NCBI GenBank assembly: GCA_028871815.1
Contig: JAGWMJ010000001.1
Coordinates: 310,001-374,000, forward strand
DNA: 64,000 bases
From: Armatimonadota bacterium
GTDB taxonomy: Bacteria > Armatimonadota > Chthonomonadetes > Chthonomonadales > Chthonomonadaceae
Reading direction: 5' to 3'
The notes beneath the pieces were generated by a model. That model ran no database searches. It was not told where the DNA came from and was given only the letters and a program-made list of their open reading frames with translations. Below, piece by piece: positions 1-64,000 of the stretch; the stretch's first letter is position 1, and each line of letters starts with the position of its first letter. A program made the position numbers and the translations under genes.

Positions 1-847
1 TGACAACGCTATCCAAATCGGGCACCACCATCAGTTCACCGCGCGTATGGAAATGGCACGGTTCCCGCATGCCGTTCGTCACCTCAGAAACTACCTTGCC
101 ATCCAGCGTAAAGTACTGAATTCGCCGGTTGGACCGGTCGGTGATGACGAGGTTGTGGGGTTTTTTGCGCGTATCCAGGATGAGCCCGTGTGGTGTGCGA
201 AACTTGCCAAGCTCAGTGCCGGTGCCGCCAAAGGTGCGAATGTAGTCGCCATTGAGCGCAAACTGATGAATCCAGTTGGAGCCGTAGCCATCGGCAACGT
301 AGAAGTCCCCGTTCGGCGCAAACGCGGTGTTGGTTGGGACAAACGGGTCGTTAGGACCATAGACACCGGACTCGGCCGGTAGGCCCTTTTGCCAGATCAC
401 CTTGCCATCCAGCGTGGTTTTGGCGTAGACGCGGTGCGCGATGTCGGTGTGGTAGAGGAACTCTTCGCGCCCCTCCTTGCGCAGGTCCAATCCGTGTGCG
501 CCGCCAACCCACTGACTGCCCCAAGAGGTGATGTACTTGCCATTATGGTCATATACTACAATGGTGTTGGAGGATGGGCTGTGCTCACGGACGGTGTGCG
601 CAATATAGATTCGTCCATGGCTATCCTGCGTGACGCCATGCGTGTCGCCCCAAAGCAGATTCGCCGGAGGCTGGAGCCAATCGTGCCAGCACTCGTACGC
701 GTGGTCTCCCTTTCCCAGGATGATGCGCTTCGGCAGAGTCTTTTGTGCCCTCGAAGCGGAACTGCGGGCCGCGAAAGCGGCGCCGGCGATTGTGGACGCT
801 GCCCCGGCAATAAATCGGCGGCGGGTCGTGCGATTGGGATTCGGCAT
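1..847 (-). CDS. Tat-exported NHL/6-bladed beta-propeller protein (3' end outside window)
   Basis: The frame is open from an ATG at 847 leftwards to the window edge, giving about 282 residues without a stop, so the C-terminus is missing. A CAGGAG ribosome site lies about 10 bases before the ATG. The N-terminus carries a twin-arginine motif (TRRRFIAGAA) and a hydrophobic stretch, so the protein is probably exported folded. The body repeats beta-propeller blade motifs such as GVTQDSHGRIYIAHT, FAPNGDFYVADGYG and HGLILDT, as in NHL-repeat and peptidylglycine-lyase-like proteins. The substrate is unknown. It diverges from pncB, with about 150 bases between the starts. Confidence 0.85.
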   Translation of the reverse strand, partial: MPNPNRTTRRRFIAGAASTIAGAAFAARSSASRAQKTLPKRIILGKGDHAYECWHDWLQPPANLLWGDTHGVTQDSHGRIYIAHTVREHSPSSNTIVVYDHNGKYITSWGSQWVGGAHGLDLRKEGREEFLYHTDIAHRVYAKTTLDGKVIWQKGLPAESGVYGPNDPFVPTNTAFAPNGDFYVADGYGSNWIHQFALNGDYIRTFGGTGTELGKFRTPHGLILDTRKKPHNLVITDRSNRRIQYFTLDGKVVSEVTNGMREPCHFHTRGELMVVPDLDSVV

Positions 848-995
848 AGGTTTGGGCTCCTGACTGGGAGCAGTTCCCTGATCGCCATCGATTCTCCTGC
901 ACCGGGCGGCGACTTTGCGTCAGCGCCACCACACGATGCGCTTGCGGTAACCTGTAGGCACGGCGGCCCGGCTGTGGGCCGCACAGGAACTTCAG

Positions 996-2438
996 TTGCC
1001 GGAACGATCGCGAGCACTTTATACCGACCTGTACCAGCTCACGATGGCGTGCGGCTACTGGATGCGAGCCATGGCGGAACGCGAGGCGGTGTTCTGCCTC
1101 TATTTCCGCTCGAATCCGTTTGGAAGCGGTTATACACTGGCAGGCGGACTGGCAAGCACGCTCGAGTATCTGGAGCGGCTGCGCTTCGACAGCGATGATC
1201 TGGCCTATCTGGCGGCGCTGCCGGGCGCTGATGGAACATCGCTGTTTCCCGCCGGATTCCTGGACTACCTCGCGGCGTTCCGCTTCCGCTGCGATGTGGA
1301 CGCCGCGCCGGAAGGATCCGTGGTCTTCCCAAACGAGCCAATCGTGCGTGTGCGGGGACCGGTTCTCCAGGCACAGATGGTCGAGACGGCTATTCTCAAC
1401 CAGATCAATTTCCAGTCGCTGATCGCAACCAAGGCCGCACGCGTGTGCCAGGCTGCGGCCGGTCGGCCGGTCATCGAATTTGGCCTGCGCCGCGCTCAGG
1501 GTTGGGATGGTGGCCTTACCGCGAGCCGCGCCGCCTACATAGGTGGATGCGCAGCCACCTCGAACCTTGCGGCCGGCCGGGAGTATGGTATCCCGGTTCG
1601 AGGCACACACGCGCACAGCTGGGTGATGATGTTTCCCGACGAACTTCAGGCGTTTGAGGCATGGGCCGAAGCGATGCCGAACAACTGCGTCTTCCTGGTG
1701 GATACGCGCGACACACTGCAGGGCGTTCAGAACGCCATTCGCGCGTCGGCTGCGCTCCCGGCCGATGGCCGTCAACCAATCGGCATCCGACTGGATTCCG
1801 GTGACCTTGCCAGGCTCAGCATCCAGGCTCGGGCAATGCTCGATGGTGCCGGGCTGAAGGATGCCACGATAATCGCGAGTAACGATATGGACGAGACGGT
1901 CATCAGTGCCCTGCTGGCGCAGGGAGCGCGCATCGATGCGTGGGGTGTAGGCACGCGCCTGGTAACCGGTTGGGACCAACCCGCGCTGGGCGGCGTGTAC
2001 AAGCTGACCGCCGTGCGGGATGGCGAAACCTGGAGCCCGGTGATGAAGGCCTCGGAGCAGCTGGCGAAAAGCTCGCTTCCAGGGATGCTGCAGACGGCGC
2101 GCTATACCGTGGCCGGCGAGCTTGTGGGCGATGTGATCTTCGACGAGCTGGCAGAGCCGGAGGGTGCGCGAACGCTGGTCGAGCCGCTCAATCCAATGCG
2201 GAAGCGGCGCATCGCGGCCGACGCTGAACGGCAACTCCTTCTGAATCCGGTGATGCGTGCCGGAGTGCGGACAGAGCCGCCGGAACCGATTTCAGCGGTA
2301 CGCGACCGTGCCGCGCAGGGGCTTTCTTCGGTGCCCGCCGCCGTGAAGCGGTTCCTCAACCCGCAAGCGTACCCCGCTGGATTATCGCCGCGCCTTGCCG
2401 AGGCGCAGGCGCAGTTGCTGGCCGACGACCGTTCGTGA
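996..2438 (+). CDS. pncB: nicotinate phosphoribosyltransferase
   Basis: This cytoplasmic enzyme makes nicotinate mononucleotide from nicotinate and PRPP in the Preiss-Handler NAD salvage route. The 480-residue length fits the family. Signatures are LYTDLYQLTMA near the N-terminus, RGTHAHSWVM, the phosphate-binding region IRLDSGDLA, ASNDMDE and GVGTRLVTG. The start is a TTG preceded by AGGAAC; no better in-frame ATG lies upstream. It is followed 19 bases later by pncA, so the two consecutive salvage steps are probably co-transcribed. The long minus-strand frame across it is a shadow. Confidence 0.93.
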   Translation: MPERSRALYTDLYQLTMACGYWMRAMAEREAVFCLYFRSNPFGSGYTLAGGLASTLEYLERLRFDSDDLAYLAALPGADGTSLFPAGFLDYLAAFRFRCDVDAAPEGSVVFPNEPIVRVRGPVLQAQMVETAILNQINFQSLIATKAARVCQAAAGRPVIEFGLRRAQGWDGGLTASRAAYIGGCAATSNLAAGREYGIPVRGTHAHSWVMMFPDELQAFEAWAEAMPNNCVFLVDTRDTLQGVQNAIRASAALPADGRQPIGIRLDSGDLARLSIQARAMLDGAGLKDATIIASNDMDETVISALLAQGARIDAWGVGTRLVTGWDQPALGGVYKLTAVRDGETWSPVMKASEQLAKSSLPGMLQTARYTVAGELVGDVIFDELAEPEGARTLVEPLNPMRKRRIAADAERQLLLNPVMRAGVRTEPPEPISAVRDRAAQGLSSVPAAVKRFLNPQAYPAGLSPRLAEAQAQLLADDRS

Positions 2439-2457
2439 CGAGGCCGAGGAGGAACTC

Positions 2458-3111
2458 ATGAACCCGCGCCGCGCACTCATTCTGGTCGATATCCAGAACG
2501 ATTTCCTTCCAGGGGGGGCGTTGGCGGTACCCGCTGGTGATGAGGTTGTAGCCGTGGCCAATGCGCTGATCCCGTATTTCGGTATCGTCGCAGCCACGCA
2601 GGATTGGCACCCTGCGACGCACAGCTCGTTTGCCGCAAACCATCCGGGTCGCGTACCCGGGGATCGGATCGATCTGAACGGTCTGCCTCAAGTGTTGTGG
2701 CCGGTGCATTGCGTAGAGAACCGTCATGGCTCGGAGTTCGCGTCGGCGTTGCTCCTGCCGGCGAACGCCGTGGTCGTGCGAAAGGGGACCGACGTTGATG
2801 TGGACAGCTACAGCGGGTTTTATGACAACGGCAGGCGTCACGCCACAACCCTGGAAGCAAAGTTGCGCGAACTCGGCGTGGCCGAGCTCACGGTGATGGG
2901 CCTGGCCACCGATTACTGCGTCAAGTACACCGTTCTGGATGCCCTCCGGCTGGGATTCAGCGTCTCGGTGGTCCGGGAGGGATGCCGTGCGGTGAATCTG
3001 AATCCGGGCGATGGTGATGCGGCGGAAGCGGAGATGCAGACGGCCGGCGCACACCTGGTGAGCCTGACCGATGCATTGAACCTGGCTGAGAAGGCCGGCA
3101 GGCAGGCATGA
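2458..3111 (+). CDS. pncA: nicotinamidase
   Basis: It hydrolyses nicotinamide to nicotinate and so feeds the preceding phosphoribosyltransferase. The ATG at 2458 has a strong GAGGAGG site; an in-frame start at 2395 would lie inside pncB and was rejected. The isochorismatase-fold triad is visible as D11 (LVDIQND), K109 (VRKG) and C154 (ATDYCVKY). The metal-binding stretch TQDWHPATHSSF is also present. The length of 217 residues is usual for bacterial PncA. The stop overlaps the ATG of the next gene (ATGA), which implies translational coupling. Confidence 0.93.
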   Translation: MNPRRALILVDIQNDFLPGGALAVPAGDEVVAVANALIPYFGIVAATQDWHPATHSSFAANHPGRVPGDRIDLNGLPQVLWPVHCVENRHGSEFASALLLPANAVVVRKGTDVDVDSYSGFYDNGRRHATTLEAKLRELGVAELTVMGLATDYCVKYTVLDALRLGFSVSVVREGCRAVNLNPGDGDAAEAEMQTAGAHLVSLTDALNLAEKAGRQA

Positions 3112-3911
3112 ACTCAGACAGCACGAACCACAAGGCCGACCTGCCCTCCGGTACTGCCGAGGCCGAAGCTGCCCATGCGGAACAGCGCGGGCGCGATGCG
3201 GAGGCTGCCACCTACGAAGCCGAGCAGATTCGCAACAAGGGCGCTTCCTACTACCGGATGCACGCCCGGATCCTTAGACGTGCATTGAACGGGATCGGCG
3301 ACGGCCCGCTCCTGGATGCCGGCTGCGGCACGGGCCTCGTGACGCGAGAACTGGTCGGTAACGGACGCCGTATTGCCGCCCTCGATTTCAGCACCGAGAG
3401 CTTGAAGCTGCTGACTGCCAAGCATCTCGATGGGGTTATTGCCGCTGCCGGCAGTGTAACGTCGCTTCCCCTGGTTGGCGGTAGTTTCTCCGCGGCGGTG
3501 TGTGCGCTGGTTTTGCAGCACATTCCGCCCGGGCAGCGATCTATAGCGTGGGAAGAGCTGTACCGATGCCTGCGGCCCGGCGGCCGCCTGGTGGTGACGG
3601 CATACAACAACGCGGAGTTCACCTGGCGCAATGCGCCCATCGAAGGTGTGTATCCGAGCGGTATCCCCTACTACAGCTTCGCTTGTGAAGACCTGCTGCG
3701 TGAGGCGGAGGCTGCTGGATTCCGACGAGCGACCGTTCGGCCCATCGGCGCCGCGCTCCACCTCCGTCACCGGAGAATGGGCTGGCGGTTCTATCAGAGT
3801 CTACACCCGATTTTGAACGCTGCGGAGGCAAGGCTGCACGGGTGCCTGCCGGCAAATCGCCAGTGGCCCTCTTCGTACTGGATCCTCACAGCCATGAGAC
3901 CGCCAGCCTGA
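3108..3911 (+). CDS. class I SAM-dependent methyltransferase
   Basis: The 267-residue protein has the Rossmann motif I LLDAGCGTGLVTREL, an acidic motif II (IAALDFSTESL), and the motif region VCALVLQHIPP followed by LRPGGRLVVTAYN. These place it with small-molecule (UbiE/Methyltransf_11-type) methyltransferases. The ATG overlaps the pncA stop, so it belongs to the NAD-salvage transcript. Nicotinamide or a related small molecule could be the substrate given this context, but nothing in the sequence proves it. The first ~45 residues are charged and rich in Ala and Glu. Confidence 0.85.
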   Translation: MNSDSTNHKADLPSGTAEAEAAHAEQRGRDAEAATYEAEQIRNKGASYYRMHARILRRALNGIGDGPLLDAGCGTGLVTRELVGNGRRIAALDFSTESLKLLTAKHLDGVIAAAGSVTSLPLVGGSFSAAVCALVLQHIPPGQRSIAWEELYRCLRPGGRLVVTAYNNAEFTWRNAPIEGVYPSGIPYYSFACEDLLREAEAAGFRRATVRPIGAALHLRHRRMGWRFYQSLHPILNAAEARLHGCLPANRQWPSSYWILTAMRPPA

Positions 3912-4048
3912 GCTATATCGCTCAAATCCGGCGGTAGGCAGCGGCAGCGCGGTTTGGGGCTTCCGGATTGTCGTCGATCCTGGTAGTTGGATGTTGTTGG
4001 AACGTTGACTTTCCGGGCTGCGCACACGCAGCGAATGGAGGCAAACCG

Positions 4049-5875
4049 GTGACCACTAGCGACGATGCTGGACCGATACCTGTGCAGTTGGCGGAGCTTG
4101 ACGCCTGGTTGGACGCGTGTGAGGCTGAACTTGAGCGACGTCGATATCGCGAGCAGTTCCGCGATGAGACGTGCCGGCGGCTGGATCGTGTCCGTACGCT
4201 GCGCGAGCTGGCGCAGCAGTCGGCATCTGCCGACCTCGACGACACCTTACAGAGCCTGGAGCGGAACCTCGAAGCGTACCTCCACAGCCTGCAGGTGGAG
4301 AACAGAGCGCTGCCGGCCGTGCCGCCAGCCCTGTCGCAGCGCGATGCGCTGCCGGCGCAACCAGGCGCCGAGCACCGGGCGCCTCTGGAACTTGCCGCGG
4401 ATTGGGCGGAGCCACAACTAGCGGCGGAGGATTTGGCCGAGTTCTCTGAAGCACTGGAGATTGGTGACGGCCTCGATCTGGCGCTGCTGGCAGCCACGGC
4501 ATCTACCGATGACGCCGACGACGTGACGGCAGAGAAGGCGGCAGTGGCGGAGCGCCTCCGAGTTACGCTGGAAGGTTTACTGACCGAGCTCACCGATCCT
4601 GATCTGAAGACCCCCGCGGCAGGTGACGGCTGTATCGAGGCGCGCCGCTCGTGCACCTATCGCGCCGCTATATGCCGGGCCGCCGGGGCTGCCGCTGAAG
4701 CGGAAGCGTCACGCGTCAGCGGTCGCGTGCAGCAACTGGTGACAGATATCCGAAATAGCCTGCAATTCGATTCTGACGAGGCGGAACACTTCCCGTTCGA
4801 CGACCGATATTGGGAGGCGGGGCCTAGCAGGTCGTCTCCGGCGTGGTGGCAGCAGACCGCGGCGGCCTACACGGCACTTCCGGATGCACACGCCGCCATG
4901 CGCTGGTACCGCGAGAATGCGTCGCTGTTCGCGCAATCGCCGCCCTCCGACCTTCTTGAGGCGATTGGAGCGCGGCAGCAGATCCTGTTCCGCCTGTTAT
5001 CCAACACCAACGGTAAGGACCGGTATCAACGGCAGGTCTACGATTGGCTGCTTGACACCATCAACGAAACCAACTGCTACCTATTCACTCTCAGCCCAAA
5101 CACGACCGACTCCGAACTGGTTGAGAAGTCAGCCACTCTCGATCAGCAGCTCACAGCGGCACATGCTGCCGCAGCGGCCGCGTTCAAGTCAGATTCGGAG
5201 CAGCGCATTCTTCGTGAGGTGACCGGCATGATCGCCGAACCTGGATTTGCAAAGGGCAGGAGGAAGGGGGAGGACGCCGATCGGCTGCGCGCCAGCCTCG
5301 AGGAGTGGTTGAAGTGCAAACTCCCCGTGACGCACAAGGGGATCCGGAGTTTGCTGATCGCGCTGCCGGAGTCGTTCCTGGTTGGCGCGGACATCCCGCC
5401 CAGGTTCATGTCCGCCGTTCGGGAAGAGAAGGCACGCCAGGCCAGGCTCACAGCCAAAGTACAGGCGCCGGACGACGATGCGGCTTCAAAGGGCGCCCGG
5501 TCGCTGACGGACCGGGAACTGGAGGAGCTGAGGCTTTGGCTCGATCGACGCCGAGTGCTGATCCTCGGCGGCACGCCGAAGAGCGCGGTGACCAAGCAAC
5601 TCAAGGAGGCTCTCGGAGAGGATCTGATCGAGTGGAAGGGTACCGCGAAGAACTCAACGGCGGCCCAGTTTGAGTCGTCGATTAAACGTGCTTATGTACT
5701 GATCGTGATCATCAAGTTCGCAGGCCACGACTTCTCCGAAAAGGGAAAGGAATGGGTGGGGCGTGGCAGCGGCGTATTCCTTCAAGCGCAAACGTATAGC
5801 GCTCAATCCCTCCTGCGGCTGCTGCACAACCAGGCCAATGGGATCGCGCCTAAGGTCCCTTTGCTGGGGAAGTAG
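4049..5875 (+). CDS. unknown protein with coiled-coil N-terminus and DUF2325-like C-terminus
   Basis: I chose the GTG at 4049 because AATGGAGG lies just upstream; a TTG at 3968 also opens the frame. Residues ~10-250 are rich in Glu, Ala and Arg and look helical or coiled-coil (for example ELDAWLDACEAELERRRYRE). The last ~110 residues (VLILGGTPKSAVTKQLKEAL, then IEWKGTAKNS and AYVLIVIIKFAGHDFSEKG) resemble the small alpha/beta DUF2325 domain. No signal peptide or membrane segment is seen. The stop overlaps the convergent exonuclease gene by 26 bases. The function is unknown. Confidence 0.75.
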   Translation: MTTSDDAGPIPVQLAELDAWLDACEAELERRRYREQFRDETCRRLDRVRTLRELAQQSASADLDDTLQSLERNLEAYLHSLQVENRALPAVPPALSQRDALPAQPGAEHRAPLELAADWAEPQLAAEDLAEFSEALEIGDGLDLALLAATASTDDADDVTAEKAAVAERLRVTLEGLLTELTDPDLKTPAAGDGCIEARRSCTYRAAICRAAGAAAEAEASRVSGRVQQLVTDIRNSLQFDSDEAEHFPFDDRYWEAGPSRSSPAWWQQTAAAYTALPDAHAAMRWYRENASLFAQSPPSDLLEAIGARQQILFRLLSNTNGKDRYQRQVYDWLLDTINETNCYLFTLSPNTTDSELVEKSATLDQQLTAAHAAAAAAFKSDSEQRILREVTGMIAEPGFAKGRRKGEDADRLRASLEEWLKCKLPVTHKGIRSLLIALPESFLVGADIPPRFMSAVREEKARQARLTAKVQAPDDDAASKGARSLTDRELEELRLWLDRRRVLILGGTPKSAVTKQLKEALGEDLIEWKGTAKNSTAAQFESSIKRAYVLIVIIKFAGHDFSEKGKEWVGRGSGVFLQAQTYSAQSLLRLLHNQANGIAPKVPLLGK

Positions 5876-6848
5876 GTCGTTTCTTGCCTGGCGCCTTGCC
5901 TGGTACAGCCGCCGTGGTCTCAACGCCGCCGACGGCTGCGCTCGCGTCTCCTTCGGCCGTGCCCGCCTGCGTTTCAGCCATTCCTGCCGCAAACTGGGTG
6001 CGGAACGAGCGCAGCCGCCGCCACTCGTCCAGGTAGAGCTGCAGCCACGGGCGGGCGCCGGATTCAATCTCTGAAGTGATCAGCGCCTCCAGCCTTTCGT
6101 GCTCCTCGTGCCATTCGTCGGTGGTAAAGTGGCCGCCAAAGTGCGCAACCTGCAGCCAGAGTAAATAGGTGGTAAGCGCATCAAAGACGTTGTAGTTCAG
6201 AATGTCGCCGATGCGATCCTGGAGCCAGAGCTCTGCGACATCGTCACCATCAGTGCCCATTTTGCCCGGAATGCCACTGATCCGCGCCATATCGCTCAGC
6301 GATGTCCGCGTGCCCCGGTCCCACGCACCGCCCGTGAGAAGTTCCATCAGGTCGATATTGCAATCGTTATCTCTACGGAAGTAGTCCGGCCCCTCCCACG
6401 GCTTTTCGGGTCGCCTGCAGAATGCCGGCGCTGCTACGCCGAGTGCGATCGCGCGCTGGCGTATGATCAGCAGATCGGAGTTAAACGAGTTAAAACCGAC
6501 CAGTTGCGGCTGATACTGGCCAACACCACGCAAAAACTGGCTGAGGATAGATGCCTCATCTCCAGGCTGGTCCCCGGATGTGGCCGCAGGCAGGGTTCGG
6601 ATATTCAGCTTCACCTGTCCATTTGCGCTGCTGCGATCCACCAGCGCGATCGTCAGCAGGCGGCAGAGCGAGGTGCGGAGAAACGGCCGGGGCACCTCCG
6701 GCGTGGCTCCGCCTCGTGCCCACATCTCCGCCAATACCTCCATATCGGAAAGCGTATCCGGCAGCTGGTACGCCAGCCGACCCGAGATGGGGTCTGGAGT
6801 CCACTCGCAGTCAAATGCCCAAACGCGCGGCTGTACCTTACGGAACAA
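5850..6848 (-). CDS. predicted 3'-5' exonuclease (DEDD, PolB-like exonuclease domain)
   Basis: The 332-residue protein shows the DEDD exonuclease motifs: FDCEWTPD (Exo I Asp/Glu), GFNSFNSDLLIIRQRA (Exo II Asp), and YNVFDALTTYLLWLQ (Exo III Asp). This matches the stand-alone PolB-like exonuclease family thought to trim DNA or RNA 3' ends. The C-terminal ~60 residues are low-complexity Ala/Thr/Lys/Pro and probably disordered. It starts with ATG at 6848 and runs convergent to the DUF2325-like gene. Its role in repair or RNA processing is inferred from the family only. Confidence 0.82.
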   Translation of the reverse strand: MFRKVQPRVWAFDCEWTPDPISGRLAYQLPDTLSDMEVLAEMWARGGATPEVPRPFLRTSLCRLLTIALVDRSSANGQVKLNIRTLPAATSGDQPGDEASILSQFLRGVGQYQPQLVGFNSFNSDLLIIRQRAIALGVAAPAFCRRPEKPWEGPDYFRRDNDCNIDLMELLTGGAWDRGTRTSLSDMARISGIPGKMGTDGDDVAELWLQDRIGDILNYNVFDALTTYLLWLQVAHFGGHFTTDEWHEEHERLEALITSEIESGARPWLQLYLDEWRRLRSFRTQFAAGMAETQAGTAEGDASAAVGGVETTAAVPGKAPGKKRPTSPAKGP

Positions 6849-6866
6849 CTTGGACCTCGGCCTGTG

Positions 6867-8306
6867 TCACGCCGATCCGGCGCCGGCGAATGCCGCGTCG
6901 CTCAAGCCCGGAAGCTCACCATCGCTGTTGCCAAACTGCTGGACCGGCACGCCCATACGATTGCTCACTCCGCGGTAAAGATCGCACAGCGGCGTGTTCT
7001 TGCCGTAAACGAGATGGCGGCCTGGGGCAAGGCTGCCGCCGGCCCGACCCGCTAGCAGAATGGGCAGGTTATATGGACTGTGGGCGTTGCCATCGCGCAT
7101 GCCGCCGCCGAACAGGACCATGGCATTATCCAATAGCGTGCCGTCGCCCTCTCGTATCTGCTTCATTCGATTGAGCATCCAGGCATACTGCTCAATGTGC
7201 CATGTGTTGATGCGGCGGTATTCGGCCAACTTTCGAGCGTCGCCGCCGTGGTGAGAAATCTGGTGGTGTCCGCCGCTGACGCCGGGCAAAAATGAAAAGT
7301 TGCGGTCACTCACCTCGTTGGCGAACATAAACGTAGCAATCCGCGTGGAATCGGTCCAGAAAGCCAGTGTCATGATCTCGAGCATGAGACGGACCTGGCC
7401 GGTGTGGTCGATGCCTCGGCGCCGGATCAGGTCGGCATCATGGTAATAGCTGTAGATCTCGGTCCCCAGCTTCTGCACAGCCTGTCGAGCGAGTGTGTCG
7501 TCAAGCACCTCGCCCTTTCGCCTGGCGGCATCGAATGCAATTCTCCGCTCCACGGCTCGGACGGCCTCAAAATACTCATCCAACTTGGCGCGATCCGCCG
7601 TTCCAATCCGCTTGCGCAGCGCGGCCGCATCGTGAGCTACGGCATCCAATACGCTGGAATCCACCGCTTCGCGAGCGGGCGACGCCTCCGATACAGGACT
7701 GCGAAACAGCCGGTTGAATGCCTGCTGCGGATCGATTTCGCGTGTTACCGGAGTGGTCGGGCTGCTCCAGGAGATGTGCGACCCATAGAGACGCGTGTAT
7801 CCCACGTTGGTATCCACGCCCGTGGTCACGGGTTCAATACTGAGCTCAATCGATGGCAGAGGCGTCAGGTTACCGAGATGCTGTGCCAGCTCCTGATCCA
7901 GCGAGACTCCACCGCACCGGAGGTCGCTGCCGGTGGTTTTCGTAATGTGCGTGCCGGTGAGGAATGGCGCAACCTTGGCGTAATGCCCGTCGCCATCAAT
8001 ACTATATCGATTCATCAACTCAGTGAAGACGAGCAGATCGCGCTGCAGGCCACTGAGCGGAGCGAGGATTTCCGAAAGCTGCCACGTGGCGCCGGATCCA
8101 ACCGGCGTCCACGCGGCAGGATCCACTCCGTTCGGCATATAGAGCGCGGCGAAACGCACGGGGCTGCTAACTGCGCGTGAGGCTGCGCTTGCGCCGCCCG
8201 GCGCCATCGCCTCCAGCAATGGCAGGAACATCGTGACGCCGAGTCCCTTCAGCGCCGTTCGCCGCGAGATCGGCCGCGTGTGCCCAGTTAGATTCGCGTT
8301 ACTCAA
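6867..8306 (-). CDS. DUF1552 family protein with Tat-like signal
   Basis: The N-terminus PISRRTALKGLGVTMFLPLL is a typical twin-arginine signal of DUF1552 proteins. The body has the family landmarks RFAALYMPNGVDPAAW, SIELSIEPV, YSYYHDADLIRRRGIDHTGQ, and the C-terminal segment FGGGMRDGNAHSPYNLPILLAG. The start is a TTG with GAGG four bases upstream. Its partner, a DUF1587/1592/1588/1585 protein, is encoded 76 bases upstream on the same strand. Such pairs are common in Planctomycetes and related phyla and are thought to be exported. Their substrate is unknown. Confidence 0.9.
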   Translation of the reverse strand: MSNANLTGHTRPISRRTALKGLGVTMFLPLLEAMAPGGASAASRAVSSPVRFAALYMPNGVDPAAWTPVGSGATWQLSEILAPLSGLQRDLLVFTELMNRYSIDGDGHYAKVAPFLTGTHITKTTGSDLRCGGVSLDQELAQHLGNLTPLPSIELSIEPVTTGVDTNVGYTRLYGSHISWSSPTTPVTREIDPQQAFNRLFRSPVSEASPAREAVDSSVLDAVAHDAAALRKRIGTADRAKLDEYFEAVRAVERRIAFDAARRKGEVLDDTLARQAVQKLGTEIYSYYHDADLIRRRGIDHTGQVRLMLEIMTLAFWTDSTRIATFMFANEVSDRNFSFLPGVSGGHHQISHHGGDARKLAEYRRINTWHIEQYAWMLNRMKQIREGDGTLLDNAMVLFGGGMRDGNAHSPYNLPILLAGRAGGSLAPGRHLVYGKNTPLCDLYRGVSNRMGVPVQQFGNSDGELPGLSDAAFAGAGSA

Positions 8307-8382
8307 CGTGCCTCATTTCGTCGCCTGAAAGCCATCGACTCCCGTGCCGCATTCGCCGTACGGCCGCCCGGATCCTTCTATT

Positions 8383-10338
8383 TCAAGGTTTTGCATGGCT
8401 GTTCTGCCCGTCCGCAACCGCCGGCGGCTGTTCGTTAGAGGTGCGGAATTGAAACGGCACGCTCTCCACAATGGCCCGTATCAACGCCCCACTTCGGTAT
8501 CCGCCCTCCTGAACGCGCTGAACGATCTGGTTCACCGCCGCCCTATCGTATCGCTGCAGACCGCGACCAAGCGCGTACGCCAGCATCCGCCTGGCCATGT
8601 TTCGAACGAACTCTGCCTTCTGACTGAGCAGCAGTGTTTTCAGCTGCTGCGGCCCCGCAAACTTCTCACCACCCGCGAGCACGCCGGAGTTGTCGATCGG
8701 CTGACCGCCTATCTGCGTGCGCCAGCGCCCGATGGGATCGAAGTTCTCAAGTCCAAAGCCGATCGGGTCCATCTTGTTGTGGCACGAGGCGCATTCGGGC
8801 CGCTTCCGGTGCTCCTCGAGCCGCTGCCGGAGCGAAAGGCCGTTCAGCGGCGCGTCGGTGGCAGGAAGGCCACCGGCATTCGGTGGCGGCGGTGGGATTT
8901 TGGCGCCGAGCATCTGTTCCAGCACCCATTTGCCACGCAGAACCGGGCTGGTGCGGAGTGGATATGAAGTAACCGCAAGCACTCCGGCCATCGTGATGAC
9001 GCCACCGCGCGTGCCATCGGCCAGCGCTACACGGCGGAATTGAGCGCCGCGCACGCCGTGTACGCCGTAGAGCTGCGCCATGTCCTGATTGAGATAGGTG
9101 TATCCGCATCCAATAAAGTCGAGCAGGCTGGCATCGCGTCGCAGCACGTGGTTGCTGAAGTCCACTGCCTCGGCGATCATGTCGCTGCGCAGTTGTGGCG
9201 TGAACTGCGGGAACATGCCCGGATCGGGCTGCGCGACCGTGCCCAAATCTCGCACCCGAAGCCACTCGCCGGCGAAGTTGGCGCCGAGCGCCCGCGACTT
9301 TCGGCTTGCCAGCATGCGATCTATCTGTGCCTGGAGAGTAGCCGGCTGGTGCAAACGGTTGGCGGCCGCGAGGCGGAAGAGTTCGGCATCGGGCATCGAG
9401 GACCAGAGGAAGTACGAAAGCCGGCTGGCCAGTTCGTAATCGTTCAGGCGGTATGCGCCATGTTCCGGCAGCGTCGGCTCAACGCGGAACAAAAAGTTTG
9501 GCGAAACAAGCACGGCCGTCAGGCCGGCCACTACCGACTTGCGCCAGGAAAGGCCGCGGTGGAATGCCGCGGTAAACACTTGCATCAAGCGGGCGAGCTC
9601 TCCCGGACGGACGGGCCGCCGGTAGGCAAGGGAGGCGAAGTGCCGCAGGACCGCCTGTGCCTCCGCCTTGGGATTCGCGTGTCCCGTAGAGCTGCCAAAA
9701 AGCAAATGCGGATCGGCGGCGCTCAGCGATTGCGAGGCGGCCTGCAGGTATCGCTCCATCAGAATCGGCGGTACAAAGAGAGTCTCAGCATCGTTATCGA
9801 AGCCACCGCCGCCACCGCCATCGGCGGGAAAGCTGTCGGCGGGATGCGTATCCACGCCGAGCAGGTCGCGGATCGTATTGTTGTACTCCTCGCGACTGAG
9901 ACGGTGGATCAGAACATAGCCGGGATCGGCCGGGGCATCGGTGAGCTGCGCGACGGGTATAACGCGCTGGACCCATCCGGCCAGCTGGTCACGCTCCTGA
10001 GGGGTTGGCGCGGGCGACCCGGTCGGCGGCATGGATCCGGCACGCAACTGCGAAAGGACCCGGCGCCAAAAACCGGGGCGCGCCTTTACCTCTGCTGCTG
10101 ATTGAAACCGGCTGAGGTCGATGCCGGCTGGCGGATTCATGCCGCTGTGGCAGGGTACGCAGTACCGCTGGACCTTTGGAAGAATGAAGTTGCGGAATGT
10201 CCCGCTAGCGGCGGGCGCCGACTGCGGCGCGGCGGCTGGAGCGGTAAAGGCAGCTGCAATCAGCGCCAACGGGGCCACGGCGGACAGGTGGCGCGCGGCG
10301 CCAAGCTTTTTCCGTCGAGTTTCGGTGGGCCGGTCCAT
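8383..10338 (-). CDS. DUF1587/DUF1592/DUF1588/DUF1585 planctomycete-type cytochrome-like protein
   Basis: The frame is open back to 10611, but the Arg-rich upstream residues look non-coding and the ATG at 10338 begins a plausible signal peptide (SAVAPLALIAAAFTAPAAAP). The protein is then 651 residues. A haem c-type motif CVPCH follows the signal. Next come DUF1587 (RLSREEYNNTIRDLLGVD), DUF1592 (SPNFLFRVE, ASRLSYFLWSSMPDAEL), DUF1588 (CASCHNKMDPIGFGLENFD) and DUF1585 near the C-terminus. It precedes the DUF1552 gene, its usual partner. It probably acts in the periplasm. Confidence 0.9.
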   Translation of the reverse strand: MDRPTETRRKKLGAARHLSAVAPLALIAAAFTAPAAAPQSAPAASGTFRNFILPKVQRYCVPCHSGMNPPAGIDLSRFQSAAEVKARPGFWRRVLSQLRAGSMPPTGSPAPTPQERDQLAGWVQRVIPVAQLTDAPADPGYVLIHRLSREEYNNTIRDLLGVDTHPADSFPADGGGGGGFDNDAETLFVPPILMERYLQAASQSLSAADPHLLFGSSTGHANPKAEAQAVLRHFASLAYRRPVRPGELARLMQVFTAAFHRGLSWRKSVVAGLTAVLVSPNFLFRVEPTLPEHGAYRLNDYELASRLSYFLWSSMPDAELFRLAAANRLHQPATLQAQIDRMLASRKSRALGANFAGEWLRVRDLGTVAQPDPGMFPQFTPQLRSDMIAEAVDFSNHVLRRDASLLDFIGCGYTYLNQDMAQLYGVHGVRGAQFRRVALADGTRGGVITMAGVLAVTSYPLRTSPVLRGKWVLEQMLGAKIPPPPPNAGGLPATDAPLNGLSLRQRLEEHRKRPECASCHNKMDPIGFGLENFDPIGRWRTQIGGQPIDNSGVLAGGEKFAGPQQLKTLLLSQKAEFVRNMARRMLAYALGRGLQRYDRAAVNQIVQRVQEGGYRSGALIRAIVESVPFQFRTSNEQPPAVADGQNSHAKP

Positions 10339-10380
10339 GGTGCGTCGTACCAGATAGTTGGATGACTTGCGCCGGTGCGG

Positions 10381-10432
10381 TTGCAGCCTGGCGCTGCAAT
10401 GAAAGCGGGCGGCTGCCGAACGGCAGCCGCCC
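10381..10432 (-). terminator. double stem-loop, probable terminator
   Basis: A perfect 12-base-pair stem (GGGCGGCTGCCG at 10407-10418 with its complement at 10421-10432) is preceded on the plus strand by a 7-base-pair stem at 10381-10399. It lies just beyond the stop of the Tudor-like gene in its direction of transcription. There is no long T tract, only GCTTTCATT, so its efficiency as an intrinsic terminator is uncertain. Confidence 0.6.
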
Positions 10433-10474
10433 AGGACGCTCAACGAGATGCGCACGGTTCCCGGCGCTGAGCGG

Positions 10475-11014
10475 TTATTCCGCTGCTTTTTTGGCTCGCG
10501 TCTTGCGGGCCTTCGGCGCCTCGGATGCTTCGTTTTCCGACTCGGCGGCCGGCTCAGGCGCCTCTTCCGCCACCGGGGCCGGAGCGTCGGCAGCGGCGAC
10601 CTCATTCGCAACCTTTGGCTTACGCGTGGATGTGCGCTTTGGCTTGGCTGCCGATGCGTCGTGCTGCAGCACTCTCAGATAGCCGTAATGCTTGCGGTCG
10701 TACTCCTCCGGGGTTTCATCCAGCGGTACGTTGCATGCCAGCTTTTTGACGCCCTGATCGCCGAAATCGACAATGATGTACGTAGGGGTTGCGTCGTCGC
10801 CTACGGCATCGAACCGAGCGTCTGCCACCTGCATCCGGCGGGGTCCGAACTCCACACTTTTCACAACGCCATCCGCGGCAAGAACCGGGTGGAAAAGCTT
10901 ATCGCCCACACGGTAGTTGGCGGTCATCCGGTAGTTAACGGCGTGCCCGTTCTCCCCGGGTTCGGCTACCGCCGTATCGCCTGCCGTGGTTGCTTTCTTC
11001 GTACGCGTGGCCAT
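10475..11014 (-). CDS. small Tudor/UvrD-C-like domain protein with Ala/Glu/Lys tail
   Basis: The ATG at 11014 follows GCAGGAG and gives 179 residues. Residues ~28-105 contain a compact beta-type unit (YRVGDKLFHPV, GVVKSVEFG, YIIVDFGDQGVKKLACN). It resembles the Tudor-like C-terminal domain of UvrD/PcrA or a CarD-type RNA-polymerase-binding module. The last ~75 residues are low-complexity Ala, Pro, Glu and Lys ending in KTRAKKAAE, like DNA-binding tails. A role in binding RNA polymerase or DNA is inferred from shape only. I know no named family for it. Confidence 0.72.
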   Translation of the reverse strand: MATRTKKATTAGDTAVAEPGENGHAVNYRMTANYRVGDKLFHPVLAADGVVKSVEFGPRRMQVADARFDAVGDDATPTYIIVDFGDQGVKKLACNVPLDETPEEYDRKHYGYLRVLQHDASAAKPKRTSTRKPKVANEVAAADAPAPVAEEAPEPAAESENEASEAPKARKTRAKKAAE

Positions 11015-11164
11015 AATATCGTCGCTCCTGCAAATACGCTGGTGTTGTCCGTCGTAATAGATGTGTATTGGCAGGCGAAAGTTTACCACAACCGGCGCAG
11101 TGCGCGATTTGGCACAAGAGCTTTTTGAGATCGCGCCGGTACGTTAAGGAGGAGCAATCCACCT

Positions 11165-11245
11165 ATGTCGAGCTGGCTGTTCGGAGCGTTGGCCATCTTC
11201 GTGGTCATTCGGCTGTTGTTTGGCAGGGCCGGGTTTGGTACTTGA
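11165..11245 (+). CDS. 26-residue single-span membrane microprotein
   Basis: An ATG at 11165 preceded by a strong AAGGAGGAG site encodes 26 residues. It is almost one hydrophobic helix (WLFGALAIFVVIRLLFG) with basic residues at its end, followed by TGA at 11245. The ribosome site and the membrane-like composition argue for a real small gene. It lies alone between two minus-strand genes. The function is unknown. Confidence 0.55.
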   Translation: MSSWLFGALAIFVVIRLLFGRAGFGT

Positions 11246-11421
11246 GGGCCCCGCACCGGCTGCGGGGAGGATCCTCGCATAGGGCACAATGGCGATCAGC
11301 GGCGCGACGACGGCCCGGGATCGCGCGGGCTTTAGACAGCGACCACCGCTAAATCTCCATTCGAAAGGCCGGTGTAGACGTAATTCATCGCTCACCAGAG
11401 CGATCCGCCGGCGCGCAGTTG

Positions 11422-11991
11422 TTATCGATCAGCGGTGGGACCAGTTTCGGTCTGCGGTAGACAAACTGGAAACGCTACAGAGAGTGTTTCGCCGCTCAGC
11501 AGCGCGCACCATTGCGCATCGAGTGCTGCGAACTGTTCACGTACTCCGAACAGCGCGCCCTCGGTAAAGCCTTCCGGCATTGGCAAGTCCTGAGCGGTCA
11601 AGCCGGCGCGCACCAGTTGCTGGCATTCTACAAACGGCATTCGTTCGCGCCGCGCATCGTCGAGTTGCAGAATGCCCACGATGTGCTCTGCCCAATAAGC
11701 CTCCAGCGGAAGCGACTCCTTGCGACCGGTTTGTGCATCGACCGTGCCGAAGTCGTTGATATCTCTGCCGGCGGCAACCATGCCGAAGAAGGCGTTCCGG
11801 AAGCCGAGCACGCTTTCCACTGCAACGTGCAACAGGTCGTGCCGGGCAAAGTAGCTAACGGAACGCTGCCAGGTTATTGAGCCATCGTCACGGCGGCAGG
11901 CGATACTTGTAGCGCCATGCTGCCGTTTTCTCAGTCGGATCTCCACGGCTGCCCCGGTCGCAGAATCGCTCCGCTTCTTTCCGCGAAGCAT
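11422..11991 (-). CDS. conserved hypothetical protein
   Basis: Up to 189 residues are encoded. The central part (ITWQRSVSYFARHDLLHVAV, then ESVLGFRNAFFGMVAAGRDI) resembles a small conserved bacterial family of unknown function that I recall with an 'HDL-H-AVE' motif. A later AYWAEHIVGILQLDDARRE segment fits the same family. The ATG at 11991 is the first in frame; a GTG about 15 codons later is also possible. It diverges from the MBL-fold gene, with 84 bases between the starts. No signal peptide is seen. Confidence 0.65.
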   Translation of the reverse strand: MLRGKKRSDSATGAAVEIRLRKRQHGATSIACRRDDGSITWQRSVSYFARHDLLHVAVESVLGFRNAFFGMVAAGRDINDFGTVDAQTGRKESLPLEAYWAEHIVGILQLDDARRERMPFVECQQLVRAGLTAQDLPMPEGFTEGALFGVREQFAALDAQWCALLSGETLSVAFPVCLPQTETGPTADR

Positions 11992-12075
11992 TGTACCGGT
12001 TTGCAGTACCCGGCACGGCAGTGCATAATGTGGCGCGGCATCGATGGCCCGACCGAAGATATGGAGCTAAAGGCA

Positions 12076-13467
12076 ATGTACTTCAAACCGTACTACCTGG
12101 GATGTCTGGCGCATGCTTCGTATATGATCGGAGCCGAGGGCGGCCCCGCAGCGGTGATCGATCCGCGGCGTGATGTAGACGAGTACATCGCAGATGCGGA
12201 ACGGGCGGGCCTTACGATCCGGTTTGTAATTGAAACGCACCTGCACGCCGATTTTGTTTCCGGTCACGTTGAGCTTGCGCGAAGGACCGGGGCGCAGATT
12301 CTGATCGGCGATCGCGCCGGCGCGACGTTTCCGCATATCCCGATTACGAATGAAATGCGCATCGAGCTTGGGGATGTCTCGTTGACGTTCCGGACAACAC
12401 CGGGACACACGCCGGAAAGCGTGATCGCTCTGGTTACCGTGGCCGGTGACGACAATCCGCGACTGATATTCACGGGCGACACGCTGTTCATCGGTGATGT
12501 TGGCCGACCCGACCTGGCCGGCAGCCGCGGCTACTCTGCCGAGCAGATGGCCCGCCTGATGTTTGCTTCGCTGCGCGATTCCATTCTCACGCTGCCCGAC
12601 GCCGCTGAGGTCTGGCCTGCACACGGCGCTGGATCCTCGTGCGGCAAAGCGCTTTCAAATGACCGGGCATCGACCATTGGGCGCGAAAAAGCGCTGAATC
12701 CGGCGTTGAGGTACGTGCTGGATGGCGATGAGGAGGGTTTTGTACAGTATCACACCGAAGGGCTATCTGCGGCCCCAGGCTACTTCGGCTACGACGCCCA
12801 GCGCAATCGCGAAGGTGCCGCGCCACTGGCGGAAGCGACTGCCGGCGCCGTCCCGCTCTCGCCGGCTGAGGTCGAGGAGCTATCCGAGTCGGGTGTGCTG
12901 GTACTGGACGTTCGCTCGGTGGCCGATTTCGGGAGCGCGCACATTCCGGGCGCGCTGCATGTGCAGCTGGAGGGTACATTCGCTCCATGGGTAGGGCGAG
13001 TAGCGCGCCCCGAGGAGCGTATTCTGGTTGTGGCGGAGGTTGGCGCCGAGCACGAGGCGATTATGCGCCTTGCCCGGGTGGGCTATGAGAACATCGCCGG
13101 GTACCTGGAGGGTGGCATGGCGGCATGGAACGCAGCGGGCGGAGAGCAGGCCGCCGTACCGCAGCTGCCTGCCGACACGCCACTTATGCCGAGACGCACC
13201 GTGGTTGTAGACGTGAGGTCGCGGGAAGAGTACGACGCCGGCCACCTTGAAGGGGCTTTGCACATACCACTGCCGGAACTGGTTGAACGAATCGACGAGC
13301 TGCCGCCGGCTCCGCTGGCCCTGATGTGCGGCACCGGATATCGTTCGTCCATCGCGTGCTCACTGCTCTTGCGGGCCGGCCGCCGGGAGGTCCTGAACCT
13401 CGCCGGTGGATGGGAGGCCGCGAGCAAGGCCAGAACCGGGATCGAACCGAGCGCTCATGTTGCGTGA
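12076..13467 (+). CDS. MBL-fold hydrolase with two rhodanese domains
   Basis: The 463-residue protein joins a glyoxalase-II/persulfide-dioxygenase-type metallo-beta-lactamase domain to two rhodanese domains. The metal motif is THLHADFVSGH (H55, H57, D59), with FTGDTLFIGDVGRPDL and WPAHGAGSSCG further on. The first rhodanese (VLVLDVRSVADFGSAHIPGA) has no cysteine in its active loop and is probably inactive. The second has C418 in MCGTGYRS. I chose ATG 12076 (MYFKPYYLGCLAHASYMIG) over ATG 12061 because GGAG sits 9 bases before it and the family begins this way. It likely acts in cytoplasmic sulfur or persulfide metabolism. Confidence 0.9.
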   Translation: MYFKPYYLGCLAHASYMIGAEGGPAAVIDPRRDVDEYIADAERAGLTIRFVIETHLHADFVSGHVELARRTGAQILIGDRAGATFPHIPITNEMRIELGDVSLTFRTTPGHTPESVIALVTVAGDDNPRLIFTGDTLFIGDVGRPDLAGSRGYSAEQMARLMFASLRDSILTLPDAAEVWPAHGAGSSCGKALSNDRASTIGREKALNPALRYVLDGDEEGFVQYHTEGLSAAPGYFGYDAQRNREGAAPLAEATAGAVPLSPAEVEELSESGVLVLDVRSVADFGSAHIPGALHVQLEGTFAPWVGRVARPEERILVVAEVGAEHEAIMRLARVGYENIAGYLEGGMAAWNAAGGEQAAVPQLPADTPLMPRRTVVVDVRSREEYDAGHLEGALHIPLPELVERIDELPPAPLALMCGTGYRSSIACSLLLRAGRREVLNLAGGWEAASKARTGIEPSAHVA

Positions 13468-13545
13468 AACCGGCTGCCGGCCGCCCGCGCTCTGCGATAA
13501 GACGGCGGCTGGCCCCGGCGCCATTTCATTTACGGTGGCTCCGCG

Positions 13546-14808
13546 TTGAGTTCGCAGTGGTTTCCGGCAGATGCGGTTCACATTCTGGTGGTTCTGTTTC
13601 TGTCGCTGCTGATAGGCCTTGAGCGCGAGGAGCACAAGACCACTTCCACCCACTACACGTACGGCGGTATCCGGACGCTGCCGCTGATCGGTCTCCTGGG
13701 TTACGGCATTGCGCGAGCGACCAACGACTCGCCAATGGCTGTCGGGCTTGGTCTTGCTGCGATGGCCGTGTTTATGGGCATCGCCTACTTCCATAAGCTG
13801 GCGGTTACTCAAGACGCGGGCGTGACGTCGGAGATGACCGGTCTGCTGGTGTATGTACTTGGCGTTCTCGTCTCGCGCGATCTGGTCTGGATCGCCGTCT
13901 CCATCGGTGTGCTTTCGCTGGTGCTGCTTGAGTTGCGGGTACGCGTAGATGCGCTTACCAAACGATTCCCACCCGCAGAGGTGTCGAGCGCGGCACGGTT
14001 TCTATTGCTGACTGCCGTCATTCTTCCCGTGGTGCCGAATCATGCGTTTGGCGCCATGCAGATCAATCCGTTCAAGGTGTGGCTGGTTGTGGTTGCCGTA
14101 AGCGGAATCTCGTATGCCAGTTACCTGCTGCAGATGGTTCTGCGTGGCAGCGGCGGCGTGCTGGTGGCCGGCATGCTCGGCGGAGCCTACTCCTCCACGG
14201 CGACGACCGTAGCGCTTGGCAAGGCTTCCACAGCGGCCCACGCGCCGCGCCTCTACGCCGGCGCCATCACGATGGCCTCCGGCGTGATGTACGTGCGCCT
14301 TGCACTACTTCTGCTTTTCTTCAATGCCGGACTGTTCCACCTGCTGGTGGCGCCGTTTCTGATACTGGCTGCCGTTGGCGTCGTGGCCGGCTGGCTGACC
14401 GCCCGCACAGATCCTCATACACGGCCCGGCAGTGCGACCACGGCACAGCGGCCAAATCCGCTCCAGATAGGCACCGCGTTCCTGTTTGCCGGCATATTTG
14501 TGGCGATGTTGGTGATTACCCAGCTGGTAGTGACGCACGGCGGGGGCACCGCGCTTTACAGCCTGGCCGGAGTTATGGGCGTTACCGACGTGGATCCGTT
14601 CATCATGAGCCTGACGCAATCCGCCGGCCACGCCACCCCACTGGCGCTTGCGGCCGGCGCCATTGTGGTGGCGGCTGCAAGTAACAACATGGTGAAGGGC
14701 GTGTATGCCGCCGTACTTGCCGACCGGGAGACCGGAAGGACCAGCGCCGCGCTGCTGGGATGCCTGGCGCTGTTGGGAGTTCTGCCGCTGCTGTTGGTGC
14801 GTGGGTGA
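13546..14808 (+). CDS. MgtC/SapB-type membrane protein (DUF4010 family)
   Basis: The 420-residue protein has about twelve hydrophobic segments. It begins with the MgtC-like stretch FLSLLIGLEREEHKT followed by YGGIRTLPLIGLLGYG. The C-terminal half (MLGGAYSSTATTVALGK, then AAASNNMVKGVYAAVL) is typical of DUF4010. The only plausible start is a TTG at 13546, with no good ribosome site, so the exact N-terminus is uncertain. It follows the MBL-fold gene by 78 bases on the same strand. Transport or Mg-related functions are suggested for the family but are not demonstrable here. Confidence 0.87.
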   Translation: MSSQWFPADAVHILVVLFLSLLIGLEREEHKTTSTHYTYGGIRTLPLIGLLGYGIARATNDSPMAVGLGLAAMAVFMGIAYFHKLAVTQDAGVTSEMTGLLVYVLGVLVSRDLVWIAVSIGVLSLVLLELRVRVDALTKRFPPAEVSSAARFLLLTAVILPVVPNHAFGAMQINPFKVWLVVVAVSGISYASYLLQMVLRGSGGVLVAGMLGGAYSSTATTVALGKASTAAHAPRLYAGAITMASGVMYVRLALLLLFFNAGLFHLLVAPFLILAAVGVVAGWLTARTDPHTRPGSATTAQRPNPLQIGTAFLFAGIFVAMLVITQLVVTHGGGTALYSLAGVMGVTDVDPFIMSLTQSAGHATPLALAAGAIVVAAASNNMVKGVYAAVLADRETGRTSAALLGCLALLGVLPLLLVRG

Positions 14809-14831
14809 GTTGACCGGCGGTTCGACGCGCC

Positions 14832-15509
14832 TTAAAGGTGCTTCACCTCACCGATCCCGGTTATCGAGCTGTGGACGGTGGGGTTACCAATGTATCTGAT
14901 TTTGCCGACTCCCGCCACGCTGGCATTCAGTGTTTTCGATGCATCCACGGTCGCGTCGCCCGCCCCGCTGACGCTTACAGTGGCCGTATCGGATCCGAGA
15001 CGCGAGCCATCGTACTTGCACGCGCCCGCGAGGTTGACGTCAGTAACGGGAACGCTTCCCTGCAGCCACATCTTGCAGGCGCCGTCCATCTGTACCTGGA
15101 GCGTTTTCCCAACCACATTGCTCCCGATTACCTCCACGGCGCCGGTTGCCGTGAGGCCATCCAGCTTTGTGGCGCTGACTTCGTACAGGATGGCGTGTTT
15201 GGTGATGAACCGCGTCCGGGGTTTTGAGGCCAGGTAGAGCACGCCGCCGCGCACCTGGGCGCTGAGGTAGGGCTGAAGGTTGCCATCGGCGGTGATCGAA
15301 ACGGAATTGCGATGGGCCTGCGTGAGGATGAGCCTGCCGACGCCGGCGATATTGACGGCGTGAAACGCGGAGACGCTCCGCGACTGCGTTGCAAGCTTTC
15401 CGGATCCTTTGACCGAGGGGCCAGCGAACGTGCGAATCAGATCGTGAATGGCGCAGCCGGGTAACAGCAGCAACAAGCTGGCCGCAGCCAGCATATTTCG
15501 TACCTTCAT
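14832..15509 (-). CDS. head-GIN domain lipoprotein (DUF2807)
   Basis: The 225-residue protein starts with MKVRNMLAAASLLLLLPGC, a lipoprotein signal with an LPGC lipobox. The rest is a beta-helix-like DUF2807 head-GIN domain with repeating short strands (VNIAGVGRLILTQ, VSVSGAGDATVDAS, ASVAGVGKIRY, SSITGIGEVKHL). I chose ATG 15509, preceded by AAAGG, over longer openings. It is probably anchored to a membrane on the outer side. It runs convergent to the MgtC-like gene. Confidence 0.85.
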   Translation of the reverse strand: MKVRNMLAAASLLLLLPGCAIHDLIRTFAGPSVKGSGKLATQSRSVSAFHAVNIAGVGRLILTQAHRNSVSITADGNLQPYLSAQVRGGVLYLASKPRTRFITKHAILYEVSATKLDGLTATGAVEVIGSNVVGKTLQVQMDGACKMWLQGSVPVTDVNLAGACKYDGSRLGSDTATVSVSGAGDATVDASKTLNASVAGVGKIRYIGNPTVHSSITGIGEVKHL

Positions 15510-15921
15510 GAATGGACCTTTGTGAGCCGGCGTGAAGCGAACTACGGTGTGCCGAGCGTGACCAAACATGCGCCTATACGGCTGACTGGGCGGGCCGGTT
15601 TCGAGTTGCAAGGCGCATACCGTAGAGACGGCTGCTGCGTTGGAGAATGCTGGCGCCACGGATGCCGCCAAAGCGTACATTGTTCGCGGCACTCGGCATC
15701 GACGCGTAAGCGTTCGAGACCTGGGACATGTAAGTCGTATGTGACGTATGTGGCGTATGCGACGCAACCCCATCTCCGACCAGCAGCAGCAGAGCATCGA
15801 CGTTGCCGAACGCGTTATCGCCACATTCGCTTACGATTCGCGTGCAAGTTCACAAGCGGCTGCAGGCGGTATACTCCACCGTCGGAACCTGGGAGATCGG
15901 AGCCAAGTCAAAAGGTAGCTT
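15510..15921. other. intergenic stretch without supported gene
   Basis: No reading frame here has a convincing start, ribosome site or family signal. A short run of alternating GTATG-type words (about 15730-15760) is the only local structure I see. It lies between two divergent genes and so must hold their promoters. Confidence 0.5.
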
Positions 15922-16302
15922 ATGAGGCGCGTTACGGGTATCGGTGGAATCTTCATCAAGGCTAGCGACCCCGAGAAGTTGTGCGCGTGGTACAAGGCCC
16001 ATCTCGGCATAGATGTGCAGGATTGGGGCGGCACGGCCTTCCACTGGGTCGACGCGGATGGCGCTCCTGCAAATGGCACAACCGCCTGGTCCATCGGCGA
16101 TGGTTCCTCCTTTGCGCCAAGCCGGGCCGCCTTCATGGTCAACTACCGCGTTGCGGACCTTCACGGCCTTCTAACGCTGCTTCGTGAAGAGGGCTGTCAT
16201 GTGTTCGACGAAGTGGAGGAATCGGAGTTCGGGATATTCGGCTGGGTGATGGATCCGGAAGGAAACAAGATTGAGCTCTGGCAGCCACCCGATGGCCAGT
16301 AG
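15922..16302 (+). CDS. VOC family (glyoxalase/bleomycin-resistance fold) protein
   Basis: The 126-residue protein has the paired beta-alpha-beta-beta-beta units of vicinal-oxygen-chelate proteins. The first is ITGIGG-type (GIGGIFIKASDPEKLCAWY, LGIDV). The second ends GWVMDPEGNKIELWQP, which carries the usual metal-ligand Glu. It is probably a cytoplasmic lyase, dioxygenase or binding protein; the substrate cannot be told. It starts with ATG at 15922 after AAAGGTAGC. A DinB gene follows 82 bases downstream. Confidence 0.88.
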   Translation: MRRVTGIGGIFIKASDPEKLCAWYKAHLGIDVQDWGGTAFHWVDADGAPANGTTAWSIGDGSSFAPSRAAFMVNYRVADLHGLLTLLREEGCHVFDEVEESEFGIFGWVMDPEGNKIELWQPPDGQ

Positions 16303-16384
16303 GCTTGACCCGCCCCCGGGCGTCGATTGGACCGCATAAGCCCGAGTAGGCTCTTGTTACGTAAAGTCAAAACAGGAGGACGCG

Positions 16385-16858
16385 GTGGATATCTTTGTCG
16401 CGATATGCAAGGAGCGCGCTACAGCGGCCATGGAGGGCTTTCTCCACGGTCTCAGCTTCGTGCCGGCGGATAAGCTGAACTGGAGCCCGACGCCCACGGC
16501 CAAGTCCGCCATGCAGGTTGCGGCGCACTGCGCCGGGTACAGTGGCGCGTTCGCCTGGATCATCCGTGAAGGCAAGTTCCCATGTACGGTTGAGGAGTTC
16601 CGCGGCAGGGTACAGGCTTCGATTGAGAGCGTCACCACATTGGAGGAAGCGGAGGCGATGCTCCGACAGGGTATTGCAGAGACGCTGGCGGCCCTCGACA
16701 CCGTAAAGCCGGAGCAGGTCGGCGCAATGGTCGATTCGCCGCAGGGCCAGACGCCCTTCAAGTTCTTCCTGACCGTTCCGGCGCGGCATCTCGAAGCCCA
16801 CGATGGCCAGATCGACTACCTGCAGACTTGCTGGGGTGATCTGGAGGTGCACCTGTAG
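16385..16858 (+). CDS. DinB-family protein
   Basis: The GTG at 16385 follows a strong AGGAGG. The 157-residue protein has the four-helix DinB pattern: an early helix with GFLHGLSFVPADKLNWSP, a helix with the first metal His (QVAAHCAGYSGAFAW), and a late HLEAHDGQIDYLQTCWG providing H-x3-H. Family members are metal-dependent transferases using bacillithiol or mycothiol, or relatives of unknown role. It is unrelated in close sequence to the second DinB gene at 18182. Confidence 0.85.
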   Translation: MDIFVAICKERATAAMEGFLHGLSFVPADKLNWSPTPTAKSAMQVAAHCAGYSGAFAWIIREGKFPCTVEEFRGRVQASIESVTTLEEAEAMLRQGIAETLAALDTVKPEQVGAMVDSPQGQTPFKFFLTVPARHLEAHDGQIDYLQTCWGDLEVHL

Positions 16859-17082
16859 AATCACATCAGGCTTTGACGGATCACTTAGCGGCTGGCGCCT
16901 CGATTAACGATCGCCATGCCGGCTTACTGGAAGAGGCATCCGAGCGTATGCTCACCTCGTTGGGCTGAGGGTGAGATTGTTGACAGACGAGGACATGGGT
17001 CAACGGCTCGCCGGCAGCGGCGTGTGCCGCCGCTGAATCGCATCCTACTTGCAGCGCTGCAAAGCTTTGCGCGGCGCCCGGG

Positions 17083-18634
<1,552 letters not shown>

Positions 18635-18706
18635 CGTCCGATTTTACCTTCGCTGCAGGAATCGGGTACGATTGAACGATCAATTGCATCGGGGAGGGTT
18701 TGCACC

Positions 18707-20200
18707 GTGGCCCTTAAGCTGAACTGCCGGGTCAGCCGGATTTGGGTGGCCTCCGCGCTGACGCTTTGCGTCGCGTCTATTCCTGCGCTCGCGCAGGAGG
18801 CGCCGGTTCAGGTAACGGTGGATGGCTCCAGACGGCTTGCCGTGATGCAGCCGGAAGCGATGGGCATTGCCGTTGCGGTGTGGGACAAGTTCGGGCTCGA
18901 TCCGGCGGCAGCAGCCCACATCGTGGCCGATGGCTTCGGCGTCATCCGCTATCCCGGCGGGTCGTACGCCGATATCTACCACTGGAAGACCAACACCGCC
19001 ACGGCCGGCATGCGCGCCACCATTCAGCCCGGTCTGGATTTTGACCACTTCGCGGCGTTCGCGCGGCGGTGCGGCGCTTCTCCGCTGATCACGTTGAACT
19101 ACGGGACGAACGCTGCCGGTACCGGTGGCGGCGACCCCAGCGAAGCAGCGGCGTGGGTGCGTTATGCCAACGTCACGCGGAAGTACGGCATCAAGTACTG
19201 GGAGGTTGGCAACGAGGTCTACGGCAACGGCTTCTACAACGGACATGGATGGGAGGCCGATCTGCACGCGCCGGCTTCTGCCACACGTTTGAAGAATCCG
19301 CTGCTGGGTCCCGACGAATATGGCAGGAATGTCGCCGCCTACTCGGATGCGATGAAAGCGGTGGACCCCGGCATCAAGGTCGGCGCCGTGCTGACGACGC
19401 CGGGCAACTGGCCCGACGGACAGCGGCCACGGTGGAACAAGCATGTTCTGGAGCAGTGCGGCGCCAAAATCGACTTCGTGGTGGTTCACTGGTATCCAAA
19501 CGGCCGCACGACCGACAGCCTGGAGCATGCACCGGACGCGATCCCCGCGATGGTGGCTCAGCTGAAGCAGGAGATCAGCCGCTACTGCGGTGCAAACGCC
19601 GGGCGAATCGGGATATGGATGACAGAGGGTGACGCCAGCGGCTGGAACACCCGACCGCCCGGAGCCTGGTACGCGGCAGATGAGTTTGCCGCCTGGCTAT
19701 CGAGTGGAGCGGCGCATGTGGATTGGTGGGACCTTCATAACGGCGCCCATGCCACGCGCGACGGCTATTACGACGATCAGGGAATACTCTCCAATGGCAG
19801 CAGGGCCGCGACGTTCACCGAACCGCGGCCAAACACGCCGTTTCCGCCCTGGTACGGGCTGCAGCTTTTCCACGACTTTGCGCAGCCTGGTGATACGTTT
19901 GTAAGCGCTGCTTCCAGCTCGGACAACGTGGTGGCATTTGCGGTGAGCCACGCGGATGGCTCGATCGGCGTCGTGTTGCTGAACCGGACCGGCGCGCCAG
20001 GGGCGCGCGTCACGGTATCGGGCGCCGGGACGGTTGGGCGAAGCCACATCGTTCTGAAGGCGTACAACCCGCTGCATCCGGCACAGATTTCGACGCGAGC
20101 CATCACCGGCTGGCCGGCAGCATTCAGCGTACCCCCCGGCGGGATCCTCGTGATTAGGGCGCACGCCGGATCCGTACGTCGGGGCGACCGCGCACACTAG
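18707..20200 (+). CDS. exported GH51-like alpha-L-arabinofuranosidase / glycosidase
   Basis: I chose the GTG at 18707 because GGGGAGGG lies upstream and it begins a clear signal peptide (ending SIPALAQ). The mature protein has a (beta/alpha)8 clan-A pattern. IRYPGGSYADIYHWKT and ITLNYGTNAAG are followed by YWEVGNEVYGNGFYNG, with the probable acid/base Glu, and IWMTEGDASGWN, with the probable nucleophile Glu. A beta-sandwich follows and ends at the C-terminus. Similar proteins are annotated as arabinofuranosidase or 'cellulose-binding'. It probably degrades plant polysaccharide outside the cytoplasm, in line with the adjacent alpha-xylosidase. Confidence 0.8.
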   Translation: MALKLNCRVSRIWVASALTLCVASIPALAQEAPVQVTVDGSRRLAVMQPEAMGIAVAVWDKFGLDPAAAAHIVADGFGVIRYPGGSYADIYHWKTNTATAGMRATIQPGLDFDHFAAFARRCGASPLITLNYGTNAAGTGGGDPSEAAAWVRYANVTRKYGIKYWEVGNEVYGNGFYNGHGWEADLHAPASATRLKNPLLGPDEYGRNVAAYSDAMKAVDPGIKVGAVLTTPGNWPDGQRPRWNKHVLEQCGAKIDFVVVHWYPNGRTTDSLEHAPDAIPAMVAQLKQEISRYCGANAGRIGIWMTEGDASGWNTRPPGAWYAADEFAAWLSSGAAHVDWWDLHNGAHATRDGYYDDQGILSNGSRAATFTEPRPNTPFPPWYGLQLFHDFAQPGDTFVSAASSSDNVVAFAVSHADGSIGVVLLNRTGAPGARVTVSGAGTVGRSHIVLKAYNPLHPAQISTRAITGWPAAFSVPPGGILVIRAHAGSVRRGDRAH

Positions 20201-20224
20201 ACTCCCGCACCAATGCGCCGGCGC

Positions 20225-22543
20225 TCAGGCGTCGAGCTGGATAACCAGTTTGGCTGCGCCGGCTTCGGGCGTCACGCGGATGCCGGCGGCAAGCGTGGAA
20301 GCCGACCCGCCCGAAACACTCCGGACGTGGCTTTTGCCCGGCAGCTCCAGCGTCCACGCGCCGTCACGATCCGCGCTCACTTCGATCGCGGAGCCTCGGC
20401 GCTGAGCCGTTATCGCAAGCGCCGGCGTGCCGTCGACTGCTGGAATCTCGGCCGAGGCCGCTGCCGAATCCTGAAGCGCATAGAGCCGCAGCGTTACTCC
20501 TGCGGCAAAGTCGTAATCGGCACGATCATCGCGGGCGCCAACGGCCAGCAGCGTGTTCTGACGCACGAAGAGCGGCAGGCTCATCACGCCGTGGGTTTCG
20601 CGCAGCCAGCGGCCGCCGTGTACGGTTTCCGAAGTCAGCAGCCGGGTCCAGGTTCCTTCCGGAAGATAGAACTCCACCATACCATCGGGCGAGAACACCG
20701 GGGCGACCAGCAGTGAATCGCCCAGCATGTACTGCCGATCCAGGTAACGGCACGCCGGATCGTTAGGAAACTCCAGAAACATCGCACGCATCATCGGTGT
20801 GCCGATCCTGGAAGCCTGAACGGCCATGGCGTACAGGTAGGGCATCAGGTGGCACTTGAGGCGGGTGAAGCTGCGCAGTACCTCCACGGCCTCCTCGTCG
20901 AACAGCCACGGCACCCGGTAGCTGGAACTGCCGTGAAGACGGCTGTGCGAGGACAGCAGGCCAAACGCCAGCCACCGCTTGTAGACATCGACCGGCGGCA
21001 TTCCCTCAAAGCCACCGATATCGTGGCTCCAGAATCCGAAGCCGCTAAGACCAAGCGATAGGCCACCGCGGAGGCTTTCCGCCATGGACGGAAAGCTGGA
21101 GTAACAGTCACCGCCCCAGTGGACCGGATACATCTGGCCACCGGCGGAAGCGGATCGAGCAAACAACACGGCATTACCGGCGCCACGCCGCGCCGCAATG
21201 GCTTCGAATACCACACGGTTGTAGAGCTGCGCGTAGTAGTTGTGCATCGCTTCCGGGTCGGAGCCATCGTGCCACACCACTTCGGTGGGTATCCGCTCGC
21301 CGAAGTCGGTTTTGAAGCAATCGACGCCCAGCTCCATCAGAGCGTCGAGTTTGCCGGTGAACCACCGGCAGGCCTCAGGATTGGTGAAATCCACAATGCC
21401 CATACCGGCCTGCCACATATCCCACTGCCACACCGAACCGTCCGGCCGCTTCACCAGGAACCCGGCGTCGCGCGCCTCGGCGAACAGTGGCGAGAGCTGG
21501 GCGATGTACGGATTGATCCACACGCACACTTTGAGTCCACGTTCGTGCAGGCGACGCAGCATTGCTGCCGGTTCGGGAAACGTTTCGGGGTTCCACTCAA
21601 AATCACACCAGCGAAACGGCCGCATCCAGAAGCAATCGAAGTGAAATACGGAGAGAGGCAGATCGCGCTCCTCCATGCCCTGTATGAACGATGTGACCGT
21701 CTCCTCACTGTAATCGGTTGTGAATGAGGTGGAAAGCCAGAGACCAAACGACCATGCCGGCGGCAGAGCGGGCCGACCCGTCAGCTGCGTGTAGCGATCC
21801 AGCACCTGCCGTGGCTCCGGCCCGTGGATCACGTAGTACTCAAGCGCCTCGCCGGATTGGCTGAACTGCACGCGCGATACCTTTTCAGATGCGACCTCGA
21901 ACTCGACGCGCCTGGCGGAGTGAACATAAACACCGTAGCCGCGACTGGTGATGTAGAACGGAACATTTTTGTAGGCCTGATCGCTGCCTGTGCCACCATC
22001 GCGGTTCCAAATCTCAATACTCTGGCCGTTCTTCACAAAGGCGGCAAACCGCTCGCCCAGGCCATAGACCGTTTCACCTACCTCGAGGTCCAGGTTCTCC
22101 ACCATCCAGTTCTCATCGCCGTCCAGCTGCATCATGGCCATTCCGCGGGGCGAGCTGGCGGTCAATGGCTGCCCGCCCGCGCGAAATGCCAGGTGGAAGG
22201 CCGTCCGTCCAATCTCCGCCGAGAGAGATCCTGCCGTAAAGGTGATCGACTCATCTTTGACGGCGATTTCGGGGCTGCCGCCGTCATGGTTGAGCGTGAT
22301 TCGCGGCTCTCGCACGGCGCCACCCGTGAAATGGCAAACGCGCACCCCGATGACGCCCTCAATCGGCGCGGAGAGCGTGATGGAGAGCATCGGTCCATCC
22401 AGTGTGTCACCGGGATGCCGGATGGCTTTGGTGGCGGCATGAACGGTAACGGTTTTTGCAGTTCGATCGATCTGCTGTACGTGCGACGGATAGAACGCTC
22501 GTACGCCCTTTCGCATCATCCAGTATCCGTCGGTAAACTTCAC
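20225..22543 (-). CDS. yicI: GH31 alpha-xylosidase
   Basis: The 772-residue length equals that of E. coli YicI as I recall it. The nucleophile motif KTDFGERIP contains D413, and the acid/base region is GFGFWSHDIGGFEG. Upstream landmarks are GLGERFAAFVKNGQ and LPPAWSFGLWLSTSF. The enzyme releases alpha-xylose from xyloglucan oligosaccharides. There is no signal peptide, so it is probably cytoplasmic. It is convergent with the GH51-like gene (24 bases apart), and together they suggest hemicellulose use. The gene symbol is by analogy. Confidence 0.92.
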   Translation of the reverse strand: MKFTDGYWMMRKGVRAFYPSHVQQIDRTAKTVTVHAATKAIRHPGDTLDGPMLSITLSAPIEGVIGVRVCHFTGGAVREPRITLNHDGGSPEIAVKDESITFTAGSLSAEIGRTAFHLAFRAGGQPLTASSPRGMAMMQLDGDENWMVENLDLEVGETVYGLGERFAAFVKNGQSIEIWNRDGGTGSDQAYKNVPFYITSRGYGVYVHSARRVEFEVASEKVSRVQFSQSGEALEYYVIHGPEPRQVLDRYTQLTGRPALPPAWSFGLWLSTSFTTDYSEETVTSFIQGMEERDLPLSVFHFDCFWMRPFRWCDFEWNPETFPEPAAMLRRLHERGLKVCVWINPYIAQLSPLFAEARDAGFLVKRPDGSVWQWDMWQAGMGIVDFTNPEACRWFTGKLDALMELGVDCFKTDFGERIPTEVVWHDGSDPEAMHNYYAQLYNRVVFEAIAARRGAGNAVLFARSASAGGQMYPVHWGGDCYSSFPSMAESLRGGLSLGLSGFGFWSHDIGGFEGMPPVDVYKRWLAFGLLSSHSRLHGSSSYRVPWLFDEEAVEVLRSFTRLKCHLMPYLYAMAVQASRIGTPMMRAMFLEFPNDPACRYLDRQYMLGDSLLVAPVFSPDGMVEFYLPEGTWTRLLTSETVHGGRWLRETHGVMSLPLFVRQNTLLAVGARDDRADYDFAAGVTLRLYALQDSAAASAEIPAVDGTPALAITAQRRGSAIEVSADRDGAWTLELPGKSHVRSVSGGSASTLAAGIRVTPEAGAAKLVIQLDA

Positions 22544-22815
22544 GCTGCAGGCTCCTCTATCATCTTGTTGACCGCCTGACCATAGAGCATACCGGGCGGG
22601 AAGGCGAGCGTGGATGCCGGTCGGGGAAGCGCGAGCTGCCGTAACGGTTCACGGCATGGGCCCGGCTGCGGCCCGCAACGCCGGGCATGTCAGGCGGCCG
22701 GAGTGGTTGACGCCTTCGCGGTGCGCGGCGCAGGCGGCCGCGTCGCCGGTTCCAATCGTGGGCACGCGCCCAGGTCTACCCGCACGCAGCCAATCTGCGG
22801 CCGGCGTTGTAACCG
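22544..22815. other. GC-rich intergenic stretch
   Basis: About 270 bases between the alpha-xylosidase start and the stop of the HAF-repeat gene. I see no supported gene. The sequence just above 22543 should hold the alpha-xylosidase promoter. Confidence 0.4.
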
Positions 22816-24921
22816 CTAGTACAGCTGTGCAAACCAGGCGCTTAGAGTTTGGCTGGATGCATCGTACGTTCCGATAACGCTTACCGACTGCCCGTTCGCC
22901 AGGATGTCAAAGAACTGGGACGACGAGATCCCGCCTCCCGAACCGTCCTCATAAACGGTGCGGCTGCTGGTTGTGACGTGAATCGTGGCGCCTGTGAGCG
23001 TGAATCCGGTGTAGGTTGCCACGGGGCTGATGTCGAACGACGTGTCGCCGGCCTCGCCGACGTTCGCAGCCGTCCCGGTAGCTGTTGCCCGCTGCGCCAC
23101 GGTGAACACCGCGTTGGCCGTGGTGCCCGTACCCGGCGCGGGATTCGTCACGTGTACGGTGTACGTGCCTGGTGTCGCCAGATCGGCGGCCAGAATTGCG
23201 GCCAGAACCGTGGTCGAGCTGATGCGGCTGGTGACGCGCGGCGAACCGTTCCAGCACGCCACGGAGGTGGAGTTGAAGCCCGTGCCGGTAATCGTCACCG
23301 TCAACGCGGAGTTGCCGGAGAGGACTTCGGACGGCGATATTGCCGTGAGGGTTGGCGCAACCGCGGCTAGCGTGGCGCTGTGCTTGCTCTCCACGTTCCC
23401 TGCCCGATCCACGCTCCAGTACACCAGCGTGTGTGTGATGTTCGCAACCGTGAACGCCTGCGTGTATGTGAACTGGCCGCCACCATCCAGCGTGTAGTAC
23501 GTGGCCGCCACTCCGCTGTTTGCATCGGCCGCGGTGAGTGTCACGGTTGGGTTGGCGAATGTCATCGAGGTCGTGGGCGGCGTTAGATCCACGTTCGCGG
23601 TGTAGGCCTCGGTCGGCGTTGTTGCGCCGTTTCCGTTCGTGGCATACGCCTCGATCTGGTAGGTGCCGCCACGCGGGTAAGCGAGGAGGAGCTGGGTCCC
23701 CGTCGCATTCTGGAGGGCGCCGCCATTGACGCGGTAGTGGATCTGGGAGGTGAGAGTTCGGAACGGCGAATAGATGTGCACGTTCGTTGCGGCGGTGGTC
23801 CATCCGGCTGCGCTCGCCGCAGGATTCTGCGTCATCACGACGCGAGCCTGAGAGGCTGGCAGCCAGACCACGCCGAGCGTGACGGGATTGTAGGTGCCGA
23901 ACGTCGCGGTGCCGGCAATAACGCCGTTCTCGTCGATGCTGGTTGCGACGGACGACGTCACCCCTGCCGGTAGAAACGCCTGCAGGTCCACCGCGCTTGC
24001 AGCCGTCCCGCGCCACAGAAGCGCCTGGCTCTGGCCGTACAGCACGGCTCCAAACCCAACCTCGACGCCGTCGCGCATTGCCGTCACTTGTGACGACCCC
24101 AGGCCGGCCGGATTCATATCTACGGCGCTGGCGGCGGAGCCACTCCACAGGTACGCATGGTTGTAGTACGACCCCGACGTGCCGACTGTAACGAAGCCGG
24201 CCTGCTGGTTGCGCGCGGCATCCACAGTCACGGCGTCGCTGCCCATGGCGGAGGTCAGATTAGGCTCCAGATCCACGGCGCCGGCCGCGGTGCCTTTCCA
24301 CAACATCGCGTGTTCGACAGCCGCGCTGGTCATAGCCCAGCCGACCTGGACGCCGCCATCGACTCCCTCTGCCGCCGATTCGAGGTAGCCGGCCGGGTTC
24401 AGGTTCACGGCCGATGCGGCGGTGCCGCTCCACAGGCAGGCGTAAGGCGCCGAATAGTACGGCGGCGGCGCCGCCCAGCCAACCTGGAAGCTGCCGGAGA
24501 GCGCGTTTACCGCAGACTGGTAGGCGCCGGATGGGTTCAGGTCCTTCATGTTCGCGTCGCTGCCGTGCCAGAGCGCAGCATGCGGCAGCGGCACAGACCG
24601 CCCGCTGCGGCCGGAACCAATCTGAATGACCGTAACGTAGTTCACGCCTGCCTGAGAACCCGGCCCGGCAGCAAGCGCAAGGGAGCCAAACTGGCCGGGA
24701 TCCAGGTTGACGGCGCTTCCCACCACAGCGTTCCACAAAACGGCCCGACCGTAGCCGTAAACGAAGGCGCCAGCCTGCTGCCCCTCGCTTGCCGCGTAAG
24801 CATGCGCACCCGTGAACGGCTGCGGCATCGGCAGCACCGCTGCATTGTACTGCGCGCGCGACGGCAGCGCCAAAACCAGGCCAACGAGTGCGATGGGCCC
24901 GTACAAAGCTCGATGTGACAT
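22816..24921 (-). CDS. exported HAF-repeat protein with IPT/TIG domain
   Basis: The ATG at 24921 begins a signal peptide (MSHRALYGPIALVGLVLALP, cleaved near SRAQ); a GTG-type opening at 24981 was rejected. Residues ~30-370 hold about seven units of roughly 47 residues built on H-A-LW-GTAASAVDLNP followed by an 'xQVGxx' strand, as in extracellular HAF repeats. Next come a chitobiase/Ig-like part (PPTTSMTFANPTVTLTAADA), an IPT/TIG domain (LTAISPSEVLSGNSALTVTI) and a short C-terminal strand-rich part. It is probably secreted or surface-bound. The ligand is unknown. Confidence 0.8.
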   Translation of the reverse strand: MSHRALYGPIALVGLVLALPSRAQYNAAVLPMPQPFTGAHAYAASEGQQAGAFVYGYGRAVLWNAVVGSAVNLDPGQFGSLALAAGPGSQAGVNYVTVIQIGSGRSGRSVPLPHAALWHGSDANMKDLNPSGAYQSAVNALSGSFQVGWAAPPPYYSAPYACLWSGTAASAVNLNPAGYLESAAEGVDGGVQVGWAMTSAAVEHAMLWKGTAAGAVDLEPNLTSAMGSDAVTVDAARNQQAGFVTVGTSGSYYNHAYLWSGSAASAVDMNPAGLGSSQVTAMRDGVEVGFGAVLYGQSQALLWRGTAASAVDLQAFLPAGVTSSVATSIDENGVIAGTATFGTYNPVTLGVVWLPASQARVVMTQNPAASAAGWTTAATNVHIYSPFRTLTSQIHYRVNGGALQNATGTQLLLAYPRGGTYQIEAYATNGNGATTPTEAYTANVDLTPPTTSMTFANPTVTLTAADANSGVAATYYTLDGGGQFTYTQAFTVANITHTLVYWSVDRAGNVESKHSATLAAVAPTLTAISPSEVLSGNSALTVTITGTGFNSTSVACWNGSPRVTSRISSTTVLAAILAADLATPGTYTVHVTNPAPGTGTTANAVFTVAQRATATGTAANVGEAGDTSFDISPVATYTGFTLTGATIHVTTSSRTVYEDGSGGGISSSQFFDILANGQSVSVIGTYDASSQTLSAWFAQLY

Positions 24922-25273
24922 CGTGGTGGTACCGTTCTTTGTCTGTTGCGTCGCTCGAACCGGTATGGAGGTTCCGGCCAACTATGCGCGGGCCCGCAAT
25001 ACCCCGCTTGCGTTGGTCAGGATACCACAATCCAGGTGTGAGATACTTCACTGCTCTCCGCAGGCATTGAAACTCCCGTTCGAGCATCCCGGGGGCGGCA
25101 TCGATCACCACGCACACGCAGGCTGTCGCATGGAATCCCGGCGTCACTTCCGGGTCGGAGCCGCAGTGCCACATCGCGTTGGCGGGCGTAGATTCGCCGA
25201 AAGAGGTGGTCCGCAGGTGATTGCCCGCTAGCCAGCTAATTGAGATCGGTACCGAGTCGTGAAAGGAACCGAA
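24922..25273. other. intergenic region between divergent exported proteins
   Basis: About 350 bases with no supported gene. Frames that cross it are shadows of the HAF-repeat gene. It must contain promoters for both flanking genes, but I could not identify them. Confidence 0.4.
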
Positions 25274-27892
25274 ATGACCGTTTTGCCCTCATGCCGGTGG
25301 ATCCATCGCCTTGCTCTCGTGCCGGCAGCCTGCATGGTGCTGGCGGCCGGCTCGGCAGCGGCCCCTCACGGTAACAGGAGGGCGCCGGCCCCGCCAAAGT
25401 TGTGCGTATCCATCTGCAACCACTGGAGCTATACCGGTATCGGCTGGCAGCTTGGGATTGAATCGGACGTACTCTCTCTGCAGGACGCGATGCAGTTGGC
25501 AGATCGCGCCGGTCTGCGCACCTGTGTGGATCTGGATGCACGCGCGTGGGATCGAATGCGGCAGGACTTTCCGGACGTAGTGAAGCGCTTTGCGCGCTAT
25601 GTGAAGGCCGGGAAGGTTGAGGTGATCGGCGGCACGTACGGCCAGCCGATGGGCACCATGTTCAGCGGGGAATCGAATATCCGGCAGTTGATCTATGGAC
25701 GCGCGGCCATTGTACGCGCGCTGGGCCAGGCTCCAACCACCTTTCTGGACGAGGAGGAGTTTTCGCACCCGCAGCTCCCGCAGATCCTGGTGTCGGATGG
25801 CTACCGGTACGCAAGCCTTTCGCAGCTGGATACATGGGGCAAGGCCGGCATCCCCGAGGTCGACGCAGACACGATCTTATGGAAAGGCAAAGACCGCACC
25901 GAAATCCCAACCGCGCCAAAGAACGCCCTTTTTGAGGCGGACCTCAACTGGCCGGCTATCTCGGCAACGCCCGCATTCAAAGCACTGAGTAAGCAGGGAA
26001 TGCCGCTGGCTACGGTGTGGGAAGAGTACGGTTGGGAGCGGCCGGAGGGCCCATCCTGGAAGAGCGACGCGCCGTTCTTCAAGAATCTTGCCGCGCACGC
26101 ACCGGTGAAGTACGTGACGTTGACGCAGTACATGCAGGAGTATGGCTCGCATCCCAAATCGGTGGTGCGACTCAAAATGGATGACTGGGACAAGTCGCTG
26201 ACCTGGGGCCTCGGCGGCGATCAGCTGCGCATTTACAATCGCGAGGTGGAGAACTCACTGCTCAACGCGGAACGGTTCGACGCCATCGACTCCACCATGG
26301 GCGGCCCGAACCGCTCCTCCATCCTGTCGACCGGCTGGAAACATCTGCTGGCTTCACAGAGCCATGACGTTGGTCTGTGCGAATACTCACGCTGGCAGCA
26401 AGACCGCATGGCGCCACTCCACCGCCTGGAGGATCACCACAACTTTACGTGGGGCGATCTCGGTTACAACCTTCTGGATTTAGCTAACGCCGCGGGCGGC
26501 CGCGTCCTGGCGGCGTCGCTGCACGATATCAACCGTCGGATTGACACCGGTCGTGCCGCTCCCGGGACCGAGGCGTGCACCGTTTTCAACGGCTCACCGT
26601 GGGCACGATCCGGGATTGTGGAGACCGGCCGCATCTACCCGATCCCGGGCCACGCGTCGAGCGTGGTGGTGCGCGACGCAGAGGGACAGGCCGTGCCGAC
26701 GCAGCTGGTCTCTGCGACGCGCAATCGCGAAGGCGGGTTGGTCGCCGCTCGCGTGGAGTTTGCCGCCGCCAACGTACCGGCGCTGGGTTACCGCGTTTTT
26801 CATGTCGTATTCGGCCGGAATTTGCCGCAAGCGCGCAGCCGGCTCGTTACCGATACTGCACAGTTGAGCATGGAAAACCCGGCCGTTTCGGTTCGGCTGG
26901 ACCGGGTGACGGGCGCAATCGACAGTCTGGTGGACCGGCGCACCGGGCAGCAGATGGCAGCTTCCGGCGCGAACGGCTACCCGGTTTTTCGCGGTCAACC
27001 GAACACCGCCTATCCACTTCGCAGCGGACTGCCGGCGGAGTACGACAGCAGCAAAACACACGCACAGGTCAGCTGGGTAGTGAGGGGCCCTGTTCGGAGC
27101 ACGCTGAAGGCGCGGTTCGGCTGGAACGGCCTCGTGTACGAAACGTACATCTCGGTGGATGCTGTGGATCCTTACGTAGAGGTGACCACGCGGCTGCTGA
27201 CTCAGGCGCCGCCGGCGCCGGATGTGGACCCCAAGGTGATCAGGAAGGGGTACTGGCTCTCGTTTGCGCCGGCATTCAAGCCCGAGACCATTGTGCGCGA
27301 CTATCCGCTGGCGATTGGTACCACCACTAAATCGGAGTTTCACGCACTCACTTTCGTGGATATGCTTTCGCAGAATGCCGGGCTGCTGCTCCTCCATTCC
27401 GGGACGGAGTGGTTCCGCATGGAGCCGTCGGGCGAGATATCGAACCTGGTGATGCGCGAGTGGGAATCTACCTACAGTGGGGAGTATGGCTGGCCGCGCT
27501 ATGCCCAATATCGCCATGCCCTGATGCCCCACGGACCGGGCTTTACAAATGCCGATCGTGTGCATGCCGCCACGGACTTTACCAACCCGATGATCGCGCT
27601 TCTGGCGCCGCCACATCCGGGACGACTGGCGCCGCAGGGCAGTTTTGTGTCGGTGAGCCCGTCAGCGGCGGAATTGACGGAGCTGCGGCAGCTCCCGGGC
27701 GGCGGGTTGGAGTTCCGGCTTCTCAACACCGGGGCGGGGGCGGTGTATGCCACGGTGCGCCTTCCGGGCCGCGCACGTGCTGCCGTTGAGACCAATCTGG
27801 TCGGCACAACCACCGGAACATGCAGCACCCAGAGCGGCGCGGAGCATGTTCCGCTGGGCCCATGGCGGTTCCAGACCGTTGTTGTGCGATGA
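25274..27892 (+). CDS. exported GH38-like alpha-mannosidase family protein
   Basis: I chose ATG 25274 because AAAGGAACC lies just before it; GTG 25259 is also in frame. A signal peptide (LALVPAACMVLAAGSAAA) precedes an N-terminal catalytic domain with FARYVKAGKVEVIGGTYGQP, TTFLDEEEFSHPQLPQIL and SHDVGLCEYSRWQQD. A long beta-sandwich C-terminal half follows (ACTVFNGSPWARSGIVETG, then RLDRVTGAIDSLVDRRTGQQ), as in GH38. The classic GH38 N-terminal metal motif is not obvious, so the exact activity is uncertain. It joins the carbohydrate cluster. Confidence 0.78.
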   Translation: MTVLPSCRWIHRLALVPAACMVLAAGSAAAPHGNRRAPAPPKLCVSICNHWSYTGIGWQLGIESDVLSLQDAMQLADRAGLRTCVDLDARAWDRMRQDFPDVVKRFARYVKAGKVEVIGGTYGQPMGTMFSGESNIRQLIYGRAAIVRALGQAPTTFLDEEEFSHPQLPQILVSDGYRYASLSQLDTWGKAGIPEVDADTILWKGKDRTEIPTAPKNALFEADLNWPAISATPAFKALSKQGMPLATVWEEYGWERPEGPSWKSDAPFFKNLAAHAPVKYVTLTQYMQEYGSHPKSVVRLKMDDWDKSLTWGLGGDQLRIYNREVENSLLNAERFDAIDSTMGGPNRSSILSTGWKHLLASQSHDVGLCEYSRWQQDRMAPLHRLEDHHNFTWGDLGYNLLDLANAAGGRVLAASLHDINRRIDTGRAAPGTEACTVFNGSPWARSGIVETGRIYPIPGHASSVVVRDAEGQAVPTQLVSATRNREGGLVAARVEFAAANVPALGYRVFHVVFGRNLPQARSRLVTDTAQLSMENPAVSVRLDRVTGAIDSLVDRRTGQQMAASGANGYPVFRGQPNTAYPLRSGLPAEYDSSKTHAQVSWVVRGPVRSTLKARFGWNGLVYETYISVDAVDPYVEVTTRLLTQAPPAPDVDPKVIRKGYWLSFAPAFKPETIVRDYPLAIGTTTKSEFHALTFVDMLSQNAGLLLLHSGTEWFRMEPSGEISNLVMREWESTYSGEYGWPRYAQYRHALMPHGPGFTNADRVHAATDFTNPMIALLAPPHPGRLAPQGSFVSVSPSAAELTELRQLPGGGLEFRLLNTGAGAVYATVRLPGRARAAVETNLVGTTTGTCSTQSGAEHVPLGPWRFQTVVVR

Positions 27893-27908
27893 CCCGGCGC
27901 GCTGACGG

Positions 27909-28610
27909 TTAGGCCGCGCAGCCCTCAACGCCGCATCGCGTACCGATTGCGGTAAGAAGGTCCCAGAGCGCCACAGCCACCGATTCCGCGGCATCGCCCG
28001 CCTTGCCGGCATCATCGCCGGTTTCGATCCGGCGCTGAAGTAACGCGCGCACCTCGGCGGCATGATGCACATCCAGGTCGCGGTGGACGCGGAAGTACTG
28101 GAGCGCGCGCTCGTCGGTTACACCATAGAACCGCAGCAAGCCATCGATCTTGGTCGCGCTCACTGCAGGCATCTGACGCTCGTAGGCATAGAGCGCGGCC
28201 AGGCCGGCGGCGAAGCATCCACTGTTCACGGCCGCCGTGAATGCGGCCGTCAGCCCGGCGGATGCCGCCCCGGCCCGCGCATCGGCAACCTCTTGCCGCG
28301 GTGCGCCGGCGCCTTCCGCGAAGCGCAACCAGAGCTCGGGGTGGTTCTCGTCGCCGTCGATCTCCTCATGCAGGTTGCGGCGGAGTGCATCACGCTCCAC
28401 GTCATCGCCGGCGGAATCCACAAGCGTGCAGATATGACCGGGAAACGCGGCGATGTGGTGGTAGTAGTCGCTGGCGTAGAGCGCCACGTCCTGACGCGTG
28501 AGCGCGCCCTTCTGCCAGGCCTGATAGAACGGATGGTTGAGGATCGACCATTCGTTGAGGCGGCTGTCAAGAAGGTCAAGGGTGGCTTCGGATGAACGGG
28601 ATGCGGGCAC
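27909..28610 (-). CDS. CADD-like haem-oxygenase-fold diiron protein
   Basis: The GTG at 28610 has GGAGG seven bases upstream; a TTG at 28616 sits too close to that site. The ~233-residue protein matches the TenA/PqqC/CADD fold: LNHPFYQAWQKGALTRQDVA, YHHIAAFPGHICTLVDSAGD, NLHEEIDGDENHPELWLRFA, and HRDLDVHHAAEVRALLQ. The Glu/His and His-x3-Asp-x2-His sets fit a dinuclear metal site. In Chlamydia such proteins make p-aminobenzoate for folate by self-sacrifice. That role here is inferred from the family. Confidence 0.82.
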   Translation of the reverse strand: MPASRSSEATLDLLDSRLNEWSILNHPFYQAWQKGALTRQDVALYASDYYHHIAAFPGHICTLVDSAGDDVERDALRRNLHEEIDGDENHPELWLRFAEGAGAPRQEVADARAGAASAGLTAAFTAAVNSGCFAAGLAALYAYERQMPAVSATKIDGLLRFYGVTDERALQYFRVHRDLDVHHAAEVRALLQRRIETGDDAGKAGDAAESVAVALWDLLTAIGTRCGVEGCAA

Positions 28611-28752
28611 TGGCAAACCTCCGGGCGGCGAAGTGTTCGGCTGGTAGTATGGTACCGCTTCAGGCGCGAAGCGCGCATTACGGCCGGACTCTACCGGTAT
28701 CGCTTTCCGCCTTTACAATTGGCGCGCGAGTTGAAGAGGGGAGGCGCCGATA

Positions 28753-29106
28753 ATGAGCATGTCTGATGAAATGATCGCGTTCGGTACAGCGGCTCTGGCT
28801 GCCGCCGCAAGTGCGATAATGCTGTTTTCCGCATCCGGTGGGTACCATCCTTACAGCTTCTACGAGTGGATGCGACTCCTGGTGCTGATCAGCTCCGGAT
28901 GCAGCGCGTGGGTGCTGCTGCGGTATGCGCCGAGACTGGCGCCGGCCGGTATCGCGCTGGCCGCTTTCGGTCTCTTCCTGGTTTTTGCAAAGATGCGGCG
29001 CGCCGAATGGCCGCCGTTCGACGTCTGCGGCGCCGTGGCGTTTCTGGTGGCGGCGTTCTACGCGGGATGCCGCGCTCTCGGCGTGGCGCCGGATCCCGCC
29101 CCATGA
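28753..29106 (+). CDS. small four-helix membrane protein (DUF6804-like)
   Basis: ATG 28753 follows GGGAGG. The 117 residues form about four hydrophobic helices. YHPYSFYEWMRLLVLISSGC, LAAFGLFLVFAKMRRAEW and PPFDVCGAVAFLVAAFYAG recall the small DUF6804 family. The function is unknown. It is separate from the protease gene that follows 83 bases later, though the two may share a transcript. Confidence 0.68.
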   Translation: MSMSDEMIAFGTAALAAAASAIMLFSASGGYHPYSFYEWMRLLVLISSGCSAWVLLRYAPRLAPAGIALAAFGLFLVFAKMRRAEWPPFDVCGAVAFLVAAFYAGCRALGVAPDPAP

Positions 29107-29189
29107 GGTTCGGCAGGGCGCGGTCTGTAAGGGTGAGCGCCAGGTTCGGCAGGACGGCGAAGCCGGAATGGCAGGATGGAGGCCGATGA

Positions 29190-30374
29190 ATGAAACCCGG
29201 AACAGCGTTCCTTCGCCTAATGGCGCTTGCCCTCGTATGTCTGGCGGCTTCGGCAGCTGCGGCCAGCGGCCAATCCACGGCAAAACCACTCACGGCCGCC
29301 CAGGTGTTTGCACTGCGGCAGGGATGCGTCTACACCATTGAGACCGACACGAAACAGGGCACCGGCTTTGCCGTTGACGGCATGATCTGGACCTGTTACC
29401 ACGTGGTAGCCGGCGCGAAGACAATCCAGCTGGAACGGCAGGGCGAAGCGCCAATACCGGTGGAACGTGTGCTCGCGGCCGATCCTCACGCCGACGTCGC
29501 GATACTTTTGCCCGAGGGTTCTGTGGACGCGCACGCACTGAAGATGTCGAATATCACTTCCACATGCGCCGTTGGCGATCCACTCTATGTTATCGGTACG
29601 CCGGAGGGACTCGGACAGACCCTCACTTCCGGGCTGCTCTCAGCCATTCGCACACAAAACGGGCGGAAGCTGCTTCAACTCTCCGCATCCGTCTCTCCCG
29701 GCAGCAGCGGCAGCCCGGTGTTTGACCAGTATGGCAACGTGGCCGGCATGGTGCAGTCCCAGTACAAGGAGGGCCAGCAGCTCAACTTTGCGATAAGCGC
29801 AAAGGCATTGACCGCGGTTCCGTGGGGAGTACCGATCGGGACGGCGTTGGGAGGCCCGACAGGTGGCGGGCTGGTTGGCGGAAACGCCAGCGACGCACCT
29901 GCACCGAACTCACCGAGCCGCTTTGTCGCAGCGGACAGTTCGAATGTACTCAAGGGGGTAACCGCGGTCCGTCTCACGGCCGACACAAGTCCAAGGGCAA
30001 CGAGAGCCGGCTTGACTGCTGACGCCATAACGCACCAGGTTGCCAATCAGCTGCGGGCCGCCGGCCTGTCGCTGGCGACGAAAGATGAATGGCTGAAATC
30101 GCACGATATCCCGGAAATCGACGTGTCCGTCGTCGGCTTTACTGACCGCGGATTTCAGGCGGCAACATTCTACGTGGAGCTTGGTATTGAAGAGGACGCG
30201 CGGATCGACCGAGACCGCGGGAGGACGCGAGTTTACGGCGTTACGACCTGGGATGATGGCATGGTGGAGCTAACAACCCCCGACGCATTCGTCGCCGACG
30301 CGATGAAAGCCGTGACTGAAAGGGTGGACCACTTCCTTGCCGATTATCGCAAGGCGAACCCCCCGCCGCAGTAG
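29190..30374 (+). CDS. exported trypsin-like serine protease (S1C/HtrA-like)
   Basis: ATG 29190 follows GGAGG and begins a signal peptide (LMALALVCLAASAAAASG). The protease core has all three catalytic residues: His in TCYHVVAG, Asp in ADPHADVAIL and Ser in SPGSSGSPVFD. There is no PDZ domain. After a Gly/Pro linker the last ~150 residues (VAADSSNVLKGVTAVRL, then TFYVELGIEEDARIDRD) form an unfamiliar alpha/beta domain. It is probably a periplasmic or secreted protease with a substrate-sensing C-terminal domain. Confidence 0.88.
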   Translation: MKPGTAFLRLMALALVCLAASAAAASGQSTAKPLTAAQVFALRQGCVYTIETDTKQGTGFAVDGMIWTCYHVVAGAKTIQLERQGEAPIPVERVLAADPHADVAILLPEGSVDAHALKMSNITSTCAVGDPLYVIGTPEGLGQTLTSGLLSAIRTQNGRKLLQLSASVSPGSSGSPVFDQYGNVAGMVQSQYKEGQQLNFAISAKALTAVPWGVPIGTALGGPTGGGLVGGNASDAPAPNSPSRFVAADSSNVLKGVTAVRLTADTSPRATRAGLTADAITHQVANQLRAAGLSLATKDEWLKSHDIPEIDVSVVGFTDRGFQAATFYVELGIEEDARIDRDRGRTRVYGVTTWDDGMVELTTPDAFVADAMKAVTERVDHFLADYRKANPPPQ

Positions 30375-30916
30375 TCTGACGGGTACGGCTAGCGGGTTTG
30401 CCGGGCATGGCCGTCACTGTCGCGGTACACTGGCGTCGGCAGCGGGTCAAACGGCCGATTCGGACGGCACGGCGGATTATCTGAGCGCGCAATGTCCAAA
30501 CAACGCACCATTCTATCCGCGAGCATCGGACACGACGTGACCCGGGCGATGCATGTTCTGCGGTCGAATTCTGATACCGCGACCGTTGGACGGTTCACCA
30601 CGGCAGTTCTGCGATTCGATCGCGTGGCGACGCCTGGCGCTTCGGACCTCGACTTTTGCCACCTGTTTGCAGAAGAGGTGCGGGCGGACCGCGAGGAACC
30701 GCTGCAATCCACGCGCTTAACGCCGTGGTTCTCGCTGCGGGGCCTGCCGGCACGGCAGCCATGCGCGTTCGACGGACCCATGTTTCAACATCCGCTTGCT
30801 CTACCAGTGGGTGAACCAGTGGAAGGCGACGGGCCTGTGGCTGCCGACCGCACAGCCAACGCTCCCGAAGGCGGGCGCGGAGTCAGCGGGCCGGCGCGCA
30901 GCCCGGCGGCTTCGCC
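30375..30916. other. gap with a doubtful 142-codon frame
   Basis: A plus-strand frame from ATG 30492 to TGA 30920 overlaps the next gene's ATG, but it has no ribosome site and no recognisable motif. Its second half is Pro/Gly/Ala-rich. I treat the stretch as probably non-coding. It should hold the promoter of the BtuF-like gene. Confidence 0.4.
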
Positions 30917-31849
30917 ATGAGAATCGTCTCGCTGCTTCCTAGCGCCACCGAGATTGTGTGCGCAATCGGGCTGGAGGCAAACCTCGTGGGTGTGACGCAC
31001 GAGTGCGACTGGCCGCCGAGTGTAAAGCTGCTCCCAAAGGTTACGCGAACGCTGATACCACACGACGCTTCGGGCGCCGAAATCGACCGGCTCGTGCGGG
31101 AACAACTCGGCGCAAAATCGGCGCTTTACACCCTGGACATGGACCTACTGGAACGGCTGCGCCCAGACCTCCTGATCACCCAGGCGCTCTGCGACGTATG
31201 TGCGGTGCCTGAGGCGGAAGTAACTGCTGCCGCATGCGCGCTTCCCGGCCAACCGGTTGTGGTAAACCTCGAGCCAATGACGCTGGAGGAAGTGCTCGGC
31301 TCGATGATCGAGGTCGGCCGTGCGGCCGGCTGTGAGGCGGCGGCACTGGCGGCGGTAGCGAAGCTTCGGGCACGTATTTCCACCGTTGAGCGCGTCACGG
31401 CAGAGATCTCTGCCGCAGCATGGCCGCGCGTGGCATTCCTGGAGTGGATAGACCCGCTCTTCAATGGCGGCCACTGGAATCCCGGCATTATCCAGATGGC
31501 GGGCGGGATCGATCTGCTCGGAAACCCCGGCCGGCCTTCGCGAACCGTGTCGCACCAGGAGCTGTGCGACTCCATGCCGGAGGTGATCTTTGTGGCGTGC
31601 TGCGGATTCTCAACGGCGCGCGCCCTGCAGGACCTGGGCGCTCTGCAGCGGATAGACGGTTGGATGGATTTGCCTGCCGTGCAAAATGGACGGATCTACT
31701 TTACCGACGGCGCCGCCTACTTCAGCCGCCCAGGGCCCAGGCTGGTGGACAGCCTGGAGATACTTGCCCATGCGCTCCATCCGGAGGAGCACAGCCTGCC
31801 ACCGGGCCTTCCTGCCGCTGAGGTTCCACCGTACGGGCCTGAGGATTGA
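30917..31849 (+). CDS. BtuF-like cobalamin/substrate-binding protein without signal peptide
   Basis: The 310-residue protein begins MRIVSLLPSATEIVCAIGLE, the usual start of the mature periplasmic-binding fold of BtuF/FepB. It continues with ERLRPDLLITQALCDVC, the hinge helix, and WIDPLFNGGHWNPGIIQMAGG. No signal peptide or lipobox precedes this, so it may be cytoplasmic, as for several 'cobalamin-binding' homologues outside transport operons. No permease or ATPase gene is next to it. The ligand is inferred from the family only. Confidence 0.85.
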   Translation: MRIVSLLPSATEIVCAIGLEANLVGVTHECDWPPSVKLLPKVTRTLIPHDASGAEIDRLVREQLGAKSALYTLDMDLLERLRPDLLITQALCDVCAVPEAEVTAAACALPGQPVVVNLEPMTLEEVLGSMIEVGRAAGCEAAALAAVAKLRARISTVERVTAEISAAAWPRVAFLEWIDPLFNGGHWNPGIIQMAGGIDLLGNPGRPSRTVSHQELCDSMPEVIFVACCGFSTARALQDLGALQRIDGWMDLPAVQNGRIYFTDGAAYFSRPGPRLVDSLEILAHALHPEEHSLPPGLPAAEVPPYGPED

Positions 31850-31951
31850 GCGGGCTGCGTGATGGCGGCCGCCTGGATCGGCCCTGTATTAGACCGACGA
31901 ACAAGCCTCGCAAGCGGCGGGACCGGCGCCATCCCCGGTCCCGTCGCCCCG

Positions 31952-32341
31952 TCAGATTCTCTTATGCTTCACGTAGTCCAGGAGCTTGACGGCGCACCGG
32001 GCGAGTCGGACCGCTTGCGCAATATCAGGACATGGCCGGAGTTCGCAGTGTTGCGCAGCCCAGGGATCCGCGCCATCTGGTGCAATGCGGACTGGATACG
32101 GCATATCTGTAAAGCATTCGGCGCCGAGTTCGCAGACGCCCAGAAGATCGCCGCTGGGGTACCGCGCTGCTTGCTGGTAGTCCCGAACGCCCGCATCAGT
32201 TTGCAGTGCGCCGGTCCGGATGTGGAAAGATAACCCCTCGTCGTCAGTCGCACACTCGAAAGCTTCAGATGCAAAGCGGCCGTCTCGCTGCTGGCTCTTT
32301 TTGAATCTTCGGAGATAGGAATCCACGCACGAGCCAGTCAC
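31952..32341 (-). CDS. unknown 129-residue protein
   Basis: A GTG at 32341 overlaps the preceding gene's stop (GTGA), implying translational coupling. The sequence (EGLSFHIRTGALQTDAGV, YPSGDLLGVCELGAEC, IAQAVRLARCAVKLLDYV) has coding-like composition and no signal peptide. It is the last gene of the small TIGR04255-type operon. I do not recognise the family. Confidence 0.6.
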   Translation of the reverse strand: MTGSCVDSYLRRFKKSQQRDGRFASEAFECATDDEGLSFHIRTGALQTDAGVRDYQQAARYPSGDLLGVCELGAECFTDMPYPVRIAPDGADPWAAQHCELRPCPDIAQAVRLARCAVKLLDYVKHKRI

Positions 32342-32835
32342 TCCCGCCTCGTGAGCCAGCCGAGATACCCTCTGACTTGGTCCGGCGAGTTAACGGTGTA
32401 GACGGCGTACGAGCCGGACACGCCGTCCAGGACAATCGTTGCGCCGCCGTGATCCGGCAAGATAACAAGCGCCAGTTGCTTGCCAGTCCCCGCAAAATCG
32501 ACCAACAGTTCCGCACCGCCGTCGGAACGCGCAAACGGCGTTAGCGTAAAGTCCTCGATGCTAAAGTTGGGATTCAGGAGCGCGGCATGCGTCAATTCTG
32601 CCGCGGTGTCCGCGAGAAAGCGGCGCGCGACACCGGCCACTGGGGCGCCACCTTCATCAATTACCTCCTCCGAATTCGCTGCGAGCGCGGCGAGAACAGG
32701 CTGGACGGCTTCTTTGACGAACTGTGGCACAGCAGACAGTTGCGCTGACGCGGACTCGCGGCGCCAGACCTCCGAACGCGTGGTGCTGTTCTCCGCAGCA
32801 GGCTGGCTAGCGAGTGTATCAGTTGTTTCTGGCAT
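32338..32835 (-). CDS. unknown 165-residue protein of the TIGR04255-type operon
   Basis: The ATG at 32835 overlaps the stop of the upstream gene by 17 bases. The first ~60 residues are polar and probably helical. The rest is an alternating strand pattern (ELLVDFAGTGKQLALVILPD, TIVLDGVSGSYAVYTVN). No known motif is recognised. Tight overlaps on both sides suggest the three proteins work together. Confidence 0.62.
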   Translation of the reverse strand: MPETTDTLASQPAAENSTTRSEVWRRESASAQLSAVPQFVKEAVQPVLAALAANSEEVIDEGGAPVAGVARRFLADTAAELTHAALLNPNFSIEDFTLTPFARSDGGAELLVDFAGTGKQLALVILPDHGGATIVLDGVSGSYAVYTVNSPDQVRGYLGWLTRRE

Positions 32836-33595
32836 AGCCCCACTCCTCCAAGGCTCGCTCCGAGAGCAGTGATAGAAAGAACGGCTGGATCACATCGTGC
32901 ATTCGGGCCAAATCGCTCCACTGACTGCCTCCGCCGCCGACCAACGTTCCTGCCGTCGTTGTGATTACGAACGCTGGTCGGTCCACCATTGCAGATGAAC
33001 CGTCCTCCTGCAGCAACGGTACCTGGGTTGGCCATTCTTGCAGGGTAATCCGGAAATCGTGACCCTCTGACTCATGCCAATCAAGGCTTAGCGCATGCAA
33101 CGGCTTGTCAGCCGCCATGTGCGGCACGACACCGGGCTGGAAATACCGCAACGCCTCTTGCGTTGGATCCGAGGATTGCGGCGGGATGATCAGATTGGCG
33201 TAGGTAATGTTTACAATGCCAATCTCCAGCGCGCCGGTCCCCAGTACAGCCGACAGCTCCTGGCACCCGAGTTCCAACACACCGCGAAGTTCCGGAAACC
33301 GCGGGTACGGTACGTGCCACGCATTCAGCCATCGTGACGAAATGGATGTGGAGAGGAGGACTAATTCTGCGTTCTTACGCCTAAACGTGACACCACAGAG
33401 GCGCCCGGCTAGAGGCATCTGCGCCGGTTGTGGAAGCGAGCCCTCAACGACGTCGGCTTCTGCCGACTTATCGAATTCTTCCGGCAGCCGTTTCCAGAAG
33501 CTTGCATAATCGCTGAATGCCAGTTCCTTACGTTGCTTGAAGGCGGCGCGGAGCGATACTTCCTGAAGCGGCAGATTCGAGAATTGCACCATCAT
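32819..33595 (-). CDS. TIGR04255 family protein
   Basis: I chose ATG 33595 (MMVQFSNLPLQEVSLRAAF) because TIGR04255 proteins begin with this 'F-N-PL-EV' segment; the frame stays open to 33787. The 258 residues include ELGCQELSAVLGTGALEIGI, VNITYANLI and a C-terminal MHDVIQPFFLSLLSERALEE that also fit the family. Function is unknown; members are often found in mobile or defence-rich regions. It heads a three-gene overlapping operon. Confidence 0.72.
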   Translation of the reverse strand: MMVQFSNLPLQEVSLRAAFKQRKELAFSDYASFWKRLPEEFDKSAEADVVEGSLPQPAQMPLAGRLCGVTFRRKNAELVLLSTSISSRWLNAWHVPYPRFPELRGVLELGCQELSAVLGTGALEIGIVNITYANLIIPPQSSDPTQEALRYFQPGVVPHMAADKPLHALSLDWHESEGHDFRITLQEWPTQVPLLQEDGSSAMVDRPAFVITTTAGTLVGGGGSQWSDLARMHDVIQPFFLSLLSERALEEWGYARNN

Positions 33596-33846
33596 ACGTT
33601 TGTCCCGATACGTTATACGCAGACGGCATCCATTCCTGTTCAGATCGAACTGCGACCGGTTGGCCGCCCGCCGTGACGCGCCGTCACTGGCACTGCGTTG
33701 GCCAACCAATTCGAGGCTCGAGGCTGTAAACTTCCATTTGGGTTTGGCGCAAAAATCCACGCCAAACTGGCGCCAAACGAGTGGCACGTTGTGCGCGCTG
33801 CCACTCGCCTTATGAGGGCCGCACCGGCTGAAACCAGGTGCGGGGC

Positions 33847-35019
33847 CTATGACGACTCCAGTGGCTCGGTTCCTTCGTTCATGATCTGCAGAAGCGGCTG
33901 AAACATAAACAAGCGACGGCGCTTGCGCCCGTCGACCTCAGCCAGAATGTGCATGCCGACCATCTGCCGAATGGCCTTCATGACGGTTGGGTGGCTGAGA
34001 TTGAGCGCGGCGGCCGCTGACGGCGCTGAGAATACGGGATGGGTGTTCATCCATGCATGGAGGCGCAGAAGCGTACCGGACGATGGGCCGACTTTCTGGA
34101 GCAGTATGCGTGTTTCGGTCTCCAGGTTTCGGATACGCTGGGCCGTCTCACAGGCCCGACGTGCAGTCTCTTCCACCACCTCCAGAAAGAATAGCAGCCA
34201 CTCCTCCCATACTCCCTCCATGCGCACGCGCTGCAGCAGGCTGTAATACTCGTCGCGCCGGCGCTTCAGGCCCAGGCTGAGATAGAGCAGGGGCTTGGCC
34301 AGCACCTTCTCGTTGCAGAGGATGAGCGTGATGAGCATCCGACCGAGACGCCCGTTTCCATCCAGAAACGGGTGGATGGTCTCGAATTGAACATGAACCA
34401 GCGCGGCCTTGATCAGTGGCTGGGTGGTGACCGGCTGGTTGTGCCAGAACTTCTCAAGCGCTCCCACGCAGCGAGCCACCTCGCCGGGCGGCGGTGGTAC
34501 AAAGATCGCGTTCCCCGGGCGCGAGCCGCCGATCCAGTTTTGCGACGTGCGATATTCTCCCGGGGCGGCATTTCCGCCGCGGCCACTTGCGAGCAGCAGA
34601 CGGTGCATCTCTCGCAGCAGGCGGATCGTGAGCGGTGCGCCCTCGCGCAGGCAGCCAATGCCATAAGATAGCGCCTTTACATAGTTCAAGACCTGACGCG
34701 CATCCTCGGCATGGAAGCCCGGTGTCGCTTCGATTTCGAAGAGCAGGAGATCATTGAGCGACGACTGTGTCCCTTCGATTTGCGACGATACGACCGCCTC
34801 CTTGCGAATGTAGAAGTACAGAAACATGTCCAGACTTTCCACAACCTCACTTAGGCCATCCAGCCGGCCAAGCGCGAGGCAGGCGTGTTCCAGCGCCGCC
34901 GTAGTGCGGCTGTCGGACTGCAGCGGCGGGTTGGGCGGAAGGTCAACCGGCACAAACGCCCGAAATTGCTCTCCGGGTACGCGCTGCACGAGTTGTCGGC
35001 CCTGTGGTCCACGATTCAT
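33847..35019 (-). CDS. Fic-family AMP-transferase with winged-helix C-terminus
   Basis: The 390-residue protein carries the Fic core HPFLDGNGRLGRMLI, with catalytic His, and the N-terminal inhibitory helix SSQIEGTQSSLNDLL with its conserved Glu, so it is a self-inhibited class II-type Fic protein. It would transfer AMP from ATP onto a target protein. The C-terminal ~80 residues (FSAPSAAAALNLSHPTVMKA, then IRQMVGMHILAE) look like a DNA-binding winged helix. A palindromic operator sits directly upstream, which suggests autoregulation. The ATG at 35019 lacks a clear ribosome site. Confidence 0.9.
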   Translation of the reverse strand: MNRGPQGRQLVQRVPGEQFRAFVPVDLPPNPPLQSDSRTTAALEHACLALGRLDGLSEVVESLDMFLYFYIRKEAVVSSQIEGTQSSLNDLLLFEIEATPGFHAEDARQVLNYVKALSYGIGCLREGAPLTIRLLREMHRLLLASGRGGNAAPGEYRTSQNWIGGSRPGNAIFVPPPPGEVARCVGALEKFWHNQPVTTQPLIKAALVHVQFETIHPFLDGNGRLGRMLITLILCNEKVLAKPLLYLSLGLKRRRDEYYSLLQRVRMEGVWEEWLLFFLEVVEETARRACETAQRIRNLETETRILLQKVGPSSGTLLRLHAWMNTHPVFSAPSAAAALNLSHPTVMKAIRQMVGMHILAEVDGRKRRRLFMFQPLLQIMNEGTEPLESS

Positions 35020-35040
35020 GGGGCTTTTAGTGTAAGAGTC

Positions 35041-35096
35041 CTTGCATTACGAAACGCTAATGTAAGTTTACACCAACAGATTTACATTAGGGTGGC
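35041..35096 (-). promoter_or_regulatory. palindromic operator upstream of fic
   Basis: CTAATGTAA at 35057-35065 and its exact reverse complement TTACATTAG at 35082-35090 are separated by 16 bases, 38 bases before the Fic start. The block is AT-rich in a GC-rich region. A related copy with the same spacing lies at 53110-53169. The Fic protein's winged-helix domain is the likely binder (inference). Confidence 0.65.
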
Positions 35097-35563
35097 CGGA
35101 ACCTCGGCCGGCCGTCGCCGCTGACGTCGGACTGAGCCGAGCGTATTACAGCGCTTTCGAACGAGGAGTAAGGGACATCTCTGTTCCCGTTCTTATGCCG
35201 GTCGCGGCGGCGCTCAATATCGCCCGGAGACTCAGTAAGCAACGGACGGCGACCGAAATGCCCGCCAGCGAGCTGGCGCTGAATGCGCTGGCGGCGCTGC
35301 GTAAACGCAGGCCCGTAGGCAGCACACGTGATGCCGCGTTGGGGCGGATGGCGTACTGCGCAACCGGTCGGCTGGCAGCTCCGAGAACCCAGCTGCAGCC
35401 GGGTCCGAGCTGTTAGCAGCGCGCTCTCGCCGCGGCCTGCCGCGTCTGGCTGCTTCAGCCGCGCAGGGCGGTTACCGACCGGCCGCGAAGCGGGTACAGT
35501 TTAGATGGGATGCAGGCATGAGCGTGACGCTCGGCCGCGTTCCGCCAACCGCTCTCAAACGGC
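35097..35563. other. intergenic stretch without supported gene
   Basis: Short frames are present, but none has a ribosome site or a recognisable motif. Confidence 0.4.
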
Positions 35564-36076
35564 ATGTTCGGGCCGATTGCCCAATGCACGCTTTGCCGGA
35601 GGAGAGCGCGATACGCATTGGCGCCGGGACGCGCAATGTTCAGAACCTCCGGCTGTCGCGCCGGTTCGGCCGGCGGCAGATATCGGCGCCGACGACGCGC
35701 CGCGCTTTCGCTAGCGCCGCTGCAGCTCAGCATCTGGCTGATCTGGTGGCTGCAGCCACCGTGCACGATAGCGCCGGGCGCTCGAAGCGCGGCCGCGCCA
35801 ATTCCCGCCATGGCTGCCGCGTGCCGCTGCCCGATGTGCGCGGGTAAGGCGCACTGCTGCTGTGGCATGTCAGCGACGGCCTCCCCGGTCTGCATCGTTG
35901 CCTGCTCTCTGCCAGCCGCCACGCCTTTGGCCGTGGAGCGTGCTCCCGCTATCGATTGGCGGCGCCAGAGCCTACCGCCATCGCCGGCACGCCAGGTTGT
36001 TTCGTATCTTTTGACCGTTCAGCCAAACAACTATTTCGCTCCTCCCGCGCCACCTCCACGGACCACGTTTCTCTAG
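35564..36076 (+). CDS. possible small Cys-rich protein (doubtful)
   Basis: The second half of this frame ([20 protein letters not shown], then [13 protein letters not shown]) is rich in Cys and Met and ends in [11 protein letters not shown]. This recalls short metal-handling exported proteins. The first half is Arg-rich with a Trp-rich hydrophobic stretch ([12 protein letters not shown]), and the start is uncertain. No ribosome site is clear and the opposite strand is also open, so this may be spurious. Confidence 0.35.
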
Positions 36077-36222
36077 CCCGCAGAGGCGTACAGAGAGAAC
36101 ATTGGGCCGCCAGTAACGGGCCGCGCGCGGACTGCCGATCCGGTTGCGAATCGGGCCGACCAGCGCTGCGCCGGGCGCACGCGACCCAGTGCGAACACGC
36201 GCGATTATCGAGGAGGAGTTTC

Positions 36223-36948
36223 ATGAAACGACAGGCATTCACGCTCATCGAGCTGTTAGTTGTTATAGCGATTATAGGAATACTGGCGGCTCTGCTGTTG
36301 CCGGTATTTGCCGCTGCCCGCGAGAAGGCGCGCACCATTGTGTGCCTCTCCAACTGCCGGCAGACCGGAATGGCGCTCTCCATGTACGTGGAAGACTGGG
36401 ATGAGAAGTATCCACAGGAGCATCCTACAGCGGCCGATCCCGTGGATCAGGACAGCACCGGCCAGCTGGAGACCATCGACTATGGGTCTCCATTTGCGAA
36501 GATCCTGCCGTACGTTGGCAGCCGCTCCGACCGGTCGACGGCCATTTACGTCTGCCCATCGGATCCGGATCCGCACGGCGCCAGGCTGCTGGTCAACGGC
36601 CTCTGCCCGGGCGGTGGCGCGCCACCCGGGGGATTGAACAGCTATCTTATCAACGCCTACTACCTCTTCGGCGCCACGCTGGCGCAAATCCCGGATCCCT
36701 CGGAGTCGATCTATATCGCGGAACGCAAAGACAGCTTCTGCGATGTCCACTACCATCCGTGGCTGGCCGAGGCCCAGGATCCCACGGGACCTGCAGACAC
36801 CGTGAACCCCGTGGCAATCGCCGCAGTGCGCCACACCGGCGGGGCAAACTACGTCTACGCCGACGGCCATGCAAAGTGGTCCACCTTCCCGGCAACTCGC
36901 GCGCCGTTCGCGGGACACGAGCTCTTTGGCCAGCATCAGGCGTTCTAG
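36223..36948 (+). CDS. type IV prepilin-like protein with H-x9-DG motif
   Basis: ATG 36223 follows AGGAGGAG. The N-terminus [20 protein letters not shown] is a class III signal cleaved and methylated by prepilin peptidase. [21 protein letters not shown], a stretch characteristic of Armatimonadota prepilins, follows. The C-terminus has [17 protein letters not shown], the H-x9-DG motif. The 241-residue protein is probably a pseudopilin or surface protein. Such genes are highly duplicated in these genomes. It is the last clearly chromosomal gene before the island. Confidence 0.9.
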
Positions 36949-37159
36949 ATCATGGCGAGGCAGCGCGGACCCATAGGCCGCGTTGTTTGTTCGAGGCGGC
37001 TGCACCGGTGCTCGGGCTTCGACAGGCCTGCTGCCGACGCGGCCGCCGAGTTACTATGCCAGGAGCCGTTCGGCGCTCGCCGTAAAGCTGTGCCATCCGG
37101 ACCGGTAGCTCCTGCGCTTCTGGATGCTCAGCGTACGGCCTCGCAGCCCGCAGGGCGGT

Positions 37160-38195
37160 GAACTCAATTTCGCCAGCATGTTCGATGACGAAATGATGAT
37201 CGCGAATGATTCCTTTACCGCCATCCGGTCCAGATCAGTTTTCCAACTCTTGCCGGATGGCGGATTCGAGAGCATGAAGTCGAACTCACCGGTCGGGAAG
37301 CCGTCTTGAGAAAGGATCGACCCCAACCGGACGTTCCCGGCTTCTTCACCCTCTCCCTTCAGCAGCAGGTCGGCTTCAGTAATCGCATAAGTCTCGGCGT
37401 TTAATTCTTGACCATACAGATTGATCGCCACTTCCTCATCATCGTGACTAGCCAACTCGCGCAGCCGTGCCTCGGCGACGGTCAACATCCCGCGGGTGCC
37501 GCAAGCACGGCCATACACCAGGTAGATGCCCGATTCGATCTTTTAAGCGATTGGCAAGAAGATACGGTCAGCCATCAACTTCACTACGTCGCGCAGTGTA
37601 AAGTGCTCACCAGCCTCCTCGTTATTCTCTTCGTTACAGCGACGAATTAGCTCCTCGAAATTCGCCCCCATCGCGTGATTGTCGAGTGCCCGCAGGCGGA
37701 TCGAACCATCCGTATTCATAACTGGCGAGGGACCGAGATTGGTTTCGCGCGCGAGGAACTTCTCAATCAAGCTTCCAAGAATGTCGGCATCACCGAGTGT
37801 CGAAATCTGGTTGCGAAACTTGAACTTCTCCAGGATGTCCTGCACATTGGGGGAAAAGCCGTCGAGGTATGCTTCAAAGTCAGCCTTTAGCTGTTGCTCT
37901 TTCGCCCGCGCACGTAAATCGCGAAGCGTGAGCGGCGAAGCCTTGTAGAATGCTAGTCCGCAGCCTGTCGGAGTGCTGCGTCGTGATTTGTGATTCCAGA
38001 GTCATCGAGCCGGTTGTTCATGTCGAGGACTTGCTGCTTCTTCTCTTCCAAGACGGCATCCAGCCGTCGAATCACCGTCATGGGAAGGATCATGTCGCGG
38101 TACTTGCCACGCACGTACACATCCCTCGACACATCGTCTGCAATGCCCCATATGAGGTTTGCGACCCGAGCAAGGTTGCCGTCGCTTATGGCATG
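37160..38195 (-). pseudogene. hsdM: decayed type I methyltransferase subunit (hsdM relic)
   Basis: Read on the minus strand, the pieces follow HsdM in order. First is NLARVANLIWGIADD with VRGKYRDMILPMTVIRRLDA, then a 1-base loss near 37955. Next come FRNQISTLGDADILGSLIEK and EHFTLRDVVKLMADRIFLPIA, ended by an in-frame TAA at 37543-37545. Then the SAM region YGRACGTRGMLTVAEA and the catalytic SNPPSGKSW (normally NPPF) are followed by another 1-base loss (near 37228), and the gene breaks off after HAGEIEF. The start codon is also damaged. No specificity or restriction subunit is present. It is clearly inactive. Confidence 0.85.
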
Positions 38196-38611
38196 CCTTG
38201 CCTGAAATGAAGACTTTCGAAATACATACTCGGGACAACCTAGCTCAATCGGAATCACCGGACCATCTAATCTTGGGTCCGGTAGTATTATGCAGGCTGT
38301 AAAGGGAGGAATGAGGCAACGACACGGAGTCACATTTTCGCATATACAGCGTATCGTCACTGTTCCCCTCGGTCGGTCCGTAATCCTCCGTGAATTGGCC
38401 CTCTCGCTGCTTGGATCGCATCCGCGAATAACCTCCTCACACGCAGCCCCGTGACTCGCAAGCGACCTGGTCATGCCAGTCAAGCAGGATATCCAAGAAA
38501 CGAATAGAATTGATAACTAGGTTCCCTCCCGCGACCGCCTGTCTGTCGAGGAAGCAAACCATAAAGAGTAGGGCTCTCTCGACTCATGGAGCTACACGTT
38601 AGGAGCGATCG
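38196..38611. other. intergenic region upstream of the defence operon
   Basis: About 400 bases between the hsdM relic and the large operon, with no gene of its own; an open minus frame is a continuation past the relic's start. It is AT-richer than the chromosome and should contain the operon promoter. The AGGAG at 38601-38605 serves the first gene. Confidence 0.45.
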
Positions 38612-41600
38612 GTGGGCGCGAAGCATATTCGTTGTGGAAGGTTCGCGAATCTCAGCGAGCGCGAAGCGACCGAGTGGCTGCTTGCTCGACTTATCGGGTT
38701 GGGTACTAAGGACTCATGGGTTCTTCTCTCCAATTTGTCTATTTCCCCTAACTCCTCAAGATTAGCGGACGAACTTGACCTCGTTGTGATTGGTCCGACG
38801 GGTATCCACTTAATCGAAGTTAAGCACTGGGATAAGGAATATCTAAAGCGTGACCCCGATCGCATGGTCGATTTCGAGGCAGATAAGCTAAATGACAAAG
38901 CCAGACGCCTAAAGGGAGTAGTTAGTGGTCTCCATAAGTTTGACGTAGGCTTTGTCGCGGGCAAGTTGCTGCTGACCAGGGGCGAAGGCGAGAAGTTCCA
39001 GGAATCGACCGGGCGACGACGTGTTCGCGGTATTGAAGTGTTCGGACGCCCTGAATGGCGTGCATTACTAGATATAGACGGCACCGCCGCTCTAAGCGAT
39101 CAACAAGTCACTGCCATTTGCAAATCGCTCCAACCGCTTGCGGGTGCAGCATTGGATGAGTCCTTGCACACATTCATGGACTACGGTGAACTCACACCTC
39201 TGCCATCTCCATACGCTCCCTTTCATCAGGTATATCGCGGGCGGCGCAAGCCATCTCGCGATCGAATAGTCCTACACCTTTTCGACCTGTCGGCGAGCCC
39301 GGACCGCAACGCTCCTGCGCTTGCTAGGCGCGAGTTCGAGGCTATGCAGAGACTTCAAAAGTCGCCGTGGCTTCCTAGCATCCTCGACTCATTCCAATAT
39401 GCGCCGGCATATCCTGGTGAGATTGCCTTCTTTTCCTATTTGGATACCGAAGCGGCGAGCCTACGTGAGCGGGCAACAGACACGGCATGGGACTTTTCTG
39501 GTCGCCTGCACTCAGCCTTGCGGTGTGTGGATGCTCTATTGAGCCTTCATGAACCAGACGGTATTGCGACAGATGCTCCATTTCTTCATCGGAACCTAAA
39601 TCCGGATAGCGTTCGTGTTCGTTCAAACGGAGAGCCACTCTTTACGCAGCTTCAATCTGCCCGAATACCTGGTGCTGTGACGGTTGGGCCCGCGTTTGCC
39701 ACACAGATGTCGGAGCACATTTTTTTTACGGCGCCTGAAATCCGAGAAGCAGGACTTGGGGCCGCGTCCACAGCCTCGGATGTTTACGCCCTTTGTGCAA
39801 CCCTTTTGGTAGTATTCGAAAGTCTCGATGACCCGCTTGCGCCGCAGGTCTGTGCCACGCTCCAGAACGGTTTGGTAGAGGCTCCGGACGCTAGATGCAC
39901 GCTCCATTCCTTGCGTGATATGTTGGAGACCATTAAATCACTTACGAATGAGGTGTCAGACGAGGCTCCTGCTGAAAATCAGCTCGAGCCTCCTAGTATT
40001 AGCGTTGCCTATTGGGATGAGGACACTGTTCGTCCGCTTCACGGACGCTACTATCGCATCATAACTCGTCTTGGTTCCGGAGGCGTGGGGACTACATTTA
40101 AGGTAGTTGAAACCGACCGCACTGGCACTGAAGAGAAAGCAGGTCCCTATGTGGCAAAGGTCTTCACGAATCCGGCGCTCAGTGATGCAGCTATCCGAGC
40201 GTATAACCGCGTCCGTGCCAACACGGACGATCCGGCACTTGCGGGAGTTCTAGAGGTTGCGCCGAACTGGAAACCAGACGCGATCTCAGCCCTTCTCCAT
40301 TGGGTACACGGCGAGTCACTTCACGATCTAATTGGCGTACTTCCAATCCACCTTGAAGACTTAGGGGAGAGCTCGGTTGAGGAGAGTGTGCTTCGTTGGG
40401 CATGTGATCTCTGCGAAGGGCTTTCGCGCTTACATCAAGCAGGTTTGGCTCACGGCGATGTGAGCCCACGGAACATAATTGTCAATGGAGGCAGTGTTAC
40501 GCTCACTGACTATGATCTTGTGGCGGAGAGTGGTAGCCGTCCGCTCGGTGGGACCGCCGCCTATTGTGCCCCAAACGTTGAAACTCGCGTGTCCCTAACT
40601 CTCTCCGACGATCTCTTCGCTCTTACCGCCTCGCTGTTTCACGCGCTCTTCGACCGGAGACCATTTGATTACGATGGAGTATCCCAGAAGGGAAGAGGAT
40701 TGAACTGGGAAGGCATCGTCCGCGACGACTGGCCCCGTCTTTCCAACTTTTTCGACCGCGCGACTGATCCCGACCCCGCGCATCGCTTCTCAGACGCAAG
40801 GGACGCGCTCGCTTTCCTGCGAGCACTAACAGTTCCTACATCCAGAAATCCGCACATTCCCACAACCGCCGATCCGACTCAAGTGTGGACCGAACAACAT
40901 GTTCCATGGCTCGGTCAACTGCTGCAAGGATACCCCGGCTCTCCGCTTCATGGAAATGTTGAAACACGCGGACTGGACAGCGAGTTCGCTCGTGCGACGT
41001 ACGTAGAAACAGCGCTCGACAAGATGATAGCTGACGAAATCAGGTCGCGTAAGATTAGCTTGGTAATTCTCTGCGGTAACGCAGGAGACGGCAAAACTGC
41101 ATTCCTTCAGAATTTAGCGGCAAACCTCAGACTTCCACCGGTCGCCTCGGCGCAACGCATATGGAATGAGGTTCTCCCTGATGGACTTCAGCTCTATGCC
41201 AACCTCGATGGTTCCGCTGCGTATCAGGGTCGATCAGCCAATAGCCTACTCAATGAACTGTTTGCTCCATTTACAACTCCAGATTTTCCGGTCGCCAGAA
41301 CACACCTGGTGGCCATTAACGACGGCCCTTTGCTCGCATGGTTGATTGAAGCCGAACGGAGTTACCTGACCGACCAACTTGAAGCAGGTTTGCAGGCTGA
41401 GTCGGGTGAAGGGCTAGATTCGCGTATTCGGTTCGTGGACCTCAACGCTCGCTCGCTGGTTGGAGACGGATCATCCTTTAGCGGTGCCCCTCGCACCGAG
41501 TTCTTAGGCACACTGATGAGTCGAATGCTTGGCGAAGTTGAAACATGGAAGGCATGTGAGACTTGTTCAGCGCAATCCCGATGCTCGGCGCGGCACTCCG

Positions 41601-42601
41601 TTCTGTTGCTCCAAGACCCAGAAGTTGGTCTTCTCATTCGCGAACGACTAACGCGAGCTCTTCAGGCTGTTCATCAGCGAGGTGAAATCCACATAACTGC
41701 TCGTGAGCTGCGCGCGGCACTTACCTACATCTTTTTCGGCATACATGACTGCGGAGACCTTCACACTGATCCCGCTTTGCAACCTCCAGCGTACTACGAT
41801 CGAGCATTCGACCCAAACGTACTTCACCGACAGGGCGAGCTTCTTTCTGAACTCCGCGTACTTGACCCCGCCCTTGATACTCAGCCACCTATTGATAGGG
41901 AGCTATTGCGGGAGGGAATGGAGGAAGGCAATGGGTTGCCGCTCCGTTCACTACGTCGCCGAGCCTATTTCGAATGGCCCACCGAACGTATTCAGCAAGT
42001 GGGGGGAGACGAGTCAGCGCTCACGCTCGCAAGGGGGAGACATCTTGCCACGTTCCTGCGCGCGGCCGCTGGAACGGATGCGGAACGGGCGGAAATATGC
42101 ATCGACCTTTGTTCGGGCATTGCCCACCTTGAGGCTCTGCCGGCACGGGAGGCCCAATTTGACCTGAAGTTCGTCCCACTCAAGATCACACCGCGCACCC
42201 CGACCGAGACGACTTTTTGGATAAATAAACGGCGTGAGCGCTTTAAGCTCTACCCGCGGGCATCGCGCGCCGTTCCGGGGATCGATTCACTTCCGACGCA
42301 TCTCGTACTTTCGTATGAATTCGAAAACGGCCACAAGGAGGAGCTGATTATTGGTGGCGAGCTTTTCCACTTGCTCTTGGAATTGAAAGAAGGCTACCAG
42401 TTGACTGACGCCCAATCGGACGACATATTTGCCAACCTCATGATTTTCAAGCAGCGACTAACGCAGGAAGGAGATCGCGGTCTCTTCGCATCTAATCCTC
42501 AACAGGGACATCAGGTTTTCAGCGTGAGAATTGACAGGTGCGACGGGAATCAAAAGATCATTCTGGCGCCTATCAAGCTTCAAGTTGAGGAACGAGACTA
42601 A
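38612..42601 (+). CDS. NERD nuclease-like / pseudokinase / Ser-Thr kinase / P-loop defence protein
   Basis: A 1329-residue protein starts at GTG 38612 with AGGAG six bases upstream. Residues ~15-110 are a NERD domain with the nuclease-type pattern D56, E69, K71 (ELDLVVIGPTGIHLIEVKHW). Residues ~205-430 are a kinase-like domain with HRNLNPDSV, where the catalytic Asp is Asn328, so it is probably a pseudokinase. Residues ~475-745 are a second kinase with a Gly loop (LGSGGVGTTFKV), a VAK lysine, HGDVSPRNI (D616) and DYD instead of DFG. A P-loop (GNAGDGKT, 822-829) and a Cys cluster (C982, C985, C991) follow, recalling DptF. The first half recalls PglW. A phage-sensing signal transducer is inferred. 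Confidence 0.85.
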   Translation: MGAKHIRCGRFANLSEREATEWLLARLIGLGTKDSWVLLSNLSISPNSSRLADELDLVVIGPTGIHLIEVKHWDKEYLKRDPDRMVDFEADKLNDKARRLKGVVSGLHKFDVGFVAGKLLLTRGEGEKFQESTGRRRVRGIEVFGRPEWRALLDIDGTAALSDQQVTAICKSLQPLAGAALDESLHTFMDYGELTPLPSPYAPFHQVYRGRRKPSRDRIVLHLFDLSASPDRNAPALARREFEAMQRLQKSPWLPSILDSFQYAPAYPGEIAFFSYLDTEAASLRERATDTAWDFSGRLHSALRCVDALLSLHEPDGIATDAPFLHRNLNPDSVRVRSNGEPLFTQLQSARIPGAVTVGPAFATQMSEHIFFTAPEIREAGLGAASTASDVYALCATLLVVFESLDDPLAPQVCATLQNGLVEAPDARCTLHSLRDMLETIKSLTNEVSDEAPAENQLEPPSISVAYWDEDTVRPLHGRYYRIITRLGSGGVGTTFKVVETDRTGTEEKAGPYVAKVFTNPALSDAAIRAYNRVRANTDDPALAGVLEVAPNWKPDAISALLHWVHGESLHDLIGVLPIHLEDLGESSVEESVLRWACDLCEGLSRLHQAGLAHGDVSPRNIIVNGGSVTLTDYDLVAESGSRPLGGTAAYCAPNVETRVSLTLSDDLFALTASLFHALFDRRPFDYDGVSQKGRGLNWEGIVRDDWPRLSNFFDRATDPDPAHRFSDARDALAFLRALTVPTSRNPHIPTTADPTQVWTEQHVPWLGQLLQGYPGSPLHGNVETRGLDSEFARATYVETALDKMIADEIRSRKISLVILCGNAGDGKTAFLQNLAANLRLPPVASAQRIWNEVLPDGLQLYANLDGSAAYQGRSANSLLNELFAPFTTPDFPVARTHLVAINDGPLLAWLIEAERSYLTDQLEAGLQAESGEGLDSRIRFVDLNARSLVGDGSSFSGAPRTEFLGTLMSRMLGEVETWKACETCSAQSRCSARHSVLLLQDPEVGLLIRERLTRALQAVHQRGEIHITARELRAALTYIFFGIHDCGDLHTDPALQPPAYYDRAFDPNVLHRQGELLSELRVLDPALDTQPPIDRELLREGMEEGNGLPLRSLRRRAYFEWPTERIQQVGGDESALTLARGRHLATFLRAAAGTDAERAEICIDLCSGIAHLEALPAREAQFDLKFVPLKITPRTPTETTFWINKRRERFKLYPRASRAVPGIDSLPTHLVLSYEFENGHKEELIIGGELFHLLLELKEGYQLTDAQSDDIFANLMIFKQRLTQEGDRGLFASNPQQGHQVFSVRIDRCDGNQKIILAPIKLQVEERD

Positions 42602-43938
42602 TGGGCAGGAGGATTGTGGAGGAGGTTCTAGGCCGCCGTGAAGCCGGTGAACTTTGGGCAACCGGCTATCGCCCGGCATTCCCGCTGACACCCCAGGAAT
42701 TTACTCTTGGCGGTGTACTCCCTGCAGTCCTCTATATGATGCGCTGGGGTCAACGCAGAGGCAAAGGCAATTTCGAGGAGGTTTACGACAGGCCAGGAGT
42801 GGCGGGGAAGAAGGCTGCGATCTTAGATGTTTCGAACGGACTATCGAGTCGATTCGAGTGGTTCAAAGGGTTCGACAACGATGCCGGGCAGGCCATTCTT
42901 GGAGACTTATTACTGGCGTACTGTCTTGAGAACCGCCGACACTGTACTGGAAGAGAGGAACAGGTACAGCGCGTTTTTCCAACTCACTACTTCGCAAGTT
43001 GGGTAGATTTGCCTCCAAGAGTCGCGCATTTGCGAGGCGTCCCAGAACTCGTAACAACCACTCTTGCCCGGCAATTACACGGCCCGGTGCTAGAACGCAG
43101 CCATCGGGGACATTTTGCAGTCGGCCGGGATTTTGACAGTAACCTCCTGCTTAGGATCTTCGGCACTGGTGCCTATATCGAAGGGCAGCCCGACAACCTC
43201 AGCTCCGACCGCTTCGATGAATCCGCAGATGTGGGACTAGATCAGCTATTGACAATCCGACTTGCGCAGTCATTGCACGGTGCTCCTACTAAGATGCGCG
43301 ATGAGAGCCCCGACATCATCAATCAACAGCCAGTCTCCTTGCGCGCCACCGAGACCTTCTACGACGATCTAAACGTCTTCCTTCGCGCGTATGGGACAAC
43401 GATTCCGCGACAGGCTTTATTGCCAATTCTCGAATCGTACCTAGCTCTTGGTCTCACAAACATTCTCTTTTCCACGCTTAGAATGCTACTTCAGTGGGCG
43501 GAGTCGGGCACACTTCCCCCTAAGGCCGACGAGAGCTCCTGGTCCGTGTTTGTCGATTGTTCGATGTCGATGGACTACGATTTGCGGCGAGCATCCGAAG
43601 AAAGCATGGATGACCTTGTTCAACGCTTGGGACGTTTGCCTGTTTGCATGATGTGTCTCCGTATACTGGATCAACGCGCCCGCCAGGAGCGTCTCGATGG
43701 TTTACCGGAGCCCACACCCGACCCAACAAACAGAGTGAACTACTTAGGAGATTTGCTCTTCGATCGCCTTGAAGCCAGTAGAGATATTGAAAAAGACATT
43801 CGACGGACCTGTTTCAAACTCTCGGACGCGTTAAAGGATTCGGGCGAGGATAGCCCCGCGGTCGACCTACTCGATGACGACAACCAGAAGCCGGCATGGC
43901 GCCTGGCTGGGCATGGCGCCTGGCTGAGGGTTTGGTAA
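42601..43938 (+). CDS. unknown 445-residue protein of the kinase/HerA operon (possibly DptG- or MAD7-like)
   Basis: The ATG overlaps the previous stop (TAATG), so it is translationally coupled. The protein looks mostly helical, with conserved-looking segments EFTLGGVLPAVLYMMRWGQR, FYDDLNVFLRAYGTTIPRQA and ILESYLALGLTNILFST. A lone DxSxS sequence (from D319) is present, but the rest of a VWA domain is not evident. By position it equals the DptG slot in F-G-H restriction modules or MAD7 in methylation-associated defence; I cannot confirm homology by eye. No signal peptide or membrane segment is seen. Confidence 0.7.
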   Translation: MGRRIVEEVLGRREAGELWATGYRPAFPLTPQEFTLGGVLPAVLYMMRWGQRRGKGNFEEVYDRPGVAGKKAAILDVSNGLSSRFEWFKGFDNDAGQAILGDLLLAYCLENRRHCTGREEQVQRVFPTHYFASWVDLPPRVAHLRGVPELVTTTLARQLHGPVLERSHRGHFAVGRDFDSNLLLRIFGTGAYIEGQPDNLSSDRFDESADVGLDQLLTIRLAQSLHGAPTKMRDESPDIINQQPVSLRATETFYDDLNVFLRAYGTTIPRQALLPILESYLALGLTNILFSTLRMLLQWAESGTLPPKADESSWSVFVDCSMSMDYDLRRASEESMDDLVQRLGRLPVCMMCLRILDQRARQERLDGLPEPTPDPTNRVNYLGDLLFDRLEASRDIEKDIRRTCFKLSDALKDSGEDSPAVDLLDDDNQKPAWRLAGHGAWLRVW

Positions 43939-43940
43939 TC

Positions 43941-44375
43941 ATGATGGGTAGCTCAGTGCAATTGGGTCAGTTTAGGAAGTGCTTGGACGCGTCAATGCAT
44001 GTAGATAACCCAAACGGCCTTGGTCGCAAGCGGACGAGTACAGTCCAAGGCCGTCGGGCTGAACGACGTTCAGTCGTCTTGTCTAACACGGTGTTGGACT
44101 TTCTCGTTCACAGGCACCTACGTGGTGCGAACAAGGGGACGCGCCCTCGAAACCTGTCCATGCACGACTTCCTGTCTATTCTACGTCAGCGATACGGCTT
44201 TTATGTCGACGAATCCCCACCCGGACTGTCAGTTTCCTCTGACCTTCTTAACAGAAACCGCGCACTATTTGAGCGTCGGCTACGGGATCTCGGATTGTTT
44301 GTGGGTGTGAATGATGCTGAAGCGATGAAACGCCTTCGTGCGAGGTTTGACATCGAGGGCACCGACGATGTCTGA
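43941..44375 (+). CDS. unknown 144-residue protein of the kinase/HerA operon
   Basis: I chose ATG 43941, three bases after the previous stop, with GAGG upstream; an opening at 43896 overlaps that gene. The N-terminal ~50 residues are basic. The rest (SNTVLDFLVHRHLRGAN, then LSMHDFLSILRQRYGFYVD and FERRLRDLGLFVGV) is helical and could be a winged-helix-like module. It ends inside the start of the next gene. Family unknown. Confidence 0.68.
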   Translation: MMGSSVQLGQFRKCLDASMHVDNPNGLGRKRTSTVQGRRAERRSVVLSNTVLDFLVHRHLRGANKGTRPRNLSMHDFLSILRQRYGFYVDESPPGLSVSSDLLNRNRALFERRLRDLGLFVGVNDAEAMKRLRARFDIEGTDDV

Positions 44376-47300
44376 AATAACCTCAGAAGGCATGTTGTCT
44401 GAAGTGCACACTCGGTCACTGCGCGAAGCTTTTTGCTCGCTCCTCGGATCCCCGTCTGAAGGAACGATGGCTTTCGCGCGATGCCTATCGCCCGAAACAG
44501 TCGCGGCTCTGACCGCCATAACCCCACTTGAGATACCGGGATGGGAGGTTTATGGCGTCGTTGGCGAAGATGTAACAGGCGCTCGGCAGATTACCGCCGA
44601 TCAGGCAATAGACTTGCGCGAGGCTAAACGCGATAGCATTCTGCTACTAGTAGATATTCACTCCGCGGGTGCCGGAATATATGGCATCTATAGCGCTGTT
44701 CGTGAAATCGGAGAGCGAGACTTGTTTACGGCTGCCATCGCCGCAACTAAGAAGCTCCTTTCACGAACTGACCGGTCCTTCGCTGAGGAGGCCTGCCGTC
44801 GTGGTCGCAGGCTGGGCCGGCTCAACGCCATCTCGCCCTGGCGAGAATTCGATTTTTATGCGTCATGTGCAGGTAACCCATCTTCAATTGGAGCCGAGGT
44901 CTCACGACTCGGCCTGTGGCCAATTGCCAATAGAGAAGGTGGTAGCAAGAGTGAGGACCTCGAACGCTCCGCAGTCATTGTGGAACGTCTCCTACTTTCC
45001 TCTAGCGCTACACTCACAGCTCGGGCGCGTGTTGACACGCTTCTCTTACCCGCTGAGGACAGGGTTAGGGCAGTAGAGTTGGAGAAGTTTCTCCGTGACA
45101 CAGACGGGCTCAGATGGACCGATGCGATTTTGCGAGCACGATACCATCCAGCAGTTTGGCTTAACGCGATCAATCCTGGATTTGACAGCCAGCAATTGAA
45201 ATCAATAGAAATAGTAAGCTGGCGTTCAAGACCCGATGCTGACCCTCTCAAGTGGTCCGGATTACGGTGTGGGCCGGAAGGCGTACTTCAGTTCATTCTA
45301 AGCGTGGACGAACGAGAAAGCGAGCAATGTCGCCTAACTGTACGATGGAAGGTGGCCCCTCCCGGTTTGGACGCTGGCGCGATCACTTACAAAATTGCAG
45401 TTGTGACAGGACAACGAAGCGAACTTGCTTCACGTGAGGTTAGCCACACCGGCAAGGAAACTCAGCAATGCGTTTTTTCCGGAGCGGACTTTGCCGACCT
45501 GGATACCGACGGAAAATGGGAGGTGAAAATCGTTGTCCATCCCGTCGGTGAGTCGGAACCCAGCCCATTCGATGAACGCGATTCATTGCGGTGGAAAGAG
45601 AGCGAGGAGTTTATTCTGCAATTTGGTCATTCGGATGATCCTCACGCGGCAGTTGGACTTGGGCGAAGAGTCCGTGCGCTGGTCGAGGAAGCAGTTAAAC
45701 TCAACCAAGACGAATTCGCTCTTGCGTGCACGACGTCAATCACAGAAGACCGACAAAGCTGCATCGGCTACCGTATAGCAGGGCGAAGCGCGCGCGTCTT
45801 TCGACCACCAATGTTAAGAGCCATTGAGGAAGAGTGGTACGCTCGCGATGGCCGCGCTGGCCGATGGCGTGTCCGTGTGCGAGAAGACGGGACACCACTA
45901 CGACCACCAGAATTCGTCGAAATGTCTCAGCAAGCACTGCAGGATAGTTCGTGGCGCAGAATGGAGGACACCTCTCGTCTGCTTTCGCAACGCGCGAAAG
46001 GTCGCGGTGGCTTACTCGGTTTGATACACCATGACAGTGAGCGTACTACAGACTACGTCAATGCGTGGGCGACCGCTTTAGAAGCCGCACTTAGTGCCGG
46101 CAGAGAAGACCTGACTCTGGTTCACACGTTGGAAGTTCAGTCACTGGACGGCACGGTACGTGGACTGATCGTATTACCCTCTCATCCACTTCGAATCGCA
46201 TGGCATCAGGCATATGATGAATTGGGCTATTACATGCGATATCAAGAGAAATTGAAAGCAGCAGAAGTTGTTAAGACACTTCACGAGTTGGACGGCAGCT
46301 TCATTCCGGCCTTTTTGCCGGGGCTCAACATGGGCGAGGTTTTCGTATTTGGGGACACACTTGGATTCTACACGGTTGCTATGACGCTCCATGATGAACC
46401 GGAGCCGCAAGCCACGATTGCGCTACTTGCTCGCTGCCTCGCCTCTTCCCGCGAGGAGTTTGCCCTGTCAGTTGGATCGACGGCGGCACAAGCTCTTTCG
46501 CGCGAGATCACCAAGTACGCTGACCTCCACGATGAATTTGACCCACTGCATATTCATGCACTGCGCCCTGGCGACGGCTTCATGGTGGCTCAGGCACTTG
46601 GTCAGACCCTGCGTCCTAATGAACTTTCTGGCAGACCGATCGACGATATCGATGACGAGAGCAATGAAGCCCGTGTTGCGGCCGTACCTACGGGGCGTCT
46701 GACCGGTCCGGGTTTTCGCCTCAATCTCTTCCCGAGTGCGGCATCTCGCGATGCGAGCCTATCAGGCCGATTTCTAGCAGAAATCGCTGAGCGAAGACGT
46801 GCTGGTGCCGGTGCGGTTCCCGCTGAAGATCGGTGGATGTTGGAGACATATGAGAAAGAGGGTATCACGCAGCCACGATTGAAATGGGCGCGGCGCGATC
46901 ACTCAGAGCCCCGCGAACCTGCACACCTCGCGTTAGCATTCGACACATTTGACTCAAGCATTGAGACAGTTCCCGTTTCGTCCCTTCATGAAGCGCGACC
47001 GCTTGAAGCGTTCGGGATGGTCCCCGGAATCGCCAGGGTTTTCTCATTCCGACCGACACCGACCTGGATCACGATGGTTGCCCCAAATGTTGATGGTGAA
47101 AAGCACCCGCACGCCCGAGTTCTCACCGATCGGCTTCTGCGTCTTCACGCCGTTATTCTGCGTCTTGTGGCCGCCAATCTGGGCGGCGGAGTTGATTCTT
47201 GGCCGACCCTCAAAACGCATATATCAGCTGATAAAGCGGATTCAGTTCGTCGCCTACACGAGTTGAGCGACTGGGTGGTTACAGTGGACCGGAACGCGGG

Positions 47301-49491
47301 TATTGAGTACTTCGATGCACCAAAGGAGGCAGGCGACATCTATGAGACCTACGTGATAGATTGCGTCCCGGAGAGACAAGACCTCGACTTCATCCAGCTC
47401 GTCACTTCCACAAGCAAGATTGACGAAGTCATGCGGCTCCTGGATCGAGCTCTTGCGGATATGAATCTCAGTAGCAGTCCGCGCAATTGTGCTTTCTTGC
47501 TTGATCGACTTAAGGCCATAAGCGGTCGACTTGCGATGCGGTTTTCCAGCCGCGGGTCAGACCGGGGCGAATTGATTTCGCTGGCTCTCTTTGCGGATAA
47601 CTGTCTCCGGGCAGACGACGACTTAGCGGTATGGCCATCATTGTTCCGTGGGTTTCTAGTTCCGCTTGACGATGTTCGAGACCTACTATTTGGCGACGGC
47701 CGCATTCCACAAGGTGAGTTTTATGAGTCAGCAGAACAACCCGGCCACCTACGTGCAGACCTCGTACACATCTCTACTTCACGACGCGGGTTGCTTCAAT
47801 TTCAGTTTATCGAGGTCAAGTATCGGCGCTTGCTTCGGTCAGCATTGGATCCTGCCCTGCGAGCTTACATCCGGAAACAATTAGGACACACCCGGCAACA
47901 ATGGATGCAGAGCTATTTTAGCCCGACCCTCAGCCCAACACAGGCCGCAATTCGGCGCAAGAAACTCGCGCGAGCGCTACGCTTCTACGCAGACAAGGCC
48001 CGTCGTCACTCACTGAATGAAGAAGGACATAAACGCATTCTCACAGCGATTGACAGGCTTTACCGTTCGGATGCGGAAGTATCGGGTGATGTTCTTGAGG
48101 ACCGCGGGTACATATTCTGCCCTGAGCGGTCAGGTGGCGCGATGGAGGTGGATTTCGATGGCGCGAGCCGCATTTATCTATTTGGTCACGAAGGAATGCC
48201 AGACGCGGTTCCTAGCGCGGCTTTCATACCAATTGCGCCTTCAACGGCCGAACCACTAGTTGCCATTCCACACTCATATGGAATTGGTGATGAAAGCATA
48301 GATGCTTCATCTCAGGTCCATGACATGGAAGGAACAAGTGCGAGGGTAGGCCCCGACCATTCCCTCGATTTGGCGCTGCCAGACCATCAGAGTGAGGATT
48401 CCGCAGAAATACACCCGCAATCCGACCTCGCCGCTCCTTTCCAGCTTGGTGCAGGGAGTCTGCTGCTCGGAAATGCATTCGTGGGAGGCACACGTGTTAA
48501 CTGGAACGTCTCTGTTCACAGTAATCCGCATCTGATGATCGTGGGGCAACCTGGCACTGGAAAGACATATTGCCTAGTCCGTCTTTGCCGCCAGCTTCGC
48601 AAGTTAGGAATAGCACCTGTCATCTTTGACTTCCACGGCGACATCGAGGAACGACTCGCTTCAGAAGGCGAAACTTTGCGTTTTTCAGACCTGGAGAAGG
48701 GAATTGGCTTCAACCCGATGCGCGTTGTCCGAACGGGTGAGAACGCCTGGATAGACAACGTAGCTGATCTTCGCGATATCTTCGCGGCCATTTATCCCGA
48801 CCTTGGAGATCTGCAAACTCATGAAATCCGCGAAGCGATAAAGGAAAGCTACCGCGAATGTGGCTTTGGCCAATCGACGGGGATGAGCAGTCCCGGTATT
48901 CAGGAGCCGCCTAGCTTTCAACGTTTCTATGACATTCTCACCGAAAAGCCGAAACCGAATATCGGTGTCCTCGCTCGCCTCGGCGAGTTAAATGACTATG
49001 GCTTTTTCCGCAACACGGATTCTCCTTCGACATTACTCGATACGCGAGATCCAACGATCGTCCGTCTATATCGTACACAGAATGAGGTACTTCAGAACGC
49101 GCTGGCCTCGTTCGTGCTGTTCAACCTCTACCAAAACATGTTTCTAAGAGGACCTCAGCACACCCTTACGCATTCAATTCTCTTTGATGAAGCCCATCGG
49201 GCGAGCCACCTCAAGCTCATACCAACGATGGCGAAAGAGTGCCGCAAATATGGCCTCGCAATGATCGTGGCATCACAGGAGGCCAAGGATTTCAACGTCT
49301 CACTTTTCTCCGCCATTTCAAACTACCTTATACTGCGAGTCACAGAAATCGACGCGAAGTTCCTAGCTCGCACCGTTGGAGCAAATGCGGAAACGCATGC
49401 GCTTGCGAGTCGCCTGAAGTCACTTGCAGATCGCACGGCGCTCTTTTTCAGCCCCGGAAAGCGTCCAACTGGAATTGAACTACAGGAGTAG
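44368..49491 (+). CDS. large PD-(D/E)xK / HerA-like ATPase protein (DptH- or MAD8-like)
   Basis: The ATG at 44368 overlaps the previous stop by 8 bases and gives 1707 residues. The first ~1000 residues are unfamiliar. A nuclease-type signature follows: D1131 (ADLVHIS) and E1149-x-K1151 in FQFIEVKYRR. The C-terminal ~330 residues are a HerA/FtsK-type ATPase, with Walker A GQPGTGKT (1393-1400), FDFHGDIEERL after it, and Walker B ILFDEAHRA (D1607, E1608) followed by a sensor-type IVASQEAKDF. Size and layout resemble DptH. It is likely the DNA-translocating effector of the operon. The role is inferred. Confidence 0.82.
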   Translation: MSEITSEGMLSEVHTRSLREAFCSLLGSPSEGTMAFARCLSPETVAALTAITPLEIPGWEVYGVVGEDVTGARQITADQAIDLREAKRDSILLLVDIHSAGAGIYGIYSAVREIGERDLFTAAIAATKKLLSRTDRSFAEEACRRGRRLGRLNAISPWREFDFYASCAGNPSSIGAEVSRLGLWPIANREGGSKSEDLERSAVIVERLLLSSSATLTARARVDTLLLPAEDRVRAVELEKFLRDTDGLRWTDAILRARYHPAVWLNAINPGFDSQQLKSIEIVSWRSRPDADPLKWSGLRCGPEGVLQFILSVDERESEQCRLTVRWKVAPPGLDAGAITYKIAVVTGQRSELASREVSHTGKETQQCVFSGADFADLDTDGKWEVKIVVHPVGESEPSPFDERDSLRWKESEEFILQFGHSDDPHAAVGLGRRVRALVEEAVKLNQDEFALACTTSITEDRQSCIGYRIAGRSARVFRPPMLRAIEEEWYARDGRAGRWRVRVREDGTPLRPPEFVEMSQQALQDSSWRRMEDTSRLLSQRAKGRGGLLGLIHHDSERTTDYVNAWATALEAALSAGREDLTLVHTLEVQSLDGTVRGLIVLPSHPLRIAWHQAYDELGYYMRYQEKLKAAEVVKTLHELDGSFIPAFLPGLNMGEVFVFGDTLGFYTVAMTLHDEPEPQATIALLARCLASSREEFALSVGSTAAQALSREITKYADLHDEFDPLHIHALRPGDGFMVAQALGQTLRPNELSGRPIDDIDDESNEARVAAVPTGRLTGPGFRLNLFPSAASRDASLSGRFLAEIAERRRAGAGAVPAEDRWMLETYEKEGITQPRLKWARRDHSEPREPAHLALAFDTFDSSIETVPVSSLHEARPLEAFGMVPGIARVFSFRPTPTWITMVAPNVDGEKHPHARVLTDRLLRLHAVILRLVAANLGGGVDSWPTLKTHISADKADSVRRLHELSDWVVTVDRNAGIEYFDAPKEAGDIYETYVIDCVPERQDLDFIQLVTSTSKIDEVMRLLDRALADMNLSSSPRNCAFLLDRLKAISGRLAMRFSSRGSDRGELISLALFADNCLRADDDLAVWPSLFRGFLVPLDDVRDLLFGDGRIPQGEFYESAEQPGHLRADLVHISTSRRGLLQFQFIEVKYRRLLRSALDPALRAYIRKQLGHTRQQWMQSYFSPTLSPTQAAIRRKKLARALRFYADKARRHSLNEEGHKRILTAIDRLYRSDAEVSGDVLEDRGYIFCPERSGGAMEVDFDGASRIYLFGHEGMPDAVPSAAFIPIAPSTAEPLVAIPHSYGIGDESIDASSQVHDMEGTSARVGPDHSLDLALPDHQSEDSAEIHPQSDLAAPFQLGAGSLLLGNAFVGGTRVNWNVSVHSNPHLMIVGQPGTGKTYCLVRLCRQLRKLGIAPVIFDFHGDIEERLASEGETLRFSDLEKGIGFNPMRVVRTGENAWIDNVADLRDIFAAIYPDLGDLQTHEIREAIKESYRECGFGQSTGMSSPGIQEPPSFQRFYDILTEKPKPNIGVLARLGELNDYGFFRNTDSPSTLLDTRDPTIVRLYRTQNEVLQNALASFVLFNLYQNMFLRGPQHTLTHSILFDEAHRASHLKLIPTMAKECRKYGLAMIVASQEAKDFNVSLFSAISNYLILRVTEIDAKFLARTVGANAETHALASRLKSLADRTALFFSPGKRPTGIELQE

Positions 49492-49649
49492 CTGTGTTCA
49501 ACGACTATTGGTCCATGCAATGAACTAATCCGCCACTGGTCCTTTCCAACTACCAAGCACACGCTGCTTACTTCTTCTCTGTGTACTTTTGTGACAATTT
49601 CCGTGATAATGAGTTCTTGCTTGCATCAAACGCAACCAAAGTGTCAACG

Positions 49650-49995
49650 GGGGCGGGCGGAACACGAGCCGGAGCGCACAGGGCGCTTATCTGCCGCAGC
49701 CGAAGTGCTTGACGCCTTTGCGAGCGTAGGTGCGAAAGCGTTCGACCTCACGATCACGTCCGAGCCCGGGAAGAAGATCGGCTACAGGCGCGGCGTCCGC
49801 GGTCAGCAGCTCCGCCAAGGTCTGCCGGAGCCGCTTGCGCCCTGCGGTGGCGAGTTCGGCGTCGGCGCCGATCCGACTGCCTCCGGCGCCACTCGGGCGC
49901 GGTCATCAGGAACTTCAAGCTCAAGTTATGCCCCGCGTTGCACCGTGATGGCTGCTTGCCATGTCCGGCCGACCAGCGCGGAGACCGTCCGCCCG
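49650..49995 (+). pseudogene. RepB-type DNA primase relic
   Basis: Translated in changing frames, the stretch gives VLDAFASVGAKAFDLTITSE and then RGQQLRQGLPE, which match the N-terminus of RepB-family plasmid primases as I remember it. A jump leads to GADPTASGATR and, in a neighbouring frame, RNFKLK-type residues, which match a C-terminal motif of the same family. The middle is missing and at least one frameshift is present, so this is a deleted remnant of plasmid or ICE replication DNA. GC content jumps up here after the AT-rich operon. Confidence 0.5.
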
Positions 49996-50166
49996 TGGCT
50001 ATAACTATGCGGGTTGTTTATGCGGGTTGCACCGTGTCCGCCCTTGCAAACCAAGGCGCGCTCGGTGGTTCGCTTCATCCTCCGATCGAGCCGTCGGAGG
50101 CGAGCACGACACGGAACAATTGCGCCCGGTCCGCGCGTGAAATGAAGCAGGCCCTTCTCAAGACAA

Positions 50167-50213
50167 TGGGCAGTACTGGACTTGAACCAGTGACCTCCTC
50201 CGTGTGAAGGTGG
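50167..50213 (-). repeat. tRNA-Val 3'-end-like repeat, copy 1 (possible att site)
   Basis: On the minus strand this reads as the anticodon arm (loop TTCACAC), T arm (CTGGTTCAAGTCCAG) and 3' acceptor end of a tRNA-Val(CAC). It matches 53248-53294 at 43 of 47 bases, in the same orientation. The 5' half is degenerate, so a complete tRNA is unlikely. The two copies flank the nuclease-helicase gene. Confidence 0.7.
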
Positions 50214-50401
50214 CCTGGACGCTTGCGCGACTACCACGTACTACTGCCAGCGCCTCTTCACAGCGTTCACGATTCCGCCCCGATTCTCCTCAGGAGACGC
50301 GGTCTTTTCCTACACACCGAACGCCTTGTTCCGGGCACACGAAGATACTCGACTGCCGCAGGCTGCCGGAGTTAAGCAACCATGGGTGTGGCGCGCGGCG
50401 C

Positions 50402-52684
50402 CTATTGGTCTGTGACCGATTCTTCGAGGCTCAACTCGTCTTCGCCAGCTGCATCACGCTTCAATGTCGCGAAGTATTGCTCGATGGCTGCGCGGCAGCG
50501 CTCCTCGCACGCCTCCCGCTCATCCCGGTCGCGCAGCCGTGCCCAGACTGTACAATTGACCTCATAGAACGCGCGGTCACGGGCGTAGCCGACGAAGTCC
50601 ATGCGGGAAAACCGGTTGAAAGGGCCGACGTTGATGACCTGCTGCACCTCCGATCTTGTTAGGCCCGCAGGTTCACGCAGCCGCGACATTCCTCGCTCGG
50701 CCTCCAGACCGCAGGCGAGCCTGGTCAGGTAGAAACGGTGGAACCGGTCGGCCACGTCGCTCACGCGGGCGCGGCCGTGGTCATCCACGCACTCCAGCAG
50801 CGCCAGGAACCACACGGGCTTGTAGGAGTGCGTCATATCCATCGCGGCCAGGAATCGCACGAAGTCGTCATAAAGGGTTTCGTCCGTGACCTCCGCCAGC
50901 CCGTACTTCGCCCGTATCTCAGCCACGCGGTCCGCAGCGAAGTAGGGCACCCGGCTGCGGCGGCCAAGCTCCACAACCTCGTCGGCCGGCAGCTCGCCGC
51001 GCAGCCATCGGTCCAGCACCCAGCCCTCTGACTTGCGCAGCATCCGCGAGAGCGCGGGTGCGGTGACCATTCCCTCCACGCGCTCCTGCCAGTCGAAGAT
51101 GTCCACGAGCTGGTAGTCGGTGGCCCACAGGTGGAGCCGTAACTCCTGCGGCAGTGCGCCGTCCTCATCCTGGAACACGCGTGCGCCGGCCCGGTAGCGC
51201 GCTTTCCGAAGGAGCCGGTGCAGGCTGAGAGCGCGGTTGTGTCGTGAAAAGACATCCACAAAGTCGAAGACAACGAGGTAGTCCTTGCCGGCGTGACGGC
51301 GCATGCCACGGCCGAGCTGCTGCTGGTAGAGCACCTTCGAGAGCGTGGGCCTGCCCATCAGCAGCACTTCCGTTCGCGGCGCATCCCAGCCCTCGTTCAA
51401 CACGTCGCAGGCACAAAGCACTTGCAGCTTCCCGCGGTCGTACGAATCGAGGACTCTCCGTCGGTCGTCCTTTGCGAGCTGCCCACTGACAGCGGCGGCG
51501 GGCACGCCTGCCTCGCGGAACCGCCGTGCCATCTCCTCGGCGTGCGCCAAGCTGACGCAAAAGGTGACTGCACTGCGGCCATGCACGTTCCGGCAGTATG
51601 TGTCCACAATCAGGGCGTTGCGCTCCGGCACGGTCACCCGCTGCTCCAGGTCCGCCTGCCGGTAGACCGTGCCGTTGAAGCGCAAGTTCCGAAGATCCAC
51701 GTTCGTCTCGACGCGGAAGCAGCGAACGTCGCACAGCACTCCCTGTCGCACAGCGGTCTCCAGGTCCATCCGGTGTGCGGCCTCGCGGAAGACCTCCAGC
51801 GCACTCAACCCATCGGCGCGGTCTTCCGTGCCCGTCAGGCCCAGCAGGAACTGCGGATCGAAATACCGCACGACGGCTTGGTAGGTTCTGGCCGTGGCAT
51901 GGTGGGCCTCATCGATCACGATGTAGCCGAAGTGCCGGGCGTCGAAGCGGTTGAGCTGGCCGTGCATCGCCTGGATGGTGCCGACGATCACCTGTGCCCG
52001 CTCGTCGCCTCCGTCGCCCAGCCGTGCCCGCGTCGCCTCCGGCCACAGCTCTGCGAATCGAGCGATCGCCTGGTCCACTAGCTCGATTGTGTGCGCCAGG
52101 AAGAGGCTGCGCAATCCCATCCGACGGGCATCTTCCACTGCCGTCGTCGTCTTTCCGGCGCCCACAGCGTGTGAGAGGAGGGCGATCTCGTTCCCCTCGC
52201 GGCGGAGCGCATCGAGGCTGGCCAGCGCCTCCCTCTGGTGCTCAAACAGCTCGACCAGGGCGCCGCGTTTGCAGGGCAAATGCTCCTGCGGGATGACTAG
52301 CCGCACGGGGGCGTCAAGCAGAACGGAAAGGTGCTCGCGAACGCGCTCGGGATCTTTGCCGATCTGCCAGTCGGACCAGCGCAGCACGCGCCAGCCTGCG
52401 TGGATCAGGCTATTCTGCCGCACAAGCTGGTCGGCGTAGTCGCCGTGCGCCAGGACAGCAGGGTGGTGGTATGTCTCGCCATCTATCTCAATTGCATAGC
52501 GGTCGAGGAGCGATTCAAGGGCGAAGTCGATGAACCGGCTGCGCCCCTCGATGTCCTCATATCCGTACTGCGGCACGAGCTTGGCGGCCGCCGCAGGACC
52601 GAACACGTCCTGGAACAGCTCGACGAAGCGCTCTTCTGTACGATATGGAGTGGCAGTACGAGCTGACAATATGGTCCTCGGCAA
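50402..52684 (-). CDS. DUF559/Vsr-like nuclease fused to SF2 DEAD/DEAH helicase
   Basis: The 760-residue protein begins with an endonuclease-type domain (RFIDFALESLLDRYAIEIDG, then YHHP and GWRVLRWSDWQIGKDP), like DUF559/Vsr nucleases. The SF2 helicase core follows: Walker A VGAGKTTTA, DEAH box VIDEAHHATA, LGLTGTEDRADG, and the C-terminal motif VI QQLGRGMRRH. The last ~250 residues are of unknown fold. The TTG at 52684 is the first start, with no strong ribosome site. It is the only intact gene between the two tRNA-Val repeats, so it may be an integrated defence cargo. Confidence 0.82.
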   Translation of the reverse strand: MPRTILSARTATPYRTEERFVELFQDVFGPAAAAKLVPQYGYEDIEGRSRFIDFALESLLDRYAIEIDGETYHHPAVLAHGDYADQLVRQNSLIHAGWRVLRWSDWQIGKDPERVREHLSVLLDAPVRLVIPQEHLPCKRGALVELFEHQREALASLDALRREGNEIALLSHAVGAGKTTTAVEDARRMGLRSLFLAHTIELVDQAIARFAELWPEATRARLGDGGDERAQVIVGTIQAMHGQLNRFDARHFGYIVIDEAHHATARTYQAVVRYFDPQFLLGLTGTEDRADGLSALEVFREAAHRMDLETAVRQGVLCDVRCFRVETNVDLRNLRFNGTVYRQADLEQRVTVPERNALIVDTYCRNVHGRSAVTFCVSLAHAEEMARRFREAGVPAAAVSGQLAKDDRRRVLDSYDRGKLQVLCACDVLNEGWDAPRTEVLLMGRPTLSKVLYQQQLGRGMRRHAGKDYLVVFDFVDVFSRHNRALSLHRLLRKARYRAGARVFQDEDGALPQELRLHLWATDYQLVDIFDWQERVEGMVTAPALSRMLRKSEGWVLDRWLRGELPADEVVELGRRSRVPYFAADRVAEIRAKYGLAEVTDETLYDDFVRFLAAMDMTHSYKPVWFLALLECVDDHGRARVSDVADRFHRFYLTRLACGLEAERGMSRLREPAGLTRSEVQQVINVGPFNRFSRMDFVGYARDRAFYEVNCTVWARLRDRDEREACEERCRAAIEQYFATLKRDAAGEDELSLEESVTDQ

Positions 52685-52844
52685 AGGCTATCGGCGCTGA
52701 TGCTCGGCCTGTTCGCCATAAGGCGCGACGGCACCTCCGCATTAGCCTCGATGACGCGGCCGGGTAGGTGTCAACACATTCCGTCGCCAATCTCGCGGCT
52801 GACCTCGGGCCATCCCTCCGCGGAGGGCCTCCTGCGTACGGAAG

Positions 52845-52993
52845 ACGTGCTGCGCGGGCTATACGATTTGCTGGTAACGTCCAGCCTGCGGGAGCGGCTG
52901 GCTCAGCCTCCGGCCGACCTCGTCGCGGGGCTTACGGCGCCGGACGCCGTGGAATCCCGTCTGCCCCGCGTAACGCCAAATGCCAGCAGGTGA
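52845..52993 (+). pseudogene. possible N-terminal fragment of a DUF3427-type helicase
   Basis: GLYDLLVTSSLRERLAQPPA and DLVAGLTAPDAVESRLPRV resemble, from memory, the N-terminal segment preceding the nuclease domain in DUF3427 helicases. The frame stops after about 50 matching codons and nothing follows. The match is weak and short, so it may be chance. Confidence 0.28.
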
Positions 52994-53028
52994 GGCAACG
53001 TGAAGAGTCATCACTCGTGAGCCAGGAC

Positions 53029-53062
53029 GGGGCGGTTGCGCGCGGAAGTGGGCAACCGCCCC
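53029..53062. other. perfect 11-base-pair stem-loop
   Basis: GGGGCGGTTGC at 53029-53039 and its exact complement at 53052-53062 are separated by 12 bases. No T tract follows on either strand. It could be a factor-dependent terminator or a mobile-element boundary structure. Confidence 0.5.
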
Positions 53063-53109
53063 AGTGGTTCCTCGGATCACGGTACATCGAGGCGGCTAAT
53101 GCAAGGAAC

Positions 53110-53169
53110 CTTGCAGTACCGAAAGCCAATGTAAATGAACGCCAAAGAATCTACATTAGGAAGGCCGTG
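53110..53169. promoter_or_regulatory. orphan copy of the fic operator
   Basis: About 43 of 60 bases match 35041-35100. The AATGTAA and TACATTAG half sites are kept with the same 16-base spacing. No Fic gene or other clear gene follows on the matching (left) side. It is either a second target of the Fic regulator or the remnant of a lost Fic locus. Confidence 0.55.
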
Positions 53170-53247
53170 GAAGCCGCGTCTGGTGCTGCCCGTGATCGCC
53201 CAGCAACAACACCCCTGCGCCAACTGCGCCAAATCCCGCCGGCAAGA

Positions 53248-53319
53248 TGGGCAGTACTGGATTTGAACCAGTGACCTCCTCGGTGTGAACGAGGCGCACT
53301 GTTTTGTGCTCAATTGCCC
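53248..53319 (-). tRNA. degenerate tRNA-Val(CAC)-like element, att repeat copy 2
   Basis: The 72-base minus-strand segment has a 3' half matching tRNA-Val well: anticodon stem CCTCG/CGAGG with loop TTCACAC, T arm CTGGTTCAAATCCAG and acceptor ACTGCCC. The 5' acceptor GGGCAAT pairs at six of seven positions. The D arm is only three pairs and lacks the GG of the loop, so function is doubtful. The 3' part repeats at 50167-50213. It may be an attachment site or an element-borne tRNA relic. Confidence 0.4.
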
Positions 53320-53605
53320 AGTTTTCGTGCTCAGACGGGCATTCTTGCCGTCCACTTTTTTGGGAAACGAGGCGCTCAGTTTTTTGAGCGTAATTAAGTA
53401 TACCTCAAACTAGGCCGGTCCGCTGAATGGCCGAGCCCATTGTTCAGTTCGTACCACTCTGACCGGATTCGGCTCATTCATGCAGATCAAACAGGTGGCT
53501 TACTGCTCCGGGCATCGCCAGAGTCCCGGATTCCTGTGTGCCTGTGTTACCTATTCGCCAACAAGCTCATCTGCGGCCCTGATACAACCTTGCGCCCCAA
53601 ACGCC
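53320..53605. other. AT-rich intergenic stretch with small hairpin
   Basis: No gene is supported. CGCTCA/TGAGCG around a T-rich loop (about 53373-53391) forms a small hairpin, and similar words recur near 53290-53315. It could end transcription of the Argonaute operon arriving from the right. Confidence 0.4.
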
Positions 53606-53986
53606 CTAGCAGTCTACGGTACCGACTGGGCAATCCGACGGACGGCGATCGTTCCAGACGACAACGAGCCGCTCTCTGTTTCTTCCGTGCCATCTCCTGA
53701 TGTTGTGAAACCACTTCGACAAGGTCGTCCCATGTAGAGGCTCGCCTGTGCAGATGTCGAAGTTGTTCGACTCGCCCTGGTACGACACACGGAAGTGCGG
53801 CGGTGGGTGCTCGCGCGAGAAGATCTCTATCTTCAACCCGTCGATTCTATCCACAAGTCGTTCCTCAATGCGCCGTTTGCCGTTTTCTAGTAGCGGGCCG
53901 ATTTCGAAATCACGGGACAATTCCGCAGTCAGATCATCATCTACTGGAACTGACCACTCCTTGAAGAGCTCTGTATCTTCTACCAT
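53606..53986 (-). CDS. DUF4160 family protein
   Basis: ATG 53986 follows GAGGACTCC. The 126-residue protein has the DUF4160 core KIEIFSREHPPPHFRVSYQG and later WFHNIRRWHGRNRERLVVVW. DUF4160 proteins are often encoded in toxin-antitoxin-like pairs; the function is not known. It is the last gene of the six-gene Argonaute operon, 64 bases after the metallopeptidase gene. Here it could be an accessory or an antitoxin-like partner (inference). Confidence 0.75.
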   Translation of the reverse strand: MVEDTELFKEWSVPVDDDLTAELSRDFEIGPLLENGKRRIEERLVDRIDGLKIEIFSREHPPPHFRVSYQGESNNFDICTGEPLHGTTLSKWFHNIRRWHGRNRERLVVVWNDRRPSDCPVGTVDC

Positions 53987-54050
53987 TACGGAGTCCTCGT
54001 CATCTCTCCTGATACGTGGGGTATACGGTCGATGGCGACACACACCTCCA

Positions 54051-55214
54051 TTAAGTCGAGGAGATCACCATAGCGATGGCCGCTTCTTCCCACCGGGAGT
54101 ATCCTGCACGGTCACGTTCGACAACCTGCCAAGCCCGGTTCAAGAGCAGAACTGGACTATCGCCTGGTTGCCAGTCGCGGTTGGGAACGACCTCTTCAGC
54201 GAGCGCAGCGCGGGGTCCTGCTTCGGTCAACATATCATCTATGGCGGAATCCACGGCGCTCTCCAGAGAATCTACGTAGAACCCGTGATGATCTTCTTGC
54301 ACTCCCAGGCTCTGGGCCACTAACGCCCACTCGTCCCGCACGAGTTGTGCCGCTTGGATGTGGCCCAACCGATGCGCGCGTCGAGCGAGGAACTGGACCC
54401 GAAGCCAGGTCACGGGATGCGTGCTTCGTTGGAGCAAGTCCTCGGGCTGGTGGAAGTCGGCGTGTCTCAACTCGCTAAGGTACGACCCAAAGGCATGCAT
54501 GAACGCTGGCCCGCCGAGCGTCAGACCTGCTGCGTCACAGAACAACTCCTGCGCCCAGGCATACCATGCGCCGACGACCGAACGGAGCCGCGCTGCCTGC
54601 CGCGCTGCGTGCTGGTCGTTCCGACGCGACCGGGGTCGTAGATCGTCTTCGATTCGCAGTTGAAGGTCGCGGACTATATCATCCATTTCGGCCTGATGGA
54701 GCTTGTAGAGCAGGTGGCCGAACTCGTGGAAGTGGAGCGCCAAAAACAGGAGTCTGCGCCTCTCCAGACACGGATAGTAGTAGATCGGAGCAGGCGTGTA
54801 GGGGAAGATAGCAATCGAGCCGTCGCCGCTGGCCGCAGGAATCTGCGCGGTCTCGGTGTGCGCGGCATGCACCCAGGCGATCACGTTGAGGCAGAGGCTG
54901 TCGGTGTCGCTCGCCCGCAGTACGGGTATCGCCAGAACTCCACCGATCAAACGGGCGGATCGAGTAACTTGCTGTATGTTGCTCCGCACCTCCTCAAGTA
55001 TGTCATCGTTCTTGGAGTGCAGGTGCGCATGGTTCTCCGTCGTAAGCGCGGCGCATTGCACGCAGATTTGCTCCAGCCGCTGCCTGAACGGTTCGAGCGG
55101 AGCCGGTACCCGCGCCCCCAGAATCGCATCCCGAAGCCCCGTCACCTCATCGGCCAGGGCTTCGTTCCGAGCCGCCAGAAGCCCGCGTAGATTGGAGCTG
55201 CCAGGGGAGAACAC
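54051..55214 (-). CDS. HExxH zinc metallopeptidase-like protein
   Basis: The 387-residue protein has an unmistakable metallopeptidase signature, LFLALHFHEFGHLLYKLH (HEFGH). A downstream WAQELFCDAAGLTL can supply the third metal ligand (Glu). The N-terminal ~140 residues are helical. There is no signal peptide or membrane segment, so it should act inside the cell. The GTG at 55214 lies 3 bases after the stop of the preceding gene. Linked to an Argonaute, it could be an effector that cleaves a host protein after invader sensing (inference only). Confidence 0.72.
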   Translation of the reverse strand: MFSPGSSNLRGLLAARNEALADEVTGLRDAILGARVPAPLEPFRQRLEQICVQCAALTTENHAHLHSKNDDILEEVRSNIQQVTRSARLIGGVLAIPVLRASDTDSLCLNVIAWVHAAHTETAQIPAASGDGSIAIFPYTPAPIYYYPCLERRRLLFLALHFHEFGHLLYKLHQAEMDDIVRDLQLRIEDDLRPRSRRNDQHAARQAARLRSVVGAWYAWAQELFCDAAGLTLGGPAFMHAFGSYLSELRHADFHQPEDLLQRSTHPVTWLRVQFLARRAHRLGHIQAAQLVRDEWALVAQSLGVQEDHHGFYVDSLESAVDSAIDDMLTEAGPRAALAEEVVPNRDWQPGDSPVLLLNRAWQVVERDRAGYSRWEEAAIAMVISST

Positions 55215-55217
55215 CGC

Positions 55218-55667
55218 CTACATCTCCCCCAGCACGCCAATGTCATCCGCATGGGCGTGTTCCTCTACAAGTGTTCGCAGCTCCCGAAGACACCCTACAA
55301 GCACTCTCTGGTCATCGGGACGGTCGCTATCGAGCAGAGACTTCAGCTCCTCAAGGGATACCGTCTGGAATGGCGCAGTAATCAGGGCACCTCTCCTGGC
55401 GCGCACGTACCTTTGCGCCAGAATTCCGAGCCTGGGGGCCGCACCGACGATCGGTGCCTCCTCGTCGCGCTCGATGTCGCGGACGAGCGGCCCAAATCTA
55501 TCGAGGAACTCCTCCAACGTTCGCCGCGCGGCTGTGAGCGATTCGGCAGACGCGGCGTCCCCTGAACCCGCGAGCGACAGCTTCGCGTGGATGGACAACC
55601 GGTTAATCGCGGAGATAACCGCCTGGTTCAGCTCGAAGCTCTCCGCAGTAAGCCATTGAGTGTTCAT
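55218..55667 (-). CDS. unknown 149-residue helical protein in the Argonaute operon
   Basis: ATG 55667 lies 43 bases after the Argonaute stop. The protein is predicted by eye to be helical (RTLEEFLDRFGPLVRDIERD, VSLEELKSLLDSDRPDDQRV, LRELRTLVEEHAHADDIGVL) and acidic. No motif is recognised. Only 3 bases separate it from the metallopeptidase gene, so it may be that protein's regulator or inhibitor (inference). Confidence 0.65.
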   Translation of the reverse strand: MNTQWLTAESFELNQAVISAINRLSIHAKLSLAGSGDAASAESLTAARRTLEEFLDRFGPLVRDIERDEEAPIVGAAPRLGILAQRYVRARRGALITAPFQTVSLEELKSLLDSDRPDDQRVLVGCLRELRTLVEEHAHADDIGVLGEM

Positions 55668-55710
55668 CGTCTTCTCCCTCGGATGAACCGCATGGTGGTT
55701 GAGACTGGAA

Positions 55711-58011
55711 TCAGCGGGTGCGCTTGATCTCCTGCTGAGATCGAGCGATCAGATCATCGTCCGCCCGCTTTACATGTACTGCGATGGTCTGCTCCTTTGC
55801 CGGGTTGGACCAGTTGAGCTGCGTCGTCGCCGCGTACGAGTCCACCGCCTTCCGAATAGGGGCACCTTCGTTGCAGGCGGTCAGCAGGATAGGTTCCGAC
55901 GTGCCCTGTGTGAGCGTCGCTCGCGTCGTTCCGACAAACACAGCCTCGGCGGTTGTGAGCTGGACGGCGGTAGGTTCCGCCACGTTCTGCGGAGCGCCTG
56001 CCTCGTCGATCTCCCACAAGCGGACCGGAAACTGAGTCTCTTTGTGAAGCTCAATCAAGTCCACTCGGGCATCTTCTGACAGGCACCCAATACGGATCAG
56101 CCGCTGCTTCGCCGTCTCGATGGCCTCTGCCTCGCCCGCGCAGATGCGACCGTCGCGTATGACGAGCAGCGAGGTCAACGGGTGGGCATCGCGGCGGGGC
56201 CAGCCGTCCTTGATGAACCTCACCAGCTCGTTCTGAAGGAACTCAGGGTTGATCGCTTCGGCTTTCGTGTCCAGCTTCTGCTGCACGTCTGACCAGAGTT
56301 GGAAAGCGGGCGTAAGCCCTACACCACGGTTCACGAGGATCGTGAATCCGAGGTAGCGACGGTCATGCCCGACATCGATTACGAGCTGCGCATCATAGGC
56401 GTCCGCACCGTCGATCCGCCACGGGATCGCGTCCATCTGCTGGAGAACATCCAGTGCGGACATGCGCACAAACTGCTCCCATTCCCGCCGCCCTCGGTCG
56501 ACAGACACCTTCCCCGTCCGCCTATCCGTCACGCCATCGATCAGGCTCCGGTAGCTACTACAGAGCCGACGCTGTGTAACGCGCTTGACGCGCCAACCAT
56601 CCAGACCCTTGGCGACCGAATAATATGCCGCAGGTTCCTCGTTTAGAACGAAGACCACCATGCCGTCGTCCCGTACGCGCTGGAGCGTATCGACAGCCTG
56701 TTCTATCGACCCGTACTCGACAAGCTCGAAAGCAAACGGGCTACCCGTCCAATCAGACGCCATCTCGCACATGCTGGAGATGAAACGCTGTGCGGCATCT
56801 AGGCCCATGCCCTTCGGGTAGGCGCAGTAGAGCGTCCGATGCGTGGTCGGAGGAAGGTAGTAGAAGCCACCATCACTGAGCATGTCCGTACGCCTTCGAT
56901 GATAGCTGGCATGGACGGTCGCCGCCGTTCGGGTCGGAGCCAACTTGCGGTCCCGTCCAAATTCGAGCGTGGGGAGCGCGGGCCTCCAAACACGGCCAGG
57001 AGCAGGACGCCAATACTCACGCTCGGTCCCAGGTGCGACGAAACCGCATGGGCGGTCGCCCAGTTCGGCCCAAAACCCGTCGATGTAGTTGCGCCTGTCG
57101 GCAGGAGCGATCTTGTCGATGTCGCGGAGGCCGCGCGGCAGGTTGTCGTTCATCACGCGCACGCGAAGAAGGCTCCCGGCCACGGGCCGCTCACCCATGT
57201 CAAAGAAGACGTACACCGCAGGCGTGTCGTCGGTGACGCCTAGCTCAGGATACACCGCCGTGTAGTAATCCGTGAGCGACGAGTATGTCTGGTCTTTCAC
57301 CCTGATAGGCACTTGTCCGCACGTTTTCCCGTCCGCATGAGAGAAGTAGACGCGCATCGTCCTGCCCATGCTGTAGACCAGCGTGCCGCGCTGCCCCTCC
57401 TGCCGGTTCGCTAGACGGTCGAACAACGTGTGTCGCCGCTCGCGTTCCTGCGCAGATTGTGTTGGGTCGAAGAACCAGGCCAGATTCTGCGTCGTAAGGA
57501 AGGCAGTCTGTACGTCGGCGGCGATCCCGATCCCAACCTCCTCGATGAAGCGCGCGCCAAGCGCGATGCACCTGTACGCCGCGATCCCCATCTCTTCTTG
57601 GAACGGCTCTGGGTCATACCATTTGCGCGGGCTGGAAAGGGTCCAGCGGCGTCTCTTGCGGTGGACTTGCGCAAGCACAGCTCGCTCTACGAGATCGGGA
57701 ATGGAGGCGCGCCCTCGTTCCTCTCGAAGCGAGAGCTGTCGGGCAGGCTCGCCAGCGTCGAGGATCGTAGCTTCCCAGTTCTCCTCCTGCATTCGCATCT
57801 CAGGGATCGCGCGTGACGTGGCGACAAGAAGAGCGTCATTTCCCACGACTACGCTCGCCAGCCCTTGCTGGTACCGAAGCCGCCCGCACATCCTCTCTCG
57901 CTGATTCTCGGTCAGGCGAGTACCGACGATCTTGGCCGCCCGCGTGGGCACCCAAAGGTCGCACCCTCGCTGAACCAAGCGTATCGACGTTTCGACGATG
58001 GGTTCACGCAT
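55711..58011 (-). CDS. long prokaryotic Argonaute (PIWI)
   Basis: I chose ATG 58011 (766 residues) because AAGGAG lies 8 bases upstream; the frame is open to 58197. The MID part has FVLNEEPAAYYSVAKGLDGW. The PIWI domain shows D546 in QLVIDVGHD, D620 in VIRDGRI and a C-terminal D751 in VHVKRADDD. E585 or E590 could be the glutamate finger, so the DEDD-type catalytic set is probably complete. It should use short guides to cut invading nucleic acid. The start overlaps the Cas4-like gene's stop by 8 bases, so the two are coupled. Confidence 0.83.
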   Translation of the reverse strand: MREPIVETSIRLVQRGCDLWVPTRAAKIVGTRLTENQRERMCGRLRYQQGLASVVVGNDALLVATSRAIPEMRMQEENWEATILDAGEPARQLSLREERGRASIPDLVERAVLAQVHRKRRRWTLSSPRKWYDPEPFQEEMGIAAYRCIALGARFIEEVGIGIAADVQTAFLTTQNLAWFFDPTQSAQERERRHTLFDRLANRQEGQRGTLVYSMGRTMRVYFSHADGKTCGQVPIRVKDQTYSSLTDYYTAVYPELGVTDDTPAVYVFFDMGERPVAGSLLRVRVMNDNLPRGLRDIDKIAPADRRNYIDGFWAELGDRPCGFVAPGTEREYWRPAPGRVWRPALPTLEFGRDRKLAPTRTAATVHASYHRRRTDMLSDGGFYYLPPTTHRTLYCAYPKGMGLDAAQRFISSMCEMASDWTGSPFAFELVEYGSIEQAVDTLQRVRDDGMVVFVLNEEPAAYYSVAKGLDGWRVKRVTQRRLCSSYRSLIDGVTDRRTGKVSVDRGRREWEQFVRMSALDVLQQMDAIPWRIDGADAYDAQLVIDVGHDRRYLGFTILVNRGVGLTPAFQLWSDVQQKLDTKAEAINPEFLQNELVRFIKDGWPRRDAHPLTSLLVIRDGRICAGEAEAIETAKQRLIRIGCLSEDARVDLIELHKETQFPVRLWEIDEAGAPQNVAEPTAVQLTTAEAVFVGTTRATLTQGTSEPILLTACNEGAPIRKAVDSYAATTQLNWSNPAKEQTIAVHVKRADDDLIARSQQEIKRTR

Positions 58012-58996
58012 CGACGCACTCCTTACCATCCGAACAGGCGCACAGGAACGGGCACATCTGGCAGACTCTCGGCTGCGGATGGGCGGTGAACGCCGCAGAT
58101 CCGCTGAGCGCGACATATTCGTGAGCCAGCGCCATCCTCTCCGCGTCCTGGCAGATGCGCGCTCGGGTAGCCGCCATCTCGCTGTCAGAGACACCATACG
58201 ACACGACCGCGCCGTTGCCGAGGAAGGCCATGCTCACGGAAACCAGTTGTGGAGGGATACCTTGTTCAACGTGCGCCCACAAGCCATATGCAGAGAGCTG
58301 AAGGCTGTCGTCGCCACCCGAGCCAGGCACGCCGCTCTTCCAGTCCACGATCTTGATGCCGCCATCGGCAACTCGATAGAGATCGACTTTGCCTTCGGCC
58401 CTGCACGGAAGGCCCGCTATGCTAACCGTCCTCTCAATCTCAGCGTCAGGGAGACACCCCATCATGCGGAGGGGCCCGAACGCCTCAGCCGTGTAGAACA
58501 TCGCCAGCGCCGATGAAAGCCGCTCGCGTGCTTCTGCGTACAGGTCCAGCACGTCGGCCCACCCGTAATAGAACTCGTGTAGCAGCTTTGGTGGGAATTG
58601 TCCCTCGTGCGGGTTCTCGCCGCGCGGGTCTGATTCTGAATAGGTTATGTCGGCTACAAGAATATCGTTGGCCCATCCAGTAAGCCGATCCAACGTCCAG
58701 TCGTCGCCTCGTTGCCTTGCGCGAAAGTAATTGGCGATCACCATGTGCAGAATGTCGCCCACTCGCATATGTCGGTTGGACATGCCTTTCAGCCGGTGGA
58801 GCAGTAACTTGTCGGGATCGTTCTGTGCCCTTCTCTTGTTCGCTCCGTAGTAAGCGTAGTAGTATTGTCGCGGGCACTTTTCAAGCAACGAGCGCCGACT
58901 GTACGACCACTCGACGGTGCCGAGGTCATCCGCTGTACGGGGTTCACCCGATACGAATTCCATCGGATCAAAGAGCGATGGTTCACCGGCTAACAT
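58004..58996 (-). CDS. Cas4/RecB-like PD-(D/E)xK nuclease with Cys cluster
   Basis: ATG 58996 overlaps the stop of the XRE gene (TAATG) and has GGAGGG upstream, so I reject the longer opening at 59044. The 330-residue protein has YSRRSLLEKCPRQYYYAYYG with the first Cys. The nuclease motif is D205 (GKVDLYRV), D218 and K220 (IVDWKSG), and a Q-SAY-type motif (LQLSAYGLW) follows. The C-terminus CQMCPFLCACSDGKEC can bind Fe-S. Cas4-like nucleases are known neighbours of some long Argonautes, possibly processing guides or substrates. Confidence 0.85.
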   Translation of the reverse strand: MLAGEPSLFDPMEFVSGEPRTADDLGTVEWSYSRRSLLEKCPRQYYYAYYGANKRRAQNDPDKLLLHRLKGMSNRHMRVGDILHMVIANYFRARQRGDDWTLDRLTGWANDILVADITYSESDPRGENPHEGQFPPKLLHEFYYGWADVLDLYAEARERLSSALAMFYTAEAFGPLRMMGCLPDAEIERTVSIAGLPCRAEGKVDLYRVADGGIKIVDWKSGVPGSGGDDSLQLSAYGLWAHVEQGIPPQLVSVSMAFLGNGAVVSYGVSDSEMAATRARICQDAERMALAHEYVALSGSAAFTAHPQPRVCQMCPFLCACSDGKECVDA

Positions 58997-59340
58997 TACT
59001 GATCCCTCCGCAGCCCCCTTAGCTCCTGACTCAGCGCTCGCCACTCGTCATCTGTCAGGCCGATCCGCTGCGCTTCGCGTAGGAACTCCTGGGCGGCGGC
59101 GCTTGAGCTGACGGTCTTCTGCACGTCGGACGGCATCTTGCCGATTTGCGACAGCAGATTCTCGGGCTGTACGCCGATGATCTCACAGAGCTTCACCACA
59201 GTGTCTGCGGCCGGAGGCGGGATGCGCCCGTTCTCAATCTTGCTAATGTAGGAGAAGTCCACGCCCGCCCGGTCCGCCAGTTCCCTCTGACTCAGCCCCG
59301 AATCCCGTCGCGCGTCTCGCAGCGCCTCGCCGAAAGTCAT
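58996..59340 (-). CDS. XRE-family HTH regulator of the Argonaute operon
   Basis: The 114-residue protein starts at ATG 59340 after GAGGAG. It has a clear HTH: FGEALRDARRDSGLSQRELA followed by DRAGVDFSYISKIENGRIPP. The helical C-terminus may dimerise. It is first in the operon and overlaps the nuclease gene by one base. A palindrome overlapping its own -35 box indicates autorepression. Confidence 0.9.
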   Translation of the reverse strand: MTFGEALRDARRDSGLSQRELADRAGVDFSYISKIENGRIPPPAADTVVKLCEIIGVQPENLLSQIGKMPSDVQKTVSSSAAAQEFLREAQRIGLTDDEWRALSQELRGLRRDQ

Positions 59341-59361
59341 CACTGTCGCTCCTCGAAGCAG

Positions 59362-59393
59362 AGTATAACAGGTGTTGAGTTGTTTGTCAACTC
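59362..59393 (-). promoter_or_regulatory. sigma-70 promoter with overlapping operator for the Argonaute operon
   Basis: On the minus strand TTGACA (59390-59385) and TATACT (59367-59362) are spaced exactly 17 bases apart, a near-consensus promoter. GAGTTG-N5-CAACTC at 59377-59393 overlaps the -35 box. The predicted start would leave a leader of about 15 bases containing the GAGGAG site. Binding by the XRE protein is inferred. Confidence 0.8.
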
Positions 59394-59524
59394 CATTATC
59401 GGGTATCGATCGCTTGGTATTCAGGGGCAGCGTTGGTATGTCCGAAACCATCACGCTGTCAGTATGATCGCTACAGTGGAGGTGACGCCGCCGCAAAGCC
59501 GCCCGCCTGGCACGAGGCATGCAC

Positions 59525-59689
59525 TCACACCCGCGCAGGGCGGTCGAGCAGAGCCTGTGAGCCTGGTTCCTCAGGGTACAAACTCAGAGCCTGCCGAGCG
59601 ATGAACTCCGCTTCGCGGATACGGCCGAGATCCACTGCCCGGTCGAATCTTATAGCCGCGTCAGCCATGTAGTCGGTAACACTCTCCAT
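59525..59689 (-). CDS. 54-residue truncated paralogue of the following membrane protein
   Basis: ATG 59689 encodes ESVTDYMADAAIRFDRAVDL, then GRIREAEFIARQALSLYPEE and a short different tail. This matches the N-terminus of the gene at 59744-60247 residue by residue (TDYLSDATARFDRAIEIGR, REAEFIARQVASLYP). The 5' leader (GGCGCCGGAAACACGGCGG) is also duplicated. It is either a small functional helical protein or a truncated duplicate. Confidence 0.6.
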   Translation of the reverse strand: MESVTDYMADAAIRFDRAVDLGRIREAEFIARQALSLYPEEPGSQALLDRPARV

Positions 59690-59743
59690 GTCAACCCCCG
59701 CCGTGTTTCCGGCGCCCTAAGACGCCCGCCCGAGCCCATCGAC

Positions 59744-60247
59744 TTAGTTCCCGGACCTCACAGACACGTCAGCGAGCGACCGGAACGGAGCATCCGGACC
59801 AAGACCTCGGCCCTTGTTTTCGAATATGATTACAGGGAGCACTCCGGTGATCTTCGGACCGAGTACAAAGTGAAGTGGTTCTGACATTGATCGGGGAGCT
59901 TGCGCTTGATGGGCTGGTCTCGACCTGAACGCTCGCTGAGAGCTCAAGCCAACGACCGCGGCTACGGCCAACACTGCGGAGCCGCCTAGAATCAGGCGAG
60001 CCGTGAGCGTAACAGACCGCGCCGGAGTGCGGCGACGTGATGAGCGGCGCTCCTTGCCAATGGCGGACTTAACCGTCTCACCGCTTAACTGACTGAAGCG
60101 CGCGACCATATGGGATGCTTCGGGAGAGTGGGGATAGAGGCTCGCAACCTGACGAGCGATGAACTCTGCCTCGCGTGGCCTCCCGATCTCGATCGCACGG
60201 TCAAATCTCGCTGTGGCGTCGCTCAGGTAGTCGGTCAAATTGTCCAC
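59744..60247 (-). CDS. single-span membrane protein with TPR-like N-terminus
   Basis: GTG 60247 follows GGCGGGGGG and gives 167 residues. Residues 1-55 are two helices (LTDYLSDATARFDRAIEIGR, EAEFIARQVASLYPHSPEAS) resembling a TPR-type unit. A transmembrane segment (LTARLILGGSAVLAVAAVVG) follows, with a ~60-residue tail. The N-terminal part is duplicated just downstream. The function is unknown; it belongs to the mobile-element region. Confidence 0.6.
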   Translation of the reverse strand: MDNLTDYLSDATARFDRAIEIGRPREAEFIARQVASLYPHSPEASHMVARFSQLSGETVKSAIGKERRSSRRRTPARSVTLTARLILGGSAVLAVAAVVGLSSQRAFRSRPAHQAQAPRSMSEPLHFVLGPKITGVLPVIIFENKGRGLGPDAPFRSLADVSVRSGN

Positions 60248-60328
60248 GTCAGGCCCCCCGCCGTGTTTCCGGCGCCAAGTGACGCCCACCGGTCGATCCG
60301 TGGGCACCTATTTGCAGATCATTGTAGC

Positions 60329-60718
60329 CTAGAGGTTGTCGGGCTCGAAACCTTCCGAACGCAAGGCGTTAGCGGCAAGGGAATCGAGAGTTCGACCGTC
60401 TAGCCGCCCGCGCTCACCATGCAGCAATCCTCTGAGCGCCACCCCGATCGCAGCCCACTGCTCGCCAAGGAATTCGTTGAGCGCAACGCTTATCTCAGCT
60501 CGCTCGCTGCCGAGTAATCCGTCGTCTCGGACCCCACTCCCATAGCGCTGTTGTCGTGCGTCTGCGTACCGGAGCCAGCCGGTGTACAGCTCCACGAGCG
60601 CCTTTTCAAATTCGTCCTCTGGTCGATGGATGGCTGGCTGGTGGGCCGCTGCCCTCGCTTCGCAATCCGCGTAGCTTCGTGGTGTCACATACAGATTCAT
60701 CAAGTATCCGTGCTTCAT
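60329..60718 (-). CDS. unknown 129-residue helical protein of the mobile element
   Basis: The ATG at 60718 has GAGGAGGT almost touching it; ATG 60730 and ATG 60700 are alternatives. The sequence (YADCEARAAAHQPAIHRPED, then ALVELYTGWLRYADARQQRY and EISVALNEFLGEQWAAIGVA) is helical with no recognised motif. It lies between the DUF6573 gene and the duplicated membrane-protein genes on the same strand. Confidence 0.55.
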   Translation of the reverse strand: MKHGYLMNLYVTPRSYADCEARAAAHQPAIHRPEDEFEKALVELYTGWLRYADARQQRYGSGVRDDGLLGSERAEISVALNEFLGEQWAAIGVALRGLLHGERGRLDGRTLDSLAANALRSEGFEPDNL

Positions 60719-60747
60719 ACCTCCTCTCATGTTTTGGGTTGATGTCG

Positions 60748-60782
60748 CCCTCCTCTGGGGAAATCCCGCACGGAGGAGGGCA
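60748..60782. terminator. 9-base-pair stem-loop between DUF6573 and the next gene
   Basis: GCCCTCCTC at 60748-60756 and GAGGAGGGC at 60774-60782 are exact complements, with a smaller GGGG/CCC pairing inside the loop. It follows the DUF6573 stop at 60791 in the direction of transcription. A T tract is lacking, so it may be an attenuating structure or an mRNA-stabilising hairpin rather than a full terminator. Confidence 0.5.
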
Positions 60783-60790
60783 TTTGTTGT

Positions 60791-61180
60791 CTAGTCCTCG
60801 TCGGGCCGCATCAGGGTGATGACCGGCTCCAAATCATCGCCCGGTCCGCAGACGAGCTTAACGCTATAGCTTGTAGTCGGCCCGACAGGCATATTCAACC
60901 CGTACACCAGTTCAGATCCGCTAGTCCTGCTTCCCCGAATTGAGGTTAGTCCCATCCAGAGCACATCCCAGAGGCGACCAGTAGGATCTTGCCAGCTCTT
61001 GCTTTCCGGAATGTCGTTGATGTCCGCCCACAGTGCCGCGGTCAATGCAACAGGGTAACGGAAGCCAGCTTCGGCGGCCATCTTCGAGACATCGATCAGC
61101 ACTCCGTCCTCTAGCGCCTCCCGCCGCGTGTACGAGTAGATCACGTTGTCGCCAGTTATGGTTTTGGTTTCGTCATTCAT
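60791..61180 (-). CDS. DUF6573 family protein (mobile-element marker)
   Basis: ATG 61180 follows AAGGAGAA. The 129-residue protein has the DUF6573 pattern VIYSYTRREALEDGVLIDVS, AGFRYPVALTAALWAD, TGRLWDVLWM and VCGPGDDLEPVITLM. Such proteins accompany conjugative and mobilizable elements; their activity is unknown. A promoter with TTGACA repeats lies directly upstream. Confidence 0.85.
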   Translation of the reverse strand: MNDETKTITGDNVIYSYTRREALEDGVLIDVSKMAAEAGFRYPVALTAALWADINDIPESKSWQDPTGRLWDVLWMGLTSIRGSRTSGSELVYGLNMPVGPTTSYSVKLVCGPGDDLEPVITLMRPDED

Positions 61181-61198
61181 ATTTCTCCTTGTAATTGG

Positions 61199-61248
61199 TT
61201 GACATTAATTGACACCCATAAGATAGGCAATTGTTAGGTAGCAGTCAA
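61199..61248 (-). promoter_or_regulatory. promoter of the DUF6573 gene with TTGACA direct repeats
   Basis: On the minus strand TTGACT (61248-61243) and TATCTT (61225-61220) are spaced 17 bases. Two plus-strand TTGACA words at 61199-61204 and 61209-61214 lie one helical turn apart around the expected start of transcription. They could be an operator, and the second could also serve as a -35 box for the divergent RHH-like gene. Confidence 0.6.
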
Positions 61249-61317
61249 GCAAAAAATGGGTGATCAATGCGGAATAGATCCTTCCCTTGGCCGGGTGGTT
61301 CTGCTAGGATCGCCCCC

Positions 61318-61515
61318 ATGTTCCAGATGACAACCACATCCAGACGCCGCCCGGGACCAGTACCGGGGCCTCCGACCAAGAAGTACAACGTGCTCATTGA
61401 CGAGGAGCTCGCCGAGTGGGCAAAGCGGCAGCCCGGCGGCCTTTCAGACCTTGTGCGCCGTTTGCTGAGAGAGGCAAGGCAGAAGCGTTCGCCTGCAACC
61501 GGAAACAGCCGGTAG
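61318..61515 (+). CDS. small RHH-like DNA-binding protein
   Basis: ATG 61318 gives 65 residues; AGGA lies a few bases upstream. The basic N-terminal SRRRPGPVPGPPTKKYNVLI is followed by DEELAEWAKRQPGGLSDLVR and RLLREARQKR, which fits a ribbon-helix-helix unit (strand, two helices). It diverges from the DUF6573 gene across a regulatory region and may control it (inference). Confidence 0.6.
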   Translation: MFQMTTTSRRRPGPVPGPPTKKYNVLIDEELAEWAKRQPGGLSDLVRRLLREARQKRSPATGNSR

Positions 61516-61633
61516 ATGACGCTGAAATTGCAACCTCGTGTCGTCGCAAAATGACGACAGGATCTGTCGGGGCGATACAGCCAGGGCAGAACTGCAATCC
61601 GTTTGCGCGCAGACCGTGTTATGCTGTGGCGCT

Positions 61634-62176
61634 ATGGTCGCAAGGGCACGAGCAAACGCGGAAGGTCGAGAGCAAACATCGCTTGAGCATGCGCTGTTCT
61701 ACGAGCCGGAGGTAAGCCGCCGACCGGCGAGAGAGTCGGCCCTGCCCGTGTTCAGGATCGAACTTGTACGGGACAATCCGGCGGACGACCATTCCCAGCA
61801 TACGATACGCTCGCCGGAGGAAGCCGCCCGGATCTTCGAGCGATACCTGAAGGGTGCGGACCGGGAGAACTTCGTGACCATGTTCCTCGATACCAAGAGC
61901 CGCGTCATCGGTCTGAATACGGTCTCCATTGGCACGCTCGACAGCGCGCTTGTCCATCCGCGCGAGGTATTCAAGCCCGCGATTCTCGCCAACGCCTCGT
62001 CTGTCATCGTCTGCCACAACCACCCGTCTGGCGACCCGCAGCCGTCACCCGAGGACCGGCAGGTCACCGCCCGCCTTGCCGAAGCCGCTAAGGTTCTCGG
62101 CATCGACCTCCTCGACCATGTTGTTGTCGGCTGCAACGGAAAGCACTGTTCGCTCAAGCAGCTTGGAGTGTTCTGA
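61634..62176 (+). CDS. RadC-like JAB/MPN domain protein
   Basis: I chose ATG 61634 (180 residues) over the opening at 61538. The JAB motif is complete: VIVCHNHPSGDPQPSPEDRQ with the metal His pair, Ser and Asp, preceded by a matching Glu-containing strand (NFVTMFLDTKSRVIGLNT). The end KVLGIDLLDHVVVGCNG matches RadC. The helix-hairpin-helix domain of chromosomal RadC is missing, as in mobile-element RadC homologues (YeeS type). It may help element maintenance; the function is debated. Confidence 0.88.
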   Translation: MVARARANAEGREQTSLEHALFYEPEVSRRPARESALPVFRIELVRDNPADDHSQHTIRSPEEAARIFERYLKGADRENFVTMFLDTKSRVIGLNTVSIGTLDSALVHPREVFKPAILANASSVIVCHNHPSGDPQPSPEDRQVTARLAEAAKVLGIDLLDHVVVGCNGKHCSLKQLGVF

Positions 62177-62238
62177 GGTGCGCCGCCATATGAAAGAGCA
62201 CGGTACAGCCTATAACGGGCGGCGCGGGCAGACGCGAA

Positions 62239-62359
62239 GGAGTTACCCACAGGGACCCCCTACGGGCTATCCCCTATGGATAACTCCTTCCGGTTTTCCG
62301 CAGCCGAACCGCTTGGGGGCAATTGGTAAGCCCCGCAGACGGTCCGTCTACGGAAAACC
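62239..62359. other. candidate origin of transfer (two inverted repeats)
   Basis: First repeat: GGAGTTACCCACAGGG (62239-62254) pairs with CCCCTATGGATAACTCC (62271-62287) with two mismatches. Second: GGTTTTCCGCAG (from 62292) pairs with CTACGGAAAACC (to 62359) with one mismatch. A small AGACG/CGTCT palindrome sits inside the second. The nic site cannot be assigned by eye. Confidence 0.5.
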
Positions 62360-62626
62360 ATTCTCTCTTAGGCCGCTCTGCGTCCGCGACGCGGCCCGAC
62401 ACTTCGACAACGGCAGCGAGCCGTCACGCAGCGCCCCTCTCGATTCCCAGCACCAGCGTGCTCGGAGCCTCGCGACACGTCTGTTCCATCGCACCAGCGT
62501 CGCATTGCTGCTGCTGCCAGAGAATCTACAGCCCTCCGCCCGAAGCTCGCAAATCGTGTCGCACATCAGTACCCGACTGCTTCGCCTTATCGGATAGCCG
62601 CCATGCAACGACTAGGAAATCCTTCG

Positions 62627-62664
62627 GGCTTCGCCCTCGGTACACCTGATGCACCTTCGGTGCT
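62627..62664. other. two short TTC-loop hairpins upstream of mobC-like gene
   Basis: GGGC-TTC-GCCC (62627-62637) and GCACC-TTC-GGTGC (62652-62664) are adjacent perfect hairpins. They may be protein-binding or termination elements of the transfer region. Confidence 0.45.
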
Positions 62665-62753
62665 AACAGCTTCGCGCACAACCAGCAATTCCCAGGCTCG
62701 CTTTTCGCTTGCAAACTGCAATCAAGGGGAGCAACCCAGAGGTCAGATTTACG

Positions 62754-63137
62754 ATGGAATCAGCTAACCAGGAGTGTTTGCGGAGCGACCAACCCCCGAA
62801 ACGGTCGGCTACCAGCAGCCGGCGCCGCCAGCCGCACCGTCGCCGACCGACGTTCACGATCGGATTCCGCGTGGACGAGTACTACCTCGCGATACTTGAG
62901 AAGGGCGCGGCAAGCTACGAAATCAGTATCCATGAGTACGCCCGGCAGCGACTCTTAGAGCTGCTGGACCGGCACGACGAAACTCGGCTACTTGCCGAAC
63001 TCGACCAAGTGACCGCTGACGTGGCGGAACTCCGAGAAGACATTGCCCGGTCGTTGGAAGTCATCCTTGTGAACCTCACCAAGGGCGACGCGCAAGCGAT
63101 CAGGTCATGGATATCGGACAACCTCCGCCGGGGCTAA
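62754..63137 (+). CDS. MobC-like relaxosome accessory protein
   Basis: I chose ATG 62754 (127 residues); AGAGG lies about 11 bases upstream and an opening at 62709 is also in frame. The N-terminal ~30 residues are basic (SSRRRQPHRRRPTF). Next is a strand-helix-helix region (FTIGFRVDEYYLAILEKGAA, YEISIHEYARQRLLELL) typical of RHH-type MobC proteins, then a coiled coil. It lies 6 bases before the relaxase gene, so it probably binds oriT and assists nicking. Confidence 0.7.
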   Translation: MESANQECLRSDQPPKRSATSSRRRQPHRRRPTFTIGFRVDEYYLAILEKGAASYEISIHEYARQRLLELLDRHDETRLLAELDQVTADVAELREDIARSLEVILVNLTKGDAQAIRSWISDNLRRG

Positions 63138-63143
63138 CACGCG

Positions 63144-64000
63144 ATGCTCTCCTTAGCTGACATCGAGAATGGCCAGGAACACTACTACGACGGGCTGGCC
63201 CGAGAGGACTACCTGACCAACGGCGGCGAGGCGCCCGGTATCTGGCTTGGCCGGGGCGCCGCGGCCCTTGGCCTCGAAAGCACGGTCGTGTCCGAGACGT
63301 TCATTCGTGTGTTCCAGGGCTTTCACCCGGATCGGGACGCCACTCTTGTACAGAACGCCGGTAAGGAGAACCGCCAACCTGGATGGGATCTGACGTTCTC
63401 GGCGCCGAAGTCCGTGTCCGTCCTATTTGCACTCGCCAATCCACACACTCGCCGGCATATACAGAGCGCGCATCTCAACGCGGTGCGAGAGGCGATCGGA
63501 TACCTGGAGGATGTGGCGTGCTTCACTCGCCGCGGGAAAGGCGGACGCGTCAAGCAACGTGCTGGCTTCATCGTCGCGGCGTACGAGCACGGGACATCAA
63601 GAGCGCAAGATCCTGACCTGCACACACACGCGCTGTGTTTGAACGCGGGGATAGGAGAAGACGGTCTGCCGGGCGCGATCGTCAGCAAGCCGGTGTACCG
63701 ACACAAGATGGCGGCCGGCGCGGTCTATCGCGCGAGCCTTGCGCTCGGGATGCAGCAGATCGGATTTGTGATAGAGCGTGACGGCGTCTTCTTCCGGGTC
63801 GCAGGCGTACCACACGGCCTCTGTGACCGGTTCTCCACCCGGAGCAAAGAGCTGCGTGCCTTCATGAAAGAACAGGGAGTTGAGGGCCCGGCCGCCGCAG
63901 CTTGGGCGGCAGTAAAGACTCGACAAGTCAAGGGACACGTTGCGCGCGAAGTGCTCTTCATGCAGTGGGCTGAGATCGCAGCCACGTTTGGCTTCTCGCG
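63144..64000 (+). CDS. MobF-family conjugative relaxase (5' part, runs off window)
   Basis: The frame is open from ATG 63144 to the window end (285 residues seen). Relaxase motifs are GWDLTFSAPKSVSVLFALAN and the metal-binding three-His motif in DPDLHTHALCLN. A possible catalytic Tyr pair is near the start (EHYYDGLAREDY). MobF proteins nick oriT and lead the DNA strand into the recipient; most carry a C-terminal helicase that is outside the window here. This shows the island is or was mobilizable. Confidence 0.9.
   Translation, partial: MLSLADIENGQEHYYDGLAREDYLTNGGEAPGIWLGRGAAALGLESTVVSETFIRVFQGFHPDRDATLVQNAGKENRQPGWDLTFSAPKSVSVLFALANPHTRRHIQSAHLNAVREAIGYLEDVACFTRRGKGGRVKQRAGFIVAAYEHGTSRAQDPDLHTHALCLNAGIGEDGLPGAIVSKPVYRHKMAAGAVYRASLALGMQQIGFVIERDGVFFRVAGVPHGLCDRFSTRSKELRAFMKEQGVEGPAAAAWAAVKTRQVKGHVAREVLFMQWAEIAATFGFS

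Follow-up and report, generated by a model that had tools for sequence, protein, structure and literature searches.

What does a pseudokinase do beside an apparently intact kinase in a polypeptide that also carries a nuclease domain and an ATPase module, and to which system does such a protein belong? The gene in question lies on the forward strand of the window, i.e. the whole 64,000-nucleotide stretch of an Armatimonadota (Chthonomonadaceae) genome analyzed here (contig JAGWMJ010000001.1, positions 310,001 to 374,000), and forms an uninterrupted ORF of 1329 aa from the GTG at 38612 to the stop at 42601. Sequence comparison identifies its product as the putative DndF subunit of a DndFGH anti-invader defence system. 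The features of the gene, with the two kinase domains termed K1 and K2, are as follows.

38612..42601, + strand: dndF-type gene with the order NERD, K1, K2 and DndF core (P-loop, lid and Zn site, then alpha+beta); ORF, Pfam, PADLOC, NCBIfam and 70-sequence alignment
38633..39121, + strand: NERD nuclease domain, about residues 8-170, with D56, E69 and K71; Pfam NERD 8.8e-8
39164..39931, + strand: predicted pseudokinase K1, about residues 185-440, with HRN at 326-328 and Q346; AF2 model, PDB kinase matches at Z of about 20, residue counts
40043..40891, + strand: protein kinase K2, about residues 478-760, with K516, D616 and D633; Pkinase 1.6e-13, PknA 1.1e-7, residue counts
40937..41881, + strand: DndF P-loop NTPase and helical lid, about residues 776-1090; SspF and DndF profiles, AF2 pLDDT 87.5
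41555..41596, + strand: Zn-ligand-like insert in the lid, with C982, C985, C991 and H995; Cys/His counts
41909..42565, + strand: C-terminal region, residues 1100-1318; AF2 secondary structure

The initial annotation had described tandem kinase domains, one of them dead, between a nuclease and an ATPase, and Pfam, AF2 and residue counts in 70 homologues agree on this layout. At the N-terminus, Pfam NERD matches residues 21-81 (8.8e-8), and the D, D/E and K residues of the domain are retained in 70/71 homologues; the MAD6 model of NCBIfam matches residues 3-402 (3e-43). Comparison with kinase profiles gave a Pfam Pkinase match to K2 at residues 481-692 (1.6e-13), and every motif previously read in this domain is intact, namely the Gly loop (488-493), the VAK Lys516, the HGD Asp616 and the DYD Asp633. 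K1 has no Pfam Pkinase match of its own and only a sub-threshold APH match. The HRN motif and missing DFG noted earlier correspond to H326-R327-N328 in place of HRD and to Gln346 at the DFG-Asp position, and a His occupies the beta-3 Lys position. The AF2 model of K1 (residues 178-470, 45 sequences) is a confident kinase fold (pLDDT 87, pTM 0.84). Its top Foldseek matches are PknB structures, and the best VIA-align match is PknB of M. tuberculosis (Z 20.5, 234 residues aligned). The pseudokinase proposal, which depended on a kinase fold in this region, is upheld by the model, and K1 is predicted to be a kinase fold with lost catalytic residues.

The alignment behind these counts comprises 70 fused proteins, including the window protein and two order-level relatives. 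At the catalytic Asp position of K1, N is found in 43 proteins, A in 19, D in 4 and G and L in 2 each, whereas the K2 position holds D in 67, N in 2 and A in 1. Loss of the Asp from K1 (66/70) together with its retention in K2 (67/70) is not due to chance. We consider it very improbable that K1 has catalytic activity as an atypical kinase: HRD does occur in the K1 of 5/80 homologues, but in the window protein His replaces the beta-3 Lys, Asn the HRD-Asp and Gln the DFG-Asp. K1 has pairwise dN/dS values of 0.01-0.27, comparable to the other domains, and is maintained by purifying selection. Allosteric control by K1, as originally suggested, is possible; ligand sensing, the other suggestion, is assigned by the published DndF model to the P-loop and alpha+beta domains and not to the pseudokinase (PMC10853773).

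The relation between the two kinases was traced in a set of 80 proteins. Three have a dead K2, i.e. the sister proteins L022 and L023, which are near relatives of the window protein (~33% identity), and L040. The HRD-Arg of K1 is present in 77/77 proteins with a live K2 and absent from all three with a dead one. General decay is an alternative explanation of this joint loss, since it represents two independent events only and the NERD residues of L040 are gone as well. L022 and L023 retain NERD and P-loop residues with the K2 residues gone, and the dN/dS of their dead K2 is relaxed (0.42 versus 0.10 for the P-loop). Because K2 catalytic residues were lost in two lineages, K2 catalysis is dispensable in places, and the lineages with two dead kinases but persisting nuclease and P-loop residues provide a natural experiment on what the kinases are for. 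A search of three further phyla for more K2-dead relatives added nine usable sequences, all with intact K2 residues. The near-universal loss of the K1 Asp and the tracking of a live K2 by the HRD-Arg are the basis for the idea that K1 is a dead-kinase reader, which would bind a residue phosphorylated by K2 and relay this signal to NERD and DndF; we hold this to be improbable.

As an interpretation, the initial annotation was right in seeing a pseudokinase and a kinase on one chain with NERD and P-loop modules. The system escaped it because neither the DndF core in the P-loop module nor dndG and dndH further downstream were recognized. SspF and DndF profiles match residues 798-1053. The Walker A motif GNAGDGKT (822-829) is invariant in 70/70 proteins except at residue 824 (A or P); N903, an Asn replacing the Walker B Asp, is also invariant (70/70) and closes a core strand in the AF2 model. 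Cysteines C982, C985 and C991 of the Zn-like site are found in 70/70 and H995 in 40/70. The Walker A, Asn and Zn-like Cys features match those of published DndF (PMC10853773). About a dozen helices make up the lid (model residues 193-415), which corresponds to a long-lid DndF, and the AF2 secondary structure of the C-terminal region is compatible with the alpha+beta domain of DndF. The core shares only ~28% identity with mainstream DndF cores, and TIGR03238 (DndF) scores 14.1 bits on the window protein against a 50-bit cut-off. Among solved structures, a sequence search found none clearly related to the core, and Foldseek returned no match to its model at E <= 0.001. Its nearest folds are AAA+/STAND (RdrA, Z 9.3; Avs5, Z 8.5), marginal values for a domain modelled within a longer segment; at such marginal Z the model is less like P-loop kinases.

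Downstream of dndF, on the same strand, are the following features.

42601..43938, + strand: 5' part of a dndG/MAD7-like gene, 445 aa, frame broken near 43908; MAD7 7.3e-18, tblastn
43893..43926, + strand: 17-bp tandem duplication shifting the dndG frame; perfect repeat
43896..44375, + strand: 3' part of the dndG/MAD7-like gene in another frame; mad7 1.3e-10, blastp to residues 451-609 of L022 DndG at 1e-33
44338..49491, + strand: dndH-like gene encoding an REase and a C-terminal HerA/FtsK-type ATPase; DndH 3e-19, mad8 1e-19

These genes match MAD7/SspG and then DndH/mad8, in operon order. The ATG at 44368 is the more likely start of dndH. Its product carries D1141, E1159 and K1161 of the REase, K1409 of Walker A and D1617-E1618 of Walker B, in columns kept in 66-70/70. 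Other traits of DndFGH systems are a triple wHTH in DndG and, in DndH, a TRD along with inactive SWI2/SNF2 and methylase domains; both window proteins were compared at the level of sequence. The SspF/DndF profiles, the dndG and dndH matches, the invariant core motifs and the intact DndH residues together indicate that the operon is DndFGH. Domain order, catalytic residues, operon order and homology to MAD6-7-8 were observed directly at the dndF locus.

The state of the operon is a separate matter. When intact DndG homologues were used in tblastn, the alignment stopped at 43908 and restarted at 43914-43920, coinciding with the 17-bp duplication. In relatives DndG is intact (roughly 520-615 aa), and dndF stands beside intact dndG and dndH elsewhere, e.g. 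in L022, L028 and L133. A type I hsdM pseudogene (37054-38483, - strand) lies upstream, divergent from dndF; this remnant matches HsdM_N and then pieces of N6_Mtase, contains a frameshift and a stop, and is truncated after the NPP motif. Since dndG is split by the duplication and the hsdM pseudogene lies upstream, the system may be broken here, and the split dndG may itself have disabled it in this genome. That the locus is a decaying pseudo-operon that no longer works, which would be compatible with DndFGH identity, is a serious possibility that we put short of an even chance. The break in the dndG frame at 43908-43917, compared with intact DndG in relatives, and the adjoining damaged hsdM speak for decay, but neither dndF nor dndH is interrupted and every catalytic residue is present in both, an ATG at 43896 could allow translation of the second dndG ORF, which overlaps the first, and the frame break may reflect an assembly error or a reversible slip.

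Taken together, the protein is in our judgement probably the DndF of a restriction system of DndFGH type that lacks a modification module, and this judgement extends to the roles of the subunits and domains. Following published models, the P-loop and alpha+beta domains of DndF would sense infection, DndG would bind DNA, and DndH would translocate on DNA as a HerA-type ATPase and cut with its REase. We additionally propose that K2 has a regulatory part, phosphorylating the complex or a partner, that the dead K1 scaffolds and controls K2, or reads it, and that NERD would supply an additional nuclease output. Alternatively, NERD and the kinases might be not regulators but backup suicide effectors that are turned on host DNA or proteins should the main restriction fail, as has been proposed for DndF and PglW (PMC10853773, PMC12839542). 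This would fit the conservation of NERD residues in 70/71 homologues and the short DndFs without NERD-K1-K2 that occur in otherwise similar operons; however, a protein acting solely as an effector would have no use for a dead tandem kinase that is conserved, and L022 and L023 have lost K2 residues yet retain NERD and the P-loop. We regard the effector role as rather unlikely; the observations are compatible with both roles. Predictions at the level of residues (K516, D616, R327, E69/K71 and K828) make the role of the module testable.

A genome scan with the single window protein as query gave no matches, and a scan of species genomes with an alignment of the DndF core recovered at least 398 DndF-core relatives. 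The core was found in 10/291 sampled genomes of the phylum of the window, and in 26/400, 3/396 and 2/392 sampled genomes of the phyla to which L033, L045 and L046 belong, respectively. Some other loci encode a short DndF without NERD-K1-K2, and MAD2 and MAD5 relatives are both present in ten of these short-DndF loci. Upstream sequence of at least 3 kb was available for 61 fused DndFs, of which 43 lie near MAD2 and/or MAD5 relatives and 18 do not; these proportions of operon types are not prevalences because the sample was ranked by similarity to one query. Trees of the core and of K1K2 both contain a mainly stand-alone clade (support 0.976 and 0.969, respectively) and a mainly modification-linked clade (0.996 and 1.0). 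Since the same main clades appear in both trees, the fusion of NERD-K1-K2 to DndF is old. The window protein groups with L022 and L023 (1.0). With midpoint rooting, the core tree puts this group outside both clades, and in the tree of K1K2 it adjoins the modification-linked one; the window protein is placed on a third deep branch. G169 is also closely related to this branch and has an intact K2 and a full dndG. Divergent from its dndF are three large genes (L133 658-6296, - strand; 718, 679 and 518 aa) without Pfam or NCBIfam match, and examination of these upstream genes for a methyltransferase gave no family match. G217 (L134 1385-4989) has two copies of dndG in tandem, paralogues of 607 and 594 aa that share 50% identity, flanked by dndF and dndH. 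In L026 (6824-11441), one gene encodes NERD and a kinase and its neighbour a kinase and DndF, next to PAPS-reductase-like and DUF4007 genes.

Several other genes of the window were recorded, all on the - strand. The helicase encoded at 50402-52684 has an N-terminal MTES_1575/DUF559-type nuclease domain and is likely another defence gene. A prokaryotic Argonaute gene (55711-58197; VbAgo match 1.4e-11) overlaps a PD-(D/E)XK nuclease gene (58004-59044; PDDEXK_1 1.4e-14), and a Fic-domain protein is encoded at 33847-35019 (SoFic match 1.8e-112).

How does the locus compare with known systems? The NERD-pseudokinase-kinase-DndF layout itself has already been described: tandem inactive and active S/T/Y kinases and NERD are listed among the N-terminal fusions of DndF (PMC10853773), and the identical tripartite arrangement is stated for PglW of BREX type 2 (PMC12839542). 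The window adds a member of a divergent branch, its partner gene damaged; new here are the K1/K2 residue counts, the selection on K1, the third deep branch and the split dndG.

With PglW the window protein has its NERD-pseudokinase-kinase N-terminal half in common, and the PglW profile matches. It is nevertheless hardly credible that the protein is a PglW-like part of BREX type 2, a candidate ruled out by score and C-terminus: the match reaches 33.4 bits where the cut-off is 990, a DndF core stands C-terminally instead of the wHTH and iSTAND of PglW (PMC12839542), and the operon has dndG and dndH partners with no PglX or PglZ seen in it. SspF and SspG profiles of SspF-SspG-SspH match the window weakly; unlike that system, the window has fused NERD and kinases, and SspABCD were not seen among the neighbours. 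A phosphorothioate Dnd modification partner was rejected, as DndC was not above cut-off genome-wide (best 20.9 bits versus 290).

MAD6-MAD7-MAD8 of the methylation-associated defence system MADS are homologous to DndF-DndG-DndH of the window and stand in the same order, but the MAD2 methyltransferase, MAD3 and MAD5 were not seen in the window operon. Full-length relatives far exceed the MAD6 and MAD7 cut-offs, and L072 exceeds those of MAD2, MAD5, MAD6 and MAD7, so MAD6-7-8 corresponds to the DndFGH module. In the window, MAD6 scores 148.2 bits versus 460 and MAD7, on the split gene, 64.9 versus 410; the best MAD2 match in the genome has 31.9 bits versus 720. A full MADS was rejected on these below-cut-off MAD6 and MAD7 scores and the lack of a MAD2/MAD5 partner in the operon. 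The published subset of DndF with NERD and an inactive and an active kinase (PMC10853773) has the same domain order, core motifs and DndG/DndH partners, and its modification genes are likewise not linked; the window differs in its deep branch with L022, L023 and G169, in the HGD and DYD of K2 and in the split dndG. These comparisons suggest that the kinases of DndF, MADS MAD6 and PglW can be unified as one old NERD-pseudokinase-kinase module.
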